In this document: positions 1 through 64,000 of the stretch, piece after piece
Position numbering within the stretch: position 1 is the first letter of the stretch
How the letters are laid out: every line of letters starts with the position of its first letter
Source: Sulfurimonas lithotrophica
Lineage (GTDB): Bacteria > Campylobacterota > Campylobacteria > Campylobacterales > Sulfurimonadaceae
Length of the DNA: 64,000 nucleotides
Direction: 5' to 3'
NCBI RefSeq assembly: GCF_009258225.1
Contig: NZ_CP043617.1
Location: 1,922,001 to 1,986,000 of the forward strand
Notes under the pieces: generated by a model
Seen by the model: only the letters and a program-made list of their open reading frames with translations
Told to the model about the DNA's origin: nothing
Database searches by the model: none
Made by a program: the position numbers and the translations under genes

Positions 1-1
1 G

Positions 2-226
2 ATCATAGCTTCATCACTAGGAAGTCGCCATACATTGGCATTACTGGATCATCTAAAAAAAGATTTAAAACCGGACGAGCATATAAATAACGTAGATGAA
101 AGCGGAGACTGGGTTGTTATAGATTTAGGTGATATACTTATACATATTATGACACCTGAATATCGTGTAAAATACGATATGGAAACTTTTTTAAGTGAAA
201 TCGGTGAAACAAAAGAAACTCTTTAA
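2..226 (+). CDS. rsfS: Ribosomal silencing factor RsfS, C-terminal part (5' end outside window)
   Basis: RsfS (Iojap/RsfA family) binds ribosomal protein uL14 and blocks subunit joining in starved cells. The open frame runs from base 2 with no start, reading IIASSLGSRHTLALLDHL and on to a GDWVVIDLGDILIHIM core and a YDMETFLSE tail. The SSRH-type beginning and the W-DLGD-HI core are family hallmarks. A TTG at 35 could be taken as a start, but the family motif continues upstream of it, so the gene is cut by the window edge. About 74 of roughly 110 residues are present. The usual neighbour upstream is nadD, which would lie outside the window. A terminator-like hairpin overlaps the stop codon. 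Confidence 0.9.
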   Translation: MIASSLGSRHTLALLDHLKKDLKPDEHINNVDESGDWVVIDLGDILIHIMTPEYRVKYDMETFLSEIGETKETL

Positions 227-240
227 AAAGAGTTCTTTTA
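217..240. terminator. Bidirectional terminator-like hairpin
   Basis: An 8-bp perfect stem (217-224 with 227-234, two-base loop) overlaps the rsfS stop and is followed by CTTTTA. It lies between the convergent ends of rsfS and the porin at 245, so it could end both transcripts. The U-tract is short, so efficiency is uncertain. Confidence 0.5.
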
Positions 241-244
241 GTTA

Positions 245-1687
245 TTAAAAGAAGTAGTTTAATTCAAAACGATATTCATTATACGATACGTCTGTTTTAT
301 ATGTCAAATCAGATTTTAATATCTTATCGTCCGCTCTTACTAAACCAACTCTAACTTTAGCCTGAAGATTTTTCCCTATATTTTGCATAGCATCTATATG
401 TAGTATATCGCTGTCAGCCTGCACGGCATCTTTTTTATCGTCAAAGTCTTGAACTGCATAACGAGCAAATATATTAAATCCTTCCAATATACCTGCTTTA
501 TCAAAATTGTATCCAACTCTAGCCATATATGTCTTGGTATTTGCATACCAGTTATACTGTGCCATAGCACGGGTAAATCCACCTGTTGGAAAGCCACGCC
601 ATGGGGCTATGATATCTGCTTTATCTGATATTTCCGAGTAACCCAGTCTAAACAAAAAGGCATTATCTTTAACATCTACACGTGCCGCTACTAAACTTGA
701 GTCCAAATCGTTTATATCTTTATATCCGCTTGTATCACCCTTTAAACTTGCAACCGCTACATTTGCATCTAAACCGTCTATCTGCATCATATATCTTATA
801 CCCGGTACTACTTTCCAGTTACCACCGACAGGAATCGTGTAATGGGCTTCCAAAGTTATGTTATGCAACACGTCAGGGACACTCGCCATACTAACATTTG
901 CTTTTAAGTTTTTGATAGATTTATTTGTAAAACTAGCTATAAGCAGTTCATTATCGTTTCCGATTAAAGCTGTCGTTAAACTTTTGTTTATGGCGGAATC
1001 ATCATTTTCAATCCAACCGTTTACGGCTATAACATCATGAGAAGTTGTATGGTCACGAAGTTTTTGAGCGGTAAAATACCCTAATTGTATAGTTGTTTGA
1101 GGAAGTTCCTTGATCGTAGCACTTACACCGTCAAACGTATTAGGTATCATCTTGGTATCGTTTGATTTTGTAAAAACCGATTCAAAAAGTTGACGTCCTA
1201 CCTTTAGAGATATCTTTGATATATCATATTGCAAATAGGCTTGTCCAAGCACACTCATACCAAAATTTCCCGTAGCTTGCGTATCGGCACGGCTGAAAGT
1301 ATCTTTACCTGCTTTAACACTATCTATTTTATCTAAATCCATTCTATAAAATGAAGGATTTTGTGACGTATATAAACCAACTGTAGTACTTAAACCATTT
1401 AATTTTGCAGATCTATATACAATACTACCGCCGACGCCTAAAGCTTTATTGTCTCTTCCTGCAACACTTTTAGACCAATCCCACTTAAAAGTATTTACCC
1501 TGAATCTTCCAAAAAATTCACCTTCGCTAAACATATCACTAAGAGAATCAACACTCTTTTGCTTAGTATTGTATTGTAAAGTCATATTAGGTTTTAATGT
1601 TATCTTGTCGTTTTTTAAATCAGCATAAGCCGTACTACTCAAAACCAGCATCCCCACGGCCAGTAAGTTAAATTTATTTACTTTCAT
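245..1687 (-). CDS. OprD-family outer-membrane porin
   Basis: A predicted 480-residue outer-membrane beta-barrel. It begins with a Sec signal peptide (MKVNKFNLLAVGMLVLSSTAYA) and ends in a C-terminal Phe (LNYFF) as barrel proteins do for BAM recognition. The stretches FFGRFRVNTFKWDW near residue 60 and VGRQLFESVFTKSNDTKMIP near residue 165 match the campylobacterotal OprD/Opr porin family, where a GRQ-x-DTP-type segment sits before the constriction. A second member of the same family is encoded at 46349-47629. Substrate cannot be read from sequence. It is transcribed alone, convergent with rsfS, and no Fur box is visible upstream, unlike the second copy. Confidence 0.8.
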   Translation of the reverse strand: MKVNKFNLLAVGMLVLSSTAYADLKNDKITLKPNMTLQYNTKQKSVDSLSDMFSEGEFFGRFRVNTFKWDWSKSVAGRDNKALGVGGSIVYRSAKLNGLSTTVGLYTSQNPSFYRMDLDKIDSVKAGKDTFSRADTQATGNFGMSVLGQAYLQYDISKISLKVGRQLFESVFTKSNDTKMIPNTFDGVSATIKELPQTTIQLGYFTAQKLRDHTTSHDVIAVNGWIENDDSAINKSLTTALIGNDNELLIASFTNKSIKNLKANVSMASVPDVLHNITLEAHYTIPVGGNWKVVPGIRYMMQIDGLDANVAVASLKGDTSGYKDINDLDSSLVAARVDVKDNAFLFRLGYSEISDKADIIAPWRGFPTGGFTRAMAQYNWYANTKTYMARVGYNFDKAGILEGFNIFARYAVQDFDDKKDAVQADSDILHIDAMQNIGKNLQAKVRVGLVRADDKILKSDLTYKTDVSYNEYRFELNYFF

Positions 1688-1759
1688 CCCATATCCTTAT
1701 TTTTTATCTTTTTGAATTATACACTTATACGCTTTTTAGCAACTGAATATAAATTTTAT

Positions 1760-3250
1760 TTATTCTACTTTCTCTTTTACTTTAGAATTATTTAACTCAT
1801 CGGTTTTTGTAACTACACCAACTTTATCGATTTCTACTTCTTTTTCATTAGTTGAATTTTCCAAAATATCTCTGTAATCATAAATTGATTCTACATATCT
1901 TACAGGCTCGCTTCCTCTGGCATATCCATATTTTAAAGACCTGTAATAGCGTTTTTGAGATAAAAGAGGCAATACGGTTTTTAAATCACTCCATACATTT
2001 TTATCTAAACCGAATTTTGTAGCTAAAACCTGTGCATCTTTTACATGACCCATCCCTATATTATAAGCGGCTAATGCATATTTTAAACGGTTTTCACCTT
2101 CAACACCTGAAGGGACACTTTCAATCATCTTTTTTAAATGTTTAGTACCGCCTAATATACTTTGTTTTGGATCTAGTCTGTTTCTTACGCCTACGTGTTT
2201 TGCAGTTGAGCGTGTGAGCATCATAAGTCCTCGCACACCTGTAAAACTCTTGGCTTTTGGATTCCAATGAGATTCTTGATATGATTGTGCCGCTATTAAA
2301 CTCCATGGTATATCATATTTATCGGAAGCTATTTTAAAATACTTTTCATATTTTGGAAGTCTGGATTTTATCCTTTTATAAAACATTTTGGTGTCATAAT
2401 AATCAAAATATAAAATATGGGAGTAATAATGGTCTTTTAACTCTGCCATCTTTCCGCTTTGATTATACGAATTTAACCATGAATACATATCTGATTCTAA
2501 ATCTTTAGAATCAGGCGTTAAAACCCATGCCAGCTGTTCACGTCCACTGATTGTAAATGCCATCGCTATTTCTGTAAAGTATCTTTGGTTTAATGAATAT
2601 ATATTTGAATCTGCAAGTGTACAATCTATAGTATTGTTAGCGACCTGTTCAAGTAACTCTTCGGTTGAATATTCTGAAGTAAAACTGGCATTTATATCAA
2701 ACCCGTCTTCTTGAAGGTCCCTTATGGTTTCACTATAGCTTGTGTCTTCACCCACACTTACATGCAAACCTTCCAAGTCCTCTACGGCACGCGGGAACTT
2801 ACCGGCTCTTAACATATTTCTGTTACAAATTACCTGTTCTTGAACCTCAAAATAAGAGGGTCCAAAATTAAATTTTTTTACCCTTTTTGGTGTTTTTGCC
2901 AAAGCGGCAGATATTATATGATAGTTATTATCTTTGCTTAACTCTATAGCTTCTTTCGTAGTATTTGCAGGAGTAATTTTGAGCTTAACTCCCAAATGCT
3001 TTGCATAATCTTTTAAAAGGTCATATTCAAAACCTTGTGGACCGTTTGCACCTATATAGTAAGTACTCGGGGCATTAAGCAAAACAACTTTTAAAATTTT
3101 ATTTCTTTTTATTTCATCAAGTACGGATGAACCGTTAAACATCGGATAATATACCGAATGACTAAACCATCCAAAAGCAAAAAAGGAAAGTGGGAAAACG
3201 ACAAATACTATAAATTTGACACGCTTTCTTAAATTTGCTAAATTTCTCAT
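1760..3250 (-). CDS. mltF: MltF-like membrane-bound lytic murein transglycosylase
   Basis: A two-domain cell-wall enzyme that cleaves peptidoglycan to a 1,6-anhydro product. After an N-terminal membrane anchor (about residues 13-30) comes an SBP_bac_3-like periplasmic binding domain (about 45-280: [32 protein letters not shown]). It is followed by an SLT domain from about 300 with the catalytic glutamate in [12 protein letters not shown], then [18 protein letters not shown] and [10 protein letters not shown]. This is the MltF order, and 496 residues is the normal length. It is the last gene of an apparent operon with the histidine kinase and response regulator upstream (23-bp gap). That suggests the pair responds to envelope state, or simply shares expression. 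Confidence 0.88.
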
Positions 3251-3273
3251 TGCATTAGTTTACACATTTACTC

Positions 3274-4548
3274 TTATGCAAATATAAATCTATTCATACC
3301 GTTTTCATATTCATGAGCTAAAACCCTATTATGCGCTTTTAGAATAGAATCTACAAGATATAAACCAAGTCCAAAACTATTTTTAGAAGGGTTCTCTTTT
3401 GTAAAGGGTTCAATATAATATTTTAAAGGATGTTTTAAACATTCCCCCTTGCTCTCAAAAGAGAGTTCATTCCCTATCATTCTGATTTTTACTTTTGCAT
3501 CCGGAGAGTATTTTATACCGTTATCTATCATATTTTTTATTGCCGTAGTATATAGTCTGTAGTTTACCTCTATTTTTACACTGGAGTCTATATCTACATC
3601 TACACTGTCTCTTTCTGCCATAGCCATGTCAATAGCACCGTCTATTATATCTATAATTCTGTATTCTTTAAACTCTGTTTTATCACCGAGACTTGTTACT
3701 TCTTCAATCAGTGCAAACTCATTTACCAAAGATTCCAAACGACCGAATATTGAACTAAATCTATCTTTTTGCTTATCTGTATCAAGCATCTGTGTAGCAA
3801 TTGTCCCTTTTGCTATAGGCGTTTTAAGTTCATGCATTATGTTTCTTAAGAAGAGTGTACGAGAATCCATAATATTATTGATTTTATCTTTTGTAGCTTC
3901 AAGTTCGTTTGCTATAGATGCTATTTCATCACTTCCTCGCATCTTAAAGCTTATATTCATATCCCCATCACCGTAAACTGCTATTTTGCGACGCAATCTA
4001 ATAAGTGGGCGAAGCTTTTGTAAAATCAGAAAAAACGATATAAAAATAATTAGCAAAACAGTAGTATAGGTATATAAAAGATTAAAATACTTGTACGGTT
4101 TTAACTCTTCGTCTTCAATAAGAATTGAACCGTTTGGAGTTTGGACAAAAAAGTAAATTTTATTTTTGTATGAGAACATTGATGTACGGATATCGCTGAT
4201 TATTTTTTGCGTATAAAAACCTCTTGAATTCATCATTAACTGATTATCCACGCTTTTTGAGCTTTCCTGCTTTAAAAACTTTCCTTTATTAGCTATTGTA
4301 TTTATATTATCAGTATCTACGATATTAAGTTTATACACGGCAAGATTAGCTTCTAACATTACGCTGGATGTCTTTTTTTGTTGATGCTGGGTGTATATTT
4401 GAGTGATTATTGCGTGCTTTGTAAATATATGGTCTATATATTGACTTTTATTTAACTTATAAAATTCCCAAAAAACCGCACTTACACTTATTGAAGATAC
4501 TATTAGTGCAAATAGTACGGTTATTAAGACTCCGTGACGGTTAATCAT
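3274..4548 (-). CDS. Sensor histidine kinase (ArsS-like)
   Basis: Inner-membrane sensor kinase of 424 residues. There are two membrane helices (about 8-27 and 155-177) bounding a periplasmic region of about 125 residues, then a HAMP-like linker. The dimerisation/phosphoacceptor helix carries MHELKTPIAKG (His near 239). The ATP-binding domain has the N box MIDNGIKYS and the G2 box GLGLYLVDSI. The ATG follows directly on the stop of the response-regulator gene (no gap), so the two are translated together. The nearest characterised relatives by pattern are the acid-responsive ArsRS pairs of Helicobacter. The signal here is unknown. Confidence 0.85.
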   Translation of the reverse strand: MINRHGVLITVLFALIVSSISVSAVFWEFYKLNKSQYIDHIFTKHAIITQIYTQHQQKKTSSVMLEANLAVYKLNIVDTDNINTIANKGKFLKQESSKSVDNQLMMNSRGFYTQKIISDIRTSMFSYKNKIYFFVQTPNGSILIEDEELKPYKYFNLLYTYTTVLLIIFISFFLILQKLRPLIRLRRKIAVYGDGDMNISFKMRGSDEIASIANELEATKDKINNIMDSRTLFLRNIMHELKTPIAKGTIATQMLDTDKQKDRFSSIFGRLESLVNEFALIEEVTSLGDKTEFKEYRIIDIIDGAIDMAMAERDSVDVDIDSSVKIEVNYRLYTTAIKNMIDNGIKYSPDAKVKIRMIGNELSFESKGECLKHPLKYYIEPFTKENPSKNSFGLGLYLVDSILKAHNRVLAHEYENGMNRFIFA

Positions 4549-5211
4549 CTACTTTAAAAGTTTGTATCCGACACCACGAACAGATTCAATCAGAGTTTTA
4601 TCGCCTAGTTTATTTCTAATACGACCTACCATTACGTCGATGCTTTTGTTTGACGAGTCTTCATTTATGGCATTTACGTTATGGATTAAATCTTCACGAG
4701 ATACAACCAGACCTTGTTTGCTTATCATGTATGATAGTATTCCAAATTCCGCATTTGTAAGCTCTATATTTCTGTTTTTATATGTAATAGTCATTGACGA
4801 TTTGTCACATTTAAAATCAGATTTTGATTCCTCTTTTGCCTCAACTTTTGCAGCATATCTACGCAGAACCGACTGGATGCGTGCTTCTAGTTCACGAGGA
4901 TCATATGGTTTTGGCATATAATCGTCAGCTCCGAGTTCAAGTGCTTTTACTTTATCTGTAACATCGCTTCTTGCACTTGAGATTATTATAGGGATATCTT
5001 GACGCTCACGTATAGACTCACATACTTCAAGACCGTCCATACCCGGTAAAGTCAAGTCTAATATAACTAAATCAAAAGGCTCTAACTTTAGTATGCTTAC
5101 AGCCTTAAAAGGATCATCTTCGGTTACTACTTCAAACTCAAACTGCTCAAGATATTCTGTTAAAATCTCGGCTAATTCTAAATCATCTTCTATCATTAAT
5201 ATTTTTTTCAT
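4549..5211 (-). CDS. OmpR-family response regulator (ArsR-like)
   Basis: A 220-residue two-domain regulator. The receiver has the acidic pair D9-D10, phosphoacceptor D52 in VILDLTLPGMDG and the conserved KPYDPREL near residue 105. The C-terminal winged helix (about 130-220) ends in MVGRIRNKLGDKTLIESVRGVGYKLL. It is the first gene of the regulator/kinase/MltF operon. Its likely partner is the adjacent kinase. ArsR-type regulators of this phylum often have an essential, partly phosphorylation-independent role, but that cannot be judged here. Confidence 0.9.
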   Translation of the reverse strand: MKKILMIEDDLELAEILTEYLEQFEFEVVTEDDPFKAVSILKLEPFDLVILDLTLPGMDGLEVCESIRERQDIPIIISSARSDVTDKVKALELGADDYMPKPYDPRELEARIQSVLRRYAAKVEAKEESKSDFKCDKSSMTITYKNRNIELTNAEFGILSYMISKQGLVVSREDLIHNVNAINEDSSNKSIDVMVGRIRNKLGDKTLIESVRGVGYKLLK

Positions 5212-5278
5212 GAGAAAATTTTATCCTTTTGTTTTTAACATGAAGTTAACACAATATTATATCTATAAAAAATCTACT

Positions 5279-7411
5279 TTAAAGTAAAAGAGTTATATTG
5301 TATGTAATAAATCCAAGCAAATAGGCTACAATTGACGTAAAGCCTAAAAGGTAAAAGAAATATTTAATATGTCCTGCTTCACGAGTAAAAACAATCGAAG
5401 CTGCCAAACAAGGCAGATAAACCATAACAACGACTATAAATGCCATGGCTGATGCAAAACTCATCTCATTTTTTATAATATTTTTCAAAGATGCATTTTC
5501 CTCATCAACCTCATTACCCAGCGAGTACAAAACACCAAGCGTAGATACGACTACCTCTTTTGCGGCAAGTCCCGTTTGAAGTGCTACGTTCATCTTCCAG
5601 TCAAATCCAAGAGGAGCAAATATAGGTTCTGTAAACTTTCCGATTTGCCCTAAATAACTTTTTTCCAAAAGCTCTTCAGCCAGAGTATTTTCAAAAGCGA
5701 TTTTTTGCTCATCCGTTTTTGCTAACTCTATTTTAGCTTCATAGCTCTCTTGTACTTCTAAATTTTTCGGATAATTACTCAAAAACCATATCAGCATAGA
5801 TGCAGCCGCAATAAAAGTACCCGCTTTTTTAAGATACATCCATGTTTTAGTAACAACCGTATGCCATACAAGTTTTAGCGATGGCAGACGATATTTTGGC
5901 ATCTCCATAACAAAAGGTTCATCCACACCTTTAAATGCTGTAAGTTTTAATATTTTTGCAGCTATTAAACCAATCATCGCACCGCCTACATATATAGCAA
6001 AGAGTACATTTCCAGCCATCTCTTCAGAGAAAAAAGCACCTGCAAAAAGTACATATACGGGAAGCCTTGCACCGCATGACATAAATCCTATAACAAAAAG
6101 AGTAAGAAGTCTGTCACGGTCGTTTTTAAGTATTCTTGCACTCATATATGCAGGTATAGAACATCCAAAACCTGTTACAAGAGGGATAAAACTCTGCCCA
6201 TGCATACCAAATTTGTGAAAAAATCCATCTAGCAAAAATGCAACTCTTGACATATAGCCCGTTGATTCTAAAAGTGCGATTCCGATAAACAAAATAACAA
6301 TATTGGGAACAAAAAGAACAACCGCTCCTACACCTGCGATAATACCATCTACTATTAGTGAGCGAACATCATCGTTTGAAATAGTAGCACCTATCGTATC
6401 TCCTGCCCAGCCAAAAAATGCATCTATCCAATCCATCGGGATTGAGCCTATCTCAAAAGTAAGCTGAAAAAGCGACCACATTAGAAATAAAAATATAGGG
6501 ATACCTGCAAGCGGATGAATTAAAACATCATCTATTTTCTCTGTTAAAGTACGTTCTTGCAGTTTTGTTTTTTCTTTTAAAACTTCGGCAACCACACCTT
6601 TGTTAAATGCTGCATACTCCTCTGCGAAAACCTCTTTTATATCATCGTTTAGGTGATGTAACTCTACGTGTTTTGAAGCTTCTACCAAAACGGGTTGAAG
6701 TTCAGTCCATAATGGTTCGTCATGTAGTTTTGCATATGTCAATTTATCATTTTTTAAAAGGTTAATCGCTATGTTTCTATATGTATTTTCAGCTTCATAT
6801 TTGTGTTTTTGTAAATATGAGGATATATTTGATATCTCTTCTTCAACCGCTTCTGAGAAAATAAGTTTAGAGTTTGAATACTCTTTTTCATAGTTTTGTA
6901 TTAACGATTCTAAAAGCTCTTTTATTCCGAGTTTTGTTTGAGCCGATGTTTTTATACACTCCACACCTAGGAGTTCGCTCATATAAGAAGCATCTATCTC
7001 TATACCTTCTTTTTCGGCTTCATCACTCATATTAAGCGCTATTACGACTTTTTTACCCAGAGTTAAAAGCTCACTCGTAAGTTGCAGGTTTTTAGCCAAA
7101 TTTGTCGAATCTACTACGTTTATAATCAAATCATAATCATTTGAAGTCAAATAACCGTGAGTAACCCTCTCTTCAATCGTATAATCGTTTAGTGCATATG
7201 TCCCCGGTAAATCAACAATAGTAAAATGGTAATCTTTGTAATCAAAAAGAACTTCTGTTTTCTCAACCGTTACACCCGTAAAGTTCCCTACGTGAAGGTG
7301 GGCATTTGATACTGAGTTGATAAGCATACTCTTACCGACGTTTGGTTGTCCTACAAGTGCTACTTTTATGTGTTTAGCCGTAACGGGACAAACTTTAGCC
7401 TGCTCTATCAT
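5279..7411 (-). CDS. feoB: Ferrous iron transporter FeoB
   Basis: Inner-membrane Fe(II) importer of 710 residues. The N-terminal G domain has G1 GQPNVGKSM (21-29), G3 DLPGTY and G4 NMSD. A GDI helical region follows, then two Gate domains with GFGCSIPAYMSARIL and the Cys-bearing FMSCGARLPVYVLF segment. The carboxy half is rich in membrane helices (IAGVGAVVLFVPNIVILF, ALQTGLAAKEVVVSTLGVLYSLG). The ATG overlaps the feoA stop by 4 bp, so it is translationally coupled. Expression is expected to follow the Fur box at 7661-7677. Confidence 0.97.
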   Translation of the reverse strand: MIEQAKVCPVTAKHIKVALVGQPNVGKSMLINSVSNAHLHVGNFTGVTVEKTEVLFDYKDYHFTIVDLPGTYALNDYTIEERVTHGYLTSNDYDLIINVVDSTNLAKNLQLTSELLTLGKKVVIALNMSDEAEKEGIEIDASYMSELLGVECIKTSAQTKLGIKELLESLIQNYEKEYSNSKLIFSEAVEEEISNISSYLQKHKYEAENTYRNIAINLLKNDKLTYAKLHDEPLWTELQPVLVEASKHVELHHLNDDIKEVFAEEYAAFNKGVVAEVLKEKTKLQERTLTEKIDDVLIHPLAGIPIFLFLMWSLFQLTFEIGSIPMDWIDAFFGWAGDTIGATISNDDVRSLIVDGIIAGVGAVVLFVPNIVILFIGIALLESTGYMSRVAFLLDGFFHKFGMHGQSFIPLVTGFGCSIPAYMSARILKNDRDRLLTLFVIGFMSCGARLPVYVLFAGAFFSEEMAGNVLFAIYVGGAMIGLIAAKILKLTAFKGVDEPFVMEMPKYRLPSLKLVWHTVVTKTWMYLKKAGTFIAAASMLIWFLSNYPKNLEVQESYEAKIELAKTDEQKIAFENTLAEELLEKSYLGQIGKFTEPIFAPLGFDWKMNVALQTGLAAKEVVVSTLGVLYSLGNEVDEENASLKNIIKNEMSFASAMAFIVVVMVYLPCLAASIVFTREAGHIKYFFYLLGFTSIVAYLLGFITYNITLLL

Positions 7412-7635
7412 ATTTTTTCCACCTCTATAAGCTTTGCTTCATTTGAACGCAAAGCTATTTGCATCGAACCGACTTTTATCTCAACGGTACTTTTTCTGGC
7501 AGTATGTTGAAGAACTTCCAACTCTGCATCTTTCATTATTCCAAAAGAGATAAATCTTTGTTTTAAATCAGGTTGTGCATTTAGTTTTTTAACTTTTACT
7601 TTGCACGCTTTTTTACAATCAAATAGTGTTTTCAT
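7408..7635 (-). CDS. feoA: FeoA, SH3-like partner of FeoB
   Basis: A small cytoplasmic protein of 75 residues with the FeoA SH3-like fold: KVKKLNA, RFISFGIMKDAELEVLQ, VEIKVGSMQIALRSNEAKLIEV. FeoA is required for full FeoB activity in several bacteria. It is the first gene of feoAB and overlaps feoB by 4 bp. A Fur box sits 25-45 bp upstream of the start. Confidence 0.93.
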   Translation of the reverse strand: MKTLFDCKKACKVKVKKLNAQPDLKQRFISFGIMKDAELEVLQHTARKSTVEIKVGSMQIALRSNEAKLIEVEKI

Positions 7636-7660
7636 CTAATTTCTTTAAATAGTTTGCATA

Positions 7661-7677
7661 ATGATAATGAATATCAT
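7661..7677 (-). promoter_or_regulatory. Fur box upstream of feoAB
   Basis: ATGATAATGAATATCAT is a near-perfect inverted repeat made of the TGATAAT/ATATCA half sites recognised by Fur. It lies directly before feoA, where operator binding would block transcription. Confidence 0.75.
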
Positions 7678-7715
7678 ATTAAAGCAAGCTAAAAAATGAT
7701 AATTGTTTTTAATAA

Positions 7716-8951
7716 CTAACCTTTTATTCCATCGGCACGAGGTGCTAATAAAAATTTAAAAAACTCTTTTATATAGATAGCAAAAGGAATACTCCATATA
7801 ATACTTGAATACAAATACAACTCGCTTGCATACTCTTCGTAAAAAGGTACAAGCCCTCTCATAAAGGTAGCGATTATTATTAATGCTACCATTAGATGCG
7901 TATAGATATTTGACGTTAAATGACGACCCGTATGTATCCAAGTGATAATCAACATAATTACAACATAAGAAAGACCTATTCCACCTGCAGTTATAAAGTG
8001 CCTAAAATGGTTTAGTGCATCAATATTCGGATTTAAAATATCCCAACCCATTAAAAAATATCCCAGTGCCAACAAAATATAAATAAATCCTAAGTAAATC
8101 ACATAAGGCTGATTTAGTATAAATTTTTCCTCCAGCTTATACTCGCTCGTAATACCAAGTATTGCTGCACCGCTTGCCAAACCTATCCAGCCAAGAGCAG
8201 AGTTGTTTGGATATAAAAATTCAACTATTGTAAAAACTATAACGCTAAATATCGCTAAATTGGTCTTAGGCGGACGGGATAAAAATACATCATCAATCCC
8301 CTTATCTTCCATCAACTCATTTATCGCTTCCATATTTACACGACGAAGTGCCAGTAAAATGAGAACTACTATTGCACCCGTAGCTATTTTTAAAATAGCA
8401 AATGAGTCAGTATTTACAAAGCCTAGTTTTGAAGCAAAAAACCAAACTTCTATAAAAAACAAAGCCAAAGATGCATAACCTATAGATGCATGACGTTGAA
8501 GTCTGTCTAAAACTGCATGACGTGCAAACCAAATAATCCATCCAAGCATTCCTAAGTTTAAAACAGCGGTTAAATAGATTCCCGTGATATCTATAAACCA
8601 AAAACTAATCCGTCCCAAAACCCATAAAATAACGATATATTTTAGTTTTTTTCCTATTAAAGGGATTAAACCAGGAAACAACTCTGGCAGACCCGTTGCC
8701 AAAAAAGCAAGCGTACCCGCAGTAATAAGACCAAAAAGCATCTCATATATATGCCAAGTAAGGGTATCGTTCATAAAAGGTATGTTTATAGCACCGCTCC
8801 AAACAAGACCCCACAAAACCATACTTATAAGTACATACGGTGCAAAAACTAAAAATATCGGACGAAATCCGTATGCCAAATATGGAGGTACGTTCTTTTC
8901 ATCAGGGTAATATAAATAATGGTTAGTAGCATGTAGTTTTTCTTGTTCCAT
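7716..8951 (-). CDS. NnrS family haem/copper membrane protein
   Basis: A polytopic inner-membrane protein of 411 residues with about 12 hydrophobic helices. It has the NnrS signature YGFRPIFLVFAPY at the N-terminus, the TWHIYEMLFGLITAGTLAFLATGLPEL segment and a late HFRHFITAGGIGLSYVVIML. NnrS proteins are tied to nitric-oxide and nitrosative-stress tolerance, possibly by protecting iron pools. The start is set at 8951 because AAGGAG lies 7 bases upstream. A TTG eight codons earlier has no ribosome-binding site. The ATG overlaps the stop of a 28-codon ORF (TAATG), which ties nnrS to the ABC-transporter operon. Confidence 0.88.
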   Translation of the reverse strand: MEQEKLHATNHYLYYPDEKNVPPYLAYGFRPIFLVFAPYVLISMVLWGLVWSGAINIPFMNDTLTWHIYEMLFGLITAGTLAFLATGLPELFPGLIPLIGKKLKYIVILWVLGRISFWFIDITGIYLTAVLNLGMLGWIIWFARHAVLDRLQRHASIGYASLALFFIEVWFFASKLGFVNTDSFAILKIATGAIVVLILLALRRVNMEAINELMEDKGIDDVFLSRPPKTNLAIFSVIVFTIVEFLYPNNSALGWIGLASGAAILGITSEYKLEEKFILNQPYVIYLGFIYILLALGYFLMGWDILNPNIDALNHFRHFITAGGIGLSYVVIMLIITWIHTGRHLTSNIYTHLMVALIIIATFMRGLVPFYEEYASELYLYSSIIWSIPFAIYIKEFFKFLLAPRADGIKG

Positions 8952-9037
8952 TACTGTCTCCTTTTCATGGAGCAAAGCCCCATAAAAATTCCTCTCACTA
9001 AAGCTACGCCAAAGGCGAGAAAATTTATTGATTTCAT
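8951..9037 (-). CDS. Candidate 28-residue protein linking ABC operon to nnrS
   Basis: An 87-bp ORF starts with an ATG overlapping the TGA of the ATPase gene (ATGA) and stops in a TAATG that contains the nnrS start. It reads MKSINFLAFGVALVRGIFMG, then LCSMKRRQ: one hydrophobic helix with a basic tail. The double stop/start overlap suggests translational coupling. It may encode a real small membrane protein or may only carry ribosomes across the gap. No family recognised. Confidence 0.45.
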   Translation of the reverse strand: MKSINFLAFGVALVRGIFMGLCSMKRRQ

Positions 9038-9771
9038 TTTAATTCCAATTCAAAAGTATTTACAATAACTTCATCCTGAAGTATCTTTGCGGTTTCGTTA
9101 TACACAAATTCATCATCTCTTTTATCTTGTTTTATTATATAGTCAAACTCTTTTACGATATGTCCCGGATCTGCTTTTAAAAGAAGTATCCTATCGCTTA
9201 GGCGAATAGCCTCCATAATATCATGGGTAATAAACAATATACTTAAGTTATTTTCATTTACCTCTTCTATCAGATGCGTTTGCAACTCTTGTTTTAAACC
9301 GATGTCCAAAGCTGAAAAAGGCTCATCCAAAAACAAAAGTGAAGGTTTTGTAACCAACGCCCGTGCAAAACTAACACGCTGTTTCATACCGCCGCTTAAA
9401 TCTTTTGGAAACTTTTCAAAATCATCCTCTTCAAGACCAAACTTCAAAGCTATCTCTTTTGATTTAAGTATTGCTTCTTTTTTTGACTCGCCTTTTGCTA
9501 AAAGACCGAGTGCTATATTGTCTATTACGTTTTTCCAAGGAAGAAGCCTTGCTTCTTGAAAAGCAAAAGATGAGCTTACAAAAGTGTTCTCTACACTGCC
9601 CTCTTCTACATCAAGCAAGTCTGCACACAGATGCATAAGTGTTGTTTTACCGCCGCCGCTTGGTCCTACAATAGATAAAACTTGACCCTTATCCAAAGTA
9701 AAATTTATATTTTGAAGGATTTCCGTAAAACCAAAATGATGATTTAGGTTTTTAACTTCTAGTTTCTCCAT
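9034..9771 (-). CDS. ABC transporter ATP-binding protein (NitT/TauT type)
   Basis: A 245-residue ATPase of the nitrate/sulfonate/taurine importer class. Walker A is GPSGGGKTTL (about 36-45), the signature is LSGGMKQRVSFARAL, Walker B is LLFLDEPFSALD, and the switch His is in FITHDIMEA. It overlaps the permease gene by 13 bp and pairs with the permease and binding protein upstream. The substrate is unknown. Because the operon starts from a region with Fur boxes shared with a TonB receptor, an iron-related ligand is possible (inference). Confidence 0.88.
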   Translation of the reverse strand: MEKLEVKNLNHHFGFTEILQNINFTLDKGQVLSIVGPSGGGKTTLMHLCADLLDVEEGSVENTFVSSSFAFQEARLLPWKNVIDNIALGLLAKGESKKEAILKSKEIALKFGLEEDDFEKFPKDLSGGMKQRVSFARALVTKPSLLFLDEPFSALDIGLKQELQTHLIEEVNENNLSILFITHDIMEAIRLSDRILLLKADPGHIVKEFDYIIKQDKRDDEFVYNETAKILQDEVIVNTFELELK

Positions 9772-10541
9772 GCTTCAACCTCACGTTTAATCGGTTCTAA
9801 TATCACATACTCTATAAACATTAACGAGCCTATCATTATTACAACAAGTGCCAACGCACTAGGCGTATCAAGCTGACTTCTAGCAACGGCGAGTGACGCA
9901 CCAATTCCGTTACTTGTCGCAAGAAGTTCTGCCATAACGACTATCTTCCAAGCCATACCAAGTCCGCTTACCCATGCCGGAAATACATATGAGAATATAT
10001 GGGGAAAATATATATCCAAAAACTTCATATGCCAAGGCAGATTAAAACTATCCGCCATCTCTTTTAAATCTCCATCAAGTGTACGTGTACCTTGTAGGGC
10101 TCCTACAAATATGATAGGAAAAGAAGCAACCAAAACGGTAAAAATAACCGTCTCATCACCCATACCAAACCATATCATCGCTAATACTATCCACGCAATC
10201 GGTGGCATACCGACCAAAAACGTAACTATAGGGCGACTCATCATAGATGCAGTTACAAAAAAACCTGCAAGCAAACCAAGAGTCGAACCAAATAACAAAG
10301 AAAGCCCAAAACCTATGGATGCACGATAAAGCGTAGTATTTATCTCAACTATAACTTTTGGATCTTGAAGCATTAAAAATAATGTTTTAAATGTCTCTAA
10401 AGGGCTAGGCAGTACCAAATCTCCATATAATTGGTTTCCCGCATCCCATAAAGCCAAAAACAATAATAAACTTGCAATAGATCCCCATCCGCTCCAAAGA
10501 TAAGCGGGAAAATCTTTTATAATTTTAAGTGTAAATTTCAC
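9759..10541 (-). CDS. ABC transporter permease (NitT/TauT type)
   Basis: An inner-membrane permease of 260 residues with about six helices, of the BPD_transp_1 family. The cytoplasmic coupling loop (EAA-like) lies in MAWKIVVMAELLATSNGIGASLAVA at about 195-220. It has a LPSPLETFKTL motif near residue 42, common in SsuC/TauC-like proteins. It lies 2 bp after the binding-protein gene and overlaps the ATPase gene, so the three form one importer. Confidence 0.87.
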   Translation of the reverse strand: MKFTLKIIKDFPAYLWSGWGSIASLLLFLALWDAGNQLYGDLVLPSPLETFKTLFLMLQDPKVIVEINTTLYRASIGFGLSLLFGSTLGLLAGFFVTASMMSRPIVTFLVGMPPIAWIVLAMIWFGMGDETVIFTVLVASFPIIFVGALQGTRTLDGDLKEMADSFNLPWHMKFLDIYFPHIFSYVFPAWVSGLGMAWKIVVMAELLATSNGIGASLAVARSQLDTPSALALVVIMIGSLMFIEYVILEPIKREVEAWRN

Positions 10542-10543
10542 TT

Positions 10544-11518
10544 TTAGAGTCCATAATAGTAGTTATCTGAAGGAAGTTTGTTCCCTATTGCTTTTGGGTC
10601 TCCATCCTTTAAAATATTAAAGAAAAATTCTAATTTTTCTTTTGCCTTGGCAGCCTTTACGGATTTTAGATTTACGTGTGGAATCGAGTCCGCAAGACCC
10701 TCTTCACTTAACATATCCAAAGTTTTTACCACAAGTATTCCAGCTTCTTTTGGATGGGTTTTATACCACTCTAAAGATTTGTCGTATTCTTCCATAAAAC
10801 GATTTATTATATGTTCATCCTTCATACGACCCATTACTGCCATACCTGCTTGAGGTATATCACTGTTTGTATTAAAAACCTCAGCCCACTCTTTTTGCAA
10901 ATCGACACTTCTGTATAAATCGGGTGCTATTACGCTCACAGGGAAAGATTTTGTTTTTCTAAGAGCTATCGAGATGGCAGGCTCAGCTAAAAGTGCATGA
11001 TCTACTCTACGCAGTATAAGCATCTGCATTGCATCTATCGGACTTGAAACATACTGAAGTTTAAAATCTTTTTGCGGATCAAGTCCCTGTCTTTTCATAA
11101 GTTCGGTCATTACGATATCGGGCATATCTGCACGAAAAGGTACAGCTATGGTTTTACCCTTGTAATCTTTAAGGCTTTTTAGAGAGTTATCACGGCTTAT
11201 CATGCCAAGAATCCCCCATACCGATACGTTTAAAAGTTTAATATCGATACCTTTGTTGTTCAAAATAGCACCCGTATTTGTCGGAACCGCTAAAAAGTCC
11301 ACATCCCCTTTAATTGCCAAAGCTCTTAATTCATCAGGGTTTTTCCATAAACGAAATTCAACTTCTTTTGCCACGTCTTTTAGTGCATCTCTCTCAATCA
11401 TATGTAAAACCGGATGTGAAACCGATGCAAAAGGTCCTGCTATTACTATTTTGTCTTTTTTTTCATTTGCATGTATCAGTATAGATGCAAACAAAAATAG
11501 AAGTGTTAAAAATTTCAT
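10544..11518 (-). CDS. ABC transporter substrate-binding protein (NMT1/SsuA-like)
   Basis: A periplasmic binding protein of 324 residues with a signal peptide (MKFLTLLFLFASILIHA). The body matches the NMT1/SsuA-like fold: DVDFLAVPTNTGAILNN, SLKDYKGKTIAVPF, PIDAMQMLILRRVDHALLAEP. There is no lipobox. It is the first gene of the transporter/nnrS operon and diverges from the TonB receptor gene across a 179-bp region with two Fur-box-like palindromes. Family members bind anions, pyrimidine precursors or metal chelates, so the ligand is left open. Confidence 0.82.
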   Translation of the reverse strand: MKFLTLLFLFASILIHANEKKDKIVIAGPFASVSHPVLHMIERDALKDVAKEVEFRLWKNPDELRALAIKGDVDFLAVPTNTGAILNNKGIDIKLLNVSVWGILGMISRDNSLKSLKDYKGKTIAVPFRADMPDIVMTELMKRQGLDPQKDFKLQYVSSPIDAMQMLILRRVDHALLAEPAISIALRKTKSFPVSVIAPDLYRSVDLQKEWAEVFNTNSDIPQAGMAVMGRMKDEHIINRFMEEYDKSLEWYKTHPKEAGILVVKTLDMLSEEGLADSIPHVNLKSVKAAKAKEKLEFFFNILKDGDPKAIGNKLPSDNYYYGL

Positions 11519-11555
11519 AAAAAAATTCCTTTTTAAAAATATTATCTAATTATAG

Positions 11556-11578
11556 CGATAATGATATTAATTATCATT
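11556..11578. promoter_or_regulatory. Fur box between ABC operon and TonB receptor
   Basis: CGATAATGATATTAATTATC continues with ATT: GATAAT and ATTATC half sites form an extended palindrome 38 bp before the binding-protein start and about 120 bp before the receptor start. It could serve both divergent operons. Confidence 0.7.
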
Positions 11579-11614
11579 GATATGTGTCAAAAATTTATAT
11601 TCTTAAATTTATAT

Positions 11615-11629
11615 TGATAATGATTATTA
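11615..11629 (+). promoter_or_regulatory. Second Fur box before the TonB receptor
   Basis: TGATAATGATTATTA, one mismatch from the perfect 7-1-7 palindrome, lies 69 bp upstream of the receptor start at 11698. Its presence argues against any translation start further upstream. Confidence 0.75.
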
Positions 11630-11697
11630 CTTTAAGTATTAAAACTAAACTTTTTTATTACAATTTCGAAAATGCAAATATTTCAAAGGAAAATAAA

Positions 11698-13857
11698 ATG
11701 AAAAAAATACTCTTAAGCACTTCGTTGATAACACTGTTATACTCCAATGCTTTTAGTGCAGACAACTTGGATGTAGTTGAAGTAAGCGTTGCAACCAAAA
11801 CCAAACAAAATATAGACGGTGTTGCGGCTACGGTAAATGTTATAACCCAAAAAGATATAGAAAAAATGGGTGCCGAAAATTTAAAAGACATTATAGAAAA
11901 AACACCTGGTTTATCGGTTCAATACGGAACTTTCCCTAGTGCATCTTCAAAAAGTAAATCATCTATCTCTATTCGCGGTATGGGTGCCAACGGAACTTTG
12001 TTTTTACTAGATGGCAGACGTTTGGCAGGTGAGGTAAAAAATCCTTATGATTTAGACCGGATACCTGCTTCTATAATTGAACGTATAGAGATTGTAAAAG
12101 GTCCTATGAGTTCTTTATACGGTGCAGATGCAGTTGGCGGGGTTATTAATATTATCACAAAAAGACCTACCGATGAAGTAAAAATCGAAGCAGGTGTCAG
12201 ATACGGTCAAAACCAAGACAGTGATGCACAAAATCTAAATATGAATCTATCCTTGCAAAATAAAGTAGATAAATTTGCATATAGTGTTTATGCGGGATAT
12301 ACTACGACTGAACCATACACCCAAAAAGAAAGAGCCGATGTCTGGGTTCCTAGCACGACCGGTAAAGACAAACCCTCAGATACGGCAGGAAACACTTTTC
12401 CACCTACCCCTATTCCTGATATGAGTGCTATTTCGGATTATTATAACCAAGACGTTACATATAGGGAGGATAGTTCCATTTATACTTTAGGGACTAGACT
12501 ATCGTATGATTTTAGCAGGGATTTACAACTCGGTATTGATATAAACTACTTTAACGAAGAGAGAGACGGTCAGTATATAGGTTATTTTCATCCTTCGGCA
12601 TACACGATGGCAGGCGGTCCAAATGCAGGAAATCCCGTTCCTGTTTATAATGTTCCGGTTGATTCGCACGATGAAAACGAACGTTTGGATACAAGTATAG
12701 ATTTGAGTTATACAATAAATGAAGATATACAGGTTAAGGCTAGGTTATACAGAAGTTATTATGAAAAAAGAAATACCACATCAGCCGTATATTGGCAAGA
12801 TTTAAATTATGCAAGTAAAGAAGCATCTGAACAAAACGGGATGGATGCAGACGTAGATTTAAAAGTAGCCGAACTTAGTGCTACCTACTTGGCAATTGAA
12901 GATCATCTTATAAGTGCCGGTGCAGAATATAGGGATGAGAAAAGAAATGCTACGGTATTTAACCAAAGTCCTCAAATGAGCGAGAAAAAAGTTGATTACC
13001 AATCTTTATATCTTCAAGACGAGTGGGATATTAGCGAAAAACTAAATATGATCATAGGTGCAAGGTACGATGCAATTAGCAATGCCGATAATAAACCTAC
13101 TTTTCGTTTAGGCGGTTTATATGAGTTTGACAAAATAGCCAAACTTAGACTAAACGTAGCTCAAGGTTACAGAACTCCAGATATCAGAGAACTGTACATA
13201 CATAAACAAACGCCAAACGGTCTTCAAATCGGTGCAAACGTGATGGGTTACGACTTAAAACCTGAATCTACAAATGCTCTTGAGATGGGTCTTGGCGGTA
13301 AAAGCAACTCGTTTAGTTACGATTTAGTACTTTACTATAACCAGATAAAAGATATGATAGCTCAGGTTATGGGTACATATAACTCCACTGCAGCTTATAC
13401 TTTTGTAAATATTGCAGATGCGAACACTATGGGTATGGAGCTTTCACTTGCATATAGATTTACAAACAAAGTTTATACAAATTTTTTCTGGAATGAGTTA
13501 AAAACGGAAAACGAAAGAACAAATAGAGATTTAGAATTTCATCCAGATCGTACGCTGATGCTTAGTTTTAACTGGCCTTGTATGTTTAGCGACAACCTAA
13601 ACTACGGACTAACGGCTAAATATGTTGGCAAACAACACTATACCGATGTTATAAATCGCGGTGCACCTACGCAAACTACAAACGCAAATGCAAAAACAAA
13701 CGATTTTACTTTAGTTGATTTTACACTTGATTATAAACTAAATAAGATGCTTGATATTTACGGCGGTGTAAACAATTTAGGCAATGAAGGCGTAGATGAC
13801 GTTTTAGGTTCAAACGTAGGCAGATACTACTTTGCTGGAGTCAGAGGACACTTTTAA
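11698..13857 (+). CDS. TonB-dependent receptor, siderophore type (CfrA/FepA-like)
   Basis: An outer-membrane gated channel of 719 residues for a ferric siderophore. A signal peptide (MKKILLSTSLITLLYSNAFS) precedes a TonB box-like LDVVEVSV, a plug domain (NLKDIIEKTPGLSVQYG, SIRGMGANGTLFLLDGRRL, SSLYGADAVGGVINIITKRP) and a long barrel ending in Phe (VRGHF). The start is placed at 11698 because AAAGGA lies 8 bases upstream and the signal peptide begins there. An in-frame GTG at 11584 would overlap the Fur box. It lacks the YRAP/NPNL haem-receptor pair seen in the receptor at 24362, so a siderophore is more likely. Genes for a Spy-like protein and an RND pump follow closely. Confidence 0.9.
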   Translation: MKKILLSTSLITLLYSNAFSADNLDVVEVSVATKTKQNIDGVAATVNVITQKDIEKMGAENLKDIIEKTPGLSVQYGTFPSASSKSKSSISIRGMGANGTLFLLDGRRLAGEVKNPYDLDRIPASIIERIEIVKGPMSSLYGADAVGGVINIITKRPTDEVKIEAGVRYGQNQDSDAQNLNMNLSLQNKVDKFAYSVYAGYTTTEPYTQKERADVWVPSTTGKDKPSDTAGNTFPPTPIPDMSAISDYYNQDVTYREDSSIYTLGTRLSYDFSRDLQLGIDINYFNEERDGQYIGYFHPSAYTMAGGPNAGNPVPVYNVPVDSHDENERLDTSIDLSYTINEDIQVKARLYRSYYEKRNTTSAVYWQDLNYASKEASEQNGMDADVDLKVAELSATYLAIEDHLISAGAEYRDEKRNATVFNQSPQMSEKKVDYQSLYLQDEWDISEKLNMIIGARYDAISNADNKPTFRLGGLYEFDKIAKLRLNVAQGYRTPDIRELYIHKQTPNGLQIGANVMGYDLKPESTNALEMGLGGKSNSFSYDLVLYYNQIKDMIAQVMGTYNSTAAYTFVNIADANTMGMELSLAYRFTNKVYTNFFWNELKTENERTNRDLEFHPDRTLMLSFNWPCMFSDNLNYGLTAKYVGKQHYTDVINRGAPTQTTNANAKTNDFTLVDFTLDYKLNKMLDIYGGVNNLGNEGVDDVLGSNVGRYYFAGVRGHF

Positions 13858-13881
13858 AAAAGTTAAACAAAAGGATATAAA

Positions 13882-14310
13882 ATGAAAAAAGCACTACTTA
13901 CATTAGTAGCACTAGCTTTACTTAGTGTCTCTGCATATGCAGAAGGAGGTAAACATAAAGCAGGAACTGTGGCTCTGCCACACCTTATGAAAATACTTTT
14001 ATCAAATTCCGAGGAATTAAAAATCACCCCCGAGCAACAAAAAAAGTTTGATAAAATGGTTTCCACAGTCCCTTCTAAACTTCATCCAATGATGGATGAA
14101 GCAGCTACTTTAGAGAAAAAAATAAAAAAAGCCGTTATGAAGGATAAACAATCTCTTAAAGATGTATCTGACGATATAAACAAGTTGGAAAAACTTAAAA
14201 GAGAAATAGCTCAAACTCAAATCAATGCTATCAATAAAATTCAAAACATACTAACTGATTCTCAATATAAGAGTCTTTTAGTAAAGATGAAGAAAAATAA
14301 AGCTTGCTAG
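13882..14310 (+). CDS. Small periplasmic Spy/CpxP-like helical protein
   Basis: A 142-residue exported protein with a clear signal peptide (MKKALLTLVALALLSVSAYA). The mature part is strongly helical and charged, with an ITPEQQKKFDKM segment and a later ILTDSQYKSLLVKM, the two LTxxQ-like motifs of the Spy/CpxP family. It also has a HPMMDEAATLEKKIKKAV helix. Family members are periplasmic chaperones or metal-stress sensors. It lies 24 bp after the TonB receptor and 27 bp before the RND pump, so it is probably Fur-controlled with them. The assignment rests on motif pattern only. Confidence 0.6.
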   Translation: MKKALLTLVALALLSVSAYAEGGKHKAGTVALPHLMKILLSNSEELKITPEQQKKFDKMVSTVPSKLHPMMDEAATLEKKIKKAVMKDKQSLKDVSDDINKLEKLKREIAQTQINAINKIQNILTDSQYKSLLVKMKKNKAC

Positions 14311-14337
14311 AAATACTAGCAGGCAAAAAAATTTCAA

Positions 14338-17300
14338 ATGATTATAAAATGGATAATAAGTTTTTTTATTAAGTATAAATCTTTTAACCATTTATTATTT
14401 ATATTTTTAATTATTTTGGCAGGTTTTTCATATAAAGATTTGCCAAAAGAGATGTTTCCTCCTTCATCACCGGATAAAGTAGTAGTATCGGGTGCATATT
14501 ATTCTTCAAGTTCTCAGATGTTGGATATGATGATTGTAAGAGATTGTGAAGATATTCTAAAAAATAATCCCAACATTGAAAATATTAGTACCGTAATTAC
14601 TAAGGGTTCTTACCATATCACTGCCGATATACTAAACAATCATAAAAACTTTATAGTTAACGAGTTACAAAACGAAATTTTAAAACTAGATGAAAACTAT
14701 CCTACGGACATGAAACTGCCGACCATAAAAACCGTATCCCAAGTTTTTCCTTTAATCTCGGTATCCCTATATAAAAAAAATGATTCTCCAGTAAATATCG
14801 TTGAAATTGCAAAAGATCTAAGAGATGAAATATCTTCGGTAAAAAATATATATGAAGCAGCCTTGGTAGGTCAATATGACAAAACTTTAAGGTTAGTAAT
14901 TAACAATAATAAAATTGAAGCTTACAATCTATCGATGCAAAAAATAATTAATAAGCTTGACTTTTTATATATTATCTATCCTGCCGGTGTAATTCAAACA
15001 AGTAAAAATCAATATTTTATAAATCCAAAATCATTAAACGTGTCTATAGATGAGATATTAAACACGAAAATAAAAGTAGATGACAAAGTTATATATGTCA
15101 AAGATGTAGCAGACGTGGAAAATATATATGAAAAAGATTCTTTAGAAACAAGGACAGATGCAAAAAATTCTATTATTATCGATACTAAAAAGGCAAAAAA
15201 AGGAGATAGCATCAAACTATCTCAAAAAATCAATAAAATATTAAAGAGATATAAAAAACAATATCCAAACATTGAAATCAAAGTATTAAACGACAGTTCT
15301 TTTTGGATCAAAACAAGACTTAACGTCGTATCCTCAAATATAATTATAGGTCTTATTTTACTGTTTTTTACAATTTGGCTGTTTATCTCCCTAAAAATTG
15401 CTTTGGTCGTTATTATAGGTATTCCTGTTAGTTTTGCTTTTGGGCTTATAGGTTTAGAGTATTTTGAACACAGCTTAAATACACTCTCGATGATTGGTGT
15501 ATTACTTAGTTTAGGCTTGTTAGTTGATGAAGCTATCGTAGTTAGCGAAAATATACATAGGCATCAGATGCTGGGAAAATCTTTATATAGAGCCTGTATA
15601 GAAGGTACTTATGAAGTGATGCCGACCTTATTTGTAGCGGTTATGACTACAATTGTAGCTTTTTTACCGCTTGTAACTCTAAGCGGAGGGCTTGGGATAT
15701 TTATTAAAATTATTCCTATGATGGTTATAATACTTATAGTTAGCTCATTTTTAGAGAGTTTTGTTTTTTTGCCTGCCCACTATATGCTAATAAACAAATT
15801 AGCATTAAAATCTAACGATTCTATTAGAGAAAAATTTTGGCAAATTATATTGAAAAAATATACGAACTTACTATACAAACTTATAAGTCATAAGTATTTG
15901 GTTATATTAGTTTTAATCTTGGGCATTGTAGGAAGTACTGCTTTTATGCTTAAAAATTCAAAGTTTATACTATTTCCCGAATTTGATGCCATGAGTATAA
16001 ATATAACCGGAAAAAGCGATTACAATTCACTACAATATACCTCACGGCAAATAAAAATACTTGAACAAATACTCTTAAAAACACTAAATAAACAAAATTA
16101 TTCTTCCATACATACGACTATAGGTATGAAAACCGACGGAAGAAGTTTGCATGAAAAAGCAAATAATTTTTTTACAATAACTGTTAATCTAAAGCCAAGA
16201 GTAGCCCAAGACTTTTTTAATGCAAATATAAACCCTTATTTTCAAATTTTCGGTTCAAACCAAAATCAAAGCAGGACAAGAGTTCTAGATGCAAGGGATA
16301 TCCAAAAAAAAATAAACCATGCACTTAAGGATTATAAAAAATCATTAAATATAATTACAGATATCCCTCAAACGGGCGTAGTTAACAATGATATAGAGAT
16401 ATCTATATCCCATAAAAACAATGAAACTATTACCAAAGCGATTAAGATAATACAAGAGAAGATGCAAAATATAAGCGGAGTCGGCAATATAAAAAACGAT
16501 ATGAATTTTGATGATATTGTCATAGAGTTGAATCTCAATAATTACGCTAAATCTTTAGGTTTTACGCAAAAGGAATTTATAAATACTATACGAAAATATT
16601 TAATTATTCAAGACGTAACAAAAATTACAAACGCTTCAAGTGAACTTATAAAACTTCAACTTACTTCAAAACACAAAGATGATTATGCTTTATTTAAAAA
16701 TATCGAAGTAGATATACCACAAAGTAATCTTAAAGTAAATATATTAGATATTGTAAATATAAAACATAGTAAAAATATATCAACAATAAAAAAAGAAGAT
16801 TTAAAAAAAATTTTTACCATTACGGCATCTCTTGACAAAAAACAAACAAGTTCAAGAGAGTTTTATAAACAGTTACGGAGTTCTATAGATAGATTGAAAT
16901 CTCAGGGAATAAAAGTTTTCATAAAAGGCGAACAAGGTAAAAACCAACAAGTCAAAGAAGAGATAAGCAAAAGTATAATTTTTGCCTTTTTAGGAATACT
17001 GCTTATATTAACATGGTTTTTTAACTCTTTTAGATTATCCATATTTTCATTATCTGTCATTCCTCTTTCTTTATTGGGAATATTAATCGGTCACAAAATA
17101 GTAGGTTTACCTTTAACTTTCTCCTCTATGCTCGGATTTGTCGGCTTAATAGGGATTATTATGAATGATACTCTATTACTGCTAAAGTTTATTCATAAAT
17201 CAAAAAATATAGAAATATTAATCAAAAATTCAAGTTTAAGATTACGTCCTATTTTACTAACATCTATAACCACGATTGTCGGTTTAAGTACCTTGATATT

Positions 17301-17424
17301 TTTTGCTTCAGGAGAAAGTCTTCTGATGCAACCCTTAGCCGTAAGTATCGGTTTTGGACTTCTTTGGGCTACAATTATTAACCTTATTTACCTACCTGTA
17401 GCATATTCTATAAAATTAAATTAA
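14338..17424 (+). CDS. RND-family transporter without an adjacent adaptor
   Basis: A 1028-residue inner-membrane RND pump with two six-helix halves and two large periplasmic loops. TM4 reads SLGLLVDEAIVVSENIHRH, with Asp-Glu where AcrB has two Asp. The C-terminal half repeats the pattern (GFVGLIGIIMNDTLLLLKFIHKS). Length and order match AcrB-type proteins. No membrane-fusion protein or TolC gene lies beside it; it follows the TonB receptor and Spy-like genes. Export of a siderophore or a stress compound is conceivable, but only context supports this. Codon use is very AT-rich like its neighbours. Confidence 0.85.
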   Translation: MIIKWIISFFIKYKSFNHLLFIFLIILAGFSYKDLPKEMFPPSSPDKVVVSGAYYSSSSQMLDMMIVRDCEDILKNNPNIENISTVITKGSYHITADILNNHKNFIVNELQNEILKLDENYPTDMKLPTIKTVSQVFPLISVSLYKKNDSPVNIVEIAKDLRDEISSVKNIYEAALVGQYDKTLRLVINNNKIEAYNLSMQKIINKLDFLYIIYPAGVIQTSKNQYFINPKSLNVSIDEILNTKIKVDDKVIYVKDVADVENIYEKDSLETRTDAKNSIIIDTKKAKKGDSIKLSQKINKILKRYKKQYPNIEIKVLNDSSFWIKTRLNVVSSNIIIGLILLFFTIWLFISLKIALVVIIGIPVSFAFGLIGLEYFEHSLNTLSMIGVLLSLGLLVDEAIVVSENIHRHQMLGKSLYRACIEGTYEVMPTLFVAVMTTIVAFLPLVTLSGGLGIFIKIIPMMVIILIVSSFLESFVFLPAHYMLINKLALKSNDSIREKFWQIILKKYTNLLYKLISHKYLVILVLILGIVGSTAFMLKNSKFILFPEFDAMSINITGKSDYNSLQYTSRQIKILEQILLKTLNKQNYSSIHTTIGMKTDGRSLHEKANNFFTITVNLKPRVAQDFFNANINPYFQIFGSNQNQSRTRVLDARDIQKKINHALKDYKKSLNIITDIPQTGVVNNDIEISISHKNNETITKAIKIIQEKMQNISGVGNIKNDMNFDDIVIELNLNNYAKSLGFTQKEFINTIRKYLIIQDVTKITNASSELIKLQLTSKHKDDYALFKNIEVDIPQSNLKVNILDIVNIKHSKNISTIKKEDLKKIFTITASLDKKQTSSREFYKQLRSSIDRLKSQGIKVFIKGEQGKNQQVKEEISKSIIFAFLGILLILTWFFNSFRLSIFSLSVIPLSLLGILIGHKIVGLPLTFSSMLGFVGLIGIIMNDTLLLLKFIHKSKNIEILIKNSSLRLRPILLTSITTIVGLSTLIFFASGESLLMQPLAVSIGFGLLWATIINLIYLPVAYSIKLN

Positions 17425-17435
17425 TATAAAAATAA

Positions 17436-17457
17436 TAATGATAATTGTTTTAATTAT
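17436..17457 (+). promoter_or_regulatory. Weak Fur-box-like element before the haem operon
   Basis: A stretch holding AATGATAATT and a downstream AATTATC resembles overlapping Fur half sites, but the spacing is irregular. It sits just upstream of a better box. Confidence 0.4.
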
Positions 17458-17485
17458 CTATTTATAAGTTTTTGAATAGTATTTC

Positions 17486-17502
17486 GATAATGATTCTCAT
17501 TA
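17486..17502 (+). promoter_or_regulatory. Fur box before the Hmu-like operon
   Basis: GATAATGATTCTCATTA closely matches the classical Fur operator and ends 12 bp before the first gene of the haem operon. An AAAGGAAAA ribosome-binding site follows directly. Confidence 0.78.
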
Positions 17503-17514
17503 CAAAGGAAAAAT

Positions 17515-18003
17515 ATGATTGATTCTATAATGTACACCTTATCGCAGTTATTTTTAACCCCTACACTATTACTGATACTTCTTATGTTTGTATATTCATT
17601 TATAGCATTTGGCGGTTTTATCTATGAAGCTATTTCAAGAAAAAGAAACCATATGCATTTATATACAAAAGGTTTTTATCCTGTTATTAATTATTTTAAA
17701 ACAAATAACAATACCTCTATTGATGATTTAGAGTTATTTGCTTACAAAAGATTAGAGAATACTAGAAATGTCTCAAGGATAGCACCTATGATGGGTTTAA
17801 TAGCTACCCTTATCCCTTTAGGACCTGCATTAAAAGCATTAACCGACGGAAATATACAAGGGATGAGTGAAGGGCTTATAATAGCCTTTTCAGGAGTTAC
17901 CCTTGGTCTTATAGCAGCCTCTATGGCATTTTGGATAGGTAATGTCAGAAAAAGATGGTATGCGGATGAAATCTTGTATATAGACTCTCAGAAGGCTACA
18001 TAA
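17515..18003 (+). CDS. MotA/TolQ/ExbB-type proton-channel protein of Hmu-like operon
   Basis: A 162-residue inner-membrane protein with three helices (about 14-36, 88-108 and 118-142). The MotA/TolQ/ExbB signature is RIAPMMGLIATLIPLGPALKALTDG, then GLIIAFSGVTLGLIAASMAFW. It differs from the ExbB encoded with tonB at 34803. Together with the following DUF2149 protein it forms a pair also found beside CobN-like genes in Bacteroidetes haem operons and in some archaea. It probably powers, or is powered for, the CobN-like protein rather than TonB (inference). It overlaps the next gene by 1 bp (TAATG). Confidence 0.82.
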   Translation: MIDSIMYTLSQLFLTPTLLLILLMFVYSFIAFGGFIYEAISRKRNHMHLYTKGFYPVINYFKTNNNTSIDDLELFAYKRLENTRNVSRIAPMMGLIATLIPLGPALKALTDGNIQGMSEGLIIAFSGVTLGLIAASMAFWIGNVRKRWYADEILYIDSQKAT

Positions 18004-18329
18004 TGGCACTAAAACTACTACATGAAGACGATGATTCAAACCCAATGAATTCAGTTATTAATCTTATAGATGTTTTTTTGGTTCTTATTGCGGCACTTTT
18101 AATAATCATATCTCAAAATCCTCTTAATCCTTTTTCGAGCGATGACGTTACGGTTATAAAAAATGCAGGAAAAAAAGATATGCAAATAATGGTCAAAAAA
18201 GGCAAAGAGATAAAAGAATATAAATCAACCGGCAATATAGGCGAAGGAAACGGTGTTAAAGCCGGAGTGTCTTATAAAATGGAAGACGGTTCTTTTGTTT
18301 ACGTACCCAATGAAAAAGGAAAAAAATAG
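18003..18329 (+). CDS. DUF2149 membrane protein (ExbD-like role)
   Basis: A 108-residue protein with one helix (about 20-38: LIDVFLVLIAALLIIISQ) and an extracytoplasmic tail. The head MNSVINLIDVFLVLIAALL resembles ExbD/TolR, including an Asp at the start of the helix. The tail, with KDMQIMVKKGKEIKEYKSTG, matches DUF2149. It is expected to work with the ExbB-like protein encoded just before it. It overlaps both neighbours by 1 bp. Confidence 0.78.
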   Translation: MALKLLHEDDDSNPMNSVINLIDVFLVLIAALLIIISQNPLNPFSSDDVTVIKNAGKKDMQIMVKKGKEIKEYKSTGNIGEGNGVKAGVSYKMEDGSFVYVPNEKGKK

Positions 18330-21300
18330 TGAAAAATTTTATATTTATATTTATACTTTTAAGCAGCTTTTTAAATGCTGATAAAAATTTACCCGCAAAA
18401 CAAAGAGCAGAAGTTTTAATTATATCCACCACAATGGGTAAAAATCGTCAAGAAAGAAAAGCCAAACTTTTAAGCGAACAGTTAAAGCCGTATAACATAA
18501 GCTCGGAAATTATTTTTGATATAAAAAAAGAAAATGCTAAAGATATTTTATCCAAAAGAAGACTTATTATAGTAGATGCTCTTGATGGAAAAGGCGGAGT
18601 AGCAAGACTTTTAAGACAATACGAAGACATTATTGAAGATTTAAAAATTCCGTATATAGCGTTAAAATTAAATTATGAAAAATACGGAAATATGGAAGAT
18701 AATTTTGCTAAAAAATTATTAGCATATTTTGGCGAAGCAGGAAAATACAACTATGCCCAAGGTGCAGCGTTGTTAGCTAAGAAGTATTTTGGATTTAACA
18801 CAAACCCTCAGCCAGTACACAAACTCGGCAAAACAGGTATTTATCATCCGACAAAGGGTAAGGGTACGTTTAAAAACTTGGATGAGTATTTAAAAACACT
18901 TAGTGAAAAAGAGAGATCTCAACCAAAAATCGCAATAGCACTGCATCAGCAAAATATTGCATCCGATGATACGGCTATAGTCGATTATGCAATCGATAAA
19001 TTAAACAAAGCCGGCATAACCCCTATAGCTTTTTACACTGAAGTCGGCGAAGATGATTTTGCGGGAAAACGCTTTTTTATAAAAGACGGGAAAGTGCTTG
19101 TTGACTTAGTACTCTCTTTTCAAGTTATGATAATGGATCAAGAGAAGCTAAAAAAAGACTATACGGACATTGGACTAAAAGTTATGCACGGTATGGTTTA
19201 CCGTCAAGGTGAAAAAACCGAGTGGGAAAAAGACAAGCAGGGAATCTCAATGAATTGGATACCGATGAGTTACGTAATTCCTGAACACATAGGTTATACG
19301 GACCAGATGATAATAGCTGCACTTGATAAGGAGAGTAAAAAAACGACACCGATAGAGTATCAGTTAGATATGTTTATGAAAATAGCTATAAACAACTCAA
19401 AGCTAAAACAAAAACACAACAAAGATAAAAATATAGCTATTTTTTACTATAACTATCCTCCGGGTGTAAACAATTTCGGTGCCTCATATATGAAATATCC
19501 CGAATCTATTGAAAATATTTTAGATAATATGCAAAAAGCCGGTTATAAAACACAAAGTAAAAAAGCAGATTTTTTTATAAAAGAACTTCCTAAATCTATG
19601 GCTTATTATTACCAAAATACTTTATATGATGAAAAATATGCAGATTTATTACCATACAGTGAATATATGAAATGGTTTTATAAACTGCCCTTAGAGATTC
19701 AAAAACAGATAAATAAAGCTTGGGGTAAACCTCAAAACAACCAGTTTGTTATCCATAAAAACTCTAAAAAATATTTCATAATACCTAGATATAAACTAGG
19801 AAACGTAACTTTGCTCCCTCAACCGAGTCGTTCAAATTATAATGATAAAAATAACGAAGCCGCTTTGTATCACGATACTTCAAAACCTGTCCCGCATCAC
19901 TATCTAGCCGTATATCTGTACGTAAAAAAACAAAACGATGCAGTAGTACATTTAGGAACTCACGGGACATATGAATGGACATATGGAAAAGAAAGAGGTC
20001 TTAGTATATATGATTCTCCCCTTTTAAGCGTAGGGGAAATTCCAAATATATACCCGTATATTACAAATAATCTTGCTGAGGGAATTCAGGCAAAAAGACG
20101 TGGACGTGCTACTTTAATCTCTCATCAGACTCCGCCTTTTGGAGCAAGCGGGACATACAAAGAGTTAAGCGATATTATGGATTTGATAAACCAGTATCAA
20201 CAAAGCACAGATGCAGTAAAAGAAAAAACAAAAACAAAACTAATAGATTTGGTTATAAAAATGAATCTTCATAAAGATATGAAATATACAAAAGAGAAGA
20301 TGCAAACTCAAACAGAAGTTTTTGTGGCTGATTTGTATGACTATTTAAACGGTTTAAGCACTACCTTAACACCACTGGGGATGCATAAGTACGGTTCGTA
20401 TCCAAACGATGACCATATGGTTCAAACTCTTATGTCTATGCTTGGAGATGCTTATATAAAAGCAACACAAGGCGAGAAAGGATTAAGCGGAATCAACTAC
20501 AAAGATTTAAATAAGACAAATGCATATCAAACAATACAAAAGTTTGTAATTGAGAAAGAATCCAAAGAAAATTTAGATTCATCTTTATTACCTTTTATAG
20601 AAACGGCAAAAGTATATAGAGATAATTTTATAAATAATCAAGAGATAAAATCTTTGTTAAAAGGTTTAAACGCACAGTATATCCCGACAAGTGTTGGCGG
20701 TGATCCAGTGAGGAGTCCGGAGTCTGTTCCTACGGGTAAAAATATGTACGGATTTGATCCAGACCGTATTCCGACCGAAGCTGCATACGATACCGGAAAA
20801 AAAATCATGAAAGAGTATATACAAAATTATTATGCAACTCACGGGAAATATCCGGACAAAATCAGTTTTAACCTTTGGTCACTAGAAACTATGCGTCACT
20901 TTGGGGTACTTGAATCTCAAATACTATATGCTATGGGAATCAAGCCTATTTGGAGTAAAGGAGGAATAAGCGATGAAATGGTTCAAAGCATGGCAAAAGG
21001 AATTCTTGCAGGATTTTTAAGTGAAGATTTTGCAACATGGCTTAGTAAATTTGTAACGGTTGAAAGAATTAAAACATTTGATTTTTTAATGCCTGAATCT
21101 ATGAAAAAGAAATTTTATATGGCTTTAAAAATGGGTCGCGGAAAGATAAGCGGTGTTGAAATTATTCCATATGGAGATTTAAAACGCCCACGTGTTGACG
21201 TAGTTGTCCAAGCTACAGGTCTTTACAGAGATACATTTCCAAATGTTATGAAACTTATTCAAGATGGAGTTGAAAAGATATCTACACTCAAAGAGGAACA

Positions 21301-22417
21301 TAACTATGTTAGAGAACATACCTTAAGTCTGGAGAAAATGCTTTTAGAAAAAGGTTACAGCGATAAAGATGCAAAATATCTATCAACAGCAAGAATGTTC
21401 TCGGCAAAAAGCGGTGAATACGGAAACGGTGTATCAGATACCGCTATGGCAACCGAAACTTGGGAAGAAGAGAATAAAATAGCCACAAACTATCTAAGAA
21501 AATCCGGTTATATATATGGTTCTGACACGTCGCGTTGGGGTGAGAAGCTTGAAGATACAGATCTTTTTGCACAAAACCTAAAGGGAAGTGATGCAGTTAT
21601 GTTCTCTCGAACGTCAAACTTATACGGCATGATGACCTCGGATGACCCTTATGGATATTTTGGTTCAATGGCACTTGCTATTAGAAGCATAGACGGAAAC
21701 TCCCCACAGATGTTAATCTCAAATCTACGTGATCCAAACAATGCAAAGATGCAAAACGTAAGCGAGTTTATTTCAAACGAACTTCGTACCAGATACTACA
21801 ATCCAAAATGGATTGAAGAGATGCAAAAAAGCGGTTACAGCGGAGCAAACCAAGTTTTAGACGTCGTAAATAATTTTTGGGGTTGGCAAGTGGTATATCC
21901 TGATGGTGTACGTTCGGACCAATGGCAGGAATTTGTTGATATCTATTATGACGATAAATACGACATGAAAATGGATGAATGGTTTGAAAAAACAAATCCT
22001 ACGGTACGCGCGCAAATGGCAGAAGTAATGCTTGAAGCTATAAGAAAAGGATATTTTCAAACAGATGCAAAGACTATAAAAAAGCTTGTAGAAACACTTG
22101 AAGATATCTCAAAAAGATTTAATCACAAAAGCGAAAATAAAAAACTTAACGAATTTATAAAAGCACAAAAATCAGTAGGTTACGGTCTAAGCATACCGGT
22201 TGCAAAACCTGTAGCAAAGGCTAAAGCAAATGCGAATAAACCGGTAGTTAAAGCAAAACCGAAAATTAAAGGTCAAAAACTAGAAGAGGTTAAAAAAGAA
22301 CAAAAAGAAAAAACTGACTATTCGGAAATTTTACTTTACTCTTTTTTAGCATTTTTAATTTTAATCGGAATTTTTTACGAAATGAGAAACAACTTTAAAA
22401 CAAGGCATTTAAAATGA
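18329..22417 (+). CDS. Membrane-anchored CobN/HmuS-like chelatase, candidate haem dechelatase
   Basis: A 1362-residue member of the CobN/magnesium-chelatase H-subunit family. Unlike CobN it has a signal peptide (MKNFIFIFILLSSFLNA) and a C-terminal anchor (about residues 1333-1349, ILLYSFLAFLILIGIFY) after a Lys/Ala/Pro-rich linker, so its catalytic body should face the periplasm. The family core is clear: HLGTHGTYEW (His541, His545), PNIYPYITNNLAEGIQAKRR, LISHQTPPFGASG, GGDPVRSPESVPTGKNMYGF and SNLYGMMTSDDPYGYFG. No cobalamin biosynthesis or CobST genes are nearby; instead it sits among haem-uptake genes. This matches HmuS of Bacteroidetes hmu operons, for which removal of iron from haem has been proposed. 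GTG start overlapping the previous stop. Confidence 0.85.
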   Translation: MKNFIFIFILLSSFLNADKNLPAKQRAEVLIISTTMGKNRQERKAKLLSEQLKPYNISSEIIFDIKKENAKDILSKRRLIIVDALDGKGGVARLLRQYEDIIEDLKIPYIALKLNYEKYGNMEDNFAKKLLAYFGEAGKYNYAQGAALLAKKYFGFNTNPQPVHKLGKTGIYHPTKGKGTFKNLDEYLKTLSEKERSQPKIAIALHQQNIASDDTAIVDYAIDKLNKAGITPIAFYTEVGEDDFAGKRFFIKDGKVLVDLVLSFQVMIMDQEKLKKDYTDIGLKVMHGMVYRQGEKTEWEKDKQGISMNWIPMSYVIPEHIGYTDQMIIAALDKESKKTTPIEYQLDMFMKIAINNSKLKQKHNKDKNIAIFYYNYPPGVNNFGASYMKYPESIENILDNMQKAGYKTQSKKADFFIKELPKSMAYYYQNTLYDEKYADLLPYSEYMKWFYKLPLEIQKQINKAWGKPQNNQFVIHKNSKKYFIIPRYKLGNVTLLPQPSRSNYNDKNNEAALYHDTSKPVPHHYLAVYLYVKKQNDAVVHLGTHGTYEWTYGKERGLSIYDSPLLSVGEIPNIYPYITNNLAEGIQAKRRGRATLISHQTPPFGASGTYKELSDIMDLINQYQQSTDAVKEKTKTKLIDLVIKMNLHKDMKYTKEKMQTQTEVFVADLYDYLNGLSTTLTPLGMHKYGSYPNDDHMVQTLMSMLGDAYIKATQGEKGLSGINYKDLNKTNAYQTIQKFVIEKESKENLDSSLLPFIETAKVYRDNFINNQEIKSLLKGLNAQYIPTSVGGDPVRSPESVPTGKNMYGFDPDRIPTEAAYDTGKKIMKEYIQNYYATHGKYPDKISFNLWSLETMRHFGVLESQILYAMGIKPIWSKGGISDEMVQSMAKGILAGFLSEDFATWLSKFVTVERIKTFDFLMPESMKKKFYMALKMGRGKISGVEIIPYGDLKRPRVDVVVQATGLYRDTFPNVMKLIQDGVEKISTLKEEHNYVREHTLSLEKMLLEKGYSDKDAKYLSTARMFSAKSGEYGNGVSDTAMATETWEEENKIATNYLRKSGYIYGSDTSRWGEKLEDTDLFAQNLKGSDAVMFSRTSNLYGMMTSDDPYGYFGSMALAIRSIDGNSPQMLISNLRDPNNAKMQNVSEFISNELRTRYYNPKWIEEMQKSGYSGANQVLDVVNNFWGWQVVYPDGVRSDQWQEFVDIYYDDKYDMKMDEWFEKTNPTVRAQMAEVMLEAIRKGYFQTDAKTIKKLVETLEDISKRFNHKSENKKLNEFIKAQKSVGYGLSIPVAKPVAKAKANANKPVVKAKPKIKGQKLEEVKKEQKEKTDYSEILLYSFLAFLILIGIFYEMRNNFKTRHLK

Positions 22418-24372
22418 TTAAATTTCCGTTATCGATAGCTTTATTATCATCTCTGCTTTTAAGTGATGTTTTAGAAACAATAGAAGTAACTACCGGAACA
22501 AGGACTGCAAAAATATTAAGCGAAGCTCCTATAAAAACCGAAGTAGTAAGCCAAGAAGATATTGAAAAAACACACGCTAGAGATATAAGCGATGCTATAA
22601 AAAATATCCCTGGTTTAATTATAAAAGAAACTCACGGAAAACAGGGACAAAGTGTTTGGATGCAAGGTTTTGATTCAGATAGAATATTAGTTTTAATAGA
22701 TGGCGAGCCTATGACAAGCTCACTTGGGAGTACCGTTGATTTAAGCCAATTAAGCACGAGTGATATTGCATCTATTGAGATAATAAAGGGTGCGGCATCA
22801 GCACTTTACGGTTCTCAAGCTATGGGCGGAGTAATAAATATCAAAACCAAAAAACCTAAAGAAGGCTTGACAAATAAAATAAAAATAGAAGCTGGTACAT
22901 ACGCTGACAAATCTCCAAATGACAGACCCGTTGGATTAATTGGGGCATCTACTAGCTACAAAACAAAAGAGTATTTAGCCAGTGCATATGTAGATTATTT
23001 ACATGAGAGCGGTGTAGTTTTAAATGATGCCTCCACTTATGACTTACCAAAAAGAAACAGAATAAATTTCAATAGCGAATATCGCACGCTAGGCAAACAT
23101 CAATTTTATATTAAACCTAGATATTATTATGAAGATACGTATAAACCTTTTACTAGTTTTGCGCCGGGAATCGGTGATGTAAACGAACTAAGAGAAGAAG
23201 ACGTAAATAAATTTCGACTTAGTATGGGAAGCGAAAGTGAACTACAAAACTTAGATAAACTCAAAACATCTATTTTTGCCGAAAGGTATGAATCAAATTC
23301 ATACCAAGATAAAATTCTAACGTCTTATGTCGAATCTTCTAGATATGCAACGATTGACTTGGTTCAGGCAGAAACTCAATACGATACGATTTTAAACGAT
23401 ACGCATATACTTACAATGGGGATGCAAGCAAGATATAATGCTTTGGAGCAGACCACGACAAAAGGGCAAGCCGGCGGTTCTGTTTCATCTGACGAAATGA
23501 ACGGGGATGCATCTGCATATGCTGTTGAGGGTTATATTCAAGACGATTGGTTCATATATGATAACCTAGAATTTTTACCCGGTCTTAGATACCAATATGA
23601 CAGTGATTTTGGTTCATACCTCTCTCCGAAACTATCTTTATTTTATACTCCGTATAATAATGAAGAAAATAGATTAAACATAAGAATATCTTACGGAAAC
23701 GGATATCGCGTACCGACCATAAAAGAGCGTTATTATATTTTTGACCAATCACAAGCAGGAGTGATGCTTGTGGGGAATCCCGAGTTGGAACCTGAAACTT
23801 CTACTTCATATCAAATATCTACGGAATGGATAGAAAAAAATCTCTATTCCTTAGCCATAAACTTATATTACAACGATATCAAAGACTTAATAGATTTAAA
23901 AAAAAATATATCCAGAAGCCAACTTGAAGGTTTAGATATTTACGAATATACAAATGTTAACAAAGCTTACACGAGCGGTTTTGAACTAGAATTTGGATTT
24001 AAGTTTTTAAATGATTTTAGTTTAAACGGCGGATATACTTACCTTTACTCAAAAGATAAAAACACAAAAAAACATCTTACTTCTAGACCTGAAAATCAAT
24101 TAAAAGCAACTTTGGCTTACGATACGGCTAAGTTAAATATACAAGCTTCTTTGACTTATGAAGGAAAACACTATGTCGATAGCCAAAACAACAGAGTATC
24201 GCCCAAACAAACCTTGGCAGATATCAGATTTACGTACAGTTTAAACACAAGATTGAAAATATACGGCGGAATAAATAACTTTTTAGATGAACACGAAGAC
24301 TCTAAAAATGTCGATGATGAAGGCTCAACCAAACCGAGATATTTTTTTATAGGCAGTTCTTATGAGTTTTAA
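22414..24372 (+). CDS. TonB-dependent receptor 1 of Hmu-like operon (HmuR-like, His445 replaced)
   Basis: A 652-residue outer-membrane receptor: signal peptide (about 1-18), TonB box-like ETIEVTTG, plug (DAIKNIPGLIIKETHGKQGQ, SALYGSQAMGGVINI) and a barrel ending in SSYEF. It is a tandem paralogue of the next gene, with the same length and with key motifs at the same residue numbers. The haem-receptor region reads YRVP (431-434) and NPEL (455-458), with Gln445 where the second receptor has His. A plug-domain His74 is shared by both. It overlaps the chelatase gene by 4 bp and the second receptor by 11 bp. The ligand may be haem, a porphyrin or a haem-protein complex. Confidence 0.85.
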   Translation: MIKFPLSIALLSSLLLSDVLETIEVTTGTRTAKILSEAPIKTEVVSQEDIEKTHARDISDAIKNIPGLIIKETHGKQGQSVWMQGFDSDRILVLIDGEPMTSSLGSTVDLSQLSTSDIASIEIIKGAASALYGSQAMGGVINIKTKKPKEGLTNKIKIEAGTYADKSPNDRPVGLIGASTSYKTKEYLASAYVDYLHESGVVLNDASTYDLPKRNRINFNSEYRTLGKHQFYIKPRYYYEDTYKPFTSFAPGIGDVNELREEDVNKFRLSMGSESELQNLDKLKTSIFAERYESNSYQDKILTSYVESSRYATIDLVQAETQYDTILNDTHILTMGMQARYNALEQTTTKGQAGGSVSSDEMNGDASAYAVEGYIQDDWFIYDNLEFLPGLRYQYDSDFGSYLSPKLSLFYTPYNNEENRLNIRISYGNGYRVPTIKERYYIFDQSQAGVMLVGNPELEPETSTSYQISTEWIEKNLYSLAINLYYNDIKDLIDLKKNISRSQLEGLDIYEYTNVNKAYTSGFELEFGFKFLNDFSLNGGYTYLYSKDKNTKKHLTSRPENQLKATLAYDTAKLNIQASLTYEGKHYVDSQNNRVSPKQTLADIRFTYSLNTRLKIYGGINNFLDEHEDSKNVDDEGSTKPRYFFIGSSYEF

Positions 24373-26320
24373 AATATTTTTACTTTTAGCTTTATCGATA
24401 ATTTTAAATGCACAAGTAATCGATAAAATCGAAGTAACTACGGGAACCAGAACAAATAAAGTTTTAAGTGAAGCTCCAATTAGAACAGAAGTCGTTACAA
24501 AAAAAGACATAGCAAACTTACATGCAAAAAATGTTAGTGAGGCTATTAAAAATATTCCCGGTTTATTAATTAAAGAGACTCACGGAAAACAAGGTCAAAG
24601 TGTTTCTATACAAGGTTATGATTCTGATAGAGTACTCATTTTAATCGACGGTGAACCCATGACCAACCCAAGTGGACAGACGGTAGATTTAACTCAACTA
24701 AACGTAAATGACGTAGAGTCTATAGAGATAATCAAAGGTGCTGCATCTGCGCTTTACGGTTCTCAAGCTATGGGTGGTGTTATAAATATAATCACTTCAA
24801 AACCAAAAAACGGTAATCATAATTCAGCCTCTCTTGAACTTGGTTCATACCTTTCAAAATCACCTGATGATATGCCTGTAGCACAGGCAAAACTATCTTC
24901 AACCTACAAAGACGACAATATAGCGGCTTCAATATATGCAGATTATAAACATGACAGCGGCGTAAAATTAAAAGATGAATTTACATATGCATTACCTGAA
25001 GCAGACAGACTTAATTTAAATGCAGAGTTACGTTTTTTAGCTCAAAACGAATTTTACGTCAAGCCCAGAATATATCTAGAAAGAACTCTTAAACCTTTTA
25101 GTTCATTTGTCCCGGGAACAGGAGAAGTAAAAAAAGAAAAAGATGAAGTTGCACAAAAATACAGACTTGGGCTAGGCGGCAGCGGTAAATTAAAAAATTC
25201 CGATAGTTGGAAAATCATGGCATTTGGAGAAAGATACTATGATACTACCGAGACAAATACACTCTCAACATCATACATAGAGAATATACGTGAAGCCGTA
25301 ATAGACTTGGCTCATCTAGATTCTCAATACGATACTACGTTTTTAGATTCGCATCTGATTACTATGGGTATTACTTTAAAATATCAAGCACTTGAACAAG
25401 AAGAAATCAAAAATTCCCAAACAAATAGCATAAAAATAAATGAACTAACGGGTAACGCTTCATCTCATACTTATGAAGTTTATATACAAGATGATTGGTT
25501 TATAACAAATAATTTTGAAGTTTTACCGGGCTTTAGATACCAAAACGACAGTGATTTCGGTTCTTATTTATCTCCTAAAATCTCTTTTTTATATTCTTTT
25601 ATTGATAATGATTACAATAATCTCAATATTAGGGCATCTTACGGTAACGGTTATAGAGCACCTAGTATAAAAGAGCGTTACTTTAATTTTGACCATTCAC
25701 AGTATGGATATATGGTTATCGGAAATCCTAATTTAGAGCCTGAGAGTTCACACTCTTACCAGTTATCGTTTGAGTGGATTAGAAAAAAAAATTTTAACGC
25801 AAATATTAACTTTTACTATAACGATATTAAGGATTTAATAGATACTAAAAAAAATATTCAAAAAAGCATCCTTAACGGTTTGGAGATACATGAATATATA
25901 AATATAGACTCAGCATTAACATCCGGAGTAGAGATAAGCGGTGCTTTTTATTTTATGAATCATTATTCTATAAACGGTGGATATACATATCTTTACAGTG
26001 AGGATAAAAATACAAAAAAACATCTTACATCCAGACCGGAACATCAAGTAAAAACAATACTTTCTTATAACAAAAGCACTACAAATATACTACTTAGTTT
26101 TATCTATGAAAGTGATGAGTTCGTTGACAGTGAAAATAAAATAAAATCGCCGTCTTCCACTCAAATAGATATTAAAATGACCACGTACGTCACTAAACTG
26201 CTAAGCATCTACGGAGGTATTAATAATCTTTTAGATAATCATCAAAATGTTGATGACGAGCATGATTTGCGTACAAAAAGACCTAGATATATCTACGCAG
26301 GTGTTACATACAATTTCTAA
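24362..26320 (+). CDS. TonB-dependent receptor 2 of Hmu-like operon (HmuR-like haem receptor)
   Basis: A 652-residue outer-membrane receptor with signal peptide (about 1-17), TonB box-like DKIEVTTG, the plug and a barrel ending in VTYNF. It carries the haem-receptor signature: YRAP at 431-434, His445, NPNL at 455-458. In Porphyromonas HmuR the motifs are YRAP, a His 11 residues after its Pro, then NPDL; the Pro-to-His distance here is also 11. The plug His74 may be the second axial ligand. It is the best candidate haem channel in the window. Start ATG lies inside the previous gene with an 11-bp overlap. It probably receives haem from the lipoprotein encoded next. Confidence 0.88.
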   Translation: MSFKIFLLLALSIILNAQVIDKIEVTTGTRTNKVLSEAPIRTEVVTKKDIANLHAKNVSEAIKNIPGLLIKETHGKQGQSVSIQGYDSDRVLILIDGEPMTNPSGQTVDLTQLNVNDVESIEIIKGAASALYGSQAMGGVINIITSKPKNGNHNSASLELGSYLSKSPDDMPVAQAKLSSTYKDDNIAASIYADYKHDSGVKLKDEFTYALPEADRLNLNAELRFLAQNEFYVKPRIYLERTLKPFSSFVPGTGEVKKEKDEVAQKYRLGLGGSGKLKNSDSWKIMAFGERYYDTTETNTLSTSYIENIREAVIDLAHLDSQYDTTFLDSHLITMGITLKYQALEQEEIKNSQTNSIKINELTGNASSHTYEVYIQDDWFITNNFEVLPGFRYQNDSDFGSYLSPKISFLYSFIDNDYNNLNIRASYGNGYRAPSIKERYFNFDHSQYGYMVIGNPNLEPESSHSYQLSFEWIRKKNFNANINFYYNDIKDLIDTKKNIQKSILNGLEIHEYINIDSALTSGVEISGAFYFMNHYSINGGYTYLYSEDKNTKKHLTSRPEHQVKTILSYNKSTTNILLSFIYESDEFVDSENKIKSPSSTQIDIKMTTYVTKLLSIYGGINNLLDNHQNVDDEHDLRTKRPRYIYAGVTYNF

Positions 26321-26329
26321 GGAGAAAAA

Positions 26330-27430
26330 ATGAAATTAAACAAAATGTATATATTAAGCACTCTTGTATCTTCAATGCTAATACTTAGTGGTTGCGGCGG
26401 CGATAGTGGTAGCTCTGCTGTAGTTATTCCAAATCAATCTACGGCAGAGACAACTTCTATGGATGCCAGTAGCGGTGCAGAAACAAAATTTAATCTATCG
26501 AGCGGTTTAGTCGATTCAACGACTTGGCACTTTGCTTACCAAAAATACTTAGGCTTTAAAACAAATGGCGGCAGCAGCGGCAATGGCAGTATTACAGCTT
26601 GTGTAGCCAAAACTTACGCTGATCTTTACGATACTAATAACAACTCGGTTCAAAGTGAGTTTGAAGCACTTAATGCAACAAATACTTTAAGTGATTTTGA
26701 GGCTGTAAGTATGGATGATTGTAATTCTAGTGCATATATCGAAGACTCTATAGATACTCAAATAGAGACAAGTACATGGCTAGATGCAAGCTACGGTCCC
26801 GGAGGTCCTGTTTTTTCTGCCAAAACAGATAGCAACAACAGTTATATAATAAGGTCTGCCGATGGAAATTCTTATGCTCGTGTAAAAGTGAAAAGCGTTG
26901 ACGTAAATTTAAGTGCGGGTAGCAGAAAGCTTGTTTTATCATCTGAATTATGGAACGGTACTGCATGGACAGCTGCTCAAGATTCACCGGAACTTGATTT
27001 TTCAAGTTCAAAAGCTTATTGGGATCTTGAAACAAACGGTCTAAGCGATGCTGCAAATGAGTGGGAGTTGGCAGTAAGCGTTGCAGGGCAAGATTATCCT
27101 CTGCAAGTTAACGGCGGTGCAAGCGGAGACGGAAACGGAGGAGTCGGACTTGTTATTAACGAAGATGCAACAACCGTTACAGACCCTACAAACACTTCTG
27201 AAGTTTACACGTATTTTGCAGACAGTGCAACAGGTGCTCTATCTAGTCCAGGAAGTTATGGTCCTTTAGAGTACGGTGTAGCAGGCGGACACTTAATGTG
27301 GCCGACATTTGCCGTATATATAATTGACGACGGAGTTGATAAATATAAATTTCAAATTATCTCAAACAATGGCCAAAGCGGTGCACTTTCAAGCGGAAAC
27401 TTAGTTATTAGGTATCAAAAATTAGACTAA
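26330..27430 (+). CDS. HmuY-like lipoprotein with two repeats, candidate haem carrier
   Basis: A 366-residue lipoprotein: the lipobox LILSGC puts the lipidated Cys at 22, followed by a Gly/Ser/Asp linker that does not block surface export. Two HmuY-like halves are visible. The first has TTWHFAYQKYLGFKTNGGSSGNG (W66, NGG at 79-81) and later YIIRSADGNSYARVKVKSV. The second has NEWELAV (W245), LQVNGGASGDGNGG (NGG at 261-263) and then GGHLMWPTFAVYII and DKYKFQIISNN. In HmuY the segment before Y-I-I holds the haem ligands. Here His321 and Met323 occupy that place in repeat two. It ends the operon, 9 bp after receptor 2, with an AAGGAG site, and a terminator-like hairpin follows. Confidence 0.78.
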   Translation: MKLNKMYILSTLVSSMLILSGCGGDSGSSAVVIPNQSTAETTSMDASSGAETKFNLSSGLVDSTTWHFAYQKYLGFKTNGGSSGNGSITACVAKTYADLYDTNNNSVQSEFEALNATNTLSDFEAVSMDDCNSSAYIEDSIDTQIETSTWLDASYGPGGPVFSAKTDSNNSYIIRSADGNSYARVKVKSVDVNLSAGSRKLVLSSELWNGTAWTAAQDSPELDFSSSKAYWDLETNGLSDAANEWELAVSVAGQDYPLQVNGGASGDGNGGVGLVINEDATTVTDPTNTSEVYTYFADSATGALSSPGSYGPLEYGVAGGHLMWPTFAVYIIDDGVDKYKFQIISNNGQSGALSSGNLVIRYQKLD

Positions 27431-27454
27431 GAAATGGGCAACGCCCATTTCTTA
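27428..27454. terminator. Hairpin between convergent haem operon and outer-membrane gene
   Basis: A perfect 12-bp stem with a 3-base loop (27428-27439 with 27443-27454) starts right at the HmuY-like stop and contains the stop codon of the convergent gene. Neither strand has a good U-tract directly after it (an A-run follows on the plus side), so it is a strong structure but not a textbook terminator. Confidence 0.6.
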
Positions 27455-28411
27455 AAAAAGATACCCTACCATAAATATATATCTTTGTTTTTCCAAAGGT
27501 TGATAAACCGATGCATTATAATGTGTCAAAAGAGATACGCCAAAATCTACATGAATTTTTGGTTTATCAAAAGGCAACCATTGAATTTGAGGTGTTATAT
27601 ATCCGATTGTACCGCTAAAAGATTTAAAAGGGAAAGGATTGACAGGTTCGGGATCAGTCCCGGAATCAGTATCTGTATTGTATTTTCCGTTATACTCAAT
27701 ACCCAAGTTTAAACTTTTTAAAACTGCATAATTTATACCCAAGTCATAGCTAAGTTCATCCCCGAAATCATAATCATGTTTTGCATCCGGTCTATATGTG
27801 TACATAGTGTGTGCATCTATACGCATATTTGGCATAAGCATTTTTGAGAATCCAAGTTCTAGCTTATACTCGGCACTTCCCGTACCTAACTGAGTCGGCA
27901 TCGGTGTTGTCATATTTGGATTACTCGGAGGACCTTTTTCAAACTTTTCATCACTTGAACCGGTAGGCAGTTTTACACCCGCACCGATTGAAATGGCATA
28001 ACCCTTGTCTTTCATGCTCACTAGTTTGTATCTTCCCATTACAATAATATCGCCAAGACCTTTATTGTCGATTTTTACCGGGAATTTCATAGCTGCGTAA
28101 GTATTAGGCAGAGTCGCATCCGCACTTAATCGCTTATATGGAACTATCACTTTTAGATCCATATTCTTACTAACTCCGTAAACTAAACCAAATAAAGTAA
28201 TATTCGCAGATGCATCCAAGCCCTGTTGATTATATACTTCATTTGTGCCTTTATACATAGTATCCTTATCAAAACTTATATTTTTGATAAGCATCTTAAA
28301 CTTACCCTCAGGCAATACCATAGCACCGCCTTTAGAATTAACCGTAGGGATAACCTGTGCATTAATAGTTACAGATAAAACTATAAATGCATACAATAGA
28401 CTTTTTTTCAT
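27452..28411 (-). CDS. Fur-controlled outer-membrane barrel protein (MetA-phenol-degradation type)
   Basis: A 319-residue protein with a signal peptide (MKKSLLYAFIVLSVTINA) and a predicted barrel of alternating strands (GLGDIIVMGRYKLV, YAISIGAGVKLPTGSSDEKF, AEYKLELGFSKML), ending in FMVGYLF. The LPTGS and early VYGVSKNMDLKVIVPY segments resemble the Phenol_MetA_deg / transporter-like family. The function of that family is poorly known. The start is set at 28411, with GGAG 6 bases upstream. Two Fur boxes lie upstream and the gene is convergent with the haem operon, so an iron-linked outer-membrane role is likely. Confidence 0.68.
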   Translation of the reverse strand: MKKSLLYAFIVLSVTINAQVIPTVNSKGGAMVLPEGKFKMLIKNISFDKDTMYKGTNEVYNQQGLDASANITLFGLVYGVSKNMDLKVIVPYKRLSADATLPNTYAAMKFPVKIDNKGLGDIIVMGRYKLVSMKDKGYAISIGAGVKLPTGSSDEKFEKGPPSNPNMTTPMPTQLGTGSAEYKLELGFSKMLMPNMRIDAHTMYTYRPDAKHDYDFGDELSYDLGINYAVLKSLNLGIEYNGKYNTDTDSGTDPEPVNPFPFKSFSGTIGYITPQIQWLPFDKPKIHVDFGVSLLTHYNASVYQPLEKQRYIFMVGYLF

Positions 28412-28427
28412 TTTTTCTCCTATCATT

Positions 28428-28446
28428 ATAATGATATTTATTATCA
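28428..28446 (-). promoter_or_regulatory. Fur box upstream of the outer-membrane barrel gene
   Basis: ATAATGATATTTATTATCA, built of paired Fur half sites, lies 17 bp before the start codon, overlapping the likely promoter. Confidence 0.72.
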
Positions 28447-28493
28447 ATAATGGGAGAATTATATGCAAGCTTTTATTAAAATAAAATTAATTA

Positions 28494-28508
28494 TGATAAT
28501 TCTTATCA
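28494..28508 (-). promoter_or_regulatory. Second Fur box, between ferritin stop and outer-membrane gene
   Basis: TGATAATTCTTATCA differs from the perfect palindrome at two central positions. It lies 83 bp before the outer-membrane gene and 8 bp beyond the ferritin stop, so it should act on the former. Confidence 0.6.
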
Positions 28509-28515
28509 GTTTAAT

Positions 28516-29010
28516 CTAATTAGTCATAATATTTCCGACTTCGCGGTCAATCATAAACAGTCCTCGTCCGTCAAGTCCTATAATATCTATTTTGTCCAAT
28601 ATAGATTTAAACAGTTTTTCCTCTTCATGCTGTTCTGCTACATACCACTGTAAAAAGTTAAATGTGGAAAAATCTTTTTCGCTTAATGTCACGTCCACCA
28701 AATCATTTATCTGCTTTGTAATAAATTTTTCATGTGTATAAGTTTGTTCAAAAACATCTCTAATATTTTCTAAGTTGATTTCTGGTTTATCTATAGTTCC
28801 AAGCTCAGCCATAGCTCCCGTATCTTGAATATAGTCAAATATTTTTTGCATATGTTGCATCTCTTCTGCTGCATGGTCTTTTAAAAATTTTGCAGTACCG
28901 CTAAGACCTTTGTTGTCTGCCCATGCACTCATTTGCAAATATAAATTTGAAGAGTAAAACTCCAAGTTTATCTGTGTATTTAATTTTTTAAGTAAGTTAT
29001 CACTTAACAT
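28516..29010 (-). CDS. ftn: Non-haem ferritin
   Basis: Cytoplasmic iron-storage protein of 164 residues that oxidises Fe(II) and stores it as mineral in a 24-mer. Ferroxidase ligands are visible: Glu17 (NLEFYSSNLYLQMSAW), Glu50 and His53 (AAEEMQHMQ), and a later Glu-rich pair in QWYVAEQHEEEKLFKSI. The length is normal for prokaryotic FtnA. It diverges from the DUF2325 gene across a perfect Fur box at 29122-29136, so it is under iron control; the direction of the effect cannot be read from sequence. Confidence 0.95.
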   Translation of the reverse strand: MLSDNLLKKLNTQINLEFYSSNLYLQMSAWADNKGLSGTAKFLKDHAAEEMQHMQKIFDYIQDTGAMAELGTIDKPEINLENIRDVFEQTYTHEKFITKQINDLVDVTLSEKDFSTFNFLQWYVAEQHEEEKLFKSILDKIDIIGLDGRGLFMIDREVGNIMTN

Positions 29011-29121
29011 ATCCTGTCCTTTAAGTTGTGTTTTTACAACTATATATCTATATTACAAAATTCATTATTAGGTAAATAATCATTCTTAAAATATTTATAA
29101 TATTAAAAACATACATACTTA

Positions 29122-29136
29122 TGATAATGATTATCA
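29122..29136. promoter_or_regulatory. Perfect Fur box between ferritin and DUF2325 gene
   Basis: TGATAATGATTATCA is an exact 7-1-7 palindrome, the best Fur box in the window. It lies 112 bp from the ferritin start and 66 bp from the divergent DUF2325 start and could control either or both. Confidence 0.85.
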
Positions 29137-29201
29137 ATATAATATTAATTTAAGCTATTTTAGTTTACAATTTTGATATCAATTATCAAGAAGGAGTTAA
29201 A

Positions 29202-29492
29202 ATGTCTGTTTTACTAATAGGCGGTGACAAGATAAACAAAATAACCCAACTGTTAAAATCTTTGGGCGTAGATAATACTATTCATTGGGATTCAAGAAGA
29301 AACTCGACGTCTCATAAAAAAATTCCCAAAGATACTGATTTGGTAATTATGCTTACCGATTTTCTAAAGCATAACTCAATGAGTTATTTTAAAAAGTATG
29401 CAAAAAAGAATGACATTCCTTATATCTGTACTCGTAGAGGAACAGCGAGTATTGAAAGTGAATTTACAAAATTCCTAAACGCTAAATCTTAA
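29202..29492 (+). CDS. DUF2325 domain protein
   Basis: A 96-residue cytoplasmic protein. The DUF2325 pattern is present: MSVLLIGGDKINKITQLLKS, a HWDSRRN segment, DLVIMLTDFLKHNSMSYFKK and YICTRRGTASIESEF. The fold resembles a single Rossmann-like half. Members occur next to iron or redox genes, but no activity is established to my knowledge. AAGGAG precedes the ATG. It is the first gene of a Fur-box-led series that runs towards flavodoxin. Confidence 0.75.
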   Translation: MSVLLIGGDKINKITQLLKSLGVDNTIHWDSRRNSTSHKKIPKDTDLVIMLTDFLKHNSMSYFKKYAKKNDIPYICTRRGTASIESEFTKFLNAKS

Positions 29493-29505
29493 CAGGAGGA
29501 AAAAA

Positions 29506-29703
29506 TGTTTGAATACGAGAATAAACAAAGTATTAAAGAACTCAGCGGAAGACCATGCTAAGTTATATACTAATAGTTAAAAGGAGGTGTTTGAAGTTTT
29601 ACAAAAAATTACCTTAAAATAATTTCATGCCATATATGAAGCAACTGATGGCAACATAGATATTTTTCATGAAGCCGGTTTTAAACCGGAGAATATCTTT
29701 TAA
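29506..29703 (+). pseudogene. Small gene broken by two in-frame TAA codons
   Basis: An AGGAGG site precedes an ATG at 29506. The frame stays coherent for 65 sense positions to a stop at 29701, but TAA codons interrupt it at 29578 and 29620. The pieces read MFEYEINKVLKNSAEDHAKLY..., KEVFEVLQKITLK and FHAIYEATDGNIDIFHEAGF.... The intact ribosome-binding site and the sensible composition on both sides of the stops suggest a recently inactivated protein of about 65 residues. No family recognised. The 316-bp stretch between 29492 and 29809 otherwise holds only the stem-loop at 29754-29788. Confidence 0.55.
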
Positions 29704-29753
29704 TTAGCTACTCTCCTAAACTTAGCTAAAGATTTCATACTACTAATTTAGAA

Positions 29754-29788
29754 AATCACACACTATAACTCAGAAATAGTGTGTGATT
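29754..29788 (+). other. Perfect 13-bp stem-loop before the unknown gene
   Basis: Bases 29754-29766 and 29776-29788 are exact reverse complements around a 9-base loop. No U-run follows, so it is not a classical terminator. It ends 20 bp before the ATG at 29809 and could be an mRNA-processing or stability element, or a protein-binding palindrome. Confidence 0.5.
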
Positions 29789-29808
29789 AAACACAAAAAG
29801 GATTTTCA

Positions 29809-30609
29809 ATGAGAAAGATTGGTTTTACAAAATTTAAAAACACTACAAAAGAGGTACTTCCAAAGACGTACCAAATCAACGATATAGAGCATCAAAGAAA
29901 AATGTTTTGTACAATGATAAATCAATATTTATCGCAAGAATCTAAACTAAATCTTAAAAATAAACATATTTATAAATATGATTTACTTAATATTTTTGAA
30001 GATAAAATCTTGTCTTTTTTTCAGTTTTATAAACTTAGACCTGAAAAAACTCAAAAAATACAAAAGATATACACCTATGATTCATTGGTATTTAACCAAT
30101 ACTTTAAACAAAGTAAAAACAAAAAAATGCGTTACTTGTCTTCTAAAGTCTGTTTTATGCAAAACTTCAAACTAAGCCCACAATACGAGCATCCGGCAAT
30201 GGATATAGTCGAACTCATATTTAACGGGAAAGAAGTTGAAATGATGTTAGACTTAAATGAGATTTTTACAAGAACCGTATATAACAGAATCAAAAAAGAA
30301 AAAGACAAAAAAGTAAGTTTGGATATTCCGTATATCCATATAGATCAACACGGAATAAGAACAAGACTTCATCCTAAATGGAAAAATGTCAACGCTAAAG
30401 ATATTAAACAAAGAGATGCAGATATAAAAGCTGCTTTTGACGAGTTAAAAACTCAAAACATAGACCAGTATTACTTGGTATATCCTAAAAAAGACAGCTT
30501 TAAACAGCACATAATAGTTGAAGATAAATCATCTAATGAACTCATTAAGATGATTCCGTATTCATTTACATTTTGTAATAAAAAGGAGAAAAAAAGATGC
30601 AAAAAATAG
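29809..30609 (+). CDS. Unknown cytoplasmic protein upstream of flavodoxin
   Basis: A 266-residue, Lys-rich protein with no signal peptide or membrane helix. I do not recognise a family. Visible features: a short basic N-terminus (MRKIGFTKFKNTTKEVLPK), a helical middle part (HPAMDIVELIFNGKEVEMML), a segment DIPYIHIDQHGIRTRLHPKWKN at about 192-213, and a YYLVYPKKDSFKQHIIVE beta-rich stretch near the end. The gene overlaps the flavodoxin start by 13 bp, so the two are translated together and presumably expressed when iron is short. It may be a flavodoxin partner, but nothing in the sequence proves this. Confidence 0.7.
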   Translation: MRKIGFTKFKNTTKEVLPKTYQINDIEHQRKMFCTMINQYLSQESKLNLKNKHIYKYDLLNIFEDKILSFFQFYKLRPEKTQKIQKIYTYDSLVFNQYFKQSKNKKMRYLSSKVCFMQNFKLSPQYEHPAMDIVELIFNGKEVEMMLDLNEIFTRTVYNRIKKEKDKKVSLDIPYIHIDQHGIRTRLHPKWKNVNAKDIKQRDADIKAAFDELKTQNIDQYYLVYPKKDSFKQHIIVEDKSSNELIKMIPYSFTFCNKKEKKRCKK

Positions 30610-31106
30610 GTTTATTTTACGCCAGTTCAACAGGAAACACCGAAGATGCGGCAAAAGAAATTAAAGATAAGTTTCAAGGTGTTGAAATATCTTTACATAA
30701 TATAGCCGATACGACGGACAACGAGATGCAAAACTATACACACTTAATCCTTGGCGTATCAACTTGGGGAGAAGGTGATTTGCAAGATGACTGGGAAGAA
30801 TATATAGACAACTTAAACAGCGAAAATCTAAATAATAAAACAGTAGCCTTATTTGGTCTTGGTGATCAAGAGGAGTATTGTGACAACTACTTGGATGCTA
30901 TGGGGACTATATACGACAAAGTGGTAGATTCTGGTGCTACGGTAGTCGGTTCATGGCCTAGTGACGAGTATGAGCACGATGATTCAAAAGCAATTAGAGA
31001 CGGAGAATTTGTCGGTTTAGCATTAGATGCGGACAATCAAGACGACATGACGACAGAGCGTATAGAGGCTTGGATTGAGCTAATAAAACCTTATTTTATA
31101 AAATAA
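30597..31106 (+). CDS. fldA: Flavodoxin
   Basis: An FMN-binding electron carrier of 169 residues that replaces ferredoxin under iron limitation and, in this phylum, serves pyruvate and 2-oxoglutarate oxidoreductases. The phosphate loop is YASSTGNTEDAA (about 8-19), the FMN-stacking loops are VSTWGEGDLQDDW and GLGDQEEYCDNY, and the length fits long-chain flavodoxins. AAGGAG lies 8 bases upstream of the ATG. A strong hairpin terminator overlaps its 3' end. Confidence 0.95.
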   Translation: MQKIGLFYASSTGNTEDAAKEIKDKFQGVEISLHNIADTTDNEMQNYTHLILGVSTWGEGDLQDDWEEYIDNLNSENLNNKTVALFGLGDQEEYCDNYLDAMGTIYDKVVDSGATVVGSWPSDEYEHDDSKAIRDGEFVGLALDADNQDDMTTERIEAWIELIKPYFIK

Positions 31107-31112
31107 GGTTTT
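31085..31112 (+). terminator. Terminator at the 3' end of flavodoxin
   Basis: A perfect 13-bp inverted repeat with a 2-base loop (31085-31097 with 31100-31112) whose right arm ends in TTTT. It overlaps the last flavodoxin codons and ends the iron-linked transcript before ribA. Confidence 0.65.
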
Positions 31113-31205
31113 CTCCGCAATACAATGCGACTAAGTTGCATTTAGATAAGTTTATTTAAAGAAAAAAGTTTGTATCATTCGCATTCATAGCTACAAGGAA
31201 ACAAA

Positions 31206-31802
31206 GTGAAAACGAGTGAACCAACAGGAAAGATAGAAAAATCCAACGAAGCAAAACTTCCTACAAAATATGGAAATTTCACCATTAAAATTTATAAACA
31301 AGCCAATCAAGAACATATGGTTTTTATGAGTGAAAATTTTCATAAACTAAAAACGCCTAACGTCAGAATTCACTCAGAGTGTTTAACGGGGGATACTTTT
31401 GGAAGTTTAAAATGTGATTGTCAAAATCAGCTTAGCCTAGCAATAAAATATATAGCAAAAGAAGGCGGCATGATTATTTACCACAGACAAGAAGGCAGAA
31501 ATATAGGACTTTTAAACAAAGTAAACGCATATGCATTACAAGATTTGGGACGTGATACTATAGAAGCAAATTTGGAACTAGGCTTTGAAGAAGATGAAAG
31601 AGACTATAGTATAGTAAAAGAAATTTTTAACGACCTTAAGCTAAAAGATATACAACTTATAACAAACAACCCCGATAAAATAGCTTATGTTGAGAGTCTA
31701 GGTGTGAACATAATATCAAGAATACCTTCAATAGCACCCGTAAATTCTTACAATAACGAATACATAAATGTTAAAAAAGAACATATGGGGCATCTGCTAT
31801 AA
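31206..31802 (+). CDS. ribA: GTP cyclohydrolase II
   Basis: The first committed enzyme of riboflavin synthesis: GTP to a diaminopyrimidine phosphate plus formate and pyrophosphate. The zinc site is ECLTGDTFGSLKCDCQNQL (three Cys), followed by YHRQEGRNIGLLNKVNAYALQD and the late LITNNPDKIAYVESLGV. It is a single-domain RibA of 198 residues, not fused to RibB. A GTG start follows an AAGGAA site. Location after flavodoxin is biologically sensible because it supplies FMN. I see no FMN riboswitch upstream. Confidence 0.95.
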   Translation: MKTSEPTGKIEKSNEAKLPTKYGNFTIKIYKQANQEHMVFMSENFHKLKTPNVRIHSECLTGDTFGSLKCDCQNQLSLAIKYIAKEGGMIIYHRQEGRNIGLLNKVNAYALQDLGRDTIEANLELGFEEDERDYSIVKEIFNDLKLKDIQLITNNPDKIAYVESLGVNIISRIPSIAPVNSYNNEYINVKKEHMGHLL

Positions 31803-31835
31803 AAATAATAGGCTAAAAAAGATATACTTTACGGT

Positions 31836-32576
31836 ATGAAAATACTAGATATAAATAAATATGCTCCATCGGCAAACCTCAAAGATTATATTGATGCTTA
31901 TTGGAGTATAAAAAATATTTCTAACGATGATGTTAATATACCTGTAGTGCCGGATGGTTGCATGGATATTATATATCAAGACAATCAACTTTTTTTTATA
32001 GGTGCTATGAGCGAAGCGATAATCGTCAGTGCCAAACCCTCAGAATATACATTCGGCATACGGTTTAAACCTTCAATATTGGCACAGTTTTTAGATATAA
32101 ATGTAAGTAATCTGACAGACAAGAAATTACTCTTAAAAGATATATCAACAGAGCTTTTTAAACTGCTAAGTTTTCAAGAAAAAGATGAAAACAAAAAAGT
32201 AAAACGTCTTAATATTATTTTTGAAAATATATTTAAAAATATAAATTTTAACTCAACCGTTGTTAAGGCTGTTAAATATGTAAATTTAAATAAAGGCAAT
32301 ATTCAAATAAAAGATTTAGAAAAAGAGTTAAAACTAAGTAGCCGACAAATTGAACGACTTTTTCAAAACTATATAGGATACTCTCCAAAAAAATTTTGTA
32401 ATATTATAAGGTTTTTCAGCCTATTTAAGGAGCTTATAAAAAGCTATAAAAATAATTTGTCCCACAAAGCTTATGATTATGGTTATTGCGATCAAGCACA
32501 TCTAAACAAAGAGTTTAAAAAGTTTTCAAATTTCACGCCTACAGATGAGATAATGTCGGTTTTTTACAATACATAA
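31836..32576 (+). CDS. AraC-family transcription regulator
   Basis: A 246-residue regulator. The N-terminal half has a DUF6597-like sensing domain (AYWSIKN, VVPDGCMDIIYQ, GIRFKPSILAQFL) and the C-terminal half the AraC double helix-turn-helix (LEKELKLSSRQIERLFQNYIGYSPKKF and AYDYGYCDQAHLNKEFKKFSNFTPTDE). It precedes a VOC-fold gene by 44 bp and may control it. Ligand unknown. Confidence 0.88.
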   Translation: MKILDINKYAPSANLKDYIDAYWSIKNISNDDVNIPVVPDGCMDIIYQDNQLFFIGAMSEAIIVSAKPSEYTFGIRFKPSILAQFLDINVSNLTDKKLLLKDISTELFKLLSFQEKDENKKVKRLNIIFENIFKNINFNSTVVKAVKYVNLNKGNIQIKDLEKELKLSSRQIERLFQNYIGYSPKKFCNIIRFFSLFKELIKSYKNNLSHKAYDYGYCDQAHLNKEFKKFSNFTPTDEIMSVFYNT

Positions 32577-32620
32577 ATTCAGATTTTTTATAAAATTTTC
32601 CAAATATACAAGGAGAAAAA

Positions 32621-33031
32621 ATGAAATCATTAGTACCCAATCTTGCAGTTAAAAATATTAAAGATACAGTATCTTATTATGAAAAAAATTTCAACTTTAA
32701 ACTTCAGATGGCAGTCGATATTTCAAAAGATGGTTTTGATAATGAAATAAAAGACTCAAAAGAGTATATATGGGCTATGGTAACTAACGGCGGTGTATCA
32801 TTAATGTTCCAAAGCGAAGATAGTATTAAAGATGATATAGGTTCTTTTTATCCGAACATCGGAGCATCTTTGAGTTTATATATCGATGTTGAAAATTTAG
32901 AAGAGTTATATAGTAAATTAAAAGATGAAGTTGAAATATATAAATCTATAAATACAACCTGGTATGGGCAAAAAGAGTTTTACGTCAAAGATATAAACGG
33001 GTATATATTAGCTTTTTCTTCAAAGTCTTAA
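32621..33031 (+). CDS. VOC-superfamily (glyoxalase/bleomycin-resistance fold) protein
   Basis: A 136-residue protein with the paired beta-alpha-beta units of the VOC fold: LVPNLAVKNIKDTVSYYEKNFNFKLQ at the start and YGQKEFYVKDINGYILAFS at the end. The final Glu-type metal ligand position is not obvious, so it may bind a drug or small ligand rather than catalyse. AAGGAG lies 6 bases upstream. It is probably co-regulated with the AraC gene just before it. Confidence 0.8.
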   Translation: MKSLVPNLAVKNIKDTVSYYEKNFNFKLQMAVDISKDGFDNEIKDSKEYIWAMVTNGGVSLMFQSEDSIKDDIGSFYPNIGASLSLYIDVENLEELYSKLKDEVEIYKSINTTWYGQKEFYVKDINGYILAFSSKS

Positions 33032-33060
33032 TATAAAACACACCTATATCAAAGACATTT

Positions 33061-33969
33061 TTATACACTGTAAATGTTTATTGCTTTTTGCACACAACTT
33101 TGCAATGTAGTATTGTTTGAGACTATAGGTATAATATTTTGCGGAAAAGATTTTTTTGTGGTATTTCCTATACTGATAGCTTTGAACGTATCTTTCCATT
33201 GAACATTTTTAAAAAAACATTTTACCGTCGATGGAGACGAAAATATAATAATAGAATCATCCGGAAGGTCTATTTTTTTCTTATATTCCACACATTTTGT
33301 CTCATACACCGGTAAATGATCGCAATTAATATTATATTTTTTTAAAATTTCTTTTATATTTGAAACAATATCTTTAGCACCTATATAAGCTATCTTTTTT
33401 TTACCGGAGAGCTGTTCAACCAATTCCAATGCAAATTCGTCTCCATGTTTTTCTTTACCTACAAATGTCAACTTACCGCCTAATTTTTTAACCTCTTTTG
33501 CAGTTTGTGTAGATATTGCATAGGTTGAAATATTTTTCCATTTATTTGTCATGGAATTTAGATGTTTCACACCGTTTTTTGAAGTAAAGATAATTGCATC
33601 GTATATATCCAAGGATAGTTTACTTTTAAGAGTAGTAGTTTTTATAAGAGGGATATTTTTAGCATATTTAACAGACTGGTCATTTAAAATAAAAATATTT
33701 TTATCGGAGTTTCTTACTCTATATTTTAAATTTTCTACTTGTTGACCTATACGCCTCAATATACCGGTTTTTTTTGAAATAACTACATCTGAATTTTCAT
33801 CTATAAAAAACTCTATACCGTTTTTAGAGAGTTCATGTGTTAGCTTTATAAAGTCATTATAAACCGTATCTTTATCATATTGGGTATCTTTAATAAACTT
33901 ATTTTGATATATGTCGTATTCATAATAAAGCAACTTTAAATCGTCAAAAAGGTTAGTCAAGTCTTTCAT
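33061..33969 (-). CDS. HemD-like uroporphyrinogen-III synthase with extra N-terminal region
   Basis: The C-terminal 210 residues match the HemD fold: FILNDQSVKYAKNIPLIKT, YDAIIFTSKNGVKHL, ISTQTAKEVKKLGG, IAYIGAKDIVSNIKEIL, DSIIIFSSPSTVKCFF and FKAISIGNTTKKSF. HemD closes the tetrapyrrole ring with inversion of ring D. The first 90 or so residues are not part of standard HemD and I do not recognise them. Start set at 33969, where GGAG is 9 bases upstream; an in-frame ATG six codons earlier would place that site inside the gene. It is isolated from haem-synthesis genes and may be a paralogue. Confidence 0.72.
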   Translation of the reverse strand: MKDLTNLFDDLKLLYYEYDIYQNKFIKDTQYDKDTVYNDFIKLTHELSKNGIEFFIDENSDVVISKKTGILRRIGQQVENLKYRVRNSDKNIFILNDQSVKYAKNIPLIKTTTLKSKLSLDIYDAIIFTSKNGVKHLNSMTNKWKNISTYAISTQTAKEVKKLGGKLTFVGKEKHGDEFALELVEQLSGKKKIAYIGAKDIVSNIKEILKKYNINCDHLPVYETKCVEYKKKIDLPDDSIIIFSSPSTVKCFFKNVQWKDTFKAISIGNTTKKSFPQNIIPIVSNNTTLQSCVQKAINIYSV

Positions 33970-34056
33970 GTTTACTCTCCGATGCATTATATTGCTTTCA
34001 TATTATATGTAATTTTAAGTAAATTAAAAAATTTCACTAAATATCTTCCTAAGATA

Positions 34057-34389
34057 CTATCTTTTTACACTGATAACTTCAACATCATCACAATCTATAT
34101 CTTTTTTTAGTAAGTAACCTTTTGGAATTTTATTTACTATTATCAACATATCGAGTTCTTGAAAAAATTTAATATGCCTCGATACGGTTGCATAACCTAT
34201 ATTAGATGAATTTTCATTCAGTTTATTGACCAAATACTCTATACTGACAGGATAGGACTGTTCATGTAAAATCTTTAAAACTTTCTCCCTCTGGTCGGAA
34301 TATCTAAGTTTATTTTGTTTGAGATGATTATATATAACATTTCTAAAGACAGATAATTTTTCTCTATTTTTAGTATTTATATATAGCAT
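34057..34389 (-). CDS. Fur-like DNA-binding-domain-only protein, copy A
   Basis: A 110-residue winged-helix protein aligned with the N-terminal half of Fur: LRYSDQREKVLKILHE, VEYL/IEYLVNKLNENSSN, then GYATVSRHIKFFQELDML, where Fur has a G-x-ATV-Y-R recognition helix. It stops where Fur's dimerisation and metal-sensing domain would begin. It has no Cys pair or His cluster and only one Cys near residue 100. It is the last gene of the tonB-exbB-exbD operon. A copy with 101 of 110 identical residues lies at 36226-36558. It could modulate Fur by competing for operators (inference). Confidence 0.78.
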   Translation of the reverse strand: MLYINTKNREKLSVFRNVIYNHLKQNKLRYSDQREKVLKILHEQSYPVSIEYLVNKLNENSSNIGYATVSRHIKFFQELDMLIIVNKIPKGYLLKKDIDCDDVEVISVKR

Positions 34390-34412
34390 CTTAGTCTCCT
34401 ACTTCTAAGTTT

Positions 34413-34799
34413 TCATTTGGCAGATTCGTTAATCAAAGCAAGATTATTCAAGTCATACTTTTTCAACAAATCAAATAACTTTATAATACGCTCATAACGA
34501 ACTTCCTTGTCTATACGTACGTTTATAGGACTTTTTTTATTTTTAACCCGAGAGAGAGACGTATCTAGTTGCTCAAATGTAATCTCTTTACCTTTTAGGG
34601 CTATTTTTTCACTTGAGAGTTCGATATTTACTTCCTCTTTTTTTACCATCTCTACAGGTGCTTCACTAGATGGAAGATTTAAAAGCAGTGCCAATTGATC
34701 TTTTTTAAATGCAGTACTTACCAAAAAGAAAATCAAAAGTAAAAAAACAACATCTACAAGTGGTGTCATATCCGGAGATAATGGTTCACGACGACGCAT
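34413..34799 (-). CDS. exbD: ExbD, TonB-system proton-channel subunit
   Basis: A 128-residue protein with one helix near the N-terminus: MRRREPLSPDMTPLVDVVFLLLIFFLVSTAF contains the conserved membrane Asp in PLVDVVFLLLIF. The periplasmic domain ends in IIKLFDLLKKYDLNNLALINE. With ExbB it drives TonB using the proton gradient. It lies 3 bp after exbB. Confidence 0.95.
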   Translation of the reverse strand: MRRREPLSPDMTPLVDVVFLLLIFFLVSTAFKKDQLALLLNLPSSEAPVEMVKKEEVNIELSSEKIALKGKEITFEQLDTSLSRVKNKKSPINVRIDKEVRYERIIKLFDLLKKYDLNNLALINESAK

Positions 34800-34802
34800 A
34801 AT

Positions 34803-35330
34803 TTACTTCTTATATACAGCAGGGAGAATTTCGCTGGTAACTGTTGCTTCTAAACCATCAAGCATCCCGATTAAATAGTTATATCCTATGTAGTGAGGAA
34901 TAGCTACGATTAAACCTGCTACAGTCGTAATAAGTGCCATAGAGATACCTCCCGCAAAAACAGATGGATCACCCATACCGCTTTTTGAAATCGCTTCAAA
35001 TGCCAAAAGAACACCCGTTACCGTTCCAAGAAGCCCTAGTAAAGGGGATATGGAAGCTATAATTTTAACTGTTCCAAGTCCACTCTCTACCGTATAAAGT
35101 TTTTTAGACATCTCATCTTTAATGAGTTCGACTATGATGTGTTCATCTTTTAAAGGTACTTCCTTTTCCTTAATATCCGCAATTACCTCTTCAAGGAGTA
35201 CTGCCTTATAACGTTTAGTCATTATTATTTGAATAAACTTTACCAGCATAGTAGTAAAACCTATAATATTCAGTGCTATCAAAATATAAACTATAACTCC
35301 GCCTTGTTGTATGTAATCCATTAGATTCAT
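34803..35330 (-). CDS. exbB: ExbB, TonB-system proton-channel subunit
   Basis: A 175-residue protein with three helices; the conserved block is [28 protein letters not shown], then [22 protein letters not shown]. The start is 35330 ([11 protein letters not shown]) because AAAGGAG lies 6 bases upstream. A longer frame would overlap tonB and lacks a site. This is the dedicated TonB partner, distinct from the ExbB-like protein of the haem operon. Confidence 0.95.
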
Positions 35331-35344
35331 TTTTTCTCCTTTAT

Positions 35345-35986
35345 TTATCTCAGCCTGTATTCTATAGGCACTACTATTTCCCAACTGTTTTTTTCCAGCT
35401 CATCGGGAATAGGATTAAATTTTTCAATACTATTTAGCGTTTTTAAAGCTCCCTTATTTAGTCTTTTATATCTAGACGCTTCTTGCAGGGTTATATCTTT
35501 TATTGAACCGTCTTTTAAAATAGTAAATTTTATTTTTACAGTACCCTCACGCTTTAATCTTTTTGCTTTTTTGGGATAATATTTCTTTTTTTCTATCGCC
35601 ATTTTTACTTCCGTAATATACTGCGACTCGATTATCTCAATTTCTGTCGCCGATAATTTCGGTTCTTCTTTAACCGGTTCGGGTTCCGGAATTATTTCAA
35701 GTTCAGGTTCTTGAACTATCTCGGGTTCGGGAATTACTTCAGGTTTTACAACAGGTTTTGGTTCCGGTTTGGGCTTAGGCTTCGGTTTTGGTTTTGGCTT
35801 CGGCTTGATTTTTGGTTTTGGTTTTGGCTTCGGTGCTACAGTAACATTACGCAAATCAAGTTTTTGTACTGTTTCTTTTTTTGTTGCTATTTTTTGATTC
35901 TGTGTAGCAAAATTTACTACTAAAAGTATATGAACAATAGAAACAACTACAAAAACAACTATAAAAACAACTTTTATGTTTATCAA
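35345..35986 (-). CDS. tonB: TonB energy-transducing protein
   Basis: A 213-residue protein with an N-terminal anchor (about 5-25), a long Pro-Lys then Pro-Glu spacer (about 52-110, alternating KP followed by EP/PE runs) that spans the periplasm, and a C-terminal domain [29 protein letters not shown] with the family YP motif. It should energise all three TonB-dependent receptors in the window. It lies 40 bp downstream of a 26-codon ORF and 145-235 bp downstream of two Fur boxes. Confidence 0.95.
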
Positions 35987-36026
35987 TTACCAATCCAAAT
36001 ATTTTGAGATAGATTAAAATATAAAA

Positions 36027-36107
36027 TTAAAACGGTATAACCAGTGCACCGTGTGCAAGTGTTACTGCTACAAAGATTGATATAGTTAAAAAAATATTGT
36101 TTTTCAT
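36027..36107 (-). CDS. Candidate 26-residue membrane peptide before tonB
   Basis: An 81-bp ORF with a good AAAAGGAA site 7 bases upstream reads MKNNIFLTISIFVAVTLAHG, then ALVIPF. It is a single hydrophobic helix with a short basic start, like a small membrane protein or a bare signal peptide. It lies directly downstream of Fur boxes, so it would be the first translated unit of the tonB operon. No family recognised; it may be a leader ORF. Confidence 0.5.
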   Translation of the reverse strand: MKNNIFLTISIFVAVTLAHGALVIPF

Positions 36108-36131
36108 GTTTTTTCCTTTTTAAACTCAGAT

Positions 36132-36151
36132 ATAAATGATATTTATTATCA
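36132..36151 (-). promoter_or_regulatory. Fur box upstream of the tonB operon
   Basis: ATAAATGATATTTATTATCA holds two overlapping Fur half-site pairs 25 bp before the 26-codon ORF. Confidence 0.68.
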
Positions 36152-36203
36152 AACTCAAAACTATCGAAAGTATAAGAAAAAATCTATTAAAAGACACTTA
36201 ATA

Positions 36204-36220
36204 TTGACAATCGTTATCAA
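36204..36220 (-). promoter_or_regulatory. Second Fur-like palindrome before the tonB operon
   Basis: TTGACAATCGTTATCAA is a nearly perfect palindrome related to the Fur consensus. It sits just past the stop of Fur-like copy B. Confidence 0.6.
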
Positions 36221-36225
36221 TATAT

Positions 36226-36558
36226 TTATATGATAGTGCTAATTACTTCAACATAATCGCAATCTATATCTTTTTTTAACAAATACCCTTTTGGAATTTT
36301 ATTTACTATTATCAGCATATCAAGTTCATCAAAAAACTTAATATGTCTAGATACCGTTGCATAACCTACATTGGAAGAGTTTTCATTTAGTTTGTTAACC
36401 AAATACTCTACACTTACGGGGTAAGATTGTTCATGTAAAATCTTTAAAACCCTCTCCCTTTGGTCGGAATACCTAAGTTTGTTTTGTTTTAAATGGTTGT
36501 ATATAACATTGCGAAATACAGATAATTTTTCTCTATTTTTAGCATTTATGTATAGCAT
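36226..36558 (-). CDS. Fur-like DNA-binding-domain-only protein, copy B
   Basis: A 110-residue near-duplicate of the protein at 34057-34389. I count nine differing residues: T6A, K36R, I50V, I64V, Q77D, D102Y and the last three. The Fur-type winged helix (LRYSDQRERVLKILHE, GYATVSRHIKFFDELDML) is intact and the metal-sensing half is absent. It follows the peroxidase gene by 1 bp and closes the seven-gene imelysin operon. DNA differences fall mainly at third codon positions, so both copies appear to be under selection. Confidence 0.78.
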   Translation of the reverse strand: MLYINAKNREKLSVFRNVIYNHLKQNKLRYSDQRERVLKILHEQSYPVSVEYLVNKLNENSSNVGYATVSRHIKFFDELDMLIIVNKIPKGYLLKKDIDCDYVEVISTII

Positions 36559-36559
36559 C

Positions 36560-37840
36560 TTAGTTTCCTAACTCTCCAACAGGAGCAAGTTCAGGCAGTA
36601 GATGTTCATATCTTTCATCCGTAAGTGTGCGTAAAAATGCTTCTAGGTTTCTTATTTTTGTATCACTCAAAGATTGTCCATTGTCCAATAAGTCATGGTT
36701 TATAGTTGCATTATTATCATTAGAACCCCAAATTTGGTTTGTTTCAGGGTTAATTGCATGATCACCCTTACCCATCATATGATCGTAAAATTCTAAAACC
36801 GTTCGAAGTTTTGCAAATACGCCGTTATTCATATATGGTCCTGTTACTGCTACATTTCTAAGTGTAGGCACTTTTGTTTTACCCAAGTGTGCCGTGTAGT
36901 TTGCATCTGTAGCTTCTACCGTACCGCCGAGTCCTCTAAATGTTGCATTTGCATCTTGAAGATTAAGTGCAGCTCTTGCATCCATAGCATCAACATTTCT
37001 TGGTGTACCGATATTTTCATATTCAAAGTTTGTAAAAAGCTCTTTTGTCCTCTCTGTTGCCGAAGTTGTTGAAGCATTTTCCGCATGACATGAAAAACAG
37101 TTTGCATTTGTCGAGAAAAACAAGGCACGACCTGCCAATTCCGCATTGCTCCATCCACCCTCTTCTTCACAAACACTATCACTCTCTCCGCTGTCCAAAC
37201 ACTCTCTAAGCTTATCATATTTAGAATCAAACGGTGCGAATTCCTCTGTTTTTTCAAACTTTGCAATAGCCTCAGCCATAGCCTCGTAACTTGCATCTAT
37301 ATCATCGAAAATATCTGAACCGTAAAGGTTTTCAAATGCTTTTACATACTCAGTATTCTCTTTTAATCTATCTACTACTGCATTTTTATCTGCCATCTGC
37401 ATCTCAGCCCCGTCAAGCGGAGGTCCCATAGCTTGTATTTTTAGTGTAGCTGCACGACCGTCATGAAACTGCCCGCCTTTATACGAGCCGTCTTCTTGTT
37501 TATGAAACTCAGGAGAGAACTGTGCATATGCAGCAGTAGGGGCATTTCTACCACCTAAACTTACACCGTCATCACCGACTGAAAAAGCACCGTGGACAAA
37601 TATGTTTTGATCGGCTCCATCTTCACTAAACCTTGCATCTGCAAATCCGTGTTCAGGGTCATGACAAGTTGCACAAGAGGTATTTCTTGTTAGAGAAATG
37701 TTTTTATCGTTAAAGAGCTGCTTACCCAATTCCTCTTTTGTAAGTTGCGTTTGTATGAATCCAGAAGAACCTCCATCACTCCCGCATCCGCTGAATAAAA
37801 ATAAACCTGCTGTTGCCAAACTCAATAAAACTTTCATCAT
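36560..37840 (-). CDS. Di-haem cytochrome c peroxidase/MauG-family lipoprotein
   Basis: A 426-residue periplasmic lipoprotein (lipobox Cys19 in LFLFSGC). Two c-type haem sites: TSCATCHDPEHGF (56-60) and ANCFSCHAE (about 249). The architecture and TKVPTLRNVAVTGPYMNNGVFAKLRTVLEFYDHMM are typical of the bacterial CcpA/MauG family. It reduces peroxide or oxidises a partner. In this operon it accompanies a di-haem oxidoredictase and two imelysins, so a role in periplasmic iron redox handling is possible. Confidence 0.87.
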   Translation of the reverse strand: MMKVLLSLATAGLFLFSGCGSDGGSSGFIQTQLTKEELGKQLFNDKNISLTRNTSCATCHDPEHGFADARFSEDGADQNIFVHGAFSVGDDGVSLGGRNAPTAAYAQFSPEFHKQEDGSYKGGQFHDGRAATLKIQAMGPPLDGAEMQMADKNAVVDRLKENTEYVKAFENLYGSDIFDDIDASYEAMAEAIAKFEKTEEFAPFDSKYDKLRECLDSGESDSVCEEEGGWSNAELAGRALFFSTNANCFSCHAENASTTSATERTKELFTNFEYENIGTPRNVDAMDARAALNLQDANATFRGLGGTVEATDANYTAHLGKTKVPTLRNVAVTGPYMNNGVFAKLRTVLEFYDHMMGKGDHAINPETNQIWGSNDNNATINHDLLDNGQSLSDTKIRNLEAFLRTLTDERYEHLLPELAPVGELGN

Positions 37841-37848
37841 TTTTCCTT

Positions 37849-39156
37849 TTAAAAGATAAACCCGGCACTTAACGTAAATGAGTTCTCATCTGAAAACTTT
37901 GCATTTGAGCCGTAGTCTCTAAGTTTATAGTCTGCTTTTAGTGCAATTTTAGAATCTGGAAAGTAAGCAAAACCAACCGTATATTCAAAAAATCTATTGT
38001 TATCAACATAAGTTGTTTGAGAATTTGCATCCATATCAAGTCTTTCTATCTCTGCTACCAAGTAACCTTTATGACTCATCTCTAACATTGATAAAATATC
38101 ATAACCTACGGTTAAATACTGACCGTTTACGCTGTCTGCTATATTTACATCCGTAGCAGTCGGCAAATTAGACACGTCACCTCCGAGTTTCCCAAATGTA
38201 GCAAGTGCTTGAATATCAAATCCATGATTTTTATACGTAGCATGAACCTCAGCCATAGTCATAGTTACATCTACTTTTGAGTCACTTCCCTCACTCTGAC
38301 CGTACATAAAAGAAGCACCCATATTTAAGCCATCTCCAAAATTATAAGTTCCGCGTGCTACGAATGAGTAGCTGTCCGTATATTGTTTCGCACCCAAACG
38401 ACCTTGTTGGATAAATCTTCCCTCGGCATCTCCAAAAGCATCCGAGTCCGGAGACGTTATAAAACCTGCATAATATTCAAATTCATCTATCTTACCGTGA
38501 GATAAAATTCCGTTTGTATGCCAAGTTGAAGGAATAATGTAAGTCTCAACAGCAGGTCTGTCACTTGTCAGGTATGAAGTCGGTTCATGATTAAGATTCA
38601 CTAGTCCAAACGGAGTAAGTATATGCCCTACACGAATGGCAAAACTCTCACTTATTAAAAAATCAAGATACGAGAACTCGACTATTGCATACTTGTAATT
38701 TTTTGTGCCGTCACTTCTTGCCCCTCCGTCTTCAAACTCAATCTCAGTATTCATAACAATCCAGTCGTTAAACTTAAAACCTATATATGGTACAAATCTG
38801 ACTATATTGAACTCACCTTTATTTTTATTATCGTTATATGTAGATGATGTTGAGTTTTTATAATCATCATATTTTTTAAATTTATATTCACCGTAACCGC
38901 CTATAGATACGCTGTTATTTGTATGGTAAACTTTAGAAGCACCCTCACCTAAAGAGCTAAAACTTTCATACTTTGAAGCGGAACTTCCACTCATGTTTAC
39001 TACCTCTTCCAAGATTGAATCGTTTGTTTGAGACTGTTCTTGTTTCATCTGCTTCATCTCTTGTTTTAAAAGCTCTATCTCATATGAAAGTTCTTCATTT
39101 GAAGCACCAAGTACCAAACTGCTACACGCTACTACACTTACAATAATCTTTTTCAT
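37849..39156 (-). CDS. Outer-membrane porin-like protein with N-terminal coiled coil
   Basis: A 435-residue exported protein: signal peptide (about 1-18), a short coiled coil (EELSYEIELLKQEMKQMKQE) as in trimeric porins, then a predicted barrel (SIGGYGEYKFKKYDDY, FVPYIGFKFNDWIVMNTEIEFE, FAIRVGHILTPFGLVN) ending in SAGFIF. Resembles phosphate-selective OprO/P or DcaP-type proteins. It lies between the hydroxylase and peroxidase genes with gaps of 1 and 8 bp. Substrate unknown. Confidence 0.72.
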   Translation of the reverse strand: MKKIIVSVVACSSLVLGASNEELSYEIELLKQEMKQMKQEQSQTNDSILEEVVNMSGSSASKYESFSSLGEGASKVYHTNNSVSIGGYGEYKFKKYDDYKNSTSSTYNDNKNKGEFNIVRFVPYIGFKFNDWIVMNTEIEFEDGGARSDGTKNYKYAIVEFSYLDFLISESFAIRVGHILTPFGLVNLNHEPTSYLTSDRPAVETYIIPSTWHTNGILSHGKIDEFEYYAGFITSPDSDAFGDAEGRFIQQGRLGAKQYTDSYSFVARGTYNFGDGLNMGASFMYGQSEGSDSKVDVTMTMAEVHATYKNHGFDIQALATFGKLGGDVSNLPTATDVNIADSVNGQYLTVGYDILSMLEMSHKGYLVAEIERLDMDANSQTTYVDNNRFFEYTVGFAYFPDSKIALKADYKLRDYGSNAKFSDENSFTLSAGFIF

Positions 39157-39157
39157 T

Positions 39158-40039
39158 TTATCTCCTATAAAACGGCTCTAATATCATCTCTAATATGCCG
39201 TTGTGAATTTTTTTATTTTTTAAACCAAACTCAAGTACATCATCTTTTTCAGAAGTAGCAAATGAGTTAAACATATAATCCCAGATTGAAAGGATCCCTC
39301 CGAAATTTTTATCCGTATATTTTGTGCTGTGATGCATCTGATGCATATGTGGGGACACAAGTAGCTTTTCAAACACTCCAAACTTTAGAGGTAGATGCGA
39401 ATGTCTGAGATTTGCTCCGATAAGCCCAGATATAAATACGAATATATTTGCACCTGCTATCTCTACGATACCTATAGATGCACCAAAAAAGTATATAAAC
39501 ACTCCACTCACAAGCCCTGCACTTAGCGCGTACCTAAGCCCAAACAGAAGATTCTCCAGTGGATGGACCCTGTAAAATGTCAAAGGGTTTAATACCTCGG
39601 CACTATGATGCACCTGATGCAGTCTCCATAAATACGGCACAGTATGTAAAAACCTATGTAGCCAGTACCTTGTAAAATCTCCCACTATAAAAAGAGTAAA
39701 TGTATAAAAAACTACTATCAACTCTTTTGAATAAGATGTTTTTTCAAAGTATCCAAAACTCTCTTCTAAAAGCAGAGTTACACTAAGACTTACATCTTTG
39801 GAACTTACGATATACGAGAGTATCGGGAGCAATAAAACGATCTTTAAAAACGATATGACGACAAAATATTTATAATCATTTTTTGCACTCTTATGCCACC
39901 AAATGTTTTTACTGAAAACATAAGAGTATTTTGGGTTAAGAAACACAAATAAAACAGATATAAGCAAAGCACTCAAAAGATAAAACCAATATACCCGGCT
40001 GCTACTTGTCAAAAAATACTCAATACCAAAATATTCCAT
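39158..40039 (-). CDS. Fatty-acid hydroxylase/sterol desaturase superfamily protein
   Basis: A 293-residue membrane protein with about five helices and the eight-His di-iron signature: RYWLHRFLHTVPYLWRLHQVHHS (HRFLH, HQVHHS), then NLRHSHLPL and SPHMHQMHHSTKY. These enzymes use a di-iron centre and O2 to hydroxylate lipids. Its presence in an iron-regulated operon is odd. It may modify membrane lipids or a siderophore-like compound (speculative). Confidence 0.88.
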   Translation of the reverse strand: MEYFGIEYFLTSSSRVYWFYLLSALLISVLFVFLNPKYSYVFSKNIWWHKSAKNDYKYFVVISFLKIVLLLPILSYIVSSKDVSLSVTLLLEESFGYFEKTSYSKELIVVFYTFTLFIVGDFTRYWLHRFLHTVPYLWRLHQVHHSAEVLNPLTFYRVHPLENLLFGLRYALSAGLVSGVFIYFFGASIGIVEIAGANIFVFISGLIGANLRHSHLPLKFGVFEKLLVSPHMHQMHHSTKYTDKNFGGILSIWDYMFNSFATSEKDDVLEFGLKNKKIHNGILEMILEPFYRR

Positions 40040-40041
40040 CT

Positions 40042-41121
40042 CTAATCTCCATCAGCCTCTAAAATATCTTGCTCAAAATTAAGTCCCGTGATTAAAGCCG
40101 TGTAATTATTTTGTATCGTTCTGACTGATTCAAAAAGATTTGTCGTTTTTTGACTTGTAAGCTCGTTCTCTAATGTGGAGCTGTAAGAATCACAAATAGA
40201 CAAAGCTTCATTTATAGCATCGGACACTGCTTTAAGCTCACTACTAGAACTGCCAAGCTCTGCAATACTCTCCAAACCGTTTTGTATAACTTTTTTATAG
40301 GTATTTAAAATCTCTTTTATCGCTTCAAGCGAATAAGAACTGTAGTAATACTCAAGCCTATCTGCAGAAGGGTCATCTGCATACTTAACTACAAGTCCGG
40401 CGGCTTCACCTATTCTGATCTCTCTTAGATTAAGAGCTTGCTGAACAAGTACGTTTAGAAGTGCACTTACCGAATCTTCAGAGCTTGTTGTAAACTCGCT
40501 TGTAGATTCATAATACTCTTTTATCTCAAGCAGATGGGATGAGATTTTGTTTATCATAAGCAGGGCTGCATCTAGTCTATTTTGATTCATTTTAGCTATT
40601 AGAGTAGAACTGTCTTCTTTATCTCCAAAGAGCGTATATTCAAGTGCCGTTATACCTTTTAGGGAGTTTGATACAAGAGTTTTAGTTCCTGAAAAAACCT
40701 CTTCTAAATCACCTGCGGTGTCTTGAGACTTTGAACCTTTTATATAATGCTCAATATAAAAATCTGCAATATCACGCATATTGTCATCATTGTATCCGGC
40801 TACATATACGGCTTCAACTCTTTTATAAAAAAGTACAAGTTGTTTAAACCCATTTTGAGCTTCTATCAAATCAGCCTCACTCTTTGTCGAGTTTAAATCC
40901 TCTATAGATGCAAGCAGGTTTAATGACTGCTCATATGTTGCATTTGCATCTTTGTATATAACCTCATCATATATACTTCCTATGGCTGCATCTATACTCT
41001 GCGCAGATGCATTTGCACTTAGTAAACCGTTTTGCCCATCGTAGTTATTTTCGTCACCGCAAGCTATAAACATGAGTGAAATAACCAGAATTAAAAATAT
41101 TTTTAAATTGTTAAATAGCAT
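40042..41121 (-). CDS. Imelysin-family lipoprotein 2 (degenerate motif)
   Basis: A 359-residue lipoprotein (LMFIACGDE, Cys about 21) of helical imelysin/IrpA-type fold. Recognised by FYKRVEAVYVAGYNDDNMRDIADFYIEHYI and LKGITALEYTLFGD, which aligns with the imelysin GxHxxE site but has Thr in place of His. Also shows REIRIGEAAGLVV. Imelysins are periplasmic proteins tied to iron uptake, some beside EfeUOB systems. It overlaps the di-haem oxidoredictase gene by 11 bp. Confidence 0.8.
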   Translation of the reverse strand: MLFNNLKIFLILVISLMFIACGDENNYDGQNGLLSANASAQSIDAAIGSIYDEVIYKDANATYEQSLNLLASIEDLNSTKSEADLIEAQNGFKQLVLFYKRVEAVYVAGYNDDNMRDIADFYIEHYIKGSKSQDTAGDLEEVFSGTKTLVSNSLKGITALEYTLFGDKEDSSTLIAKMNQNRLDAALLMINKISSHLLEIKEYYESTSEFTTSSEDSVSALLNVLVQQALNLREIRIGEAAGLVVKYADDPSADRLEYYYSSYSLEAIKEILNTYKKVIQNGLESIAELGSSSSELKAVSDAINEALSICDSYSSTLENELTSQKTTNLFESVRTIQNNYTALITGLNFEQDILEADGD

Positions 41122-42496
41122 TTAAAAACTCCACTAAATATTCTCTGTCTTTATGAGACAATTCTTTAAAAGCATCTGAGTGCTTTTTAGCTTCACCGCC
41201 GTGCCAAAGAATCGCTTCTTCAACACTTCTGGCTCTTCCGTCATGCAAAAGTGCTACTTCACCGCTTACCTTTTTATAAAGTCCAAGACCCCATAGAGGC
41301 GGTGTTCTAAACTCATTCGCTTTTGCTTTAAATATTGTATGCCCGTCACTCAGCGCATCTCCCATATCATGAAGTAAAAAGTCGCTATATGGTTTTATTT
41401 TTACACCCTCGGCTGTTTCAAAGCTCTCTACGTGACACTTAACGCATCCAAGTGAATTAAAGATTTTTTCACCTTTTTTAAAGTTTTTACTTTTTCTCTG
41501 AGACGGGATTTTCAAGGTTTTTAAATAATACGCAATAGCATCCAACCTCTCTTTTGGCAAATCAAAATCGTGACGACCCTCAAGAGCTTTTTGACAATCT
41601 ATTTGAGCATCACTGCAGTTGTGTTTTGGATAAAGAGGATTACTGAGTCCCATATCGTTATGTGCGGCATTAGCACTTTGATGCACAACACTTGCCGCTG
41701 CGGCCTTCCATGTGAAACGACCAAGCTCAGTAATGTTTGTCTCAGGATTATAAACCCAGTTTGCCTTACCGCTGATGCCGTCTTTGTCTTTATCATTTAT
41801 ATCTTCGTTTGCCAAGATATCGTTTGCATCTATAGATTCAATAGCACCAAGACCAATTAAAGCCAAAGCTATATGTCCTGCTATATTTGCATCTTTATGA
41901 AGCGGACCGTACTGCAATTTTGAGAGTGTATATGTCGGAGTTTGAAGTGAATACTTTTCACCGTCGGCATACTTTGCATCTGTAGTCTTGTATGAGACAT
42001 TGATATTTCCTTCAAATTTTACGTCACTCGTACCGTTTAAACTGAGCTGTCCGCCGTATGTAGGCTCAGGGATGAAACCTTTTGTCGCTATTAAGTTATT
42101 ATTAATATTTTTTGTATTAGAAATTGAAAGACGCATAACCAAAGAGCGTGTAATATCTCCGCTTTTATCGATGGCTAGTCCTGCTCCGTTATTTGGATGA
42201 CAATGTATGCAGGTATTTGCGGAAAAAAGTGGTCCAAGTCCATCACGAGCCGTTGTAGCGGATGGAGCTTCCACCCAAGGAATTCTAAAAAAACTTTTTC
42301 CGAGTATATGCATATCAATCTCTTCGTTAGTTTTAAAATCAAAGGATTGACTAAAAGCTTTGTTTGTAGTATTTTTTGTAAATTGAGCTACGGAAGATTT
42401 ATTTTCTTTTTGTATCTCTTTGGGTTTATCTGAGCTACAACCGGCAATCAAAAAGATTGCCAATGTTGCGGATAGTGTATGTTTAATATCCATCAT
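41111..42496 (-). CDS. Di-haem oxidoredictase (DUF1111/DHOR) lipoprotein
   Basis: A 461-residue lipoprotein (AGCSS, Cys20) with two c-haem motifs: NTCIHCHPNNGAG (about 96) and LGCVKCHVES near residue 350. DHOR-family sequence features: GPLFSANTCIHCH, ELGRFTWKAAAASVVHQSANAAHNDMG, RTPPLWGLGLYKK and HDGRARSVEEAILWHGGEA. In many Proteobacteria this gene lies between two imelysin genes, as here. It likely does redox chemistry on iron or a chelate in the periplasm (inference). Confidence 0.88.
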   Translation of the reverse strand: MMDIKHTLSATLAIFLIAGCSSDKPKEIQKENKSSVAQFTKNTTNKAFSQSFDFKTNEEIDMHILGKSFFRIPWVEAPSATTARDGLGPLFSANTCIHCHPNNGAGLAIDKSGDITRSLVMRLSISNTKNINNNLIATKGFIPEPTYGGQLSLNGTSDVKFEGNINVSYKTTDAKYADGEKYSLQTPTYTLSKLQYGPLHKDANIAGHIALALIGLGAIESIDANDILANEDINDKDKDGISGKANWVYNPETNITELGRFTWKAAAASVVHQSANAAHNDMGLSNPLYPKHNCSDAQIDCQKALEGRHDFDLPKERLDAIAYYLKTLKIPSQRKSKNFKKGEKIFNSLGCVKCHVESFETAEGVKIKPYSDFLLHDMGDALSDGHTIFKAKANEFRTPPLWGLGLYKKVSGEVALLHDGRARSVEEAILWHGGEAKKHSDAFKELSHKDREYLVEFLNAI

Positions 42497-42507
42497 TACG
42501 ACTTTTA

Positions 42508-43851
42508 CTAAATATCCGTCTCGTCCGGATCTGTTACATCACTTGAAGTCAATGATATTCCAAACTCACGAGCTACGTCAACCATAGTGTCCCCAAGGTT
42601 TCTTAACTTATTTTTAGCATTTGTCAAATTTGCTTTATTTGAACTTCCGTCTTTGATTTGATAATCAAAATGCTCACTCGATACTGCTAAGTTCATAGCT
42701 GTAACTCTTGAATCTATATCTGTTAGCAATGTATCTATAGCTTCTTTTGTATCGTCGCTTAAAAGAGAATAAAATCCGGTACCTTTAGATGCACCTTTAT
42801 ATTCGCCTTTTAAAACATTTACAAAACCTTGATAATTTTTATCCACGTCAACATGAGTATTATCAGAAAAACAAGAGTGCTCATCTTCTTCGCTAGGTGT
42901 AAGTATCGCTACAGCCATACGCTCGTTTGCAAGTTCACTTTTTATAAAAGTACCCATACCTGCAAAAACCTGTTTTAATGCTGCATCAGTCTCTATAGCA
43001 TTAGTACCCCCGCCTAAAAATGCTTCGCGATAAGACCCGCTGCCTGCCGTCCATGCATCTACCATATCTGTTAAATCATCTACAATCAACTCCGATGCAG
43101 CTACTAAATAATCTGCTCTTCGGCTAGCTTCAGGCGAACCGTCAGTATAGTCCGTAAGTGGTCTTTGACCTGCCGTTGTAGCACCGTTTGTTACTGTATC
43201 TGCTATAAAGTCATTATAATCCTGATCTTGTCCCCAAAGTAAAAATTCTATTGCGTGATAACCCGTAGCTACGTTCGCATCTCCGCCGTTTTCATTTAAA
43301 GCTGCGAGAACACTTTTTGTAATAGTAGTTGCATCTACGGTTGTAGCCTCACTGCCGCTAGGTGTAAAGTTTCCTGCCGTATCTATAATGTTTCCGCTAG
43401 TAGTATTACCGTCTGCATCTGTTGTATAATCAATCATGTTTTCATCTAACGGCCATGCGTTTAACTGCCCCTCGGGTGCACCCCAACTTGCCGCAAAACC
43501 TTCTTCTGCATCTATAGGACCGTTTGATAGTCTAAATATCTCCGTAGTTCCGTAAGATATACGAGCCGTTTTCCAAGCTTCTTTAACTGCTGTAAGATTA
43601 GCAGTATTCGGTGTAGCTACAAATGTATCTATTGCAACATTTAAAGCCTGTGCATCTGTTAATGCATCCGTATAGTTAGCTAAAGCTATATCAGCATATG
43701 TTGTTAAAGCAGCCGTTTTATTGGTTGCTGATACACTTGAAGTATCCTGCACGACTACTGTTGAACCATCACTTCCTCCACATCCCGCTGTAGAAAATGT
43801 TAAAACCGTTGCCAAAACAATCGAGCCTAATATCTCTTTTTTTAATTTCAT
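42508..43851 (-). CDS. Imelysin-family (IrpA-like) lipoprotein 1
   Basis: A 447-residue lipoprotein (FSTAGCGG, Cys about 24). The imelysin GxHxxE site is intact in ATGYHAIEFLLWGQDQDYNDF. The N-terminal half shows VKEAWKTARISYGTTEIFRLSNGPID and the C-terminal half NERMAVAILTPSEEDEHSCFSDNTH and YKGASKGTGFYSLL. It is the first gene of the seven-gene operon and follows a Fur box at 43869. It probably binds iron or haem-related ligands at the outer surface. Confidence 0.9.
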   Translation of the reverse strand: MKLKKEILGSIVLATVLTFSTAGCGGSDGSTVVVQDTSSVSATNKTAALTTYADIALANYTDALTDAQALNVAIDTFVATPNTANLTAVKEAWKTARISYGTTEIFRLSNGPIDAEEGFAASWGAPEGQLNAWPLDENMIDYTTDADGNTTSGNIIDTAGNFTPSGSEATTVDATTITKSVLAALNENGGDANVATGYHAIEFLLWGQDQDYNDFIADTVTNGATTAGQRPLTDYTDGSPEASRRADYLVAASELIVDDLTDMVDAWTAGSGSYREAFLGGGTNAIETDAALKQVFAGMGTFIKSELANERMAVAILTPSEEDEHSCFSDNTHVDVDKNYQGFVNVLKGEYKGASKGTGFYSLLSDDTKEAIDTLLTDIDSRVTAMNLAVSSEHFDYQIKDGSSNKANLTNAKNKLRNLGDTMVDVAREFGISLTSSDVTDPDETDI

Positions 43852-43868
43852 TATTTATCCCTTCATAT

Positions 43869-43882
43869 TGATAATTATTATC
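43869..43882 (-). promoter_or_regulatory. Fur box before the imelysin operon
   Basis: TGATAATTATTATC is close to the consensus half-site pair and lies 17 bp before the imelysin 1 start. Confidence 0.7.
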
Positions 43883-43941
43883 GGTATCATATCAAAGAAG
43901 CACTTATGACATTTTTATGACAATGTTCATTATTAAGATTT

Positions 43942-43959
43942 TAATAATGAATATCATTA
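43942..43959 (+). promoter_or_regulatory. Fur box before the FMN-binding operon
   Basis: TAATAATGAATATCATTA is a palindrome of Fur half sites 64 bp before the gene at 44024, on the other side of the divergent promoter region. Confidence 0.68.
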
Positions 43960-44023
43960 CTGTTGACAAAGGAAAAATATTGATATAGAATTTCAATATA
44001 AAAATATTAAAAAGATATATATA

Positions 44024-44545
44024 ATGAAAATAATCCTACTTATAACTATATTAAGTATATTTATAGATGCAAAGGTACTTACAAGCATAGATGAGGCGAT
44101 GAATGCTACATTCGGAGAAGATTGTAAGATCTCAAAAAAGACAATTCTTCTTAAAAACAATGAATTTAAAAAAGTTCAAAAAATAGCAAAGACAAAAATA
44201 AAATCTAAAATTTTTCAAGTATATTTTGCTAAAAAAGATTCTAAAACAATTGGTTACGGTGTACTAATCAGCAAAAAAATACGCTCAAAAAACGGAGTCG
44301 TTTTATATATGATTGATGTAAACGGCACGCTAAAAGAGATAGAGATAATAGCTTTTAACGAACCACTAGATTACCTACCGTCTAAAAAATGGAAAAATGA
44401 GTTTATAAATACTCCAAATTCCAAACTTTTAGAAGTCGGGAAAAATATACCTACCATAACGGGAGCTACTTTAAGTGCAAAAAGTATCACAAACTCGGCA
44501 AGAGTCGCTTTAGCTCTTTATGATATTAAACTAAAAGAGTTCTAA
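44024..44545 (+). CDS. FMN-binding domain protein, likely covalently flavinylated
   Basis: A 173-residue exported protein: N-terminal hydrophobic signal (MKIILLITILSIFIDA), then the FMN_bind domain (KTIGYGVLISKKIRSKNGVVLYMIDVNGTLKEIEI) and the flavinylation site TGATLSAKS with Thr149. ApbE attaches FMN to such a Thr, and an apbE gene is convergent at 45374. Related domains occur in RnfG and NosR. It overlaps the next membrane-protein gene by 1 bp. Probable role: an extracytoplasmic flavin electron carrier under Fur control, for example for ferric reduction (inference). Confidence 0.82.
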   Translation: MKIILLITILSIFIDAKVLTSIDEAMNATFGEDCKISKKTILLKNNEFKKVQKIAKTKIKSKIFQVYFAKKDSKTIGYGVLISKKIRSKNGVVLYMIDVNGTLKEIEIIAFNEPLDYLPSKKWKNEFINTPNSKLLEVGKNIPTITGATLSAKSITNSARVALALYDIKLKEF

Positions 44546-45018
44546 TGAAATTTTTAGTAGTTAAAGAACTTAACGAAGATGAAAACTTTAAGCCTCTACT
44601 GAGTGCTTTATTATCCTTTACGCTAATTTATCTATTTGTTGATATATTTGTGAAAAACCATTCTATAGGTTTTTTTCCAAAAGATATATTAAATAGTTTT
44701 TTAGGTAATGAAGACGAATATATAGATCCGATGCAGACGAGTGTTTTTTTAGAGTATTGGCATATGGAAATATTTTTTATTATGATGATTTTGCTAATAC
44801 TTAGTGCTATTTATATTCGCATACATAAAAATACAAAACTCACTTTAGTGATTTCAAATGCAAATCTTATCTGTGCACTTATATCTTTAATAAGCATAGC
44901 TATCACGTACTTTTACATACCCTCTTTTGTATATATATATTTTACAACATTTGTTATATGGCATCTACTGTCTCTTTATATATCTTTTAGCTCAATATAC
45001 AAGCTTTATTTTGCATAA
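44545..45018 (+). CDS. Four-helix membrane protein of the flavin operon, paralogue 1
   Basis: A 157-residue inner-membrane protein with four hydrophobic helices. A loop after helix 1 reads HSIGFFPKDILNSFLG and leads to LEYWHMEIFFIMMI, with His at a helix start, and a late helix has TTFVIWHLLSLY. The same plan (IGF-x-P-x-x-I, then a Pro/Trp-His helix start) is repeated in the next gene, so the two are probably diverged halves of one family. His residues in helices suggest haem or quinone contact. No named family assigned. Confidence 0.65.
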   Translation: MKFLVVKELNEDENFKPLLSALLSFTLIYLFVDIFVKNHSIGFFPKDILNSFLGNEDEYIDPMQTSVFLEYWHMEIFFIMMILLILSAIYIRIHKNTKLTLVISNANLICALISLISIAITYFYIPSFVYIYFTTFVIWHLLSLYISFSSIYKLYFA

Positions 45019-45430
45019 TTCATACAAAATCTTCATCTTATATTTTTTAGCATTTAATACTTTGCTTTTATTTAGTGCGATGGTTATTTTCAGTACAAAA
45101 ATAGGTTTTTCTCCAAGTAATATATATGAGTACTACGTAGATAAAACAATCATTGGAATTTTAAAAGTAAATCTTCCCCATATATTTGTATTTGCCTTAT
45201 TTAGCATGGTTCTTTTACATTTTTTAATCTTTACAAAGTATAAAAATCAAACTAAACATCTTACTGTTGTACTTTTTATAAGTGCAGTGTTTGAACTTAC
45301 TTCTTCACTATTTATAGTAAAGGGATTTTTTATTTTTTCTTATTTAAAGCTTATTAGTTTTGTAAGCTTTTACTCACTCATAATATATATATCTGTTCTG
45401 ATTATATTTGACATTCTCAGATATAGATAA
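45011..45430 (+). CDS. Four-helix membrane protein of the flavin operon, paralogue 2
   Basis: A 139-residue membrane protein if the TTG at 45011 is the start, overlapping the previous gene by 8 bp. A further in-frame ATG at 44927 would overlap far more. Helix 1 is followed by TKIGFSPSNIYEYYV, then NLPHIFVFALFSMVLLHFLIF, where two His are 13 residues apart in one helix, the spacing seen in haem-b-binding helices. It may form a heterodimer with paralogue 1 to carry electrons to the FMN protein. Its 3' end overlaps apbE on the opposite strand by 57 bp. Confidence 0.6.
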   Translation: MHNSYKIFILYFLAFNTLLLFSAMVIFSTKIGFSPSNIYEYYVDKTIIGILKVNLPHIFVFALFSMVLLHFLIFTKYKNQTKHLTVVLFISAVFELTSSLFIVKGFFIFSYLKLISFVSFYSLIIYISVLIIFDILRYR

Positions 45431-46339
45431 GTCAAAATATTGCATATAGTTTTTACTAATTAATATCTCTTTTGTAGCTGTAACTATTATATATGCCAAC
45501 GGAAGTGAGTCTAAAAACTTTATGCTTTTTGAAAACGGCATAACTGAAGCTGCCGTAGCATAAGCATCTATATCTGCATTTGGCAAAGAAGATACAAGTG
45601 TGATAGAACTAAACGATACCTGAGGTTTTTTGGAGTATGGGTCTATTAAATGAGTGTTTTTTTGATTTTTTACATATCTGTTATATGTCCCGCTTGTACT
45701 AATAGAACTAATATTTTGCTTTGTATTGATTTTAAAAATACTAGAGTTTTCTTTAAAAGGGTTCTGCACTCCGACTTTGCATCTACCTATACACGCAATA
45801 TCCCCACTAAGAGATATTTGTGCTTTTTTTATATTATTTTTCAAATAATATTCCTTTACCTTATCAACTGCATATCCTTTACCCATACCGCCAAAATCTA
45901 GTTTTATTTTGGCTTCTAAGCTTGCTTCATAACTATTAAATTTAATATCTCTAAAACTTGTAAGTGTAGATTTTAGAACTTTAGGATGCGGAATATAAGT
46001 TCTATTTTCTCCAAATCTGTAGAGTTGTTTACTTATATTTCCTATTGCTACATTAAAGTATCCATCTGTTTTTTCATAATATTTTTGACAAAGCTTTAAA
46101 ACTTCATATGTGTATAGATCAAGTTTTACGTATCTGTCTTTATTTAATGTTTGTACTGTACTTTTAGGTTTATATGTAGAGAGAGAATTTTCTACATCTT
46201 TAATTATTTCAAACCCCTCTTCTATAAGCTGGGGGTTTTTCTCCAAACTTATAGATGCAAAAGTTCCCATAAGAACTTTTGTTCTGGTTGAAGAGAGAAG
46301 AAGTGTAGTAAATAAAAATAGCAGTATTAAATATTTCAT
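45374..46339 (-). CDS. apbE: FAD:protein FMN transferase ApbE
   Basis: A 321-residue exported enzyme that moves FMN from FAD onto a Thr of FMN-binding proteins. Signal peptide (about 1-17), then KVLMGTFASISLEKN, KLDFGGMGKGYAVDKVKEY, ISLSGDIACIG, THLIDPYSKKP and PNADIDAYATAASVM, the Mg/FAD-site series of the family. The probable substrate is the FMN-binding protein at 44024. It follows the porin at 46349 by 9 bp and is in the same Fur-led transcript. Confidence 0.92.
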   Translation of the reverse strand: MKYLILLFLFTTLLLSSTRTKVLMGTFASISLEKNPQLIEEGFEIIKDVENSLSTYKPKSTVQTLNKDRYVKLDLYTYEVLKLCQKYYEKTDGYFNVAIGNISKQLYRFGENRTYIPHPKVLKSTLTSFRDIKFNSYEASLEAKIKLDFGGMGKGYAVDKVKEYYLKNNIKKAQISLSGDIACIGRCKVGVQNPFKENSSIFKINTKQNISSISTSGTYNRYVKNQKNTHLIDPYSKKPQVSFSSITLVSSLPNADIDAYATAASVMPFSKSIKFLDSLPLAYIIVTATKEILISKNYMQYFDLSISENVKYNQNRYIYYE

Positions 46340-46348
46340 ATAATCTTT

Positions 46349-47629
46349 TTAGAACTGATATGTAAACATCATCTGGAATCTATCCCAATCATATGATGTT
46401 TTGACCTTATTTTCCAAGTCTCTGGATATTACGTATAAGCCCGTAAGTGCAAAATCTTCGTCGTAGCTATATTCAAAACCCATATCTTGTTCTTGTATTC
46501 TTTCTTTTACCCCTAGCGAGTTTTTCTCACCCGTAAAAATTCCTATAGAATACAGCATTTTTAATTTACTTAAAGTATAAGTAGTACCCATCACAACAGC
46601 CTCGGCATCTCTGTCTATTGCTATTTCATCTATTATCATGGTGTCCATACTTGTATATAATGAACCGCCGCCTAAGCCTGAAAAGCTCTCTTTATCTTTA
46701 TGTTCATGTGCTTTATTATAGCCCAAGTTAATACCGAACTTATCTATAAATGCACCTATATAAGCACCGTAAACAGTCGCTTCTATACCGCTGTTATCTA
46801 TCTCTTTTTCTCTAAGGTACTGAGCATCCACATGGATATAAAGCTCTTTTGATATGTCAAAATCAAATCCGCCGTCGATATATACTGCATTGGTTAAACC
46901 TGTCATATTGTAATACCAAGTATTAAAATATTTTTCAGAGTTAGTATAAGATATCCCGCCGATATTTATACCGTGCGTACCTAGTTTTTGCCAACCATCA
47001 TCCAAACCTGCATCTACACCTTGCCATTTTCCGTATTTTGCTGCATAAAACGTAAAGTCTGATTTTTTATAAGTTAAAGTATAACCTTCAAAAGTATTTG
47101 AAATCATTCTAATATCGTCACTGTCGGCCAACGGCGTATCTATAAGTTGACGACCTGCACGAAAATTAAAACCTTCATTTTTATAGTTTATATACGCTTC
47201 ACTGGCAACTACATAATTACCGGTTGAAGACGATAACTCCGTATTATGTTTTTGCATTTCTCCTGTAGCCCAATCTACATCATTTGATATCAAAACACCA
47301 AAAGCCGCGTTAAAGCCGTTTAAAGAAGCGAGTTCATACTTTAGTGCTCCACCTATCGCCGTAGCATAAGTATCACTTACACCCTTTTCCTTATTGCTAT
47401 ACCAAGCCGAAACTGTTCTAATTTGACCGATAACCTTTGCATCGCTAAATATACTTTTAAAAGCTTCAACAGCCGAAACTTCTTTTTGTTCTACCTTACT
47501 ACCTTCATCTATAGTCTGTCTAACAGAGTGTATTTTTTCGACACTTTTTTTTTCATCGTTATCGGCTCCGTTTAAAAGCGTAAAAAAGGTTACTTGTGTT
47601 AAAAGTAATATTTTATAAAAATTTTTCAA
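46349..47629 (-). CDS. OprD-family outer-membrane porin, Fur-led
   Basis: A 426-residue barrel protein of the same family as the porin at 245-1687: KVIGQIRTVSAWYSN, GAALKYELASLNGF-type strand pairs, FRAGRQLIDTPLADSDDIRMISNTFEGY and a terminal MFTYQF. The start is ambiguous. I prefer a TTG at 47629 because GGGGAA lies 7 bases upstream and the signal peptide then begins KNFYKILLLTQ. An ATG at 47647 has no clear site. It precedes apbE and follows two Fur boxes, so it may admit an iron-related or electron-transfer substrate. Confidence 0.8.
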   Translation of the reverse strand: MKNFYKILLLTQVTFFTLLNGADNDEKKSVEKIHSVRQTIDEGSKVEQKEVSAVEAFKSIFSDAKVIGQIRTVSAWYSNKEKGVSDTYATAIGGALKYELASLNGFNAAFGVLISNDVDWATGEMQKHNTELSSSTGNYVVASEAYINYKNEGFNFRAGRQLIDTPLADSDDIRMISNTFEGYTLTYKKSDFTFYAAKYGKWQGVDAGLDDGWQKLGTHGINIGGISYTNSEKYFNTWYYNMTGLTNAVYIDGGFDFDISKELYIHVDAQYLREKEIDNSGIEATVYGAYIGAFIDKFGINLGYNKAHEHKDKESFSGLGGGSLYTSMDTMIIDEIAIDRDAEAVVMGTTYTLSKLKMLYSIGIFTGEKNSLGVKERIQEQDMGFEYSYDEDFALTGLYVISRDLENKVKTSYDWDRFQMMFTYQF

Positions 47630-47653
47630 TTTATTCCCCAAAAACATTTTGAT

Positions 47654-47676
47654 ATGAAAATGATAATGATTTTCAT
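47654..47676 (-). promoter_or_regulatory. Fur box before the porin-apbE operon
   Basis: A 23-bp near-perfect palindrome (ATGAAAATGATAA at the left arm, TGATTTTCAT at the right) with a TGATAATGATTTTCA core, immediately upstream of the porin start. Confidence 0.75.
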
Positions 47677-47692
47677 CTTATAAATAACTTAA

Positions 47693-47710
47693 TAATGATA
47701 ATTTTTATCA
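47693..47710 (-). promoter_or_regulatory. Second Fur-like element before the porin
   Basis: TAATGATAATTTTTATCA holds one good half site and one weaker half site. It lies 17 bp upstream of the stronger box. Confidence 0.5.
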
Positions 47711-47741
47711 AGAAAAAATATATTAATAATTTAAACATCTT

Positions 47742-47751
47742 TTGTTATAAT
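47742..47751 (+). promoter_or_regulatory. Probable -10 element for pssA
   Basis: TTGTTATAAT gives an extended -10 (TATAAT at 47746-47751), about 37 bp before the pssA start. Confidence 0.5.
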
Positions 47752-47787
47752 TTTAAAAAATATTTCCACCACAACAGAGGCTAGTTA

Positions 47788-48345
47788 ATGAAATTTCTTT
47801 TTACGTCTTCATCTCAGTTTAATCTTGCAAATATGTTTACGTTCGTAAATATAACTGCTGGATTATTAGCTGTATATTGCATATCCCAACACAACTTTTT
47901 CGTAGCTATAATATTTGCTTGGATAGGTGGAGCATTTGATATATTTGACGGAAAGATAGCTAGAAAATACGGCCTCTCAAATGAGTTTGGAATCCAACTC
48001 GACAGTTTTGCGGACTTTTTAAGTTTTGTACTAGTTCCGGTATTTTTAATATTTGAAGCCGTATATTCCCCTGCTGATATGGGTTATTTACTTTTACTTG
48101 CAGGTATTGTTAGCATCTACTATGTCATATCGGGATTAAGAAGACTTATATACTTTAATATAAATGCAGATGCAGGTGAAGTAGAAAACTATTTTACGGG
48201 TGTACCGACCCCTTTAGGGGCTATACTTTTATGGTTGGCATATGTAGGATATATATATTCTATACTGCCCGCTACTGCAGTTATTGTTATTATGATTTTA
48301 ATCGGTTGGAGCCTAAACTCAAAGATAAAAGTTAAACACCTCTAA
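47788..48345 (+). CDS. pssA: CDP-diacylglycerol-serine O-phosphatidyltransferase
   Basis: An inner-membrane enzyme making phosphatidylserine from CDP-diacylglycerol and serine. The CDP-alcohol transferase signature DG-x2-AR-x8-G-x3-D-x3-D is exact in DGKIARKYGLSNEFGIQLD and the following SFAD (about residues 54-76). 185 residues with about six helices is on the short side but within the range for this phylum. Confidence 0.92.
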   Translation: MKFLFTSSSQFNLANMFTFVNITAGLLAVYCISQHNFFVAIIFAWIGGAFDIFDGKIARKYGLSNEFGIQLDSFADFLSFVLVPVFLIFEAVYSPADMGYLLLLAGIVSIYYVISGLRRLIYFNINADAGEVENYFTGVPTPLGAILLWLAYVGYIYSILPATAVIVIMILIGWSLNSKIKVKHL

Positions 48346-48347
48346 GT

Positions 48348-48737
48348 TTACTTGGAATTAACTGCGTATTTTCCGCTTCCAAGTAAAAATATAACTATAG
48401 ACATAAGCAGATATAAAAGCGGTAATTCAATTACTGGTGCTCCGTGTTTTCCGAGCTCAAATAAAGATGAACCGTGAGCTAAAAATATAGCCATCAACAT
48501 TGTAAAGGCAAGTCCTAAAGAAGCTACTCTTGCATATAAACCCAAAATAATTAAAACAGGAAATACAAGCTCACCGACAAATACGCCATAAGCAAAAAAT
48601 TCAGGCAAACCCGCATTTGTAGTTAGATATCTGACTCCGCTGATACCGTTTATAATTTTTTCAAAACCGTGAAAAAGCATTAAAACACCTACACTTATTC
48701 TTAAAATCAGTTTGGCAATATCCGGTGAATGAAACAT
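48348..48737 (-). CDS. DoxX-family membrane protein
   Basis: A 129-residue protein with four helices. The DoxX pattern: LILRISVGVLMLFHGFEKI, AYGVFVGELVFPVLIILGLYARVASLGLAFTMLMAIFLAH. An AAGGAG site precedes the ATG. DoxX proteins are linked to redox or respiratory modules but no firm activity is known. It ends 2 bp from the convergent pssA stop. Confidence 0.85.
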   Translation of the reverse strand: MFHSPDIAKLILRISVGVLMLFHGFEKIINGISGVRYLTTNAGLPEFFAYGVFVGELVFPVLIILGLYARVASLGLAFTMLMAIFLAHGSSLFELGKHGAPVIELPLLYLLMSIVIFLLGSGKYAVNSK

Positions 48738-48785
48738 ATTTACAAGCTCCTTTTATAATTGTGTACTTTGTTTTTTCGATTCTTG

Positions 48786-48791
48786 TATAAT
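48786..48791 (+). promoter_or_regulatory. Probable -10 element for the orphan response regulator
   Basis: TATAAT preceded by a TG-containing TCTTG, 21 bp upstream of the regulator start. Confidence 0.45.
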
Positions 48792-48811
48792 ACCCTAATG
48801 GGAGTTAACTA

Positions 48812-49498
48812 ATGATAGATATTCTTAAAAATTTTACTATTTTGTATGTTGAAGACGATGAAGTAGTTCGTAAAAGTGCTCTTGAGTATTTAAGCAGAAT
48901 TTCAAAAAAAGTACTAGAGGCAAAAGACGGTAAAGAGGCTATAAAAATATATAAACAAGAAAAACCCGACATAATCATTACCGATATATCTATGCCCAAA
49001 TTAAACGGTCTTGATATGGCAAGTTATATCCGTACACACGATAGAAATGTACAAATCATAGTAGCTACGGCTCACTCTGATGTAGAGTATTTGATGCAGG
49101 CAGTCGAATTACAACTTGTTAAATATATAATTAAACCTATAACAAAAGAAAAACTCTTAGATGCACTGGAGAAATCTATGGTGCTTATCAAAGATAAAAG
49201 TAAGTTCAATCTGCCCCTTAGCGAGAGTTGTTATTATAATGCGTATGAAAAAATAATCATCGAAGATGAAAAACAGATAAAACTAACAAAAAACGAGACA
49301 CTGTTTTTAGACCTTTTAGCCCATCATCATAGTCGAGTAGTAACTTATGAAGAAATAGAGAATGCAATCTGGCCATATGAAGGGATGAGTCAAGATGCTA
49401 TTCGCTCCCTTGTTAGAGGGATTAGGAAAAAAGTCCCAAAAGGAGCGATAGACAATATCAGCGGAAGCGGATATAAACTTAATATTTATAAATTTTAA
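48812..49498 (+). CDS. Orphan OmpR-type response regulator
   Basis: A 228-residue regulator: receiver with D15-D16, phosphoacceptor D58 (IIITDISMPKLNGLD) and KPITKEKL, followed by a winged helix (TKNETLFLDLLAHHHSRVVTYEEIENAIW, ending ISGSGYKLNIYKF). GGGAG lies 7 bases upstream. No kinase is adjacent; the nearest is the Cache-domain kinase at 55755, which lacks its own regulator gene. Confidence 0.88.
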   Translation: MIDILKNFTILYVEDDEVVRKSALEYLSRISKKVLEAKDGKEAIKIYKQEKPDIIITDISMPKLNGLDMASYIRTHDRNVQIIVATAHSDVEYLMQAVELQLVKYIIKPITKEKLLDALEKSMVLIKDKSKFNLPLSESCYYNAYEKIIIEDEKQIKLTKNETLFLDLLAHHHSRVVTYEEIENAIWPYEGMSQDAIRSLVRGIRKKVPKGAIDNISGSGYKLNIYKF

Positions 49499-49505
49499 GT
49501 TTATA

Positions 49506-49943
49506 TTATTTCAACATTGAACCTAACATCCATAACTCTTTTTCAAGAGCTGCAATATTGTCATCTGCAAATGTAGCAGTTGTTTTATCAGCCGCTTTAT
49601 CAGCTTCGTCACTAATTTTTGAAAAAAGTTTTAAAAGATACTCGTAATCTGTAATAATACTTTTCACAACTTCTTTTGATCTAAAAGTATCTTTCTTTTC
49701 CTCTTTTATTTTGGTAGCTTTTGCAAGGTCACTCATAGTAAGGTATGGTTTACCTCCAAGTTGGATAACACGCTCGGCAGCATCATCGTAAAGTGTGGAC
49801 ATATTAGTATATATCTCTTCGGTTTTTAAATGTACCGGAACAAAATCCATTCCTTTAACATTCCAATGATAGTTATGTATTTTTATATATAATGCATTAG
49901 CATCTGCCTGTAATTGTTTTAATTGATTTATAACTTTTGCCAT
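49506..49943 (-). CDS. dps: Dps-type mini-ferritin
   Basis: A 145-residue ferroxidase that forms a 12-mer, protecting DNA from iron and peroxide. The inter-subunit ferroxidase site lies in NYHWNVKGMDFVPVHLKTEEIY followed by DDAAERVIQLGG. Start set at 49943 (MAKVINQLKQL) with AAGGAG 8 bases upstream. A perfect inverted repeat at 49984-50018 lies 40 bp before the start. No Fur box seen. Confidence 0.93.
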   Translation of the reverse strand: MAKVINQLKQLQADANALYIKIHNYHWNVKGMDFVPVHLKTEEIYTNMSTLYDDAAERVIQLGGKPYLTMSDLAKATKIKEEKKDTFRSKEVVKSIITDYEYLLKLFSKISDEADKAADKTTATFADDNIAALEKELWMLGSMLK

Positions 49944-49983
49944 TTTTTTCTCCTTATTTTTATGGTAAGGATATTGTAACATA

Positions 49984-50018
49984 TAATTCTAAAGGATAAT
50001 AATTTTCCTTTAGAATTA
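49984..50018. other. 13-bp perfect inverted repeat between dps and the metal pump
   Basis: TAATTCTAAAGGA (49984-49996) is exactly complementary to 50006-50018 around a 9-base loop. On the plus strand a T-run follows. It could be an operator for dps or the end signal of the pump operon; the minus-strand side lacks a U-tract. Confidence 0.5.
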
Positions 50019-50035
50019 ATTTTTTAAATTAAGAA

Positions 50036-53000
50036 TCATTTATGGTCTGATTTTAAAATAAATTTATGATACAAAATAGGCAGAAGTATCAGAGTTAAAA
50101 ACGTAGATGAAACTAAACCGTTTATTATCACTATAGCAAGAGGTTTTTGTATCTCCGAACCCGGACCCGTTGCAAAAAGCATAGGTATAAGTCCAAGTGC
50201 TGCTATGGATGCAGTCATTAGTACGGGACGCAATCTTCTAATAGAACCTAAGGTTACCACCTCTAACGAATCTTTTACACTCTCTTTTAAATAGTTAAAA
50301 TAGTTTAGCATCACAACCCCGTTTAATACGGCTATACCCATTAGGGCAATAAATCCCACAGATGCAGGTACACTCAGATATTCCCCCGTCAGGTAAAGTC
50401 CAAACACACCGCCTATTAAAGCAAAAGGTATATTTAGTAAAACCAAAAATGCCTGAAGACTTGATTTAAAAGTCAAAAGGAGCAGTATAAAAACTAAGCC
50501 GATACTGATAGGAACAATTATAGACAATCTTTTTGAAGCACGCTGTTGGTTTTGATACTCACCTGCATACTCTATAAAATACCCCTGAGGCAATTTGATG
50601 GAAGATTCTATTTTATTTCTTAGTTCATCCACAAAACCTACTAAGTCACGCCCGATAACATTTGTCTGAACTAAACTTTTTCTCATACCGTCCTCATGGT
50701 CGATTTGAACCGGTCCACCGGTCATTTTAAAATTTACTAGTTCATTTACTTCGACACTGTTTCCGTTATCCAGTACATATTGCAAGTCGATATTTCCGTG
50801 CATGCTGGTTTGAAGTTTTTTAGAACCCTTAATCATAAGGGGTATCCTTCTAAGATCTTCTTGTATTATTCCAACCTCAACACCGTCCACGCTGGCTTTA
50901 AGGTACGATGAGAGTTCATCACGACTTACCCCGTATCTTGCCATAGCTTCATCTTTAAACTCTACTTCCCAGTATGTTACACCCTCGTTAGCTTTTTTAT
51001 AAACATCACTGCTTCCTCTTATAGACTCTGTTATTCTAGCTACATCTTTTGCTATGCTCTCTAACTTTACTGTATCTCCACCGTATATATTCACGACTAT
51101 ATCTCCGCGTGAACCGCTTAACATCTCAGATACGCGCATAGCTATGGGTTGAGTAAATCCGTATTCGATTCCTACAAATTCATCAAGTACCCTTCTAAAC
51201 TCGTCTAAAAGCCACTCATTTGAAGGTACACGCCACTCATCTTTTGGCTTTAATACCAAAAAGGTATCCGTATCGTTAAGCCCCATCGGGTCAAGTCCTA
51301 TCTCGTCACTTCCCCCACGTGCAACAATAGAGATAACTTCGGGTACTTCTTTTAAAAGACTTTGTTGTATTTTTAAATCTATATCCCTGCTGGCTTCCAA
51401 TGAAATCGACGGATTTTTCTCTATACCGATAATGACGTTTCCTTCATCAAGTTCAGGCATAAAAGTCTTACCGACCTGCATATAAGCAAGAACTGCTGCA
51501 ATCCATAAAACACCGACTATTGCAAAAACAATTTTTTGATGCGAGAGTGCATATTTTAAAGATTTTTCATAAATATTTTCCAAAAAGACCATAAGTGCAA
51601 CTTTTGGATGGGATGTTTGTTTTAAAATGTAAAAACTCACGACAGGTATAAAAGTAAGCGCTAAAATAAGAGATGACGTAAGTGCAAACACTATACTTAA
51701 TGCAACGGGTACAAAAAGTTTACCCTCTAAACCTTCAAGTGTCAATAAGGGTAAGAAAACTATGATGATTATTAAAATACCCGTAAAAACAGGAGTGGCA
51801 ACTTCTTTTGCAGAGTCCATAACCAATTGTAATTTAGACTTGTCTTTATTTGCCTCATCATACAGATGCTCGCTGATGTTTTCGACCATAACAACACCTG
51901 CATCTACAAGCATACCTATTGCTATTGCCAAACCGCCCAAACTCATAAGATTAGCCGTTATTCCAAAATAACTCATAGCAATAAAGGTCATCATAGCAGC
52001 AAAAGGTAGAATTATTGCAACGCTAAAAGCAGATGCAAAATTTCCTAAAAATAAAAACAGGACTATTACTATTAAAATCAAAGCTTCTATAAGTGCAGTC
52101 GAGACGGTGTGTATAGCTTTTGAGACTAAGTCTGAGCGATCATAAAATATATTTAGGCTTGTACCTTTTGGCAAATCTTTTTCTATTTTTTCAAGTTCAC
52201 TTTTTACCCTTACTAAAACTTTTGAAGTATCTTCCCCTTTTCTTGATAAAATCAAACCTTCAACAGCCTCTTCTTTACCGTCTTTTGTAACAAAACCTCC
52301 ACGGGTTAAAGAGCCTATTTGAACACTTGCTATATCGGATACTCTAATATTTCTGCCGTTATCGTATTTAACGATTAAGTTTGATATATCGTTTATATTT
52401 TTGAGTCTGCCCTCAGAACGTACAAAAAGACTTTGTTCACCTATGGACAACCTTCCGACTCCGTCATTTTTATTATTTTTCTCTAAAACCTCTTTTAAAC
52501 GTTCCATAGTTACTTTGTATAACTTCATTTTAGAAAAATCAGGGACTACTTCATATGTTTTTACATATCCTCCGAGTGCATTTGCCTCAGCTACCCCGTC
52601 AATTGAGCGGATTCTTTTGTTTATAACCCAGTCAAGCAAAGTTCTTTTTTGCATCAAATCAAGCGTATCGGATTCTATGGTAAACATTAAAACTTCTCCG
52701 AGCGGCGTAGTAATAGGGGCTAATCCACCCGATACATTGGCAGGTAAGAGATCTTTAACTTCACTAAGTCTTTGAGCTACCTGTTGTCTTGCCCAATATA
52801 TATCTACACCGTCTTCAAAATCTATAGTAATATCGCAAAGACCGTATTTTGAAAGCGAGCGAACAATTTTTTGGTTTGGAATACTTTGCATATTTTGCTC
52901 AACGGGAATCATTACGCGAGCTTCCATTTCTGAAGGCGTCATACCTGAAGATTTTAAAATAATTTTTACCTGTGTAGGTGCTACGTCGGGGTATGCATCT

Positions 53001-53107
53001 ACAGGAAGTTTTAACATTGAGTTTGTTCCAAAAATTAAAACTATCAGTGCTATTAAAAGTATAAGTACTTTTCTTGAGAGTGCAAAATCAATAATCTTCT
53101 CACTCAT
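50036..53107 (-). CDS. Heavy-metal efflux RND pump (CusA/CzcA family)
   Basis: A 1023-residue inner-membrane proton/metal antiporter. HME-RND features: FGTNSMLKLPVDAYPDVAPTQV at the start, TM4 GMLVDAGVVMVENISEHL, the porter loops with MSEMLSGSRGDIVVNIYGG, and GIAVLNGVVMLNYFNYL in the second half. The exact metal (Cu/Ag or Zn/Co/Cd) cannot be settled from these motifs. Start set at 53107, where GGAGG is 7 bases upstream; the ATG overlaps the adaptor stop by 8 bp. Confidence 0.9.
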   Translation of the reverse strand: MSEKIIDFALSRKVLILLIALIVLIFGTNSMLKLPVDAYPDVAPTQVKIILKSSGMTPSEMEARVMIPVEQNMQSIPNQKIVRSLSKYGLCDITIDFEDGVDIYWARQQVAQRLSEVKDLLPANVSGGLAPITTPLGEVLMFTIESDTLDLMQKRTLLDWVINKRIRSIDGVAEANALGGYVKTYEVVPDFSKMKLYKVTMERLKEVLEKNNKNDGVGRLSIGEQSLFVRSEGRLKNINDISNLIVKYDNGRNIRVSDIASVQIGSLTRGGFVTKDGKEEAVEGLILSRKGEDTSKVLVRVKSELEKIEKDLPKGTSLNIFYDRSDLVSKAIHTVSTALIEALILIVIVLFLFLGNFASAFSVAIILPFAAMMTFIAMSYFGITANLMSLGGLAIAIGMLVDAGVVMVENISEHLYDEANKDKSKLQLVMDSAKEVATPVFTGILIIIIVFLPLLTLEGLEGKLFVPVALSIVFALTSSLILALTFIPVVSFYILKQTSHPKVALMVFLENIYEKSLKYALSHQKIVFAIVGVLWIAAVLAYMQVGKTFMPELDEGNVIIGIEKNPSISLEASRDIDLKIQQSLLKEVPEVISIVARGGSDEIGLDPMGLNDTDTFLVLKPKDEWRVPSNEWLLDEFRRVLDEFVGIEYGFTQPIAMRVSEMLSGSRGDIVVNIYGGDTVKLESIAKDVARITESIRGSSDVYKKANEGVTYWEVEFKDEAMARYGVSRDELSSYLKASVDGVEVGIIQEDLRRIPLMIKGSKKLQTSMHGNIDLQYVLDNGNSVEVNELVNFKMTGGPVQIDHEDGMRKSLVQTNVIGRDLVGFVDELRNKIESSIKLPQGYFIEYAGEYQNQQRASKRLSIIVPISIGLVFILLLLTFKSSLQAFLVLLNIPFALIGGVFGLYLTGEYLSVPASVGFIALMGIAVLNGVVMLNYFNYLKESVKDSLEVVTLGSIRRLRPVLMTASIAALGLIPMLFATGPGSEIQKPLAIVIINGLVSSTFLTLILLPILYHKFILKSDHK

Positions 53108-54164
53108 CTTTATCCTCCATAGCATTTAAGAGTGCAGATGTTGAACTGACTGCCAGCACATCACCTGCTTTTAAACCGGAATTTACTACATAACAAACAG
53201 GTCCCTCTTTAATTATCTCTACTCCAACAACCTCAAAACCGTTTTTTACTTTTTTAAAAACATATGATTTATTATCTACAAATACCAAGGCGGTTTTTTT
53301 AATTTTTAAAGTATTACTCACTTTTTTTTCAATATTTGCTGAGTAAACTCTATTTATCATTATATTTTTACTGTTTTGTATTTTTGCTCTAACATTAACT
53401 GATTGGGATTCATCATTTACTATATTCCCTATTGCAGTTACTTTTGCAATATATGAATCAAAAACACACTTATCTCCAAGAGATATACTTTCTATGACTT
53501 TAACGGGAATACTTAATTCTATATATCTGTCTCCATCGGCAAAAATTCTTAACATAGAACGATTTGATTCTACTTTTTCACCAATGTTTACATCTATTTT
53601 ATCGATAAGAGCGTCTTTTGGAGCAAGTATGTTTATTTTCATAATCGGTTGGTGATTTTTCTGAATTCTATTTAGCATATCAACACTAAATCCGCTTGAT
53701 AAAAGTTCATTGGCACTCAGCTTTACTATCAAATCACTGCTTTGTTTTTTTTCAAGAGATTCCAAAAACTTTTTATCGGAAATGATTCCCTGTTTTTGAA
53801 GTTTTTCATCTCTTTGATAATTTGTTTGTATATTTTCACTCTCTATTAGTGCTTTAATATATTTTTCTTGCAGATTTAAAAGCTCGTTACTCTCAAGAGA
53901 CAAGAGTTTTTGACCTTTTTTAACATGCTCTAGTTTCGCAACATATATATCTTTTACAACTGCATCTACATTAGAACCTATAGATATAATATCTTTTTTA
54001 TCAAGAGTTACTTTAGCATTGTAAGGTCCAAGAGTTATAGAATCTACCGTAATCGTTTTTTGAACTTTTATCCCTAAATCATCTTGTTGTTTTTGTGAAA
54101 TCTCTATAATTTTAAATCCAAAAAGAGAGATACTCATACCCAATAATATAAATATTTTTTTCAT
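53100..54164 (-). CDS. Metal efflux periplasmic adaptor (CusB-like)
   Basis: A 354-residue membrane-fusion protein: signal/anchor (about 1-16), lipoyl halves (VDAVVKDIYVAKLEHVKKGQKLLSL and VNIGEKVESNRSMLRI) separated by a helical hairpin (ELLNLQEKYIKALIESENIQTNYQRDEKL), then a beta domain. It bridges the RND pump and the TolC-type channel. It overlaps both neighbours (8 bp and 4 bp). Confidence 0.88.
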   Translation of the reverse strand: MKKIFILLGMSISLFGFKIIEISQKQQDDLGIKVQKTITVDSITLGPYNAKVTLDKKDIISIGSNVDAVVKDIYVAKLEHVKKGQKLLSLESNELLNLQEKYIKALIESENIQTNYQRDEKLQKQGIISDKKFLESLEKKQSSDLIVKLSANELLSSGFSVDMLNRIQKNHQPIMKINILAPKDALIDKIDVNIGEKVESNRSMLRIFADGDRYIELSIPVKVIESISLGDKCVFDSYIAKVTAIGNIVNDESQSVNVRAKIQNSKNIMINRVYSANIEKKVSNTLKIKKTALVFVDNKSYVFKKVKNGFEVVGVEIIKEGPVCYVVNSGLKAGDVLAVSSTSALLNAMEDKDE

Positions 54165-55348
54165 AAATTTTCTCCTAAATCTATATCTGCTTTTTTATAT
54201 AACTCAAAAAGCTCATAGTAGTAATTTTTTTTGCTTTGAAGCATCTGCAACATATTTTCCGTATAAGAACGGGTAGAATCAAGATACTCCATAATACTGC
54301 CCTCACCCTCATAAAGTGCGGTTTTTGAAAGATTTTTTAACTCCAAACTCATTGGAAGTATTTCTTTATTTAACAAAATATACTCATCGTAAAGTGTTTG
54401 TACTTTTGTTTTAAGGGAGTTTGAGGTTTTTTCAAGTATTGAACTTAACGATTCTTTTTGAGCAGATAAAGCCGAGTTTTTATGTAAGAATTCAGCTTTT
54501 TGTTTTTGGTTTTGAGAACTTAAAAAAGATAGTGGAAAACTGATTCCAAACGAGTAACGAGTCGCTTCGAGTTCTTTTTCGTATGAGAGTTCGTAAGTAA
54601 GTGCTTTTAGAGATGAATTATATACATCATAAAATGATTTAGCAGAATTTTGCTTGTAAGTTATACTTTTTATCTGTGCATGTTCATCTATATTTTTAAG
54701 TTTGATATCTCTGCTTATCTGAACCAAATCATTACAGGAAAGTTCGCCTACATCTAAATTATCTATTAATTCATTTATTTCAGAGAGTTCCGATAAATAC
54801 ATACGCTTATAGTATATAAGTGTTTGTTGCAGTTTTGCCAAATCTAACTTATTAAAAAGAAGATCTTTTTTAGATATTTCGCCTAAATTATATGCTGATT
54901 CAAGCTGATTAAATCTTCCGTTTTGTTCTTTTAATAGAAGTTCGGCCCCTTGTGTAATCTCTTTTGATATACAAGCCAAATGATACTTTGAGGCTATATC
55001 TAATCTTAATATATGAAGCTTATGTTTTGATTCTTGATTTAATGCTTTTGTGTAAGAATCTACAGCTTTTTCTTTGTTTAAAGATGAAAATGGGTGAGAA
55101 AGGTTTTGGGATATTCCAAGTGAATACTCCATACCGCTGTCCGTACTTTCATCCGCCTGAGTTAAATTAACGCCAAGTTCAGGTGCATCTTGAGTTATAA
55201 ACTGCTCACTTTGAGCTATATTCGAATATGTCTGTTGCTTAATTGAGAGTGTTTTTTTAGAGTTTTGCAGTGCATCTAAAATTTGAGATAAATTTTGTGC
55301 ATACAAACCAATACTAAAGAAAAACACTAAAAAAAGTTTTGATTTCAT
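54161..55348 (-). CDS. TolC-family outer-membrane channel of the metal pump
   Basis: A 395-residue protein with a signal peptide and two long helical repeats (SNIAQSEQFITQDAPELGVNLTQ, YNLGEISKKDLLFNKLDLAKLQ; second half KNLSKTALYEGEGSIMEYLDSTRSY), as in CusC/CzcC. It is the first structural gene of the pump operon. Confidence 0.86.
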   Translation of the reverse strand: MKSKLFLVFFFSIGLYAQNLSQILDALQNSKKTLSIKQQTYSNIAQSEQFITQDAPELGVNLTQADESTDSGMEYSLGISQNLSHPFSSLNKEKAVDSYTKALNQESKHKLHILRLDIASKYHLACISKEITQGAELLLKEQNGRFNQLESAYNLGEISKKDLLFNKLDLAKLQQTLIYYKRMYLSELSEINELIDNLDVGELSCNDLVQISRDIKLKNIDEHAQIKSITYKQNSAKSFYDVYNSSLKALTYELSYEKELEATRYSFGISFPLSFLSSQNQKQKAEFLHKNSALSAQKESLSSILEKTSNSLKTKVQTLYDEYILLNKEILPMSLELKNLSKTALYEGEGSIMEYLDSTRSYTENMLQMLQSKKNYYYELFELYKKADIDLGENL

Positions 55349-55391
55349 AGTTTAACCTTTTAAAATAGTGTATATAAATTAAAAAAAATTA

Positions 55392-55694
55392 TTAAACTGA
55401 GGGTGGTCTTTGCGGTACCAAGCTAATATTTGAGGTTATGCTAAAAAATAAGTTTGAAGGTTTTAAATCTAAAAGTTTTTCTTGAATTACGATATTGTCT
55501 TCACAGTTTGTTGACCAAATACTATGAATTGCTTCATGCATATGGGATTGTGCATCTCCATCGGAGATATCATGCTCAGCGTGTATTATGCCGTGTTTTG
55601 CAATCTGATGCTCTTGTATAAAATAATCATGAACTACAAAAAAAGCAAATATTAACAATAAAACCGTAAGAATTTTATTTTTTAAGATTTTCAT
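55392..55694 (-). CDS. Small exported His-containing protein before the metal pump
   Basis: A 100-residue protein, start set at 55694 (MKILKNKILTVLLLIFAFFV, a signal or anchor helix). The exported part has many His (HDYFIQEHQIAKHGIIHAEHD, SHMHEAIHSIW) and ends in VPQRPPSV. Small proteins of this plan with a C-terminal PxRPP lie in front of CzcCBA/Cus-type operons (CzcI-like), where they may help sense or buffer the metal. It lies 43 bp before the TolC gene. Confidence 0.7.
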   Translation of the reverse strand: MKILKNKILTVLLLIFAFFVVHDYFIQEHQIAKHGIIHAEHDISDGDAQSHMHEAIHSIWSTNCEDNIVIQEKLLDLKPSNLFFSITSNISLVPQRPPSV

Positions 55695-55754
55695 ACTATG
55701 TATTTTACAAAAAATAAAACAATAAATAATCAAAAAAATAATTTATTAAAATAT

Positions 55755-57629
55755 TTAAAGAACTATTTTAAAACTAGCACCCCCATCTATATTCTGTACG
55801 ATAATTTTACCGCCTAGATGTTCCTCTACAATCATTTTAGACATATATAATCCAAGACCCGTACCTTGTTTGGCATCTTTGGTTGTAAAATAAGGCTCAA
55901 AAATTTGATCCATTATTTTTGCATCTATGCCGCCGCCGTTATCCCTTACTTCTACAAAAGTTCCCCTTTGGCTACACTTTGTTATTATCTTGATTTTAGG
56001 CTCTGTTATATTGTTTTGAAATAGTGCATCTTTTGCATTTTTTACAAGGTTTAAAACAACTTGAACGAATTCGTTCACATATATCTCTATATCTTTTTCG
56101 CATTTATTGATATGTACTATCTCAATATGAGCATTTTCTAGGGGTTTTTTCATTAACTCTAGTCCACGTTTTACTACATCGCCTATATTGGTTAGTTCTT
56201 TTTTTTGATCGGGTTTAAAATAATCTCTAAAATCATCAATAGTTTCACTCATAAACTCTAAAAGATGATTCCCTTCTTTAATCTTTTCATCCAAGTATTT
56301 TTTGTTTAACTCTTTATATTCATAAGCCGAATCTATATTCATAAATATATAACTAAGCTGATTTAAAGGCTGTCTCCACTGATGTGCTATCATACTTAAC
56401 ATATCACCCATATCCGCCATTTTTGACTGTTGAATCAGCATCTTGTCTTTTTGTCTTAGATTATGAAGTTCTCTTGCTACTTTTTGCTCCAGCGATGCAT
56501 TTAAAAGTTCAAGCTGTCTTTGTCTTAATTTTACCTCATCTTGATACGATAAAAAGATTTTATTAATCGTACGGGAAAAGATTATGGATAAAAATACGAC
56601 CAGTACAACTATTATAGCTGTGATTTTTGTTATAAAATCGACCTCTTTATTTAAAAGAATTTGTATCTTTTCTTGTTTTTCAAGTTCACTTTTACTCATC
56701 TTCGATATATTAAACCCATATATAATATGCCAGTCAAACGACTCTATATATGTCGAGTAATATATATGTCCGTTTATATTTTGTTCATACCACTGTGGTT
56801 TTTTACTCAAACTATCTTCTACTTTTTGAAGAGGTTCGTTTCCTAATAACTCCCTCATTTTATGTGATAAATATATCGGTTTTTTATTTTCATAAATAGC
56901 TAAAAAATTGTTTTGTTGGATAGGAGTCGAACGTATGATATCAAGTGAATTTTGTTTTGCAAGTTCGAGTTGTTGCATATCAAATATACTCGAACCTATA
57001 TACCAATCGTAAAAACCCAAATCTTTAACATATATGGTTTTTACGCCTCCGCCTTTATAATAGTTTGTCTTAATAAAACCTTCTTTATTCTTTTTTACTT
57101 TTGTAATCTCTTCAAGAACAATAGCTCTTCCGTCTGAGTCGCTGTAGTTCATTATATTTTTATTTTCAAATTCTCGTGAACCACTCAATACGCTTTTACC
57201 GTTAAAAGACGTAATAAAAATATAATTTTTTTTCTCATTAAAGTACATCTTTGATAGTGCATCTTTAATACGGTTTTTTATATCTTTCTCAGAGTTTGTT
57301 TTTCTATATTTTTCATATATGTGTTTTGCACTCTCGTATGCTAAATCTACTCTGGTTTTTAGCTCTTTTTTTATTGAAGAATCTATAGTATCGCTTTTAT
57401 ATTTAAACAAAGAATCTAGCTGGCTTACCCATACTTCACTCTCATTCTTTTTATTTGTAATATATTCACTTATGGAGTTTTTTCTGGCTTGTTCAAAATA
57501 CTCTTCGACTTTATCTATATAAAATGTCCCTATAAAAAAACTAACTACCAATACCAAAGACATTGGGATGACTATTATAAGATTCGGGATTAGTTTAGTC
57601 TTGTCGAAAAAATTATACTTTTTACTCAT
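55755..57629 (-). CDS. Cache-domain sensor histidine kinase
   Basis: A 624-residue sensor kinase. Two membrane helices (about 16-38 and 335-355) enclose a double Cache-type sensing domain (MYFNEKKNYIFITSFNGKSVLSG, GFYDWYIGSSIF, then FDWHIIYGFNI). A coiled coil leads to the phosphoacceptor MIAHQWRQPLNQLSYIFMNID (His about 413) and an ATPase domain with VLNLVKNAKDAL, EVRDNGGGID and GTGLGLYMSKMIVEEHLGG. The ATG at 57629 overlaps the rmuC stop by 8 bp; a GTG three codons earlier is possible. No regulator gene adjacent. Confidence 0.87.
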   Translation of the reverse strand: MSKKYNFFDKTKLIPNLIIVIPMSLVLVVSFFIGTFYIDKVEEYFEQARKNSISEYITNKKNESEVWVSQLDSLFKYKSDTIDSSIKKELKTRVDLAYESAKHIYEKYRKTNSEKDIKNRIKDALSKMYFNEKKNYIFITSFNGKSVLSGSREFENKNIMNYSDSDGRAIVLEEITKVKKNKEGFIKTNYYKGGGVKTIYVKDLGFYDWYIGSSIFDMQQLELAKQNSLDIIRSTPIQQNNFLAIYENKKPIYLSHKMRELLGNEPLQKVEDSLSKKPQWYEQNINGHIYYSTYIESFDWHIIYGFNISKMSKSELEKQEKIQILLNKEVDFITKITAIIVVLVVFLSIIFSRTINKIFLSYQDEVKLRQRQLELLNASLEQKVARELHNLRQKDKMLIQQSKMADMGDMLSMIAHQWRQPLNQLSYIFMNIDSAYEYKELNKKYLDEKIKEGNHLLEFMSETIDDFRDYFKPDQKKELTNIGDVVKRGLELMKKPLENAHIEIVHINKCEKDIEIYVNEFVQVVLNLVKNAKDALFQNNITEPKIKIITKCSQRGTFVEVRDNGGGIDAKIMDQIFEPYFTTKDAKQGTGLGLYMSKMIVEEHLGGKIIVQNIDGGASFKIVL

Positions 57630-58812
57630 CTTCTTCACTTTTTACATTTAATGCTTTTTTTGGTTTTAAGCCAAGTTCTACTACGTTTTTAGCACGTCTA
57701 ATAACATTTCCGCGTCCACTTTTTAGTCTTTTCATAGCAGTATCGTAACTCTCTTTTGTTTTATCTATCTGTAAACCGATTTTTTGCATCTCCTCTACAA
57801 AACCTACAAGTTTATCATACATTGCTTCAGCTTCTAATGCTATTTTTTTAGCATTGTCTTCTTGTCTTTGTGTACGCCAAATATGCTCAATCGTGCGAAG
57901 CGTAACCATAAGAGTTGAGGGTGAAACAACAAGTATATTGCTCTCATATGCACGCTTAAAAAACTCTCCGTCTTGTTCAAGTGCCAGTAAAAAAGCTCCC
58001 TCTATAGGCATAAATAAAAGTACATAATCAAGTGTATTTATACCTTCTAGTTTATCATATTGTTTTGAACTGAGCTCTTTGATATGCTTAGAGATTGATG
58101 TTATGTGCTCTTTTAAAGCAATATTTTTCATCTCTTGATTTTCTTCACTTACAAAACGCTCATATGCATTTAATGAAACTTTTGAATCAACTACAATATC
58201 ACGCTCACCGGGCATATGTATAACTACATCGGGCAAATATCTATCTCCCGCGTCACTTTTAAGATGCATCTGAAGTTCATACTCGCTACCCTCTCTAAGT
58301 CCGGATTCTTCAAGTATTCTCTCAAGAACTATTTCACCCCAATTACCCTGAGTTTTATTTTTACCTTTAAGTGCATTTGTAAGATTTAGTGCATCTTGAC
58401 TTAATTGTTCGTTCATAAGTTTTAAGCGTCTGAGTTCATCTTTTAAAAGATGCCTGTCTTTTATCTCTTCATTAAACTGTTCTTGACTTAACTTCGAGAA
58501 GTTGCTTATCTGTTCACGAAAAGGTTTTAACATCATCTCAAATTGTTTTTGATGAGCCGTGTCAAAACTTTTTGTTTTATCTTCAAATATCTTATTTGCC
58601 AGAAGTTTAAACTCGTTGGAGAGTTCATCTTTCGCAGATTGAAGCACATCCAATTTCTCTTGTGAAGTTTTTATTTCCTGTTCATACTTAGTTTTTAAAA
58701 CAGCATAATTCAGCTCAATATTTTTAAGTGAAGTATTTTGTTTTAAAAACAAATATATAAGAACGACAATAACTGCTATGGAGATTAAAAAAAGTATAAA
58801 ATATATTTCCAA
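57622..58812 (-). CDS. rmuC: DNA recombination protein RmuC
   Basis: A 396-residue protein with an N-terminal membrane helix, a coiled coil (about 30-100) and the RmuC nuclease-like core (NWGEIVLERILEESGLREGSEYELQ, YLPDVVIHMPGERDIVVDSKVSLNAYERF, DYVLLFMPIEGAFLLAL). It limits inversion or rearrangement at repeats. The start is best placed at the TTG at 58812 (MEIYFILFLIS), six bases after AGGAAG; an earlier in-frame TTG at 58848 has no site. Confidence 0.9.
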   Translation of the reverse strand: MEIYFILFLISIAVIVVLIYLFLKQNTSLKNIELNYAVLKTKYEQEIKTSQEKLDVLQSAKDELSNEFKLLANKIFEDKTKSFDTAHQKQFEMMLKPFREQISNFSKLSQEQFNEEIKDRHLLKDELRRLKLMNEQLSQDALNLTNALKGKNKTQGNWGEIVLERILEESGLREGSEYELQMHLKSDAGDRYLPDVVIHMPGERDIVVDSKVSLNAYERFVSEENQEMKNIALKEHITSISKHIKELSSKQYDKLEGINTLDYVLLFMPIEGAFLLALEQDGEFFKRAYESNILVVSPSTLMVTLRTIEHIWRTQRQEDNAKKIALEAEAMYDKLVGFVEEMQKIGLQIDKTKESYDTAMKRLKSGRGNVIRRAKNVVELGLKPKKALNVKSEEDE

Positions 58813-58867
58813 AAAACTTCCTGTTTGTTTTGTATCAATATTATACAATCTAATATTTAATTTTGTA

Positions 58868-58878
58868 TATTATGCTAA
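58868..58878 (+). promoter_or_regulatory. Probable -10 region for the hemerythrin-GGDEF gene
   Basis: An AT-rich TATTATGCTAAAAT stretch 11-21 bp before the ATG at 58889. The closeness to the start and lack of a clear ribosome-binding site hint at a very short leader. Confidence 0.35.
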
Positions 58879-58888
58879 AATATCATCC

Positions 58889-61054
58889 ATGATAGAATGG
58901 AACGAAGGTCTTAACTTAGGGATTAAAACACTCGATAACGACCATAAACAACTTTTACACATTGTCTCAAAATTATCAAAAGCTATAGATGCCAACGAAA
59001 CAATCGATGTCATTGAAAATATCTTCAACGAACTTGAGGATTGTACAGACAAACATTTTAAAAAAGAAGAAGATTATTTAAAAGATTGCAATTGTAGAGA
59101 TTTAGACAAACATATACTTCATCATAGAGATTTTTCTCAAAGACTCTCACAACTAAAAATGCAAACTTTATCTTTACCTGCGGAATCCATATCTCACGAT
59201 ATAACGATTTATCTTACGGAATGGATTTTAAATCATGTGATTGAAGAAGATATTCCTTCTATTACGTTTTTTAAACAATGCGGTTTGACACTTGAAGCAG
59301 AAAAGTCGAGCAAAACTCTTCTTCAAAGGTTGATTAAAGCCACTACCGACAGATTTAGTTTTACAAAACGAATCTTCTTATCGGCAATAATTCCTCTCTC
59401 AGGGATGCTCCTTTTTGGAACTATTATTATATTTGTAAATTTTAACGAGTTTTTAAACATGAAAAATACATCTAAGGTTACACATATAACTTCAGATGTA
59501 AGTGAATTGGTTCACAACCTTCAAATCGAGAGAGGTTTAAACAGCGGATACCTCACATCGACAGATAATAAATTTAAAGATAGACTAACCAATCAAAGAA
59601 AATTAGTTGACAATGCCGTTCTAAAAATAACAAAAAAAATAAAAAATATCCATATAAATAATCTCAAAACTATTAAACCGCATATAGATACTCTAAAGAA
59701 AGATATCTTATCACTTAAAGAGATTCGTCAAAAAATAAATAATAAAACGATATCTCAAATCGATGGAATAAATATATATTCTCAAATAATAAAAAATATT
59801 TTAAATATAACCCCAAAAATAGCAACCCTAAACCTAAACAATAATTTATCTTCTTCTATTAAAACCCTTGCCTCTATTCAACAATTTAAAGAAGCGTTGG
59901 GACAAGAAAGAGCATATGGTACGACCATAATAGAAAAAAAAGATTTAACTATGAAAGAATATACCTCTTTTGCTAAACTTTTGGGTGTACAAAAAGCTTC
60001 TTTAATTACTTTTGGTTACACGGCTTCTAGTGAACAAAAAAACATCCTTGACTCTCTGATAAACTCAAATTCGGCAAAAAGAGTCGAGTTTTATGAGCAA
60101 AAAATAAAAGAACAAAGTTTTGATACAATCGATTCGGAAAATTGGTTTAAAGCAATTACAAAGTATATAAATGAGATAAAAGTTTTTGAAGATACGCTTT
60201 TAACAGAAGTAAAAACATTAATATCCGATAACATAGATTCAACCATAAGAAACTTTCTTTTATGGTTGGTGTTTAACACAAGTATATTGGCAATAAATCT
60301 TTTTATACTTTATACATTTAAAAAGAGTACGGTAGTTCAGATAGATGAACTAACAAATGCAATGAAAGATTTAGCAACCGGAGGAAGGGCTTTTATACTT
60401 TCTCCTATAAACATGAACAGAGACGAAATAGCTTATATGTACGATGCATATGAAACAACAAGACAAAAACTCTTAAAAGGCGATATGTACACACAGTTAT
60501 ATGAGAGTAAAAATGAGATTGAATTAAAAAAGAGAGAAAAAGAAAATAAAAAACTTGAAAAAATAGCATTTACCGATTCTTTAACGGGGACTCTAAACCG
60601 TCGTAAATTTGAAAAAGTAGCTCGACAAGAAATAGAGCGTTCAAACAGGTATAACTCCAAACTTAGTTTTTTAATGATAGATATTGACCATTTTAAACGT
60701 GTAAATGATACCTACGGGCACGCCGTGGGTGATGAAGTGATAAAACATTTTGCTTCTGCTTGTATGAAAATGCTTAGAAATATAGATGTCGTAGCGAGAA
60801 TAGGAGGTGAAGAATTTGTTGTAATGCTTCCTGAAACTACAGTTGAAGGTGCATATAAATTTGCGGAGAGATTTCGCAAACAAATATATGCATCTGAGTT
60901 AAATATAAATGAAAAAAGTATAAGATTCAGTATAAGTATAGGTGTATCAACTTTAAATAAAAATGAAGATTTAAAAACTGTTTTACAAAAAGCAGACAAA
61001 GCTCTATATAGAGCAAAAGAATCGGGAAGAAACCGTAGTGTTATAAATAAATAG
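58889..61054 (+). CDS. Hemerythrin-NIT-GGDEF diguanylate cyclase
   Basis: A 721-residue sensor enzyme that should make cyclic di-GMP. The N-terminal bacteriohemerythrin domain (1-130: LDNDHKQLL, DKHFKKEEDYL, LDKHILHHRDF, WILNHVIEEDI) has the His/Glu ligands of a di-iron O2 site. After a membrane helix (about 160-183) comes a periplasmic nitrate/nitrite-sensing NIT domain (VHNLQIERGLNSGYL) and a second helix (about 465-485). The C-terminal cyclase domain has the active site RIGGEEF, with the inhibitory site RNID five residues before it. Start chosen at 58889, where the hemerythrin domain begins. Confidence 0.9.
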   Translation: MIEWNEGLNLGIKTLDNDHKQLLHIVSKLSKAIDANETIDVIENIFNELEDCTDKHFKKEEDYLKDCNCRDLDKHILHHRDFSQRLSQLKMQTLSLPAESISHDITIYLTEWILNHVIEEDIPSITFFKQCGLTLEAEKSSKTLLQRLIKATTDRFSFTKRIFLSAIIPLSGMLLFGTIIIFVNFNEFLNMKNTSKVTHITSDVSELVHNLQIERGLNSGYLTSTDNKFKDRLTNQRKLVDNAVLKITKKIKNIHINNLKTIKPHIDTLKKDILSLKEIRQKINNKTISQIDGINIYSQIIKNILNITPKIATLNLNNNLSSSIKTLASIQQFKEALGQERAYGTTIIEKKDLTMKEYTSFAKLLGVQKASLITFGYTASSEQKNILDSLINSNSAKRVEFYEQKIKEQSFDTIDSENWFKAITKYINEIKVFEDTLLTEVKTLISDNIDSTIRNFLLWLVFNTSILAINLFILYTFKKSTVVQIDELTNAMKDLATGGRAFILSPINMNRDEIAYMYDAYETTRQKLLKGDMYTQLYESKNEIELKKREKENKKLEKIAFTDSLTGTLNRRKFEKVARQEIERSNRYNSKLSFLMIDIDHFKRVNDTYGHAVGDEVIKHFASACMKMLRNIDVVARIGGEEFVVMLPETTVEGAYKFAERFRKQIYASELNINEKSIRFSISIGVSTLNKNEDLKTVLQKADKALYRAKESGRNRSVINK

Positions 61055-61149
61055 AATTTTTTACACAATATATACTTAAAATATTTGCAAGCTAGCAGCA
61101 CTTCAACTTAAACTTGGTTTAATTTAGATACAATTCCAAACAAATTTTT

Positions 61150-61220
61150 TCTAGGGGGACGGTGTTAGTCCATAGATTAAGAAGCTTATATTTATTAAGC
61201 TCACTTGCGTCATCCCCTTA
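61150..61220 (+). ncRNA. Structured leader upstream of the DEAD-box gene (candidate)
   Basis: Between 61055 and 61232 there is no gene. A GGGGGACGG run at 61154-61162 can pair with CGTCATCCCC at 61208-61217. Inside, GGAC/GTCC (61157-61160 with 61168-61171) and AGCTTA/TAAGCT (near 61183-61199) give two further hairpins. GC content is well above the flanks. It does not fit a tRNA. A self-regulating or cold-responsive 5' leader is a reasonable guess. Confidence 0.4.
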
Positions 61221-61232
61221 ATACAAAGGTAA

Positions 61233-62768
61233 ATGATGCAAGATAATGCACAAAACGAAACAATTGAACAAGAAGTTCAACCAACATTAACTTTCCAAGA
61301 CTTAGGTCTTAAAAAACAGATTTTAAACTCTGTAAAAAAAGCGGGCTTCACTGTTCCAAGCCCAATTCAAGCTCAGGCAATTCCTGTTGTACTGAGTGGA
61401 CGCGACATGGTCGGTCAAGCACATACAGGTACTGGAAAAACTGCAGCTTTTGGACTTCCTGCTCTTAACAATATGAAAAGAGATAACGGCGTAGAAGTTC
61501 TAGTTATCACACCTACACGTGAACTTGCAACTCAGGTAAGTGACGAGTTATTTAAATACGGTAAGGATTTAGGCGTTAGAACTACTACTATATACGGTGG
61601 AAGCTCGTACAAACGTCAACTTGACCTTATCAAACGCGGTGCAGGAATCGTTGTTGCGACACCGGGACGTTTATTAGATATTTTAAAACGTGATATGCTA
61701 GAAGATTTTGCACCAAGCATGGTAATTTTAGATGAAGCTGATGAGATGCTTGACATGGGATTTTTAGATGATATTAACGAAATTTTTTCTTATCTTCCGA
61801 CAAATCGTCAAACTCTACTTTTCTCGGCTACTATGCCTAAGCCTATTAAACTTTTAGCCGAGCGTATTTTAGAAAATCCGGAATTTATCTCTATAACAAA
61901 AGGCGAAACTACTAATGCCGATATCTCCCAAGAGTATTACGTAATAGACGAGAGTGAACGTGACGATGCAATCATACGTCTAATGGATGCCGAAAATACA
62001 GGAAAAAGCGTAGTATTTTGCCGTACGAAAAGTGAAGTTGACAGACTTAGTAATGTTCTAAGCAATGCAGGATATTTAGCAAACGGTCTTCACGGAGATA
62101 TGGAACAGCGTCAACGCGAAACGGTAATAAGCGGTTTTAAAAAGAACTCTGTAAAGGTTTTAGTAGCAACAGACGTAGCAGCTCGCGGAATACATGTAAA
62201 TAACATTACCCATGTTTTTAACTATCATATCCCTTTTGATCCTGAATCTTACGTACACAGAATCGGTCGTACAGGTCGTGCAGGTACAAAAGGTAAAGCT
62301 ATCACACTTTTAACTCCTCATGAGTTTAAAGAACTTCAAAAAATTAAAAAGAAAGTCGGAACTACCATGGAACATGCTTATGTTCCAAGTAAAAATGATT
62401 TAAAAGAAAACTCATTAAAAACTATGGTCAAAACAATAGAAGAACATAAAATTTATGATGAAGCCCATAAAGTGTTAGATATGTTAAAACAAGATATTGA
62501 TGAAGAAACTATTATGTACAAACTAGTATCTATGCTTTTAGATAAACAAAGCGTAAAAGGTCCTGCAGATATTGGTATTCCTGCTGAGAAACTGACTAAA
62601 ATACTAGAGAGACTTGAAAAACAAGGCGATAGAAACGGTTCTACCCGTGGACGTTCTCGTGGGCATGGAAATTACCGAGGGCGTAGTTCAAACAGAAACT
62701 CAAGTCGTACACGCCGTGGAAATAATAACGGCGGACGTAATAAATACAAAGACTACAATAAAAAATAG
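61233..62768 (+). CDS. DEAD-box ATP-dependent RNA helicase
   Basis: A 511-residue helicase. Motifs in order: Q motif (FQDLGL ... PSPIQAQAIP), I AHTGTGKTAAF, Ia PTRELATQV, II DEAD in ILDEADEML, III SAT, IV VVFCRTK, V ATDVAARGIHV, VI HRIGRTGRAG. The C-terminal tail is basic and rich in Arg, Gly and Asn (TRGRSRGHGNYRGRSSNR), typical of CsdA/RhlE-like proteins that unwind rRNA or mRNA structure. A structured leader may precede it. Confidence 0.95.
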   Translation: MMQDNAQNETIEQEVQPTLTFQDLGLKKQILNSVKKAGFTVPSPIQAQAIPVVLSGRDMVGQAHTGTGKTAAFGLPALNNMKRDNGVEVLVITPTRELATQVSDELFKYGKDLGVRTTTIYGGSSYKRQLDLIKRGAGIVVATPGRLLDILKRDMLEDFAPSMVILDEADEMLDMGFLDDINEIFSYLPTNRQTLLFSATMPKPIKLLAERILENPEFISITKGETTNADISQEYYVIDESERDDAIIRLMDAENTGKSVVFCRTKSEVDRLSNVLSNAGYLANGLHGDMEQRQRETVISGFKKNSVKVLVATDVAARGIHVNNITHVFNYHIPFDPESYVHRIGRTGRAGTKGKAITLLTPHEFKELQKIKKKVGTTMEHAYVPSKNDLKENSLKTMVKTIEEHKIYDEAHKVLDMLKQDIDEETIMYKLVSMLLDKQSVKGPADIGIPAEKLTKILERLEKQGDRNGSTRGRSRGHGNYRGRSSNRNSSRTRRGNNNGGRNKYKDYNKK

Positions 62769-62811
62769 TATGTGTACCTTTTGCCATACGCTCTGCAAAT
62801 GGCAAATATGC

Positions 62812-62817
62812 TATAAT
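62812..62817 (+). promoter_or_regulatory. Probable -10 element for the HIT gene
   Basis: TGCTATAAT is an extended -10 with TATAAT at 62812-62817, 33 bp before the ATG. A TTTGCCAT/ATGGCAAA hairpin just upstream may terminate the helicase transcript. Confidence 0.55.
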
Positions 62818-62850
62818 TTTTTTAAATAGCTATAAACAAAAGGCAATGAA

Positions 62851-63303
62851 ATGCATACTATAATTTATGAAGATAAAGATTTATACGTACAAAAAGAAGA
62901 GAGTGAAATTCCTTGGCTTAAAATTTTCACAAAAGAACCGTATAAAGAACTTGGCGACGTACCTCCAAAACTTAGAAAACATCTTTGGGATGTGTACGAT
63001 ATAATAGAGTTTCATATGAAGTTTTATTATAAACCCGAAAAAATCAATATGGCTTCTTTTGCAAACAAGTTACCTCAAGTGCATATCCATGTAATGGCTA
63101 GATTTAAAGAGGATAGTTGGTTTCCAAATAATGTCTGGGAAGAAAAACTAAGAGAGTCAAATCTAAACCTTCCTAATGAAGAAAAGTTTTTTAAAGAACT
63201 TCATATAGCCCTAACCGATCAGCAAAAAAATCTTATTACCCAAGATAGACGCGATCCCAATAGGGAAAGAAGACGTAATATTAAAGATAGAAGAAAATCT
63301 TAA
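62851..63303 (+). CDS. HIT-like family protein
   Basis: A 150-residue protein of the histidine-triad superfamily: IIYEDKDLYVQKEESEIPWLKIF, then NMASFANKLPQVHIHVMARFKEDSWFP, whose VHIHVMAR corresponds to the catalytic HxHxH region. The third His is replaced (Met), so it is a degenerate triad like other HIT-like proteins of this phylum. The C-terminal tail is Arg-rich (RRDPNRERRRNIKDRRKS) and could contact nucleic acid. Confidence 0.75.
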   Translation: MHTIIYEDKDLYVQKEESEIPWLKIFTKEPYKELGDVPPKLRKHLWDVYDIIEFHMKFYYKPEKINMASFANKLPQVHIHVMARFKEDSWFPNNVWEEKLRESNLNLPNEEKFFKELHIALTDQQKNLITQDRRDPNRERRRNIKDRRKS

Positions 63304-64000
63304 TTATTTTAACGGTGAAAAAGGTACAAGGGCAGAACCCCAAGTAAGCCCGCCACCAAATGCATCTAAAAGCATTAATTCACCTTTTTGCAATCTTTTA
63401 CTTTCATAAATATCATTAATAGCCATAGGGATAGATGCACCTGAAGTATTTCCGTATTTTGCAACGGTTAATACTACTTGTTCATCTTTTAGCTTTAGTG
63501 CATCTCCAACAGCTTTTATAATTCTGTAATTTGCTTGATGCGGTACAAAGTGTTTTATCTCATCACTATGGATATCATTCTCTTTTAGTATATCTATAAC
63601 ATCTTTTGTAAGTGTACGAACGGCAATTTTATATGTTTCATTACCTTTCATCTGCATATAGCAGCCTGCAACTTCCTGCTCTAAAGAATCATGAGCTGAA
63701 CCGCTTCCTCCGTTTGGAGTCATAAGTAAATCTGCGTAACTACCGTCTGAACCCGTATGTATATCTATAATAGCTTCTTCTTTGTTATCAGTTGCAGATA
63801 TTACCGCAGCACCCGCACCGTCACCAAAAAGTATACATGTACCGCGATCCGTAAAATCGGTAATTGCAGATAATTTTTCCGCACCTATTATTAGTACGTT
63901 TTTTTTCATACCCGATTCGATAAAAGCTTTTGCTATTGATAAAACATAAACAAAACCCGTACACGCAGCTGAAATATCAAATGCTTGAACATTAGGAAGA
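63304..64000 (-). CDS. fabH: 3-oxoacyl-ACP synthase III, C-terminal part (5' end outside window)
   Basis: FabH starts fatty-acid synthesis by condensing acetyl-CoA with malonyl-ACP. The frame is open to the right edge: [18 protein letters not shown] contains the active-site Cys, which would be lost if one started at the ATG at 63909. The His of [11 protein letters not shown] and the Asn of [10 protein letters not shown] complete the Cys-His-Asn triad, and GDGAGAAVI is a family motif. About 232 of roughly 330 residues are present. Stop codons of this gene and the HIT gene abut. Confidence 0.93.

Follow-up and report, generated by a model that had tools for sequence, protein, structure and literature searches.

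A putative haem-iron acquisition operon of Sulfurimonas lithotrophica joins HmuY- and HmuR-like proteins to a campylobacterotal CobN-like module

Results

A six-gene operon that probably serves to acquire iron from haem under Fur control was found in a 64,000-nucleotide stretch of Sulfurimonas lithotrophica DNA (contig NZ_CP043617.1; hereafter, the window). On balance, we favour a reading in which two modules with separate histories are combined, an HmuY/HmuR front end of a type best known from Bacteroidetes of gut and mouth and a campylobacterotal CobN-like back end. Haem capture and uptake find good support in the genomic context; removal of the iron is the step that we infer.

The six genes lie on the forward strand, with successive spacings of -1, -1, -4, -11 and +9 bases. 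An exbB-like gene (17515-18003) encodes an HmuU-like protein of the ExbB/MotA proton channel type (PF01618, MotA_ExbB, 32.4 bits) and is followed by the gene for an HmuV-like DUF2149 membrane protein with one strong hydrophobic segment (18003-18329; PF09919, 97.5 bits). Hence the HmuU and HmuV components of an Hmu operon are both present. Next comes a cobN-like gene with a GTG start (18329-22417; PF02514, CobN-Mg_chel, 958 bits), encoding a proposed periplasmic de-chelatase with a C-terminal membrane anchor. Two genes for HmuR-like TonB-dependent receptors, in which Pfam recognises plug and barrel (22414-24372 and 24362-26320), and the gene for a two-domain HmuY-like lipoprotein (26330-27430; lipobox LSGC by eye) complete the operon. 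All six ORFs stand where an earlier sequence-only reading had placed them, overlaps included, and the Pfam models which it had proposed for searching (HmuY, CobN, DUF2149) all match.

The operon belongs to a larger iron island, not mentioned in that reading, with genes for FeoB, ferritin, flavodoxin and TonB-ExbB-ExbD. The FeoB ferrous iron importer is encoded separately on the reverse strand (5279-7411; PF02421, 195 bits) and is the sole FeoB_C match in the genome. Genes for ExbD, ExbB and TonB, also on the reverse strand (34413-35986; PF02472, PF01618 and PF03544), are the proposed source of energy for the receptors. Immediately upstream of the operon, on the forward strand, an RND efflux protein is encoded (14338-17424; PF00873, 362 bits), and a NitT/TauT-type ABC importer with NnrS (7716-11518) lies 6 kb upstream. 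Ferrochelatase and HemD are present in the genome.

A Fur-box-like operator (17486-17504, forward strand) was detected 10 bases 5' of the exbB-like start codon, matching at 15 of 19 positions a consensus that we take to be that of the Fur box. Its score was matched by 2 of 1000 simulations of the same 150-bp stretch (here and below, simulated backgrounds were first-order Markov). Throughout the window, 14 matches of at least 15/19 were obtained against about 0.4 expected, several of them being overlapping registers of one site; other sites lie at 7657 (feoB) and 36200 (the TonB-ExbB-ExbD genes). A site before exbB was present in 7 of 9 campylobacterotal loci with the same module, that of the window included (at most 5% by simulation, uncorrected for the 21 rows tried) and in none of 8 loci of other phyla. 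The operon can thus be described as Fur-led, as had been claimed, iron control being read from the sequence.

The lipoprotein matched PF14064 with 50.5 bits against a cut-off of 27. The match covers only residues 54-190, and Pfam recognises nothing in the C-terminal half taken by itself. When profiles were aligned, the two halves were related to each other (hhalign probability 90%, 46 columns, small-set statistics) and to known HmuY proteins (92% and 94%); small sets likewise underlie several of our blast, phmmer and hhalign E-values. The claim of two repeats related to HmuY holds because the halves align both to each other and to HmuY proteins. Two domains are not unique to this lipoprotein, since the HmuY of Aureibacter also has two Pfam stretches. 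A tyrosine occupies in repeat 1 what we take to be the His166 position of P. gingivalis HmuY, and the iron ligands established for HmuY are not retained. Within the family such ligands differ, and certain members do without, according to the excerpted text of PMC12106395. A single-sequence AlphaFold model of the protein was poor, with a pLDDT of 35.8.

HmuY Pfam matches numbered 1 in 397 genomes of the phylum and 1 in 135 of the genus. That HmuY would be unique to this genome within the phylum was considered and rejected: a haem operon of another campylobacterotal genome (G261) encodes a lipoprotein 39% identical over 350 aa, which the Pfam model misses even at E<=1. The window HmuY matched no plasmid record at E<=1, and viral contigs scanned with it and with Bacteroides HmuS gave no match.

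The receptors fall in a clade with HmuR of Prevotella, Bacteroides and Aureibacter and with HmuY-paired receptors of Cupriavidus and Leptospira (SH-aLRT 97, no bootstrap; one pair within the clade used carries a long-branch warning), and by this membership they are of HmuR type. Receptor 2 has the plug His74 and, between YRAP and NPNL, His445, both common to the G261 and Cupriavidus receptors; receptor 1 has Gln at the YRAP-NPNL position where receptor 2 and the two relatives carry His. With NCBIfam, the best model was the haem one for receptor 1 (208 bits) and others for receptor 2 (211 vs 191 bits for haem), all below cut-off, so that these models leave the ligand unsettled. The closest relatives found were those of G261 (46-48% identity) and then Cupriavidus (31-32%). 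A Halomonas relative (27%) lies in a locus with two receptor-like ORFs by eye and an adjoining FecCD permease; no HmuY-like ORF was found in the fetched stretch, and HmuY pairing is therefore not universal among receptor relatives. Haem capture at the surface, as had been proposed, is supported by homology and context.

The best PDB relative of the CobN-like protein is HmuS of B. theta (9d26), with 408 bits vs 319 for ChlH and 304 for CobN; NCBIfam CobN models all scored under their cut-offs (best 1152 vs 1248). The protein had been described as bearing a signal peptide and a membrane anchor. The anchor was recovered (residues 1330-1353), while the signal is seen by eye only, hydropathy there staying below 1.6 over 19-residue windows. 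Its identification as HmuS did not hold. In trees it falls outside the HmuS clade, with a union rejected at an AU p of 4e-18, and nests within Campylobacterota (10 rows, 100/100 support). Cupriavidus was represented by an uninterrupted reading stretch of 1040 residues, and in most comparisons every ORF was written with an initial M. One of the six HmuS features tested, which are those listed in PMC12583661, is kept: His538, in the motif HLGTHG (HFG(T/A)HG in HmuS), a residue conserved superfamily-wide that does not discriminate HmuS from other members. The LSLDHxxEFMGG motif, kept in all three HmuS controls, is here MTSDDPYGYFGS, with Asp for His1209 and Gly for Glu1212. The site-1 haem ligands are replaced, Met79 by Leu and His254 by Val (the controls keep His254 in 3/3 and Met79 in 2/3). 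The Met-rich insertion counts 0 residues, against 154, 49 and 238 residues with 30, 6 and 8 Met in the controls.

Eight campylobacterotal relatives (Sulfurimonas OB8, G254, G343, G203, G304, G186, G241 and G348) carry ExbB-, DUF2149- and CobN-like genes in the same order as the window. Their CobN-like proteins are 43-79% identical to that of the window (first copy in G348), and the exbB-like products beside the seven closer ones 44-77%. A Fur-box-like site before exbB and a nearby RND gene are each found in 6 of the 8; with the window included, an RND homologue adjoins the module in 7 of 9 loci. The OB8 contig ends before any receptor, and in the other seven the receptors are of another family (44-76% identity in the pairs shown). 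No HmuY-like ORF was found in the relatives' loci. Since the module occurs in seven campylobacterotal genomes with other receptors and without HmuY, it may originally have served a ligand other than haem. Further afield, DUF2149 was annotated or found beside relatives in Azospirillum, Comamonadaceae (a stretch without annotated receptor), Trichlorobacter, Runella and Pseudoalteromonas. The window carries the TonB-linked form of this module, its three genes adjoining a receptor and its CobN-like protein lying in the same clade. A genome-contig scan with the CobN-like protein returned one locus, in a Sulfurimonas MAG, and 159 plasmid records had a CobN match, of which 13 neighbourhoods were taken, plus 3 from another list. 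By these comparisons, the inner half of the system (ExbB-like, DUF2149 and CobN-like proteins) is native to Campylobacterota.

Other routes for haem or B12 were searched for in the genome. The HugZ model had 0 matches. The only Peripla_BP_2 protein adjoins a receptor, a permease and an ATPase; the receptor scores best as BtuB and the binding protein as BtuF, both below cut-off. No haem-type substrate-binding protein was thus found in the genome, the sole one of its class being of B12 type. The earlier remark that neither a haem oxygenase nor a haem ABC importer is visible extends to the genome for the HugZ type and for haem-type binding proteins, which the genome-wide check covered. A role as B12 cobaltochelatase CobN was rejected: CobS (TIGR01650) had 0 matches in the genome, the btu-like locus is separate, and no cob genes were recognised in the window (family search of selected ORFs and by eye). 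Positions 1-40000 of the window gave no Rfam match and hence no cobalamin riboswitch, a weak negative because the btu-like locus also lacks one.

Discussion

The following scheme is proposed. The two-domain surface lipoprotein would bind haem and hand it over to the two related TonB receptors, which TonB-ExbB-ExbD would energise to bring haem into the periplasm, steps supported by homology and context. There, the membrane-anchored CobN-like protein could hold haem in its central cleft and release Fe(II), leaving the porphyrin behind, and the ExbB-like/DUF2149 pair may couple this release to the proton gradient or reset the CobN-like protein. FeoB, encoded about 10 kb away, would import the freed iron and ferritin would store it. 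The RND efflux protein might, speculatively, export the porphyrin. With ferrochelatase and HemD in the genome, it is probably iron and not porphyrin that the cell wants. The metal site is predicted to consist of a His (HmuS His538) and an Asp (in place of His1209), vs two His in HmuS, and with this substitution, read from the sequence, the chemistry or the substrate range may differ. Periplasmic iron removal, as earlier proposed, agrees with the best solved relative being the HmuS de-chelatase; the residues that define HmuS are mostly missing.

The module could instead strip iron from siderophores or other chelates delivered by whichever receptor accompanies it, haem being one ligand among several. 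The seven numbered relatives that pair it with another receptor family and no HmuY-like ORF point in that direction, as does the G343 receptor, whose best NCBIfam scores are 227 bits for the CirA catecholate model and 213 for haem, both below cut-off. Against this, an HmuY-like protein is encoded in the very operon, the three examined HmuY-paired receptor loci outside Bacteroidota all lie in or near haem genes, and tetrapyrroles are the substrates of those CobN relatives whose function is known (PMC12583661); we regard this as an unlikely but serious alternative. A handling of cobalt, zinc or nickel tetrapyrroles or metallophores, as related modules may do elsewhere, is suggested by the P. aeruginosa genes PA1922-PA1925, with a cobN-like gene under Zur control according to the excerpts of PMC4542158 and PMC8531726, by an ExbB-DUF2149-CobN set in Runella that is surrounded by hydrogenase maturation genes, together with one whose annotation reads urease accessory protein (NicO match below cut-off), and by a Trichlorobacter module a few kb from BzaF. 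Fur-box-like sites ahead of exbB in the window and its relatives, the presence of HmuY, the missing CobS, the separate btu-like locus and, weakly, the Rfam negative make this quite improbable for the window.

The CobN-like protein might, rather than de-chelate haem, serve as its periplasmic chaperone or as a regulator, with haem reaching the cytosol by another path, such as the NitT/TauT-type ABC importer, and being degraded there. We know of no haem transport by importers of this type. The loss of His1209, Met79 and His254 would suit a chaperone, and the importer with NnrS recurs beside the module in G343 and Diaphorobacter. In addition, free porphyrin was still produced by B. fragilis lacking both btuS1 and btuS2, in the excerpted text of PMC6460266, so that de-chelation may not fall to CobN-like proteins in every organism. 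A genome without HugZ match or haem-type binding protein, with FeoB and ferritin in the same island, speaks against cytosolic degradation, and we give this explanation little weight. Barely credible, finally, is acquisition of the whole operon from Bacteroidetes, for which a gene content like that of hmu operons and the rarity of HmuY Pfam matches in phylum and genus could be invoked. The phylogeny that had been suggested for this question was run, and trees and AU test reject such a transfer for the CobN-like protein, given its nested position; the nearest receptors are from G261 and Cupriavidus, the gene order is another one and the operon has no HmuT.

Haem-iron acquisition through the CobN-like protein is the reading that we retain. 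That purified HmuS strips haem of its iron without oxygen is a recent finding in Bacteroidota (PMC12583661), and the operon offers a test case of whether a second CobN-like lineage can also pull iron from haem. If a protein of a separate clade does so, iron removal does not require the second His, the Met-rich insert and the site-1 haem of HmuS, and metal stripping may be the role of many "CobN" genes that lack cob partners. Haem piracy would also be placed in a Sulfurimonas-like bacterium despite its own ferrochelatase. A wider proposal, which we hold with less than even confidence, is that the ExbB-like, DUF2149 and CobN-like proteins form a machine of general use that strips metals in the periplasm, driven by protons and re-aimed by exchange of receptor and lipoprotein. 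Here it would amount to a second line of haem de-chelatases, apart from HmuS, with a His/Asp site and without Met-rich insert or site-1 haem; elsewhere it would act in zinc, nickel or corrinoid supply.

When compared to named systems, the operon most resembles hmuYRSTUV of P. gingivalis and B. thetaiotaomicron, which likewise unites HmuY lipoprotein, HmuR receptor, CobN-superfamily, ExbB-like and DUF2149 proteins under iron control. It is not the complete Hmu-type operon that had been announced: it has two receptors, Fur-box-like control, no HmuT-like gene and the order U-V-S-R-R-Y, vs Y-R-S-T-U-V in Bacteroidota and R-Y-S-T-U-V in Aureibacter (loci L037, L043, L044). No window ORF matched three Bacteroidota HmuT at E<=0.01, in a search without positive control, and an hmuT gene has no room in the operon because its six genes overlap or abut; DUF2162, the model tried for HmuT, had 0 matches genome-wide and is not diagnostic, as Prevotella HmuT gives no match to it either. 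HmuS (9d26) and the CobN-like protein are homologous over most body domains, both membrane-anchored and both with the His538 motif; the second axial His of HmuS is Asp in the CobN-like protein, where site-1 ligands and Met-rich insert are absent. BtuS1 and BtuS2 of B. fragilis are from Bacteroidetes, and their double mutant still de-chelates haem in the text excerpted. PA1922-PA1925 shares with the window a TonB receptor beside a cobN-like gene under metal control, but Zur takes the place of iron regulation, and HmuY does not come up in the text excerpted. HmuY/HmuR pairs outside Bacteroidetes were reported already in 2009, as the excerpt of PMC2671838 states. The loci of G261 (L060), Cupriavidus metallidurans (L051) and Leptospira (L052) have receptors 26-48% identical to those of the window, each adjoined by an HmuY-family lipoprotein, which is two-domain in the window, G261 and Cupriavidus, with domain order swapped in the last. 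G261 adds HutZ/HugZ-like protein, substrate-binding protein, FecCD and ATPase to relatives of receptor and lipoprotein in the same order (HutZ/HugZ and IsdE models below cut-off, PNPOx_N and FecCD above), Cupriavidus adds HemS/ChuX, substrate-binding protein, FecCD and ATPase, and in Leptospira haem oxygenase is encoded some 3 kb away, whereas the window has the CobN-like module. The window and G261 thereby form a natural experiment, with related receptors and HmuY joined in one to a CobN-like back end and in the other to ABC import and a HutZ/HugZ-like protein.

Organization of the operon

Six genuine ORFs are tightly packed at window positions 17515–27430 of the forward strand. Pfam searches assigned the first three to MotA_ExbB (32.4 bits), DUF2149 (97.5) and CobN-Mg_chel (958), and the last three to two TonB receptors and HmuY (50.5 bits; cut-off 27). 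The tightly coupled six-gene operon of these families, proposed in the sequence-only reading, was thereby borne out by ORF calls, spacing and Pfam. The same holds at sequence level for its being Fur-led: a Fur-box-like site lies 10 bases 5′ of the first gene and agrees at 15 of 19 positions with a Fur consensus, a match reached in 2 of 1000 simulations. The genome comprises 2.4 Mb in 2 contigs.

The CobN module in Campylobacterota

The predicted membrane anchor of the CobN-like protein was located in a C-terminal hydrophobic segment (residues 1330–1353); its N-terminal signal was judged by eye. NCBIfam CobN models match the protein strongly, all under cut-off (best 1152 vs 1248). Its top solved relative is the HmuS de-chelatase of B. 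theta (PDB 9d26), with 408 bits versus 319 for ChlH and 304 for CobN. Six HmuS features (Met79, His254, His538, His1209, Glu1212 and a Met-rich insert), as described in PMC12583661, were checked by alignment. The window protein retains only His538, mutation of which abolishes the activity of B. theta HmuS (PMC12583661). Three HmuS controls have all six, apart from the Aureibacter protein, which lacks Met79 and has a long yet Met-poor insert (8 Met in 238 residues). At the His1209 position, Asp is found in the window protein, in 10/10 rows of the campylobacterotal clade and in 5/5 rows of the CobN clade, whereas the BchH row and an Azospirillum relative carry His there.

CobN-like matches were obtained in 10 of 397 genomes of the phylum; two are very divergent and eight full-length, these being the window's own and seven others at 45–79% identity. 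The gene order exbB-DUF2149-cobN is conserved in all eight full-length loci and in a Sulfurimonas MAG (OB8), the sole match in the genome-contig scan; in the tree, the OB8 protein is sister to that of G343, a genome congeneric with the window's. A second copy in genome G348 has neither exbB nor DUF2149 beside it. Two trees of 28 rows place the window protein inside a 10-row campylobacterotal clade (support 100* and 100/100), neighboured by Pseudoalteromonas and then by alpha- and betaproteobacterial proteins, and three Bacteroidota HmuS proteins form a separate clade. Uniting the window protein alone with HmuS was rejected (p 1e-68), as was uniting all campylobacterotal rows with it (AU test, p 4e-18). 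The transfer from Bacteroidetes envisaged earlier is therefore contradicted for the CobN-like protein, and the inner half of the operon (ExbB-like, DUF2149 and CobN-like genes) is native to Campylobacterota.

The two very divergent proteins (1451–1470 aa; genomes G370 and G359, loci L028 7204–11559 and L029 6046–10458) adjoin an ExbB-like gene, with no blast match nearby to the window's DUF2149 or receptors.

Receptors and lipoprotein

Identity between the two receptors is 56%, and only about 24–28% against the CobN-module receptors of the seven other campylobacterotal genomes, which are a family apart (44–76% in the pairs shown). The window's genome holds no close copy of that family: its best matches reach 37% across a third of the query and 28% across nearly the whole. 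The best relatives outside the phylum in the plasmid collection are receptors of Cupriavidus (31–32%) and Leptospira (26–27%). Behind the Cupriavidus receptor, which comes from one of four Cupriavidus records inspected, lie genes for a HmuY protein of two domains, HemS/ChuX, SBP, FecCD and ATPase; the Leptospira receptor adjoins a HmuY protein, and genes for a haem oxygenase and a repressor lie 3–5 kb away. Next to a Halomonas relative (27%) there is no HmuY-like ORF. The receptor tree groups the window receptors with those of Cupriavidus and Leptospira and with Bacteroidota HmuR (SH-aLRT 97, with a long-branch warning).

NCBIfam models do not settle the ligand. None scores above cut-off: the top model is haem for receptor 1 (208 bits), PRK13483 for receptor 2 (211 vs 191 for haem), and B12 and haem are nearly level for the Cupriavidus receptor (199 and 195). 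Plug His74 of receptor 2 and its His445, which lies between YRAP and NPNL, are both present in the receptors of Cupriavidus and of campylobacterotal genome G261. Receptor 1 (22414–24372) keeps the first His and has Gln in place of the second, a position occupied in HmuR by Met (Prevotella, Bacteroides) or Asp (Aureibacter). It is possible that the tandem copies split ligands between them.

The lipoprotein had been read as a two-repeat HmuY relative, and its two halves, aligned as profiles of window, G261 and Cupriavidus sequences, indeed match each other (probability 90%) as well as known HmuY domains (92% and 94%). The Pfam model covers the first domain only. In the Cupriavidus lipoprotein (L051 8921–10261) the two domains stand in reverse order, the weaker half of this match having E 0.045 in a three-sequence set. 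Searching with receptor 2 (E≤1e-60) retrieved 2 of 397 phylum genomes, the window's own and G261, from another family of the same order. There, HutZ/HugZ-like, SBP, FecCD and ATPase genes precede those for a receptor at 46% identity and for a lipoprotein of two domains (39% across 350 aa); PNPOx_N and FecCD score above cut-off, HutZ (124 bits vs 225) and IsdE (73 vs 299) below. Locus L060 (5242–12539) is a campylobacterotal haem operon whose HmuY escapes the Pfam model; because of this miss, the Pfam HmuY counts (1/397 and 1/135 genomes) are undercounts. G261 has no CobN-like match, assuming that both searches covered the same 397 genomes. By homology and gene context, the outer half of the operon belongs to haem loci.

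Predicted iron control and choice of metal

Fur-like hits with at least 15/19 matches to the consensus number 14 at nine places in the window, against about 0.4 expected. They also precede feoB, ferritin and tonB-exbB-exbD; one within receptor 2 is probably due to chance. Upstream of exbB, 7/9 campylobacterotal loci have a Fur-like hit equalled in ≤5% of simulations (window, OB8, G254, G343, G304, G241, G348), the values for the remaining two being 5.7% (G186) and 21% (G203, but 0.2% before an upstream AraC gene). The test was negative in all eight loci of other phyla and in both divergent campylobacterotal loci. Related modules outside the clade point to zinc, nickel or cobalt; a P. aeruginosa module is under Zur control (PMC4542158, PMC8531726). 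For the campylobacterotal clade, these predicted sites before exbB favour iron over those three metals.

On the Runella plasmid pRUNSL01 (L035 2044–12761), TonB receptor, ExbB, DUF2149 and CobN-like genes lie within a hyp hydrogenase-maturation cluster, together with an annotated urease accessory protein gene (NicO match weak, below cut-off), an arrangement which suggests nickel supply.

The operon lies in a Fur-box-rich iron island (5279–47700) that also holds feoB, NnrS/ABC genes, TonB receptors, ferritin, flavodoxin, TonB-ExbB-ExbD and an imelysin/di-haem cluster. The latter (36560–43851; Fur-like sites at 43864) encodes two imelysin-family lipoproteins, DHOR and a CCP_MauG di-haem protein, and is probably a second iron-related system. 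The combination of NnrS, a NitT/TauT-type ABC importer and a TonB receptor (7716–13857; loci L021, L022, L031) is a recurrent neighbour of CobN-like modules, seen in two Sulfurimonas-like genomes and on a Diaphorobacter plasmid.

Proposed working and comparison with known systems

The lipoprotein probably binds haem and hands it to the receptors, through which TonB-ExbB-ExbD would drive it inward; the anchored CobN-like protein would then strip Fe(II) in the periplasm, for import by FeoB. The last step has a precedent in B. fragilis, whose use of haem iron depends on FeoAB, and the de-chelation step a warning, since haem de-chelation persists in a btuS1 btuS2 double mutant (both PMC6460266). 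P. gingivalis HmuS likewise has a reported role in haem metabolism (PMC13227078). There is a flavodoxin gene 3 kb downstream of the operon, and in G186 one adjoins the module; flavodoxin is named as a possible electron donor by the B. theta HmuS authors (PMC12583661). Ferrochelatase and HemD are both encoded in the genome, and model searches for HugZ and CobS gave no match genome-wide. The earlier observation that neither a haem oxygenase nor a haem ABC importer is visible is extended in part to the whole genome by the HugZ result and by the only Peripla_BP_2 protein of the genome, which sits in a btu-like locus whose receptor and binding protein score best, under cut-off, as BtuB and BtuF. 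An RND pump gene adjoins the module in 7/9 loci; export of porphyrin by it is speculation.

CobN-like proteins are known in haem use. HmuY/HmuR pairs outside Bacteroidetes were noted already in 2009 (PMC2671838). In titles and abstract openings, mostly of non-subscription literature, no comparable system was found for Campylobacter, Campylobacterota, Arcobacter or Sulfurimonas. The operon, first taken for a complete Hmu-type one, is Hmu-like in its proposed working, and stands outside both the Bacteroidota Hmu operon and HmuS.
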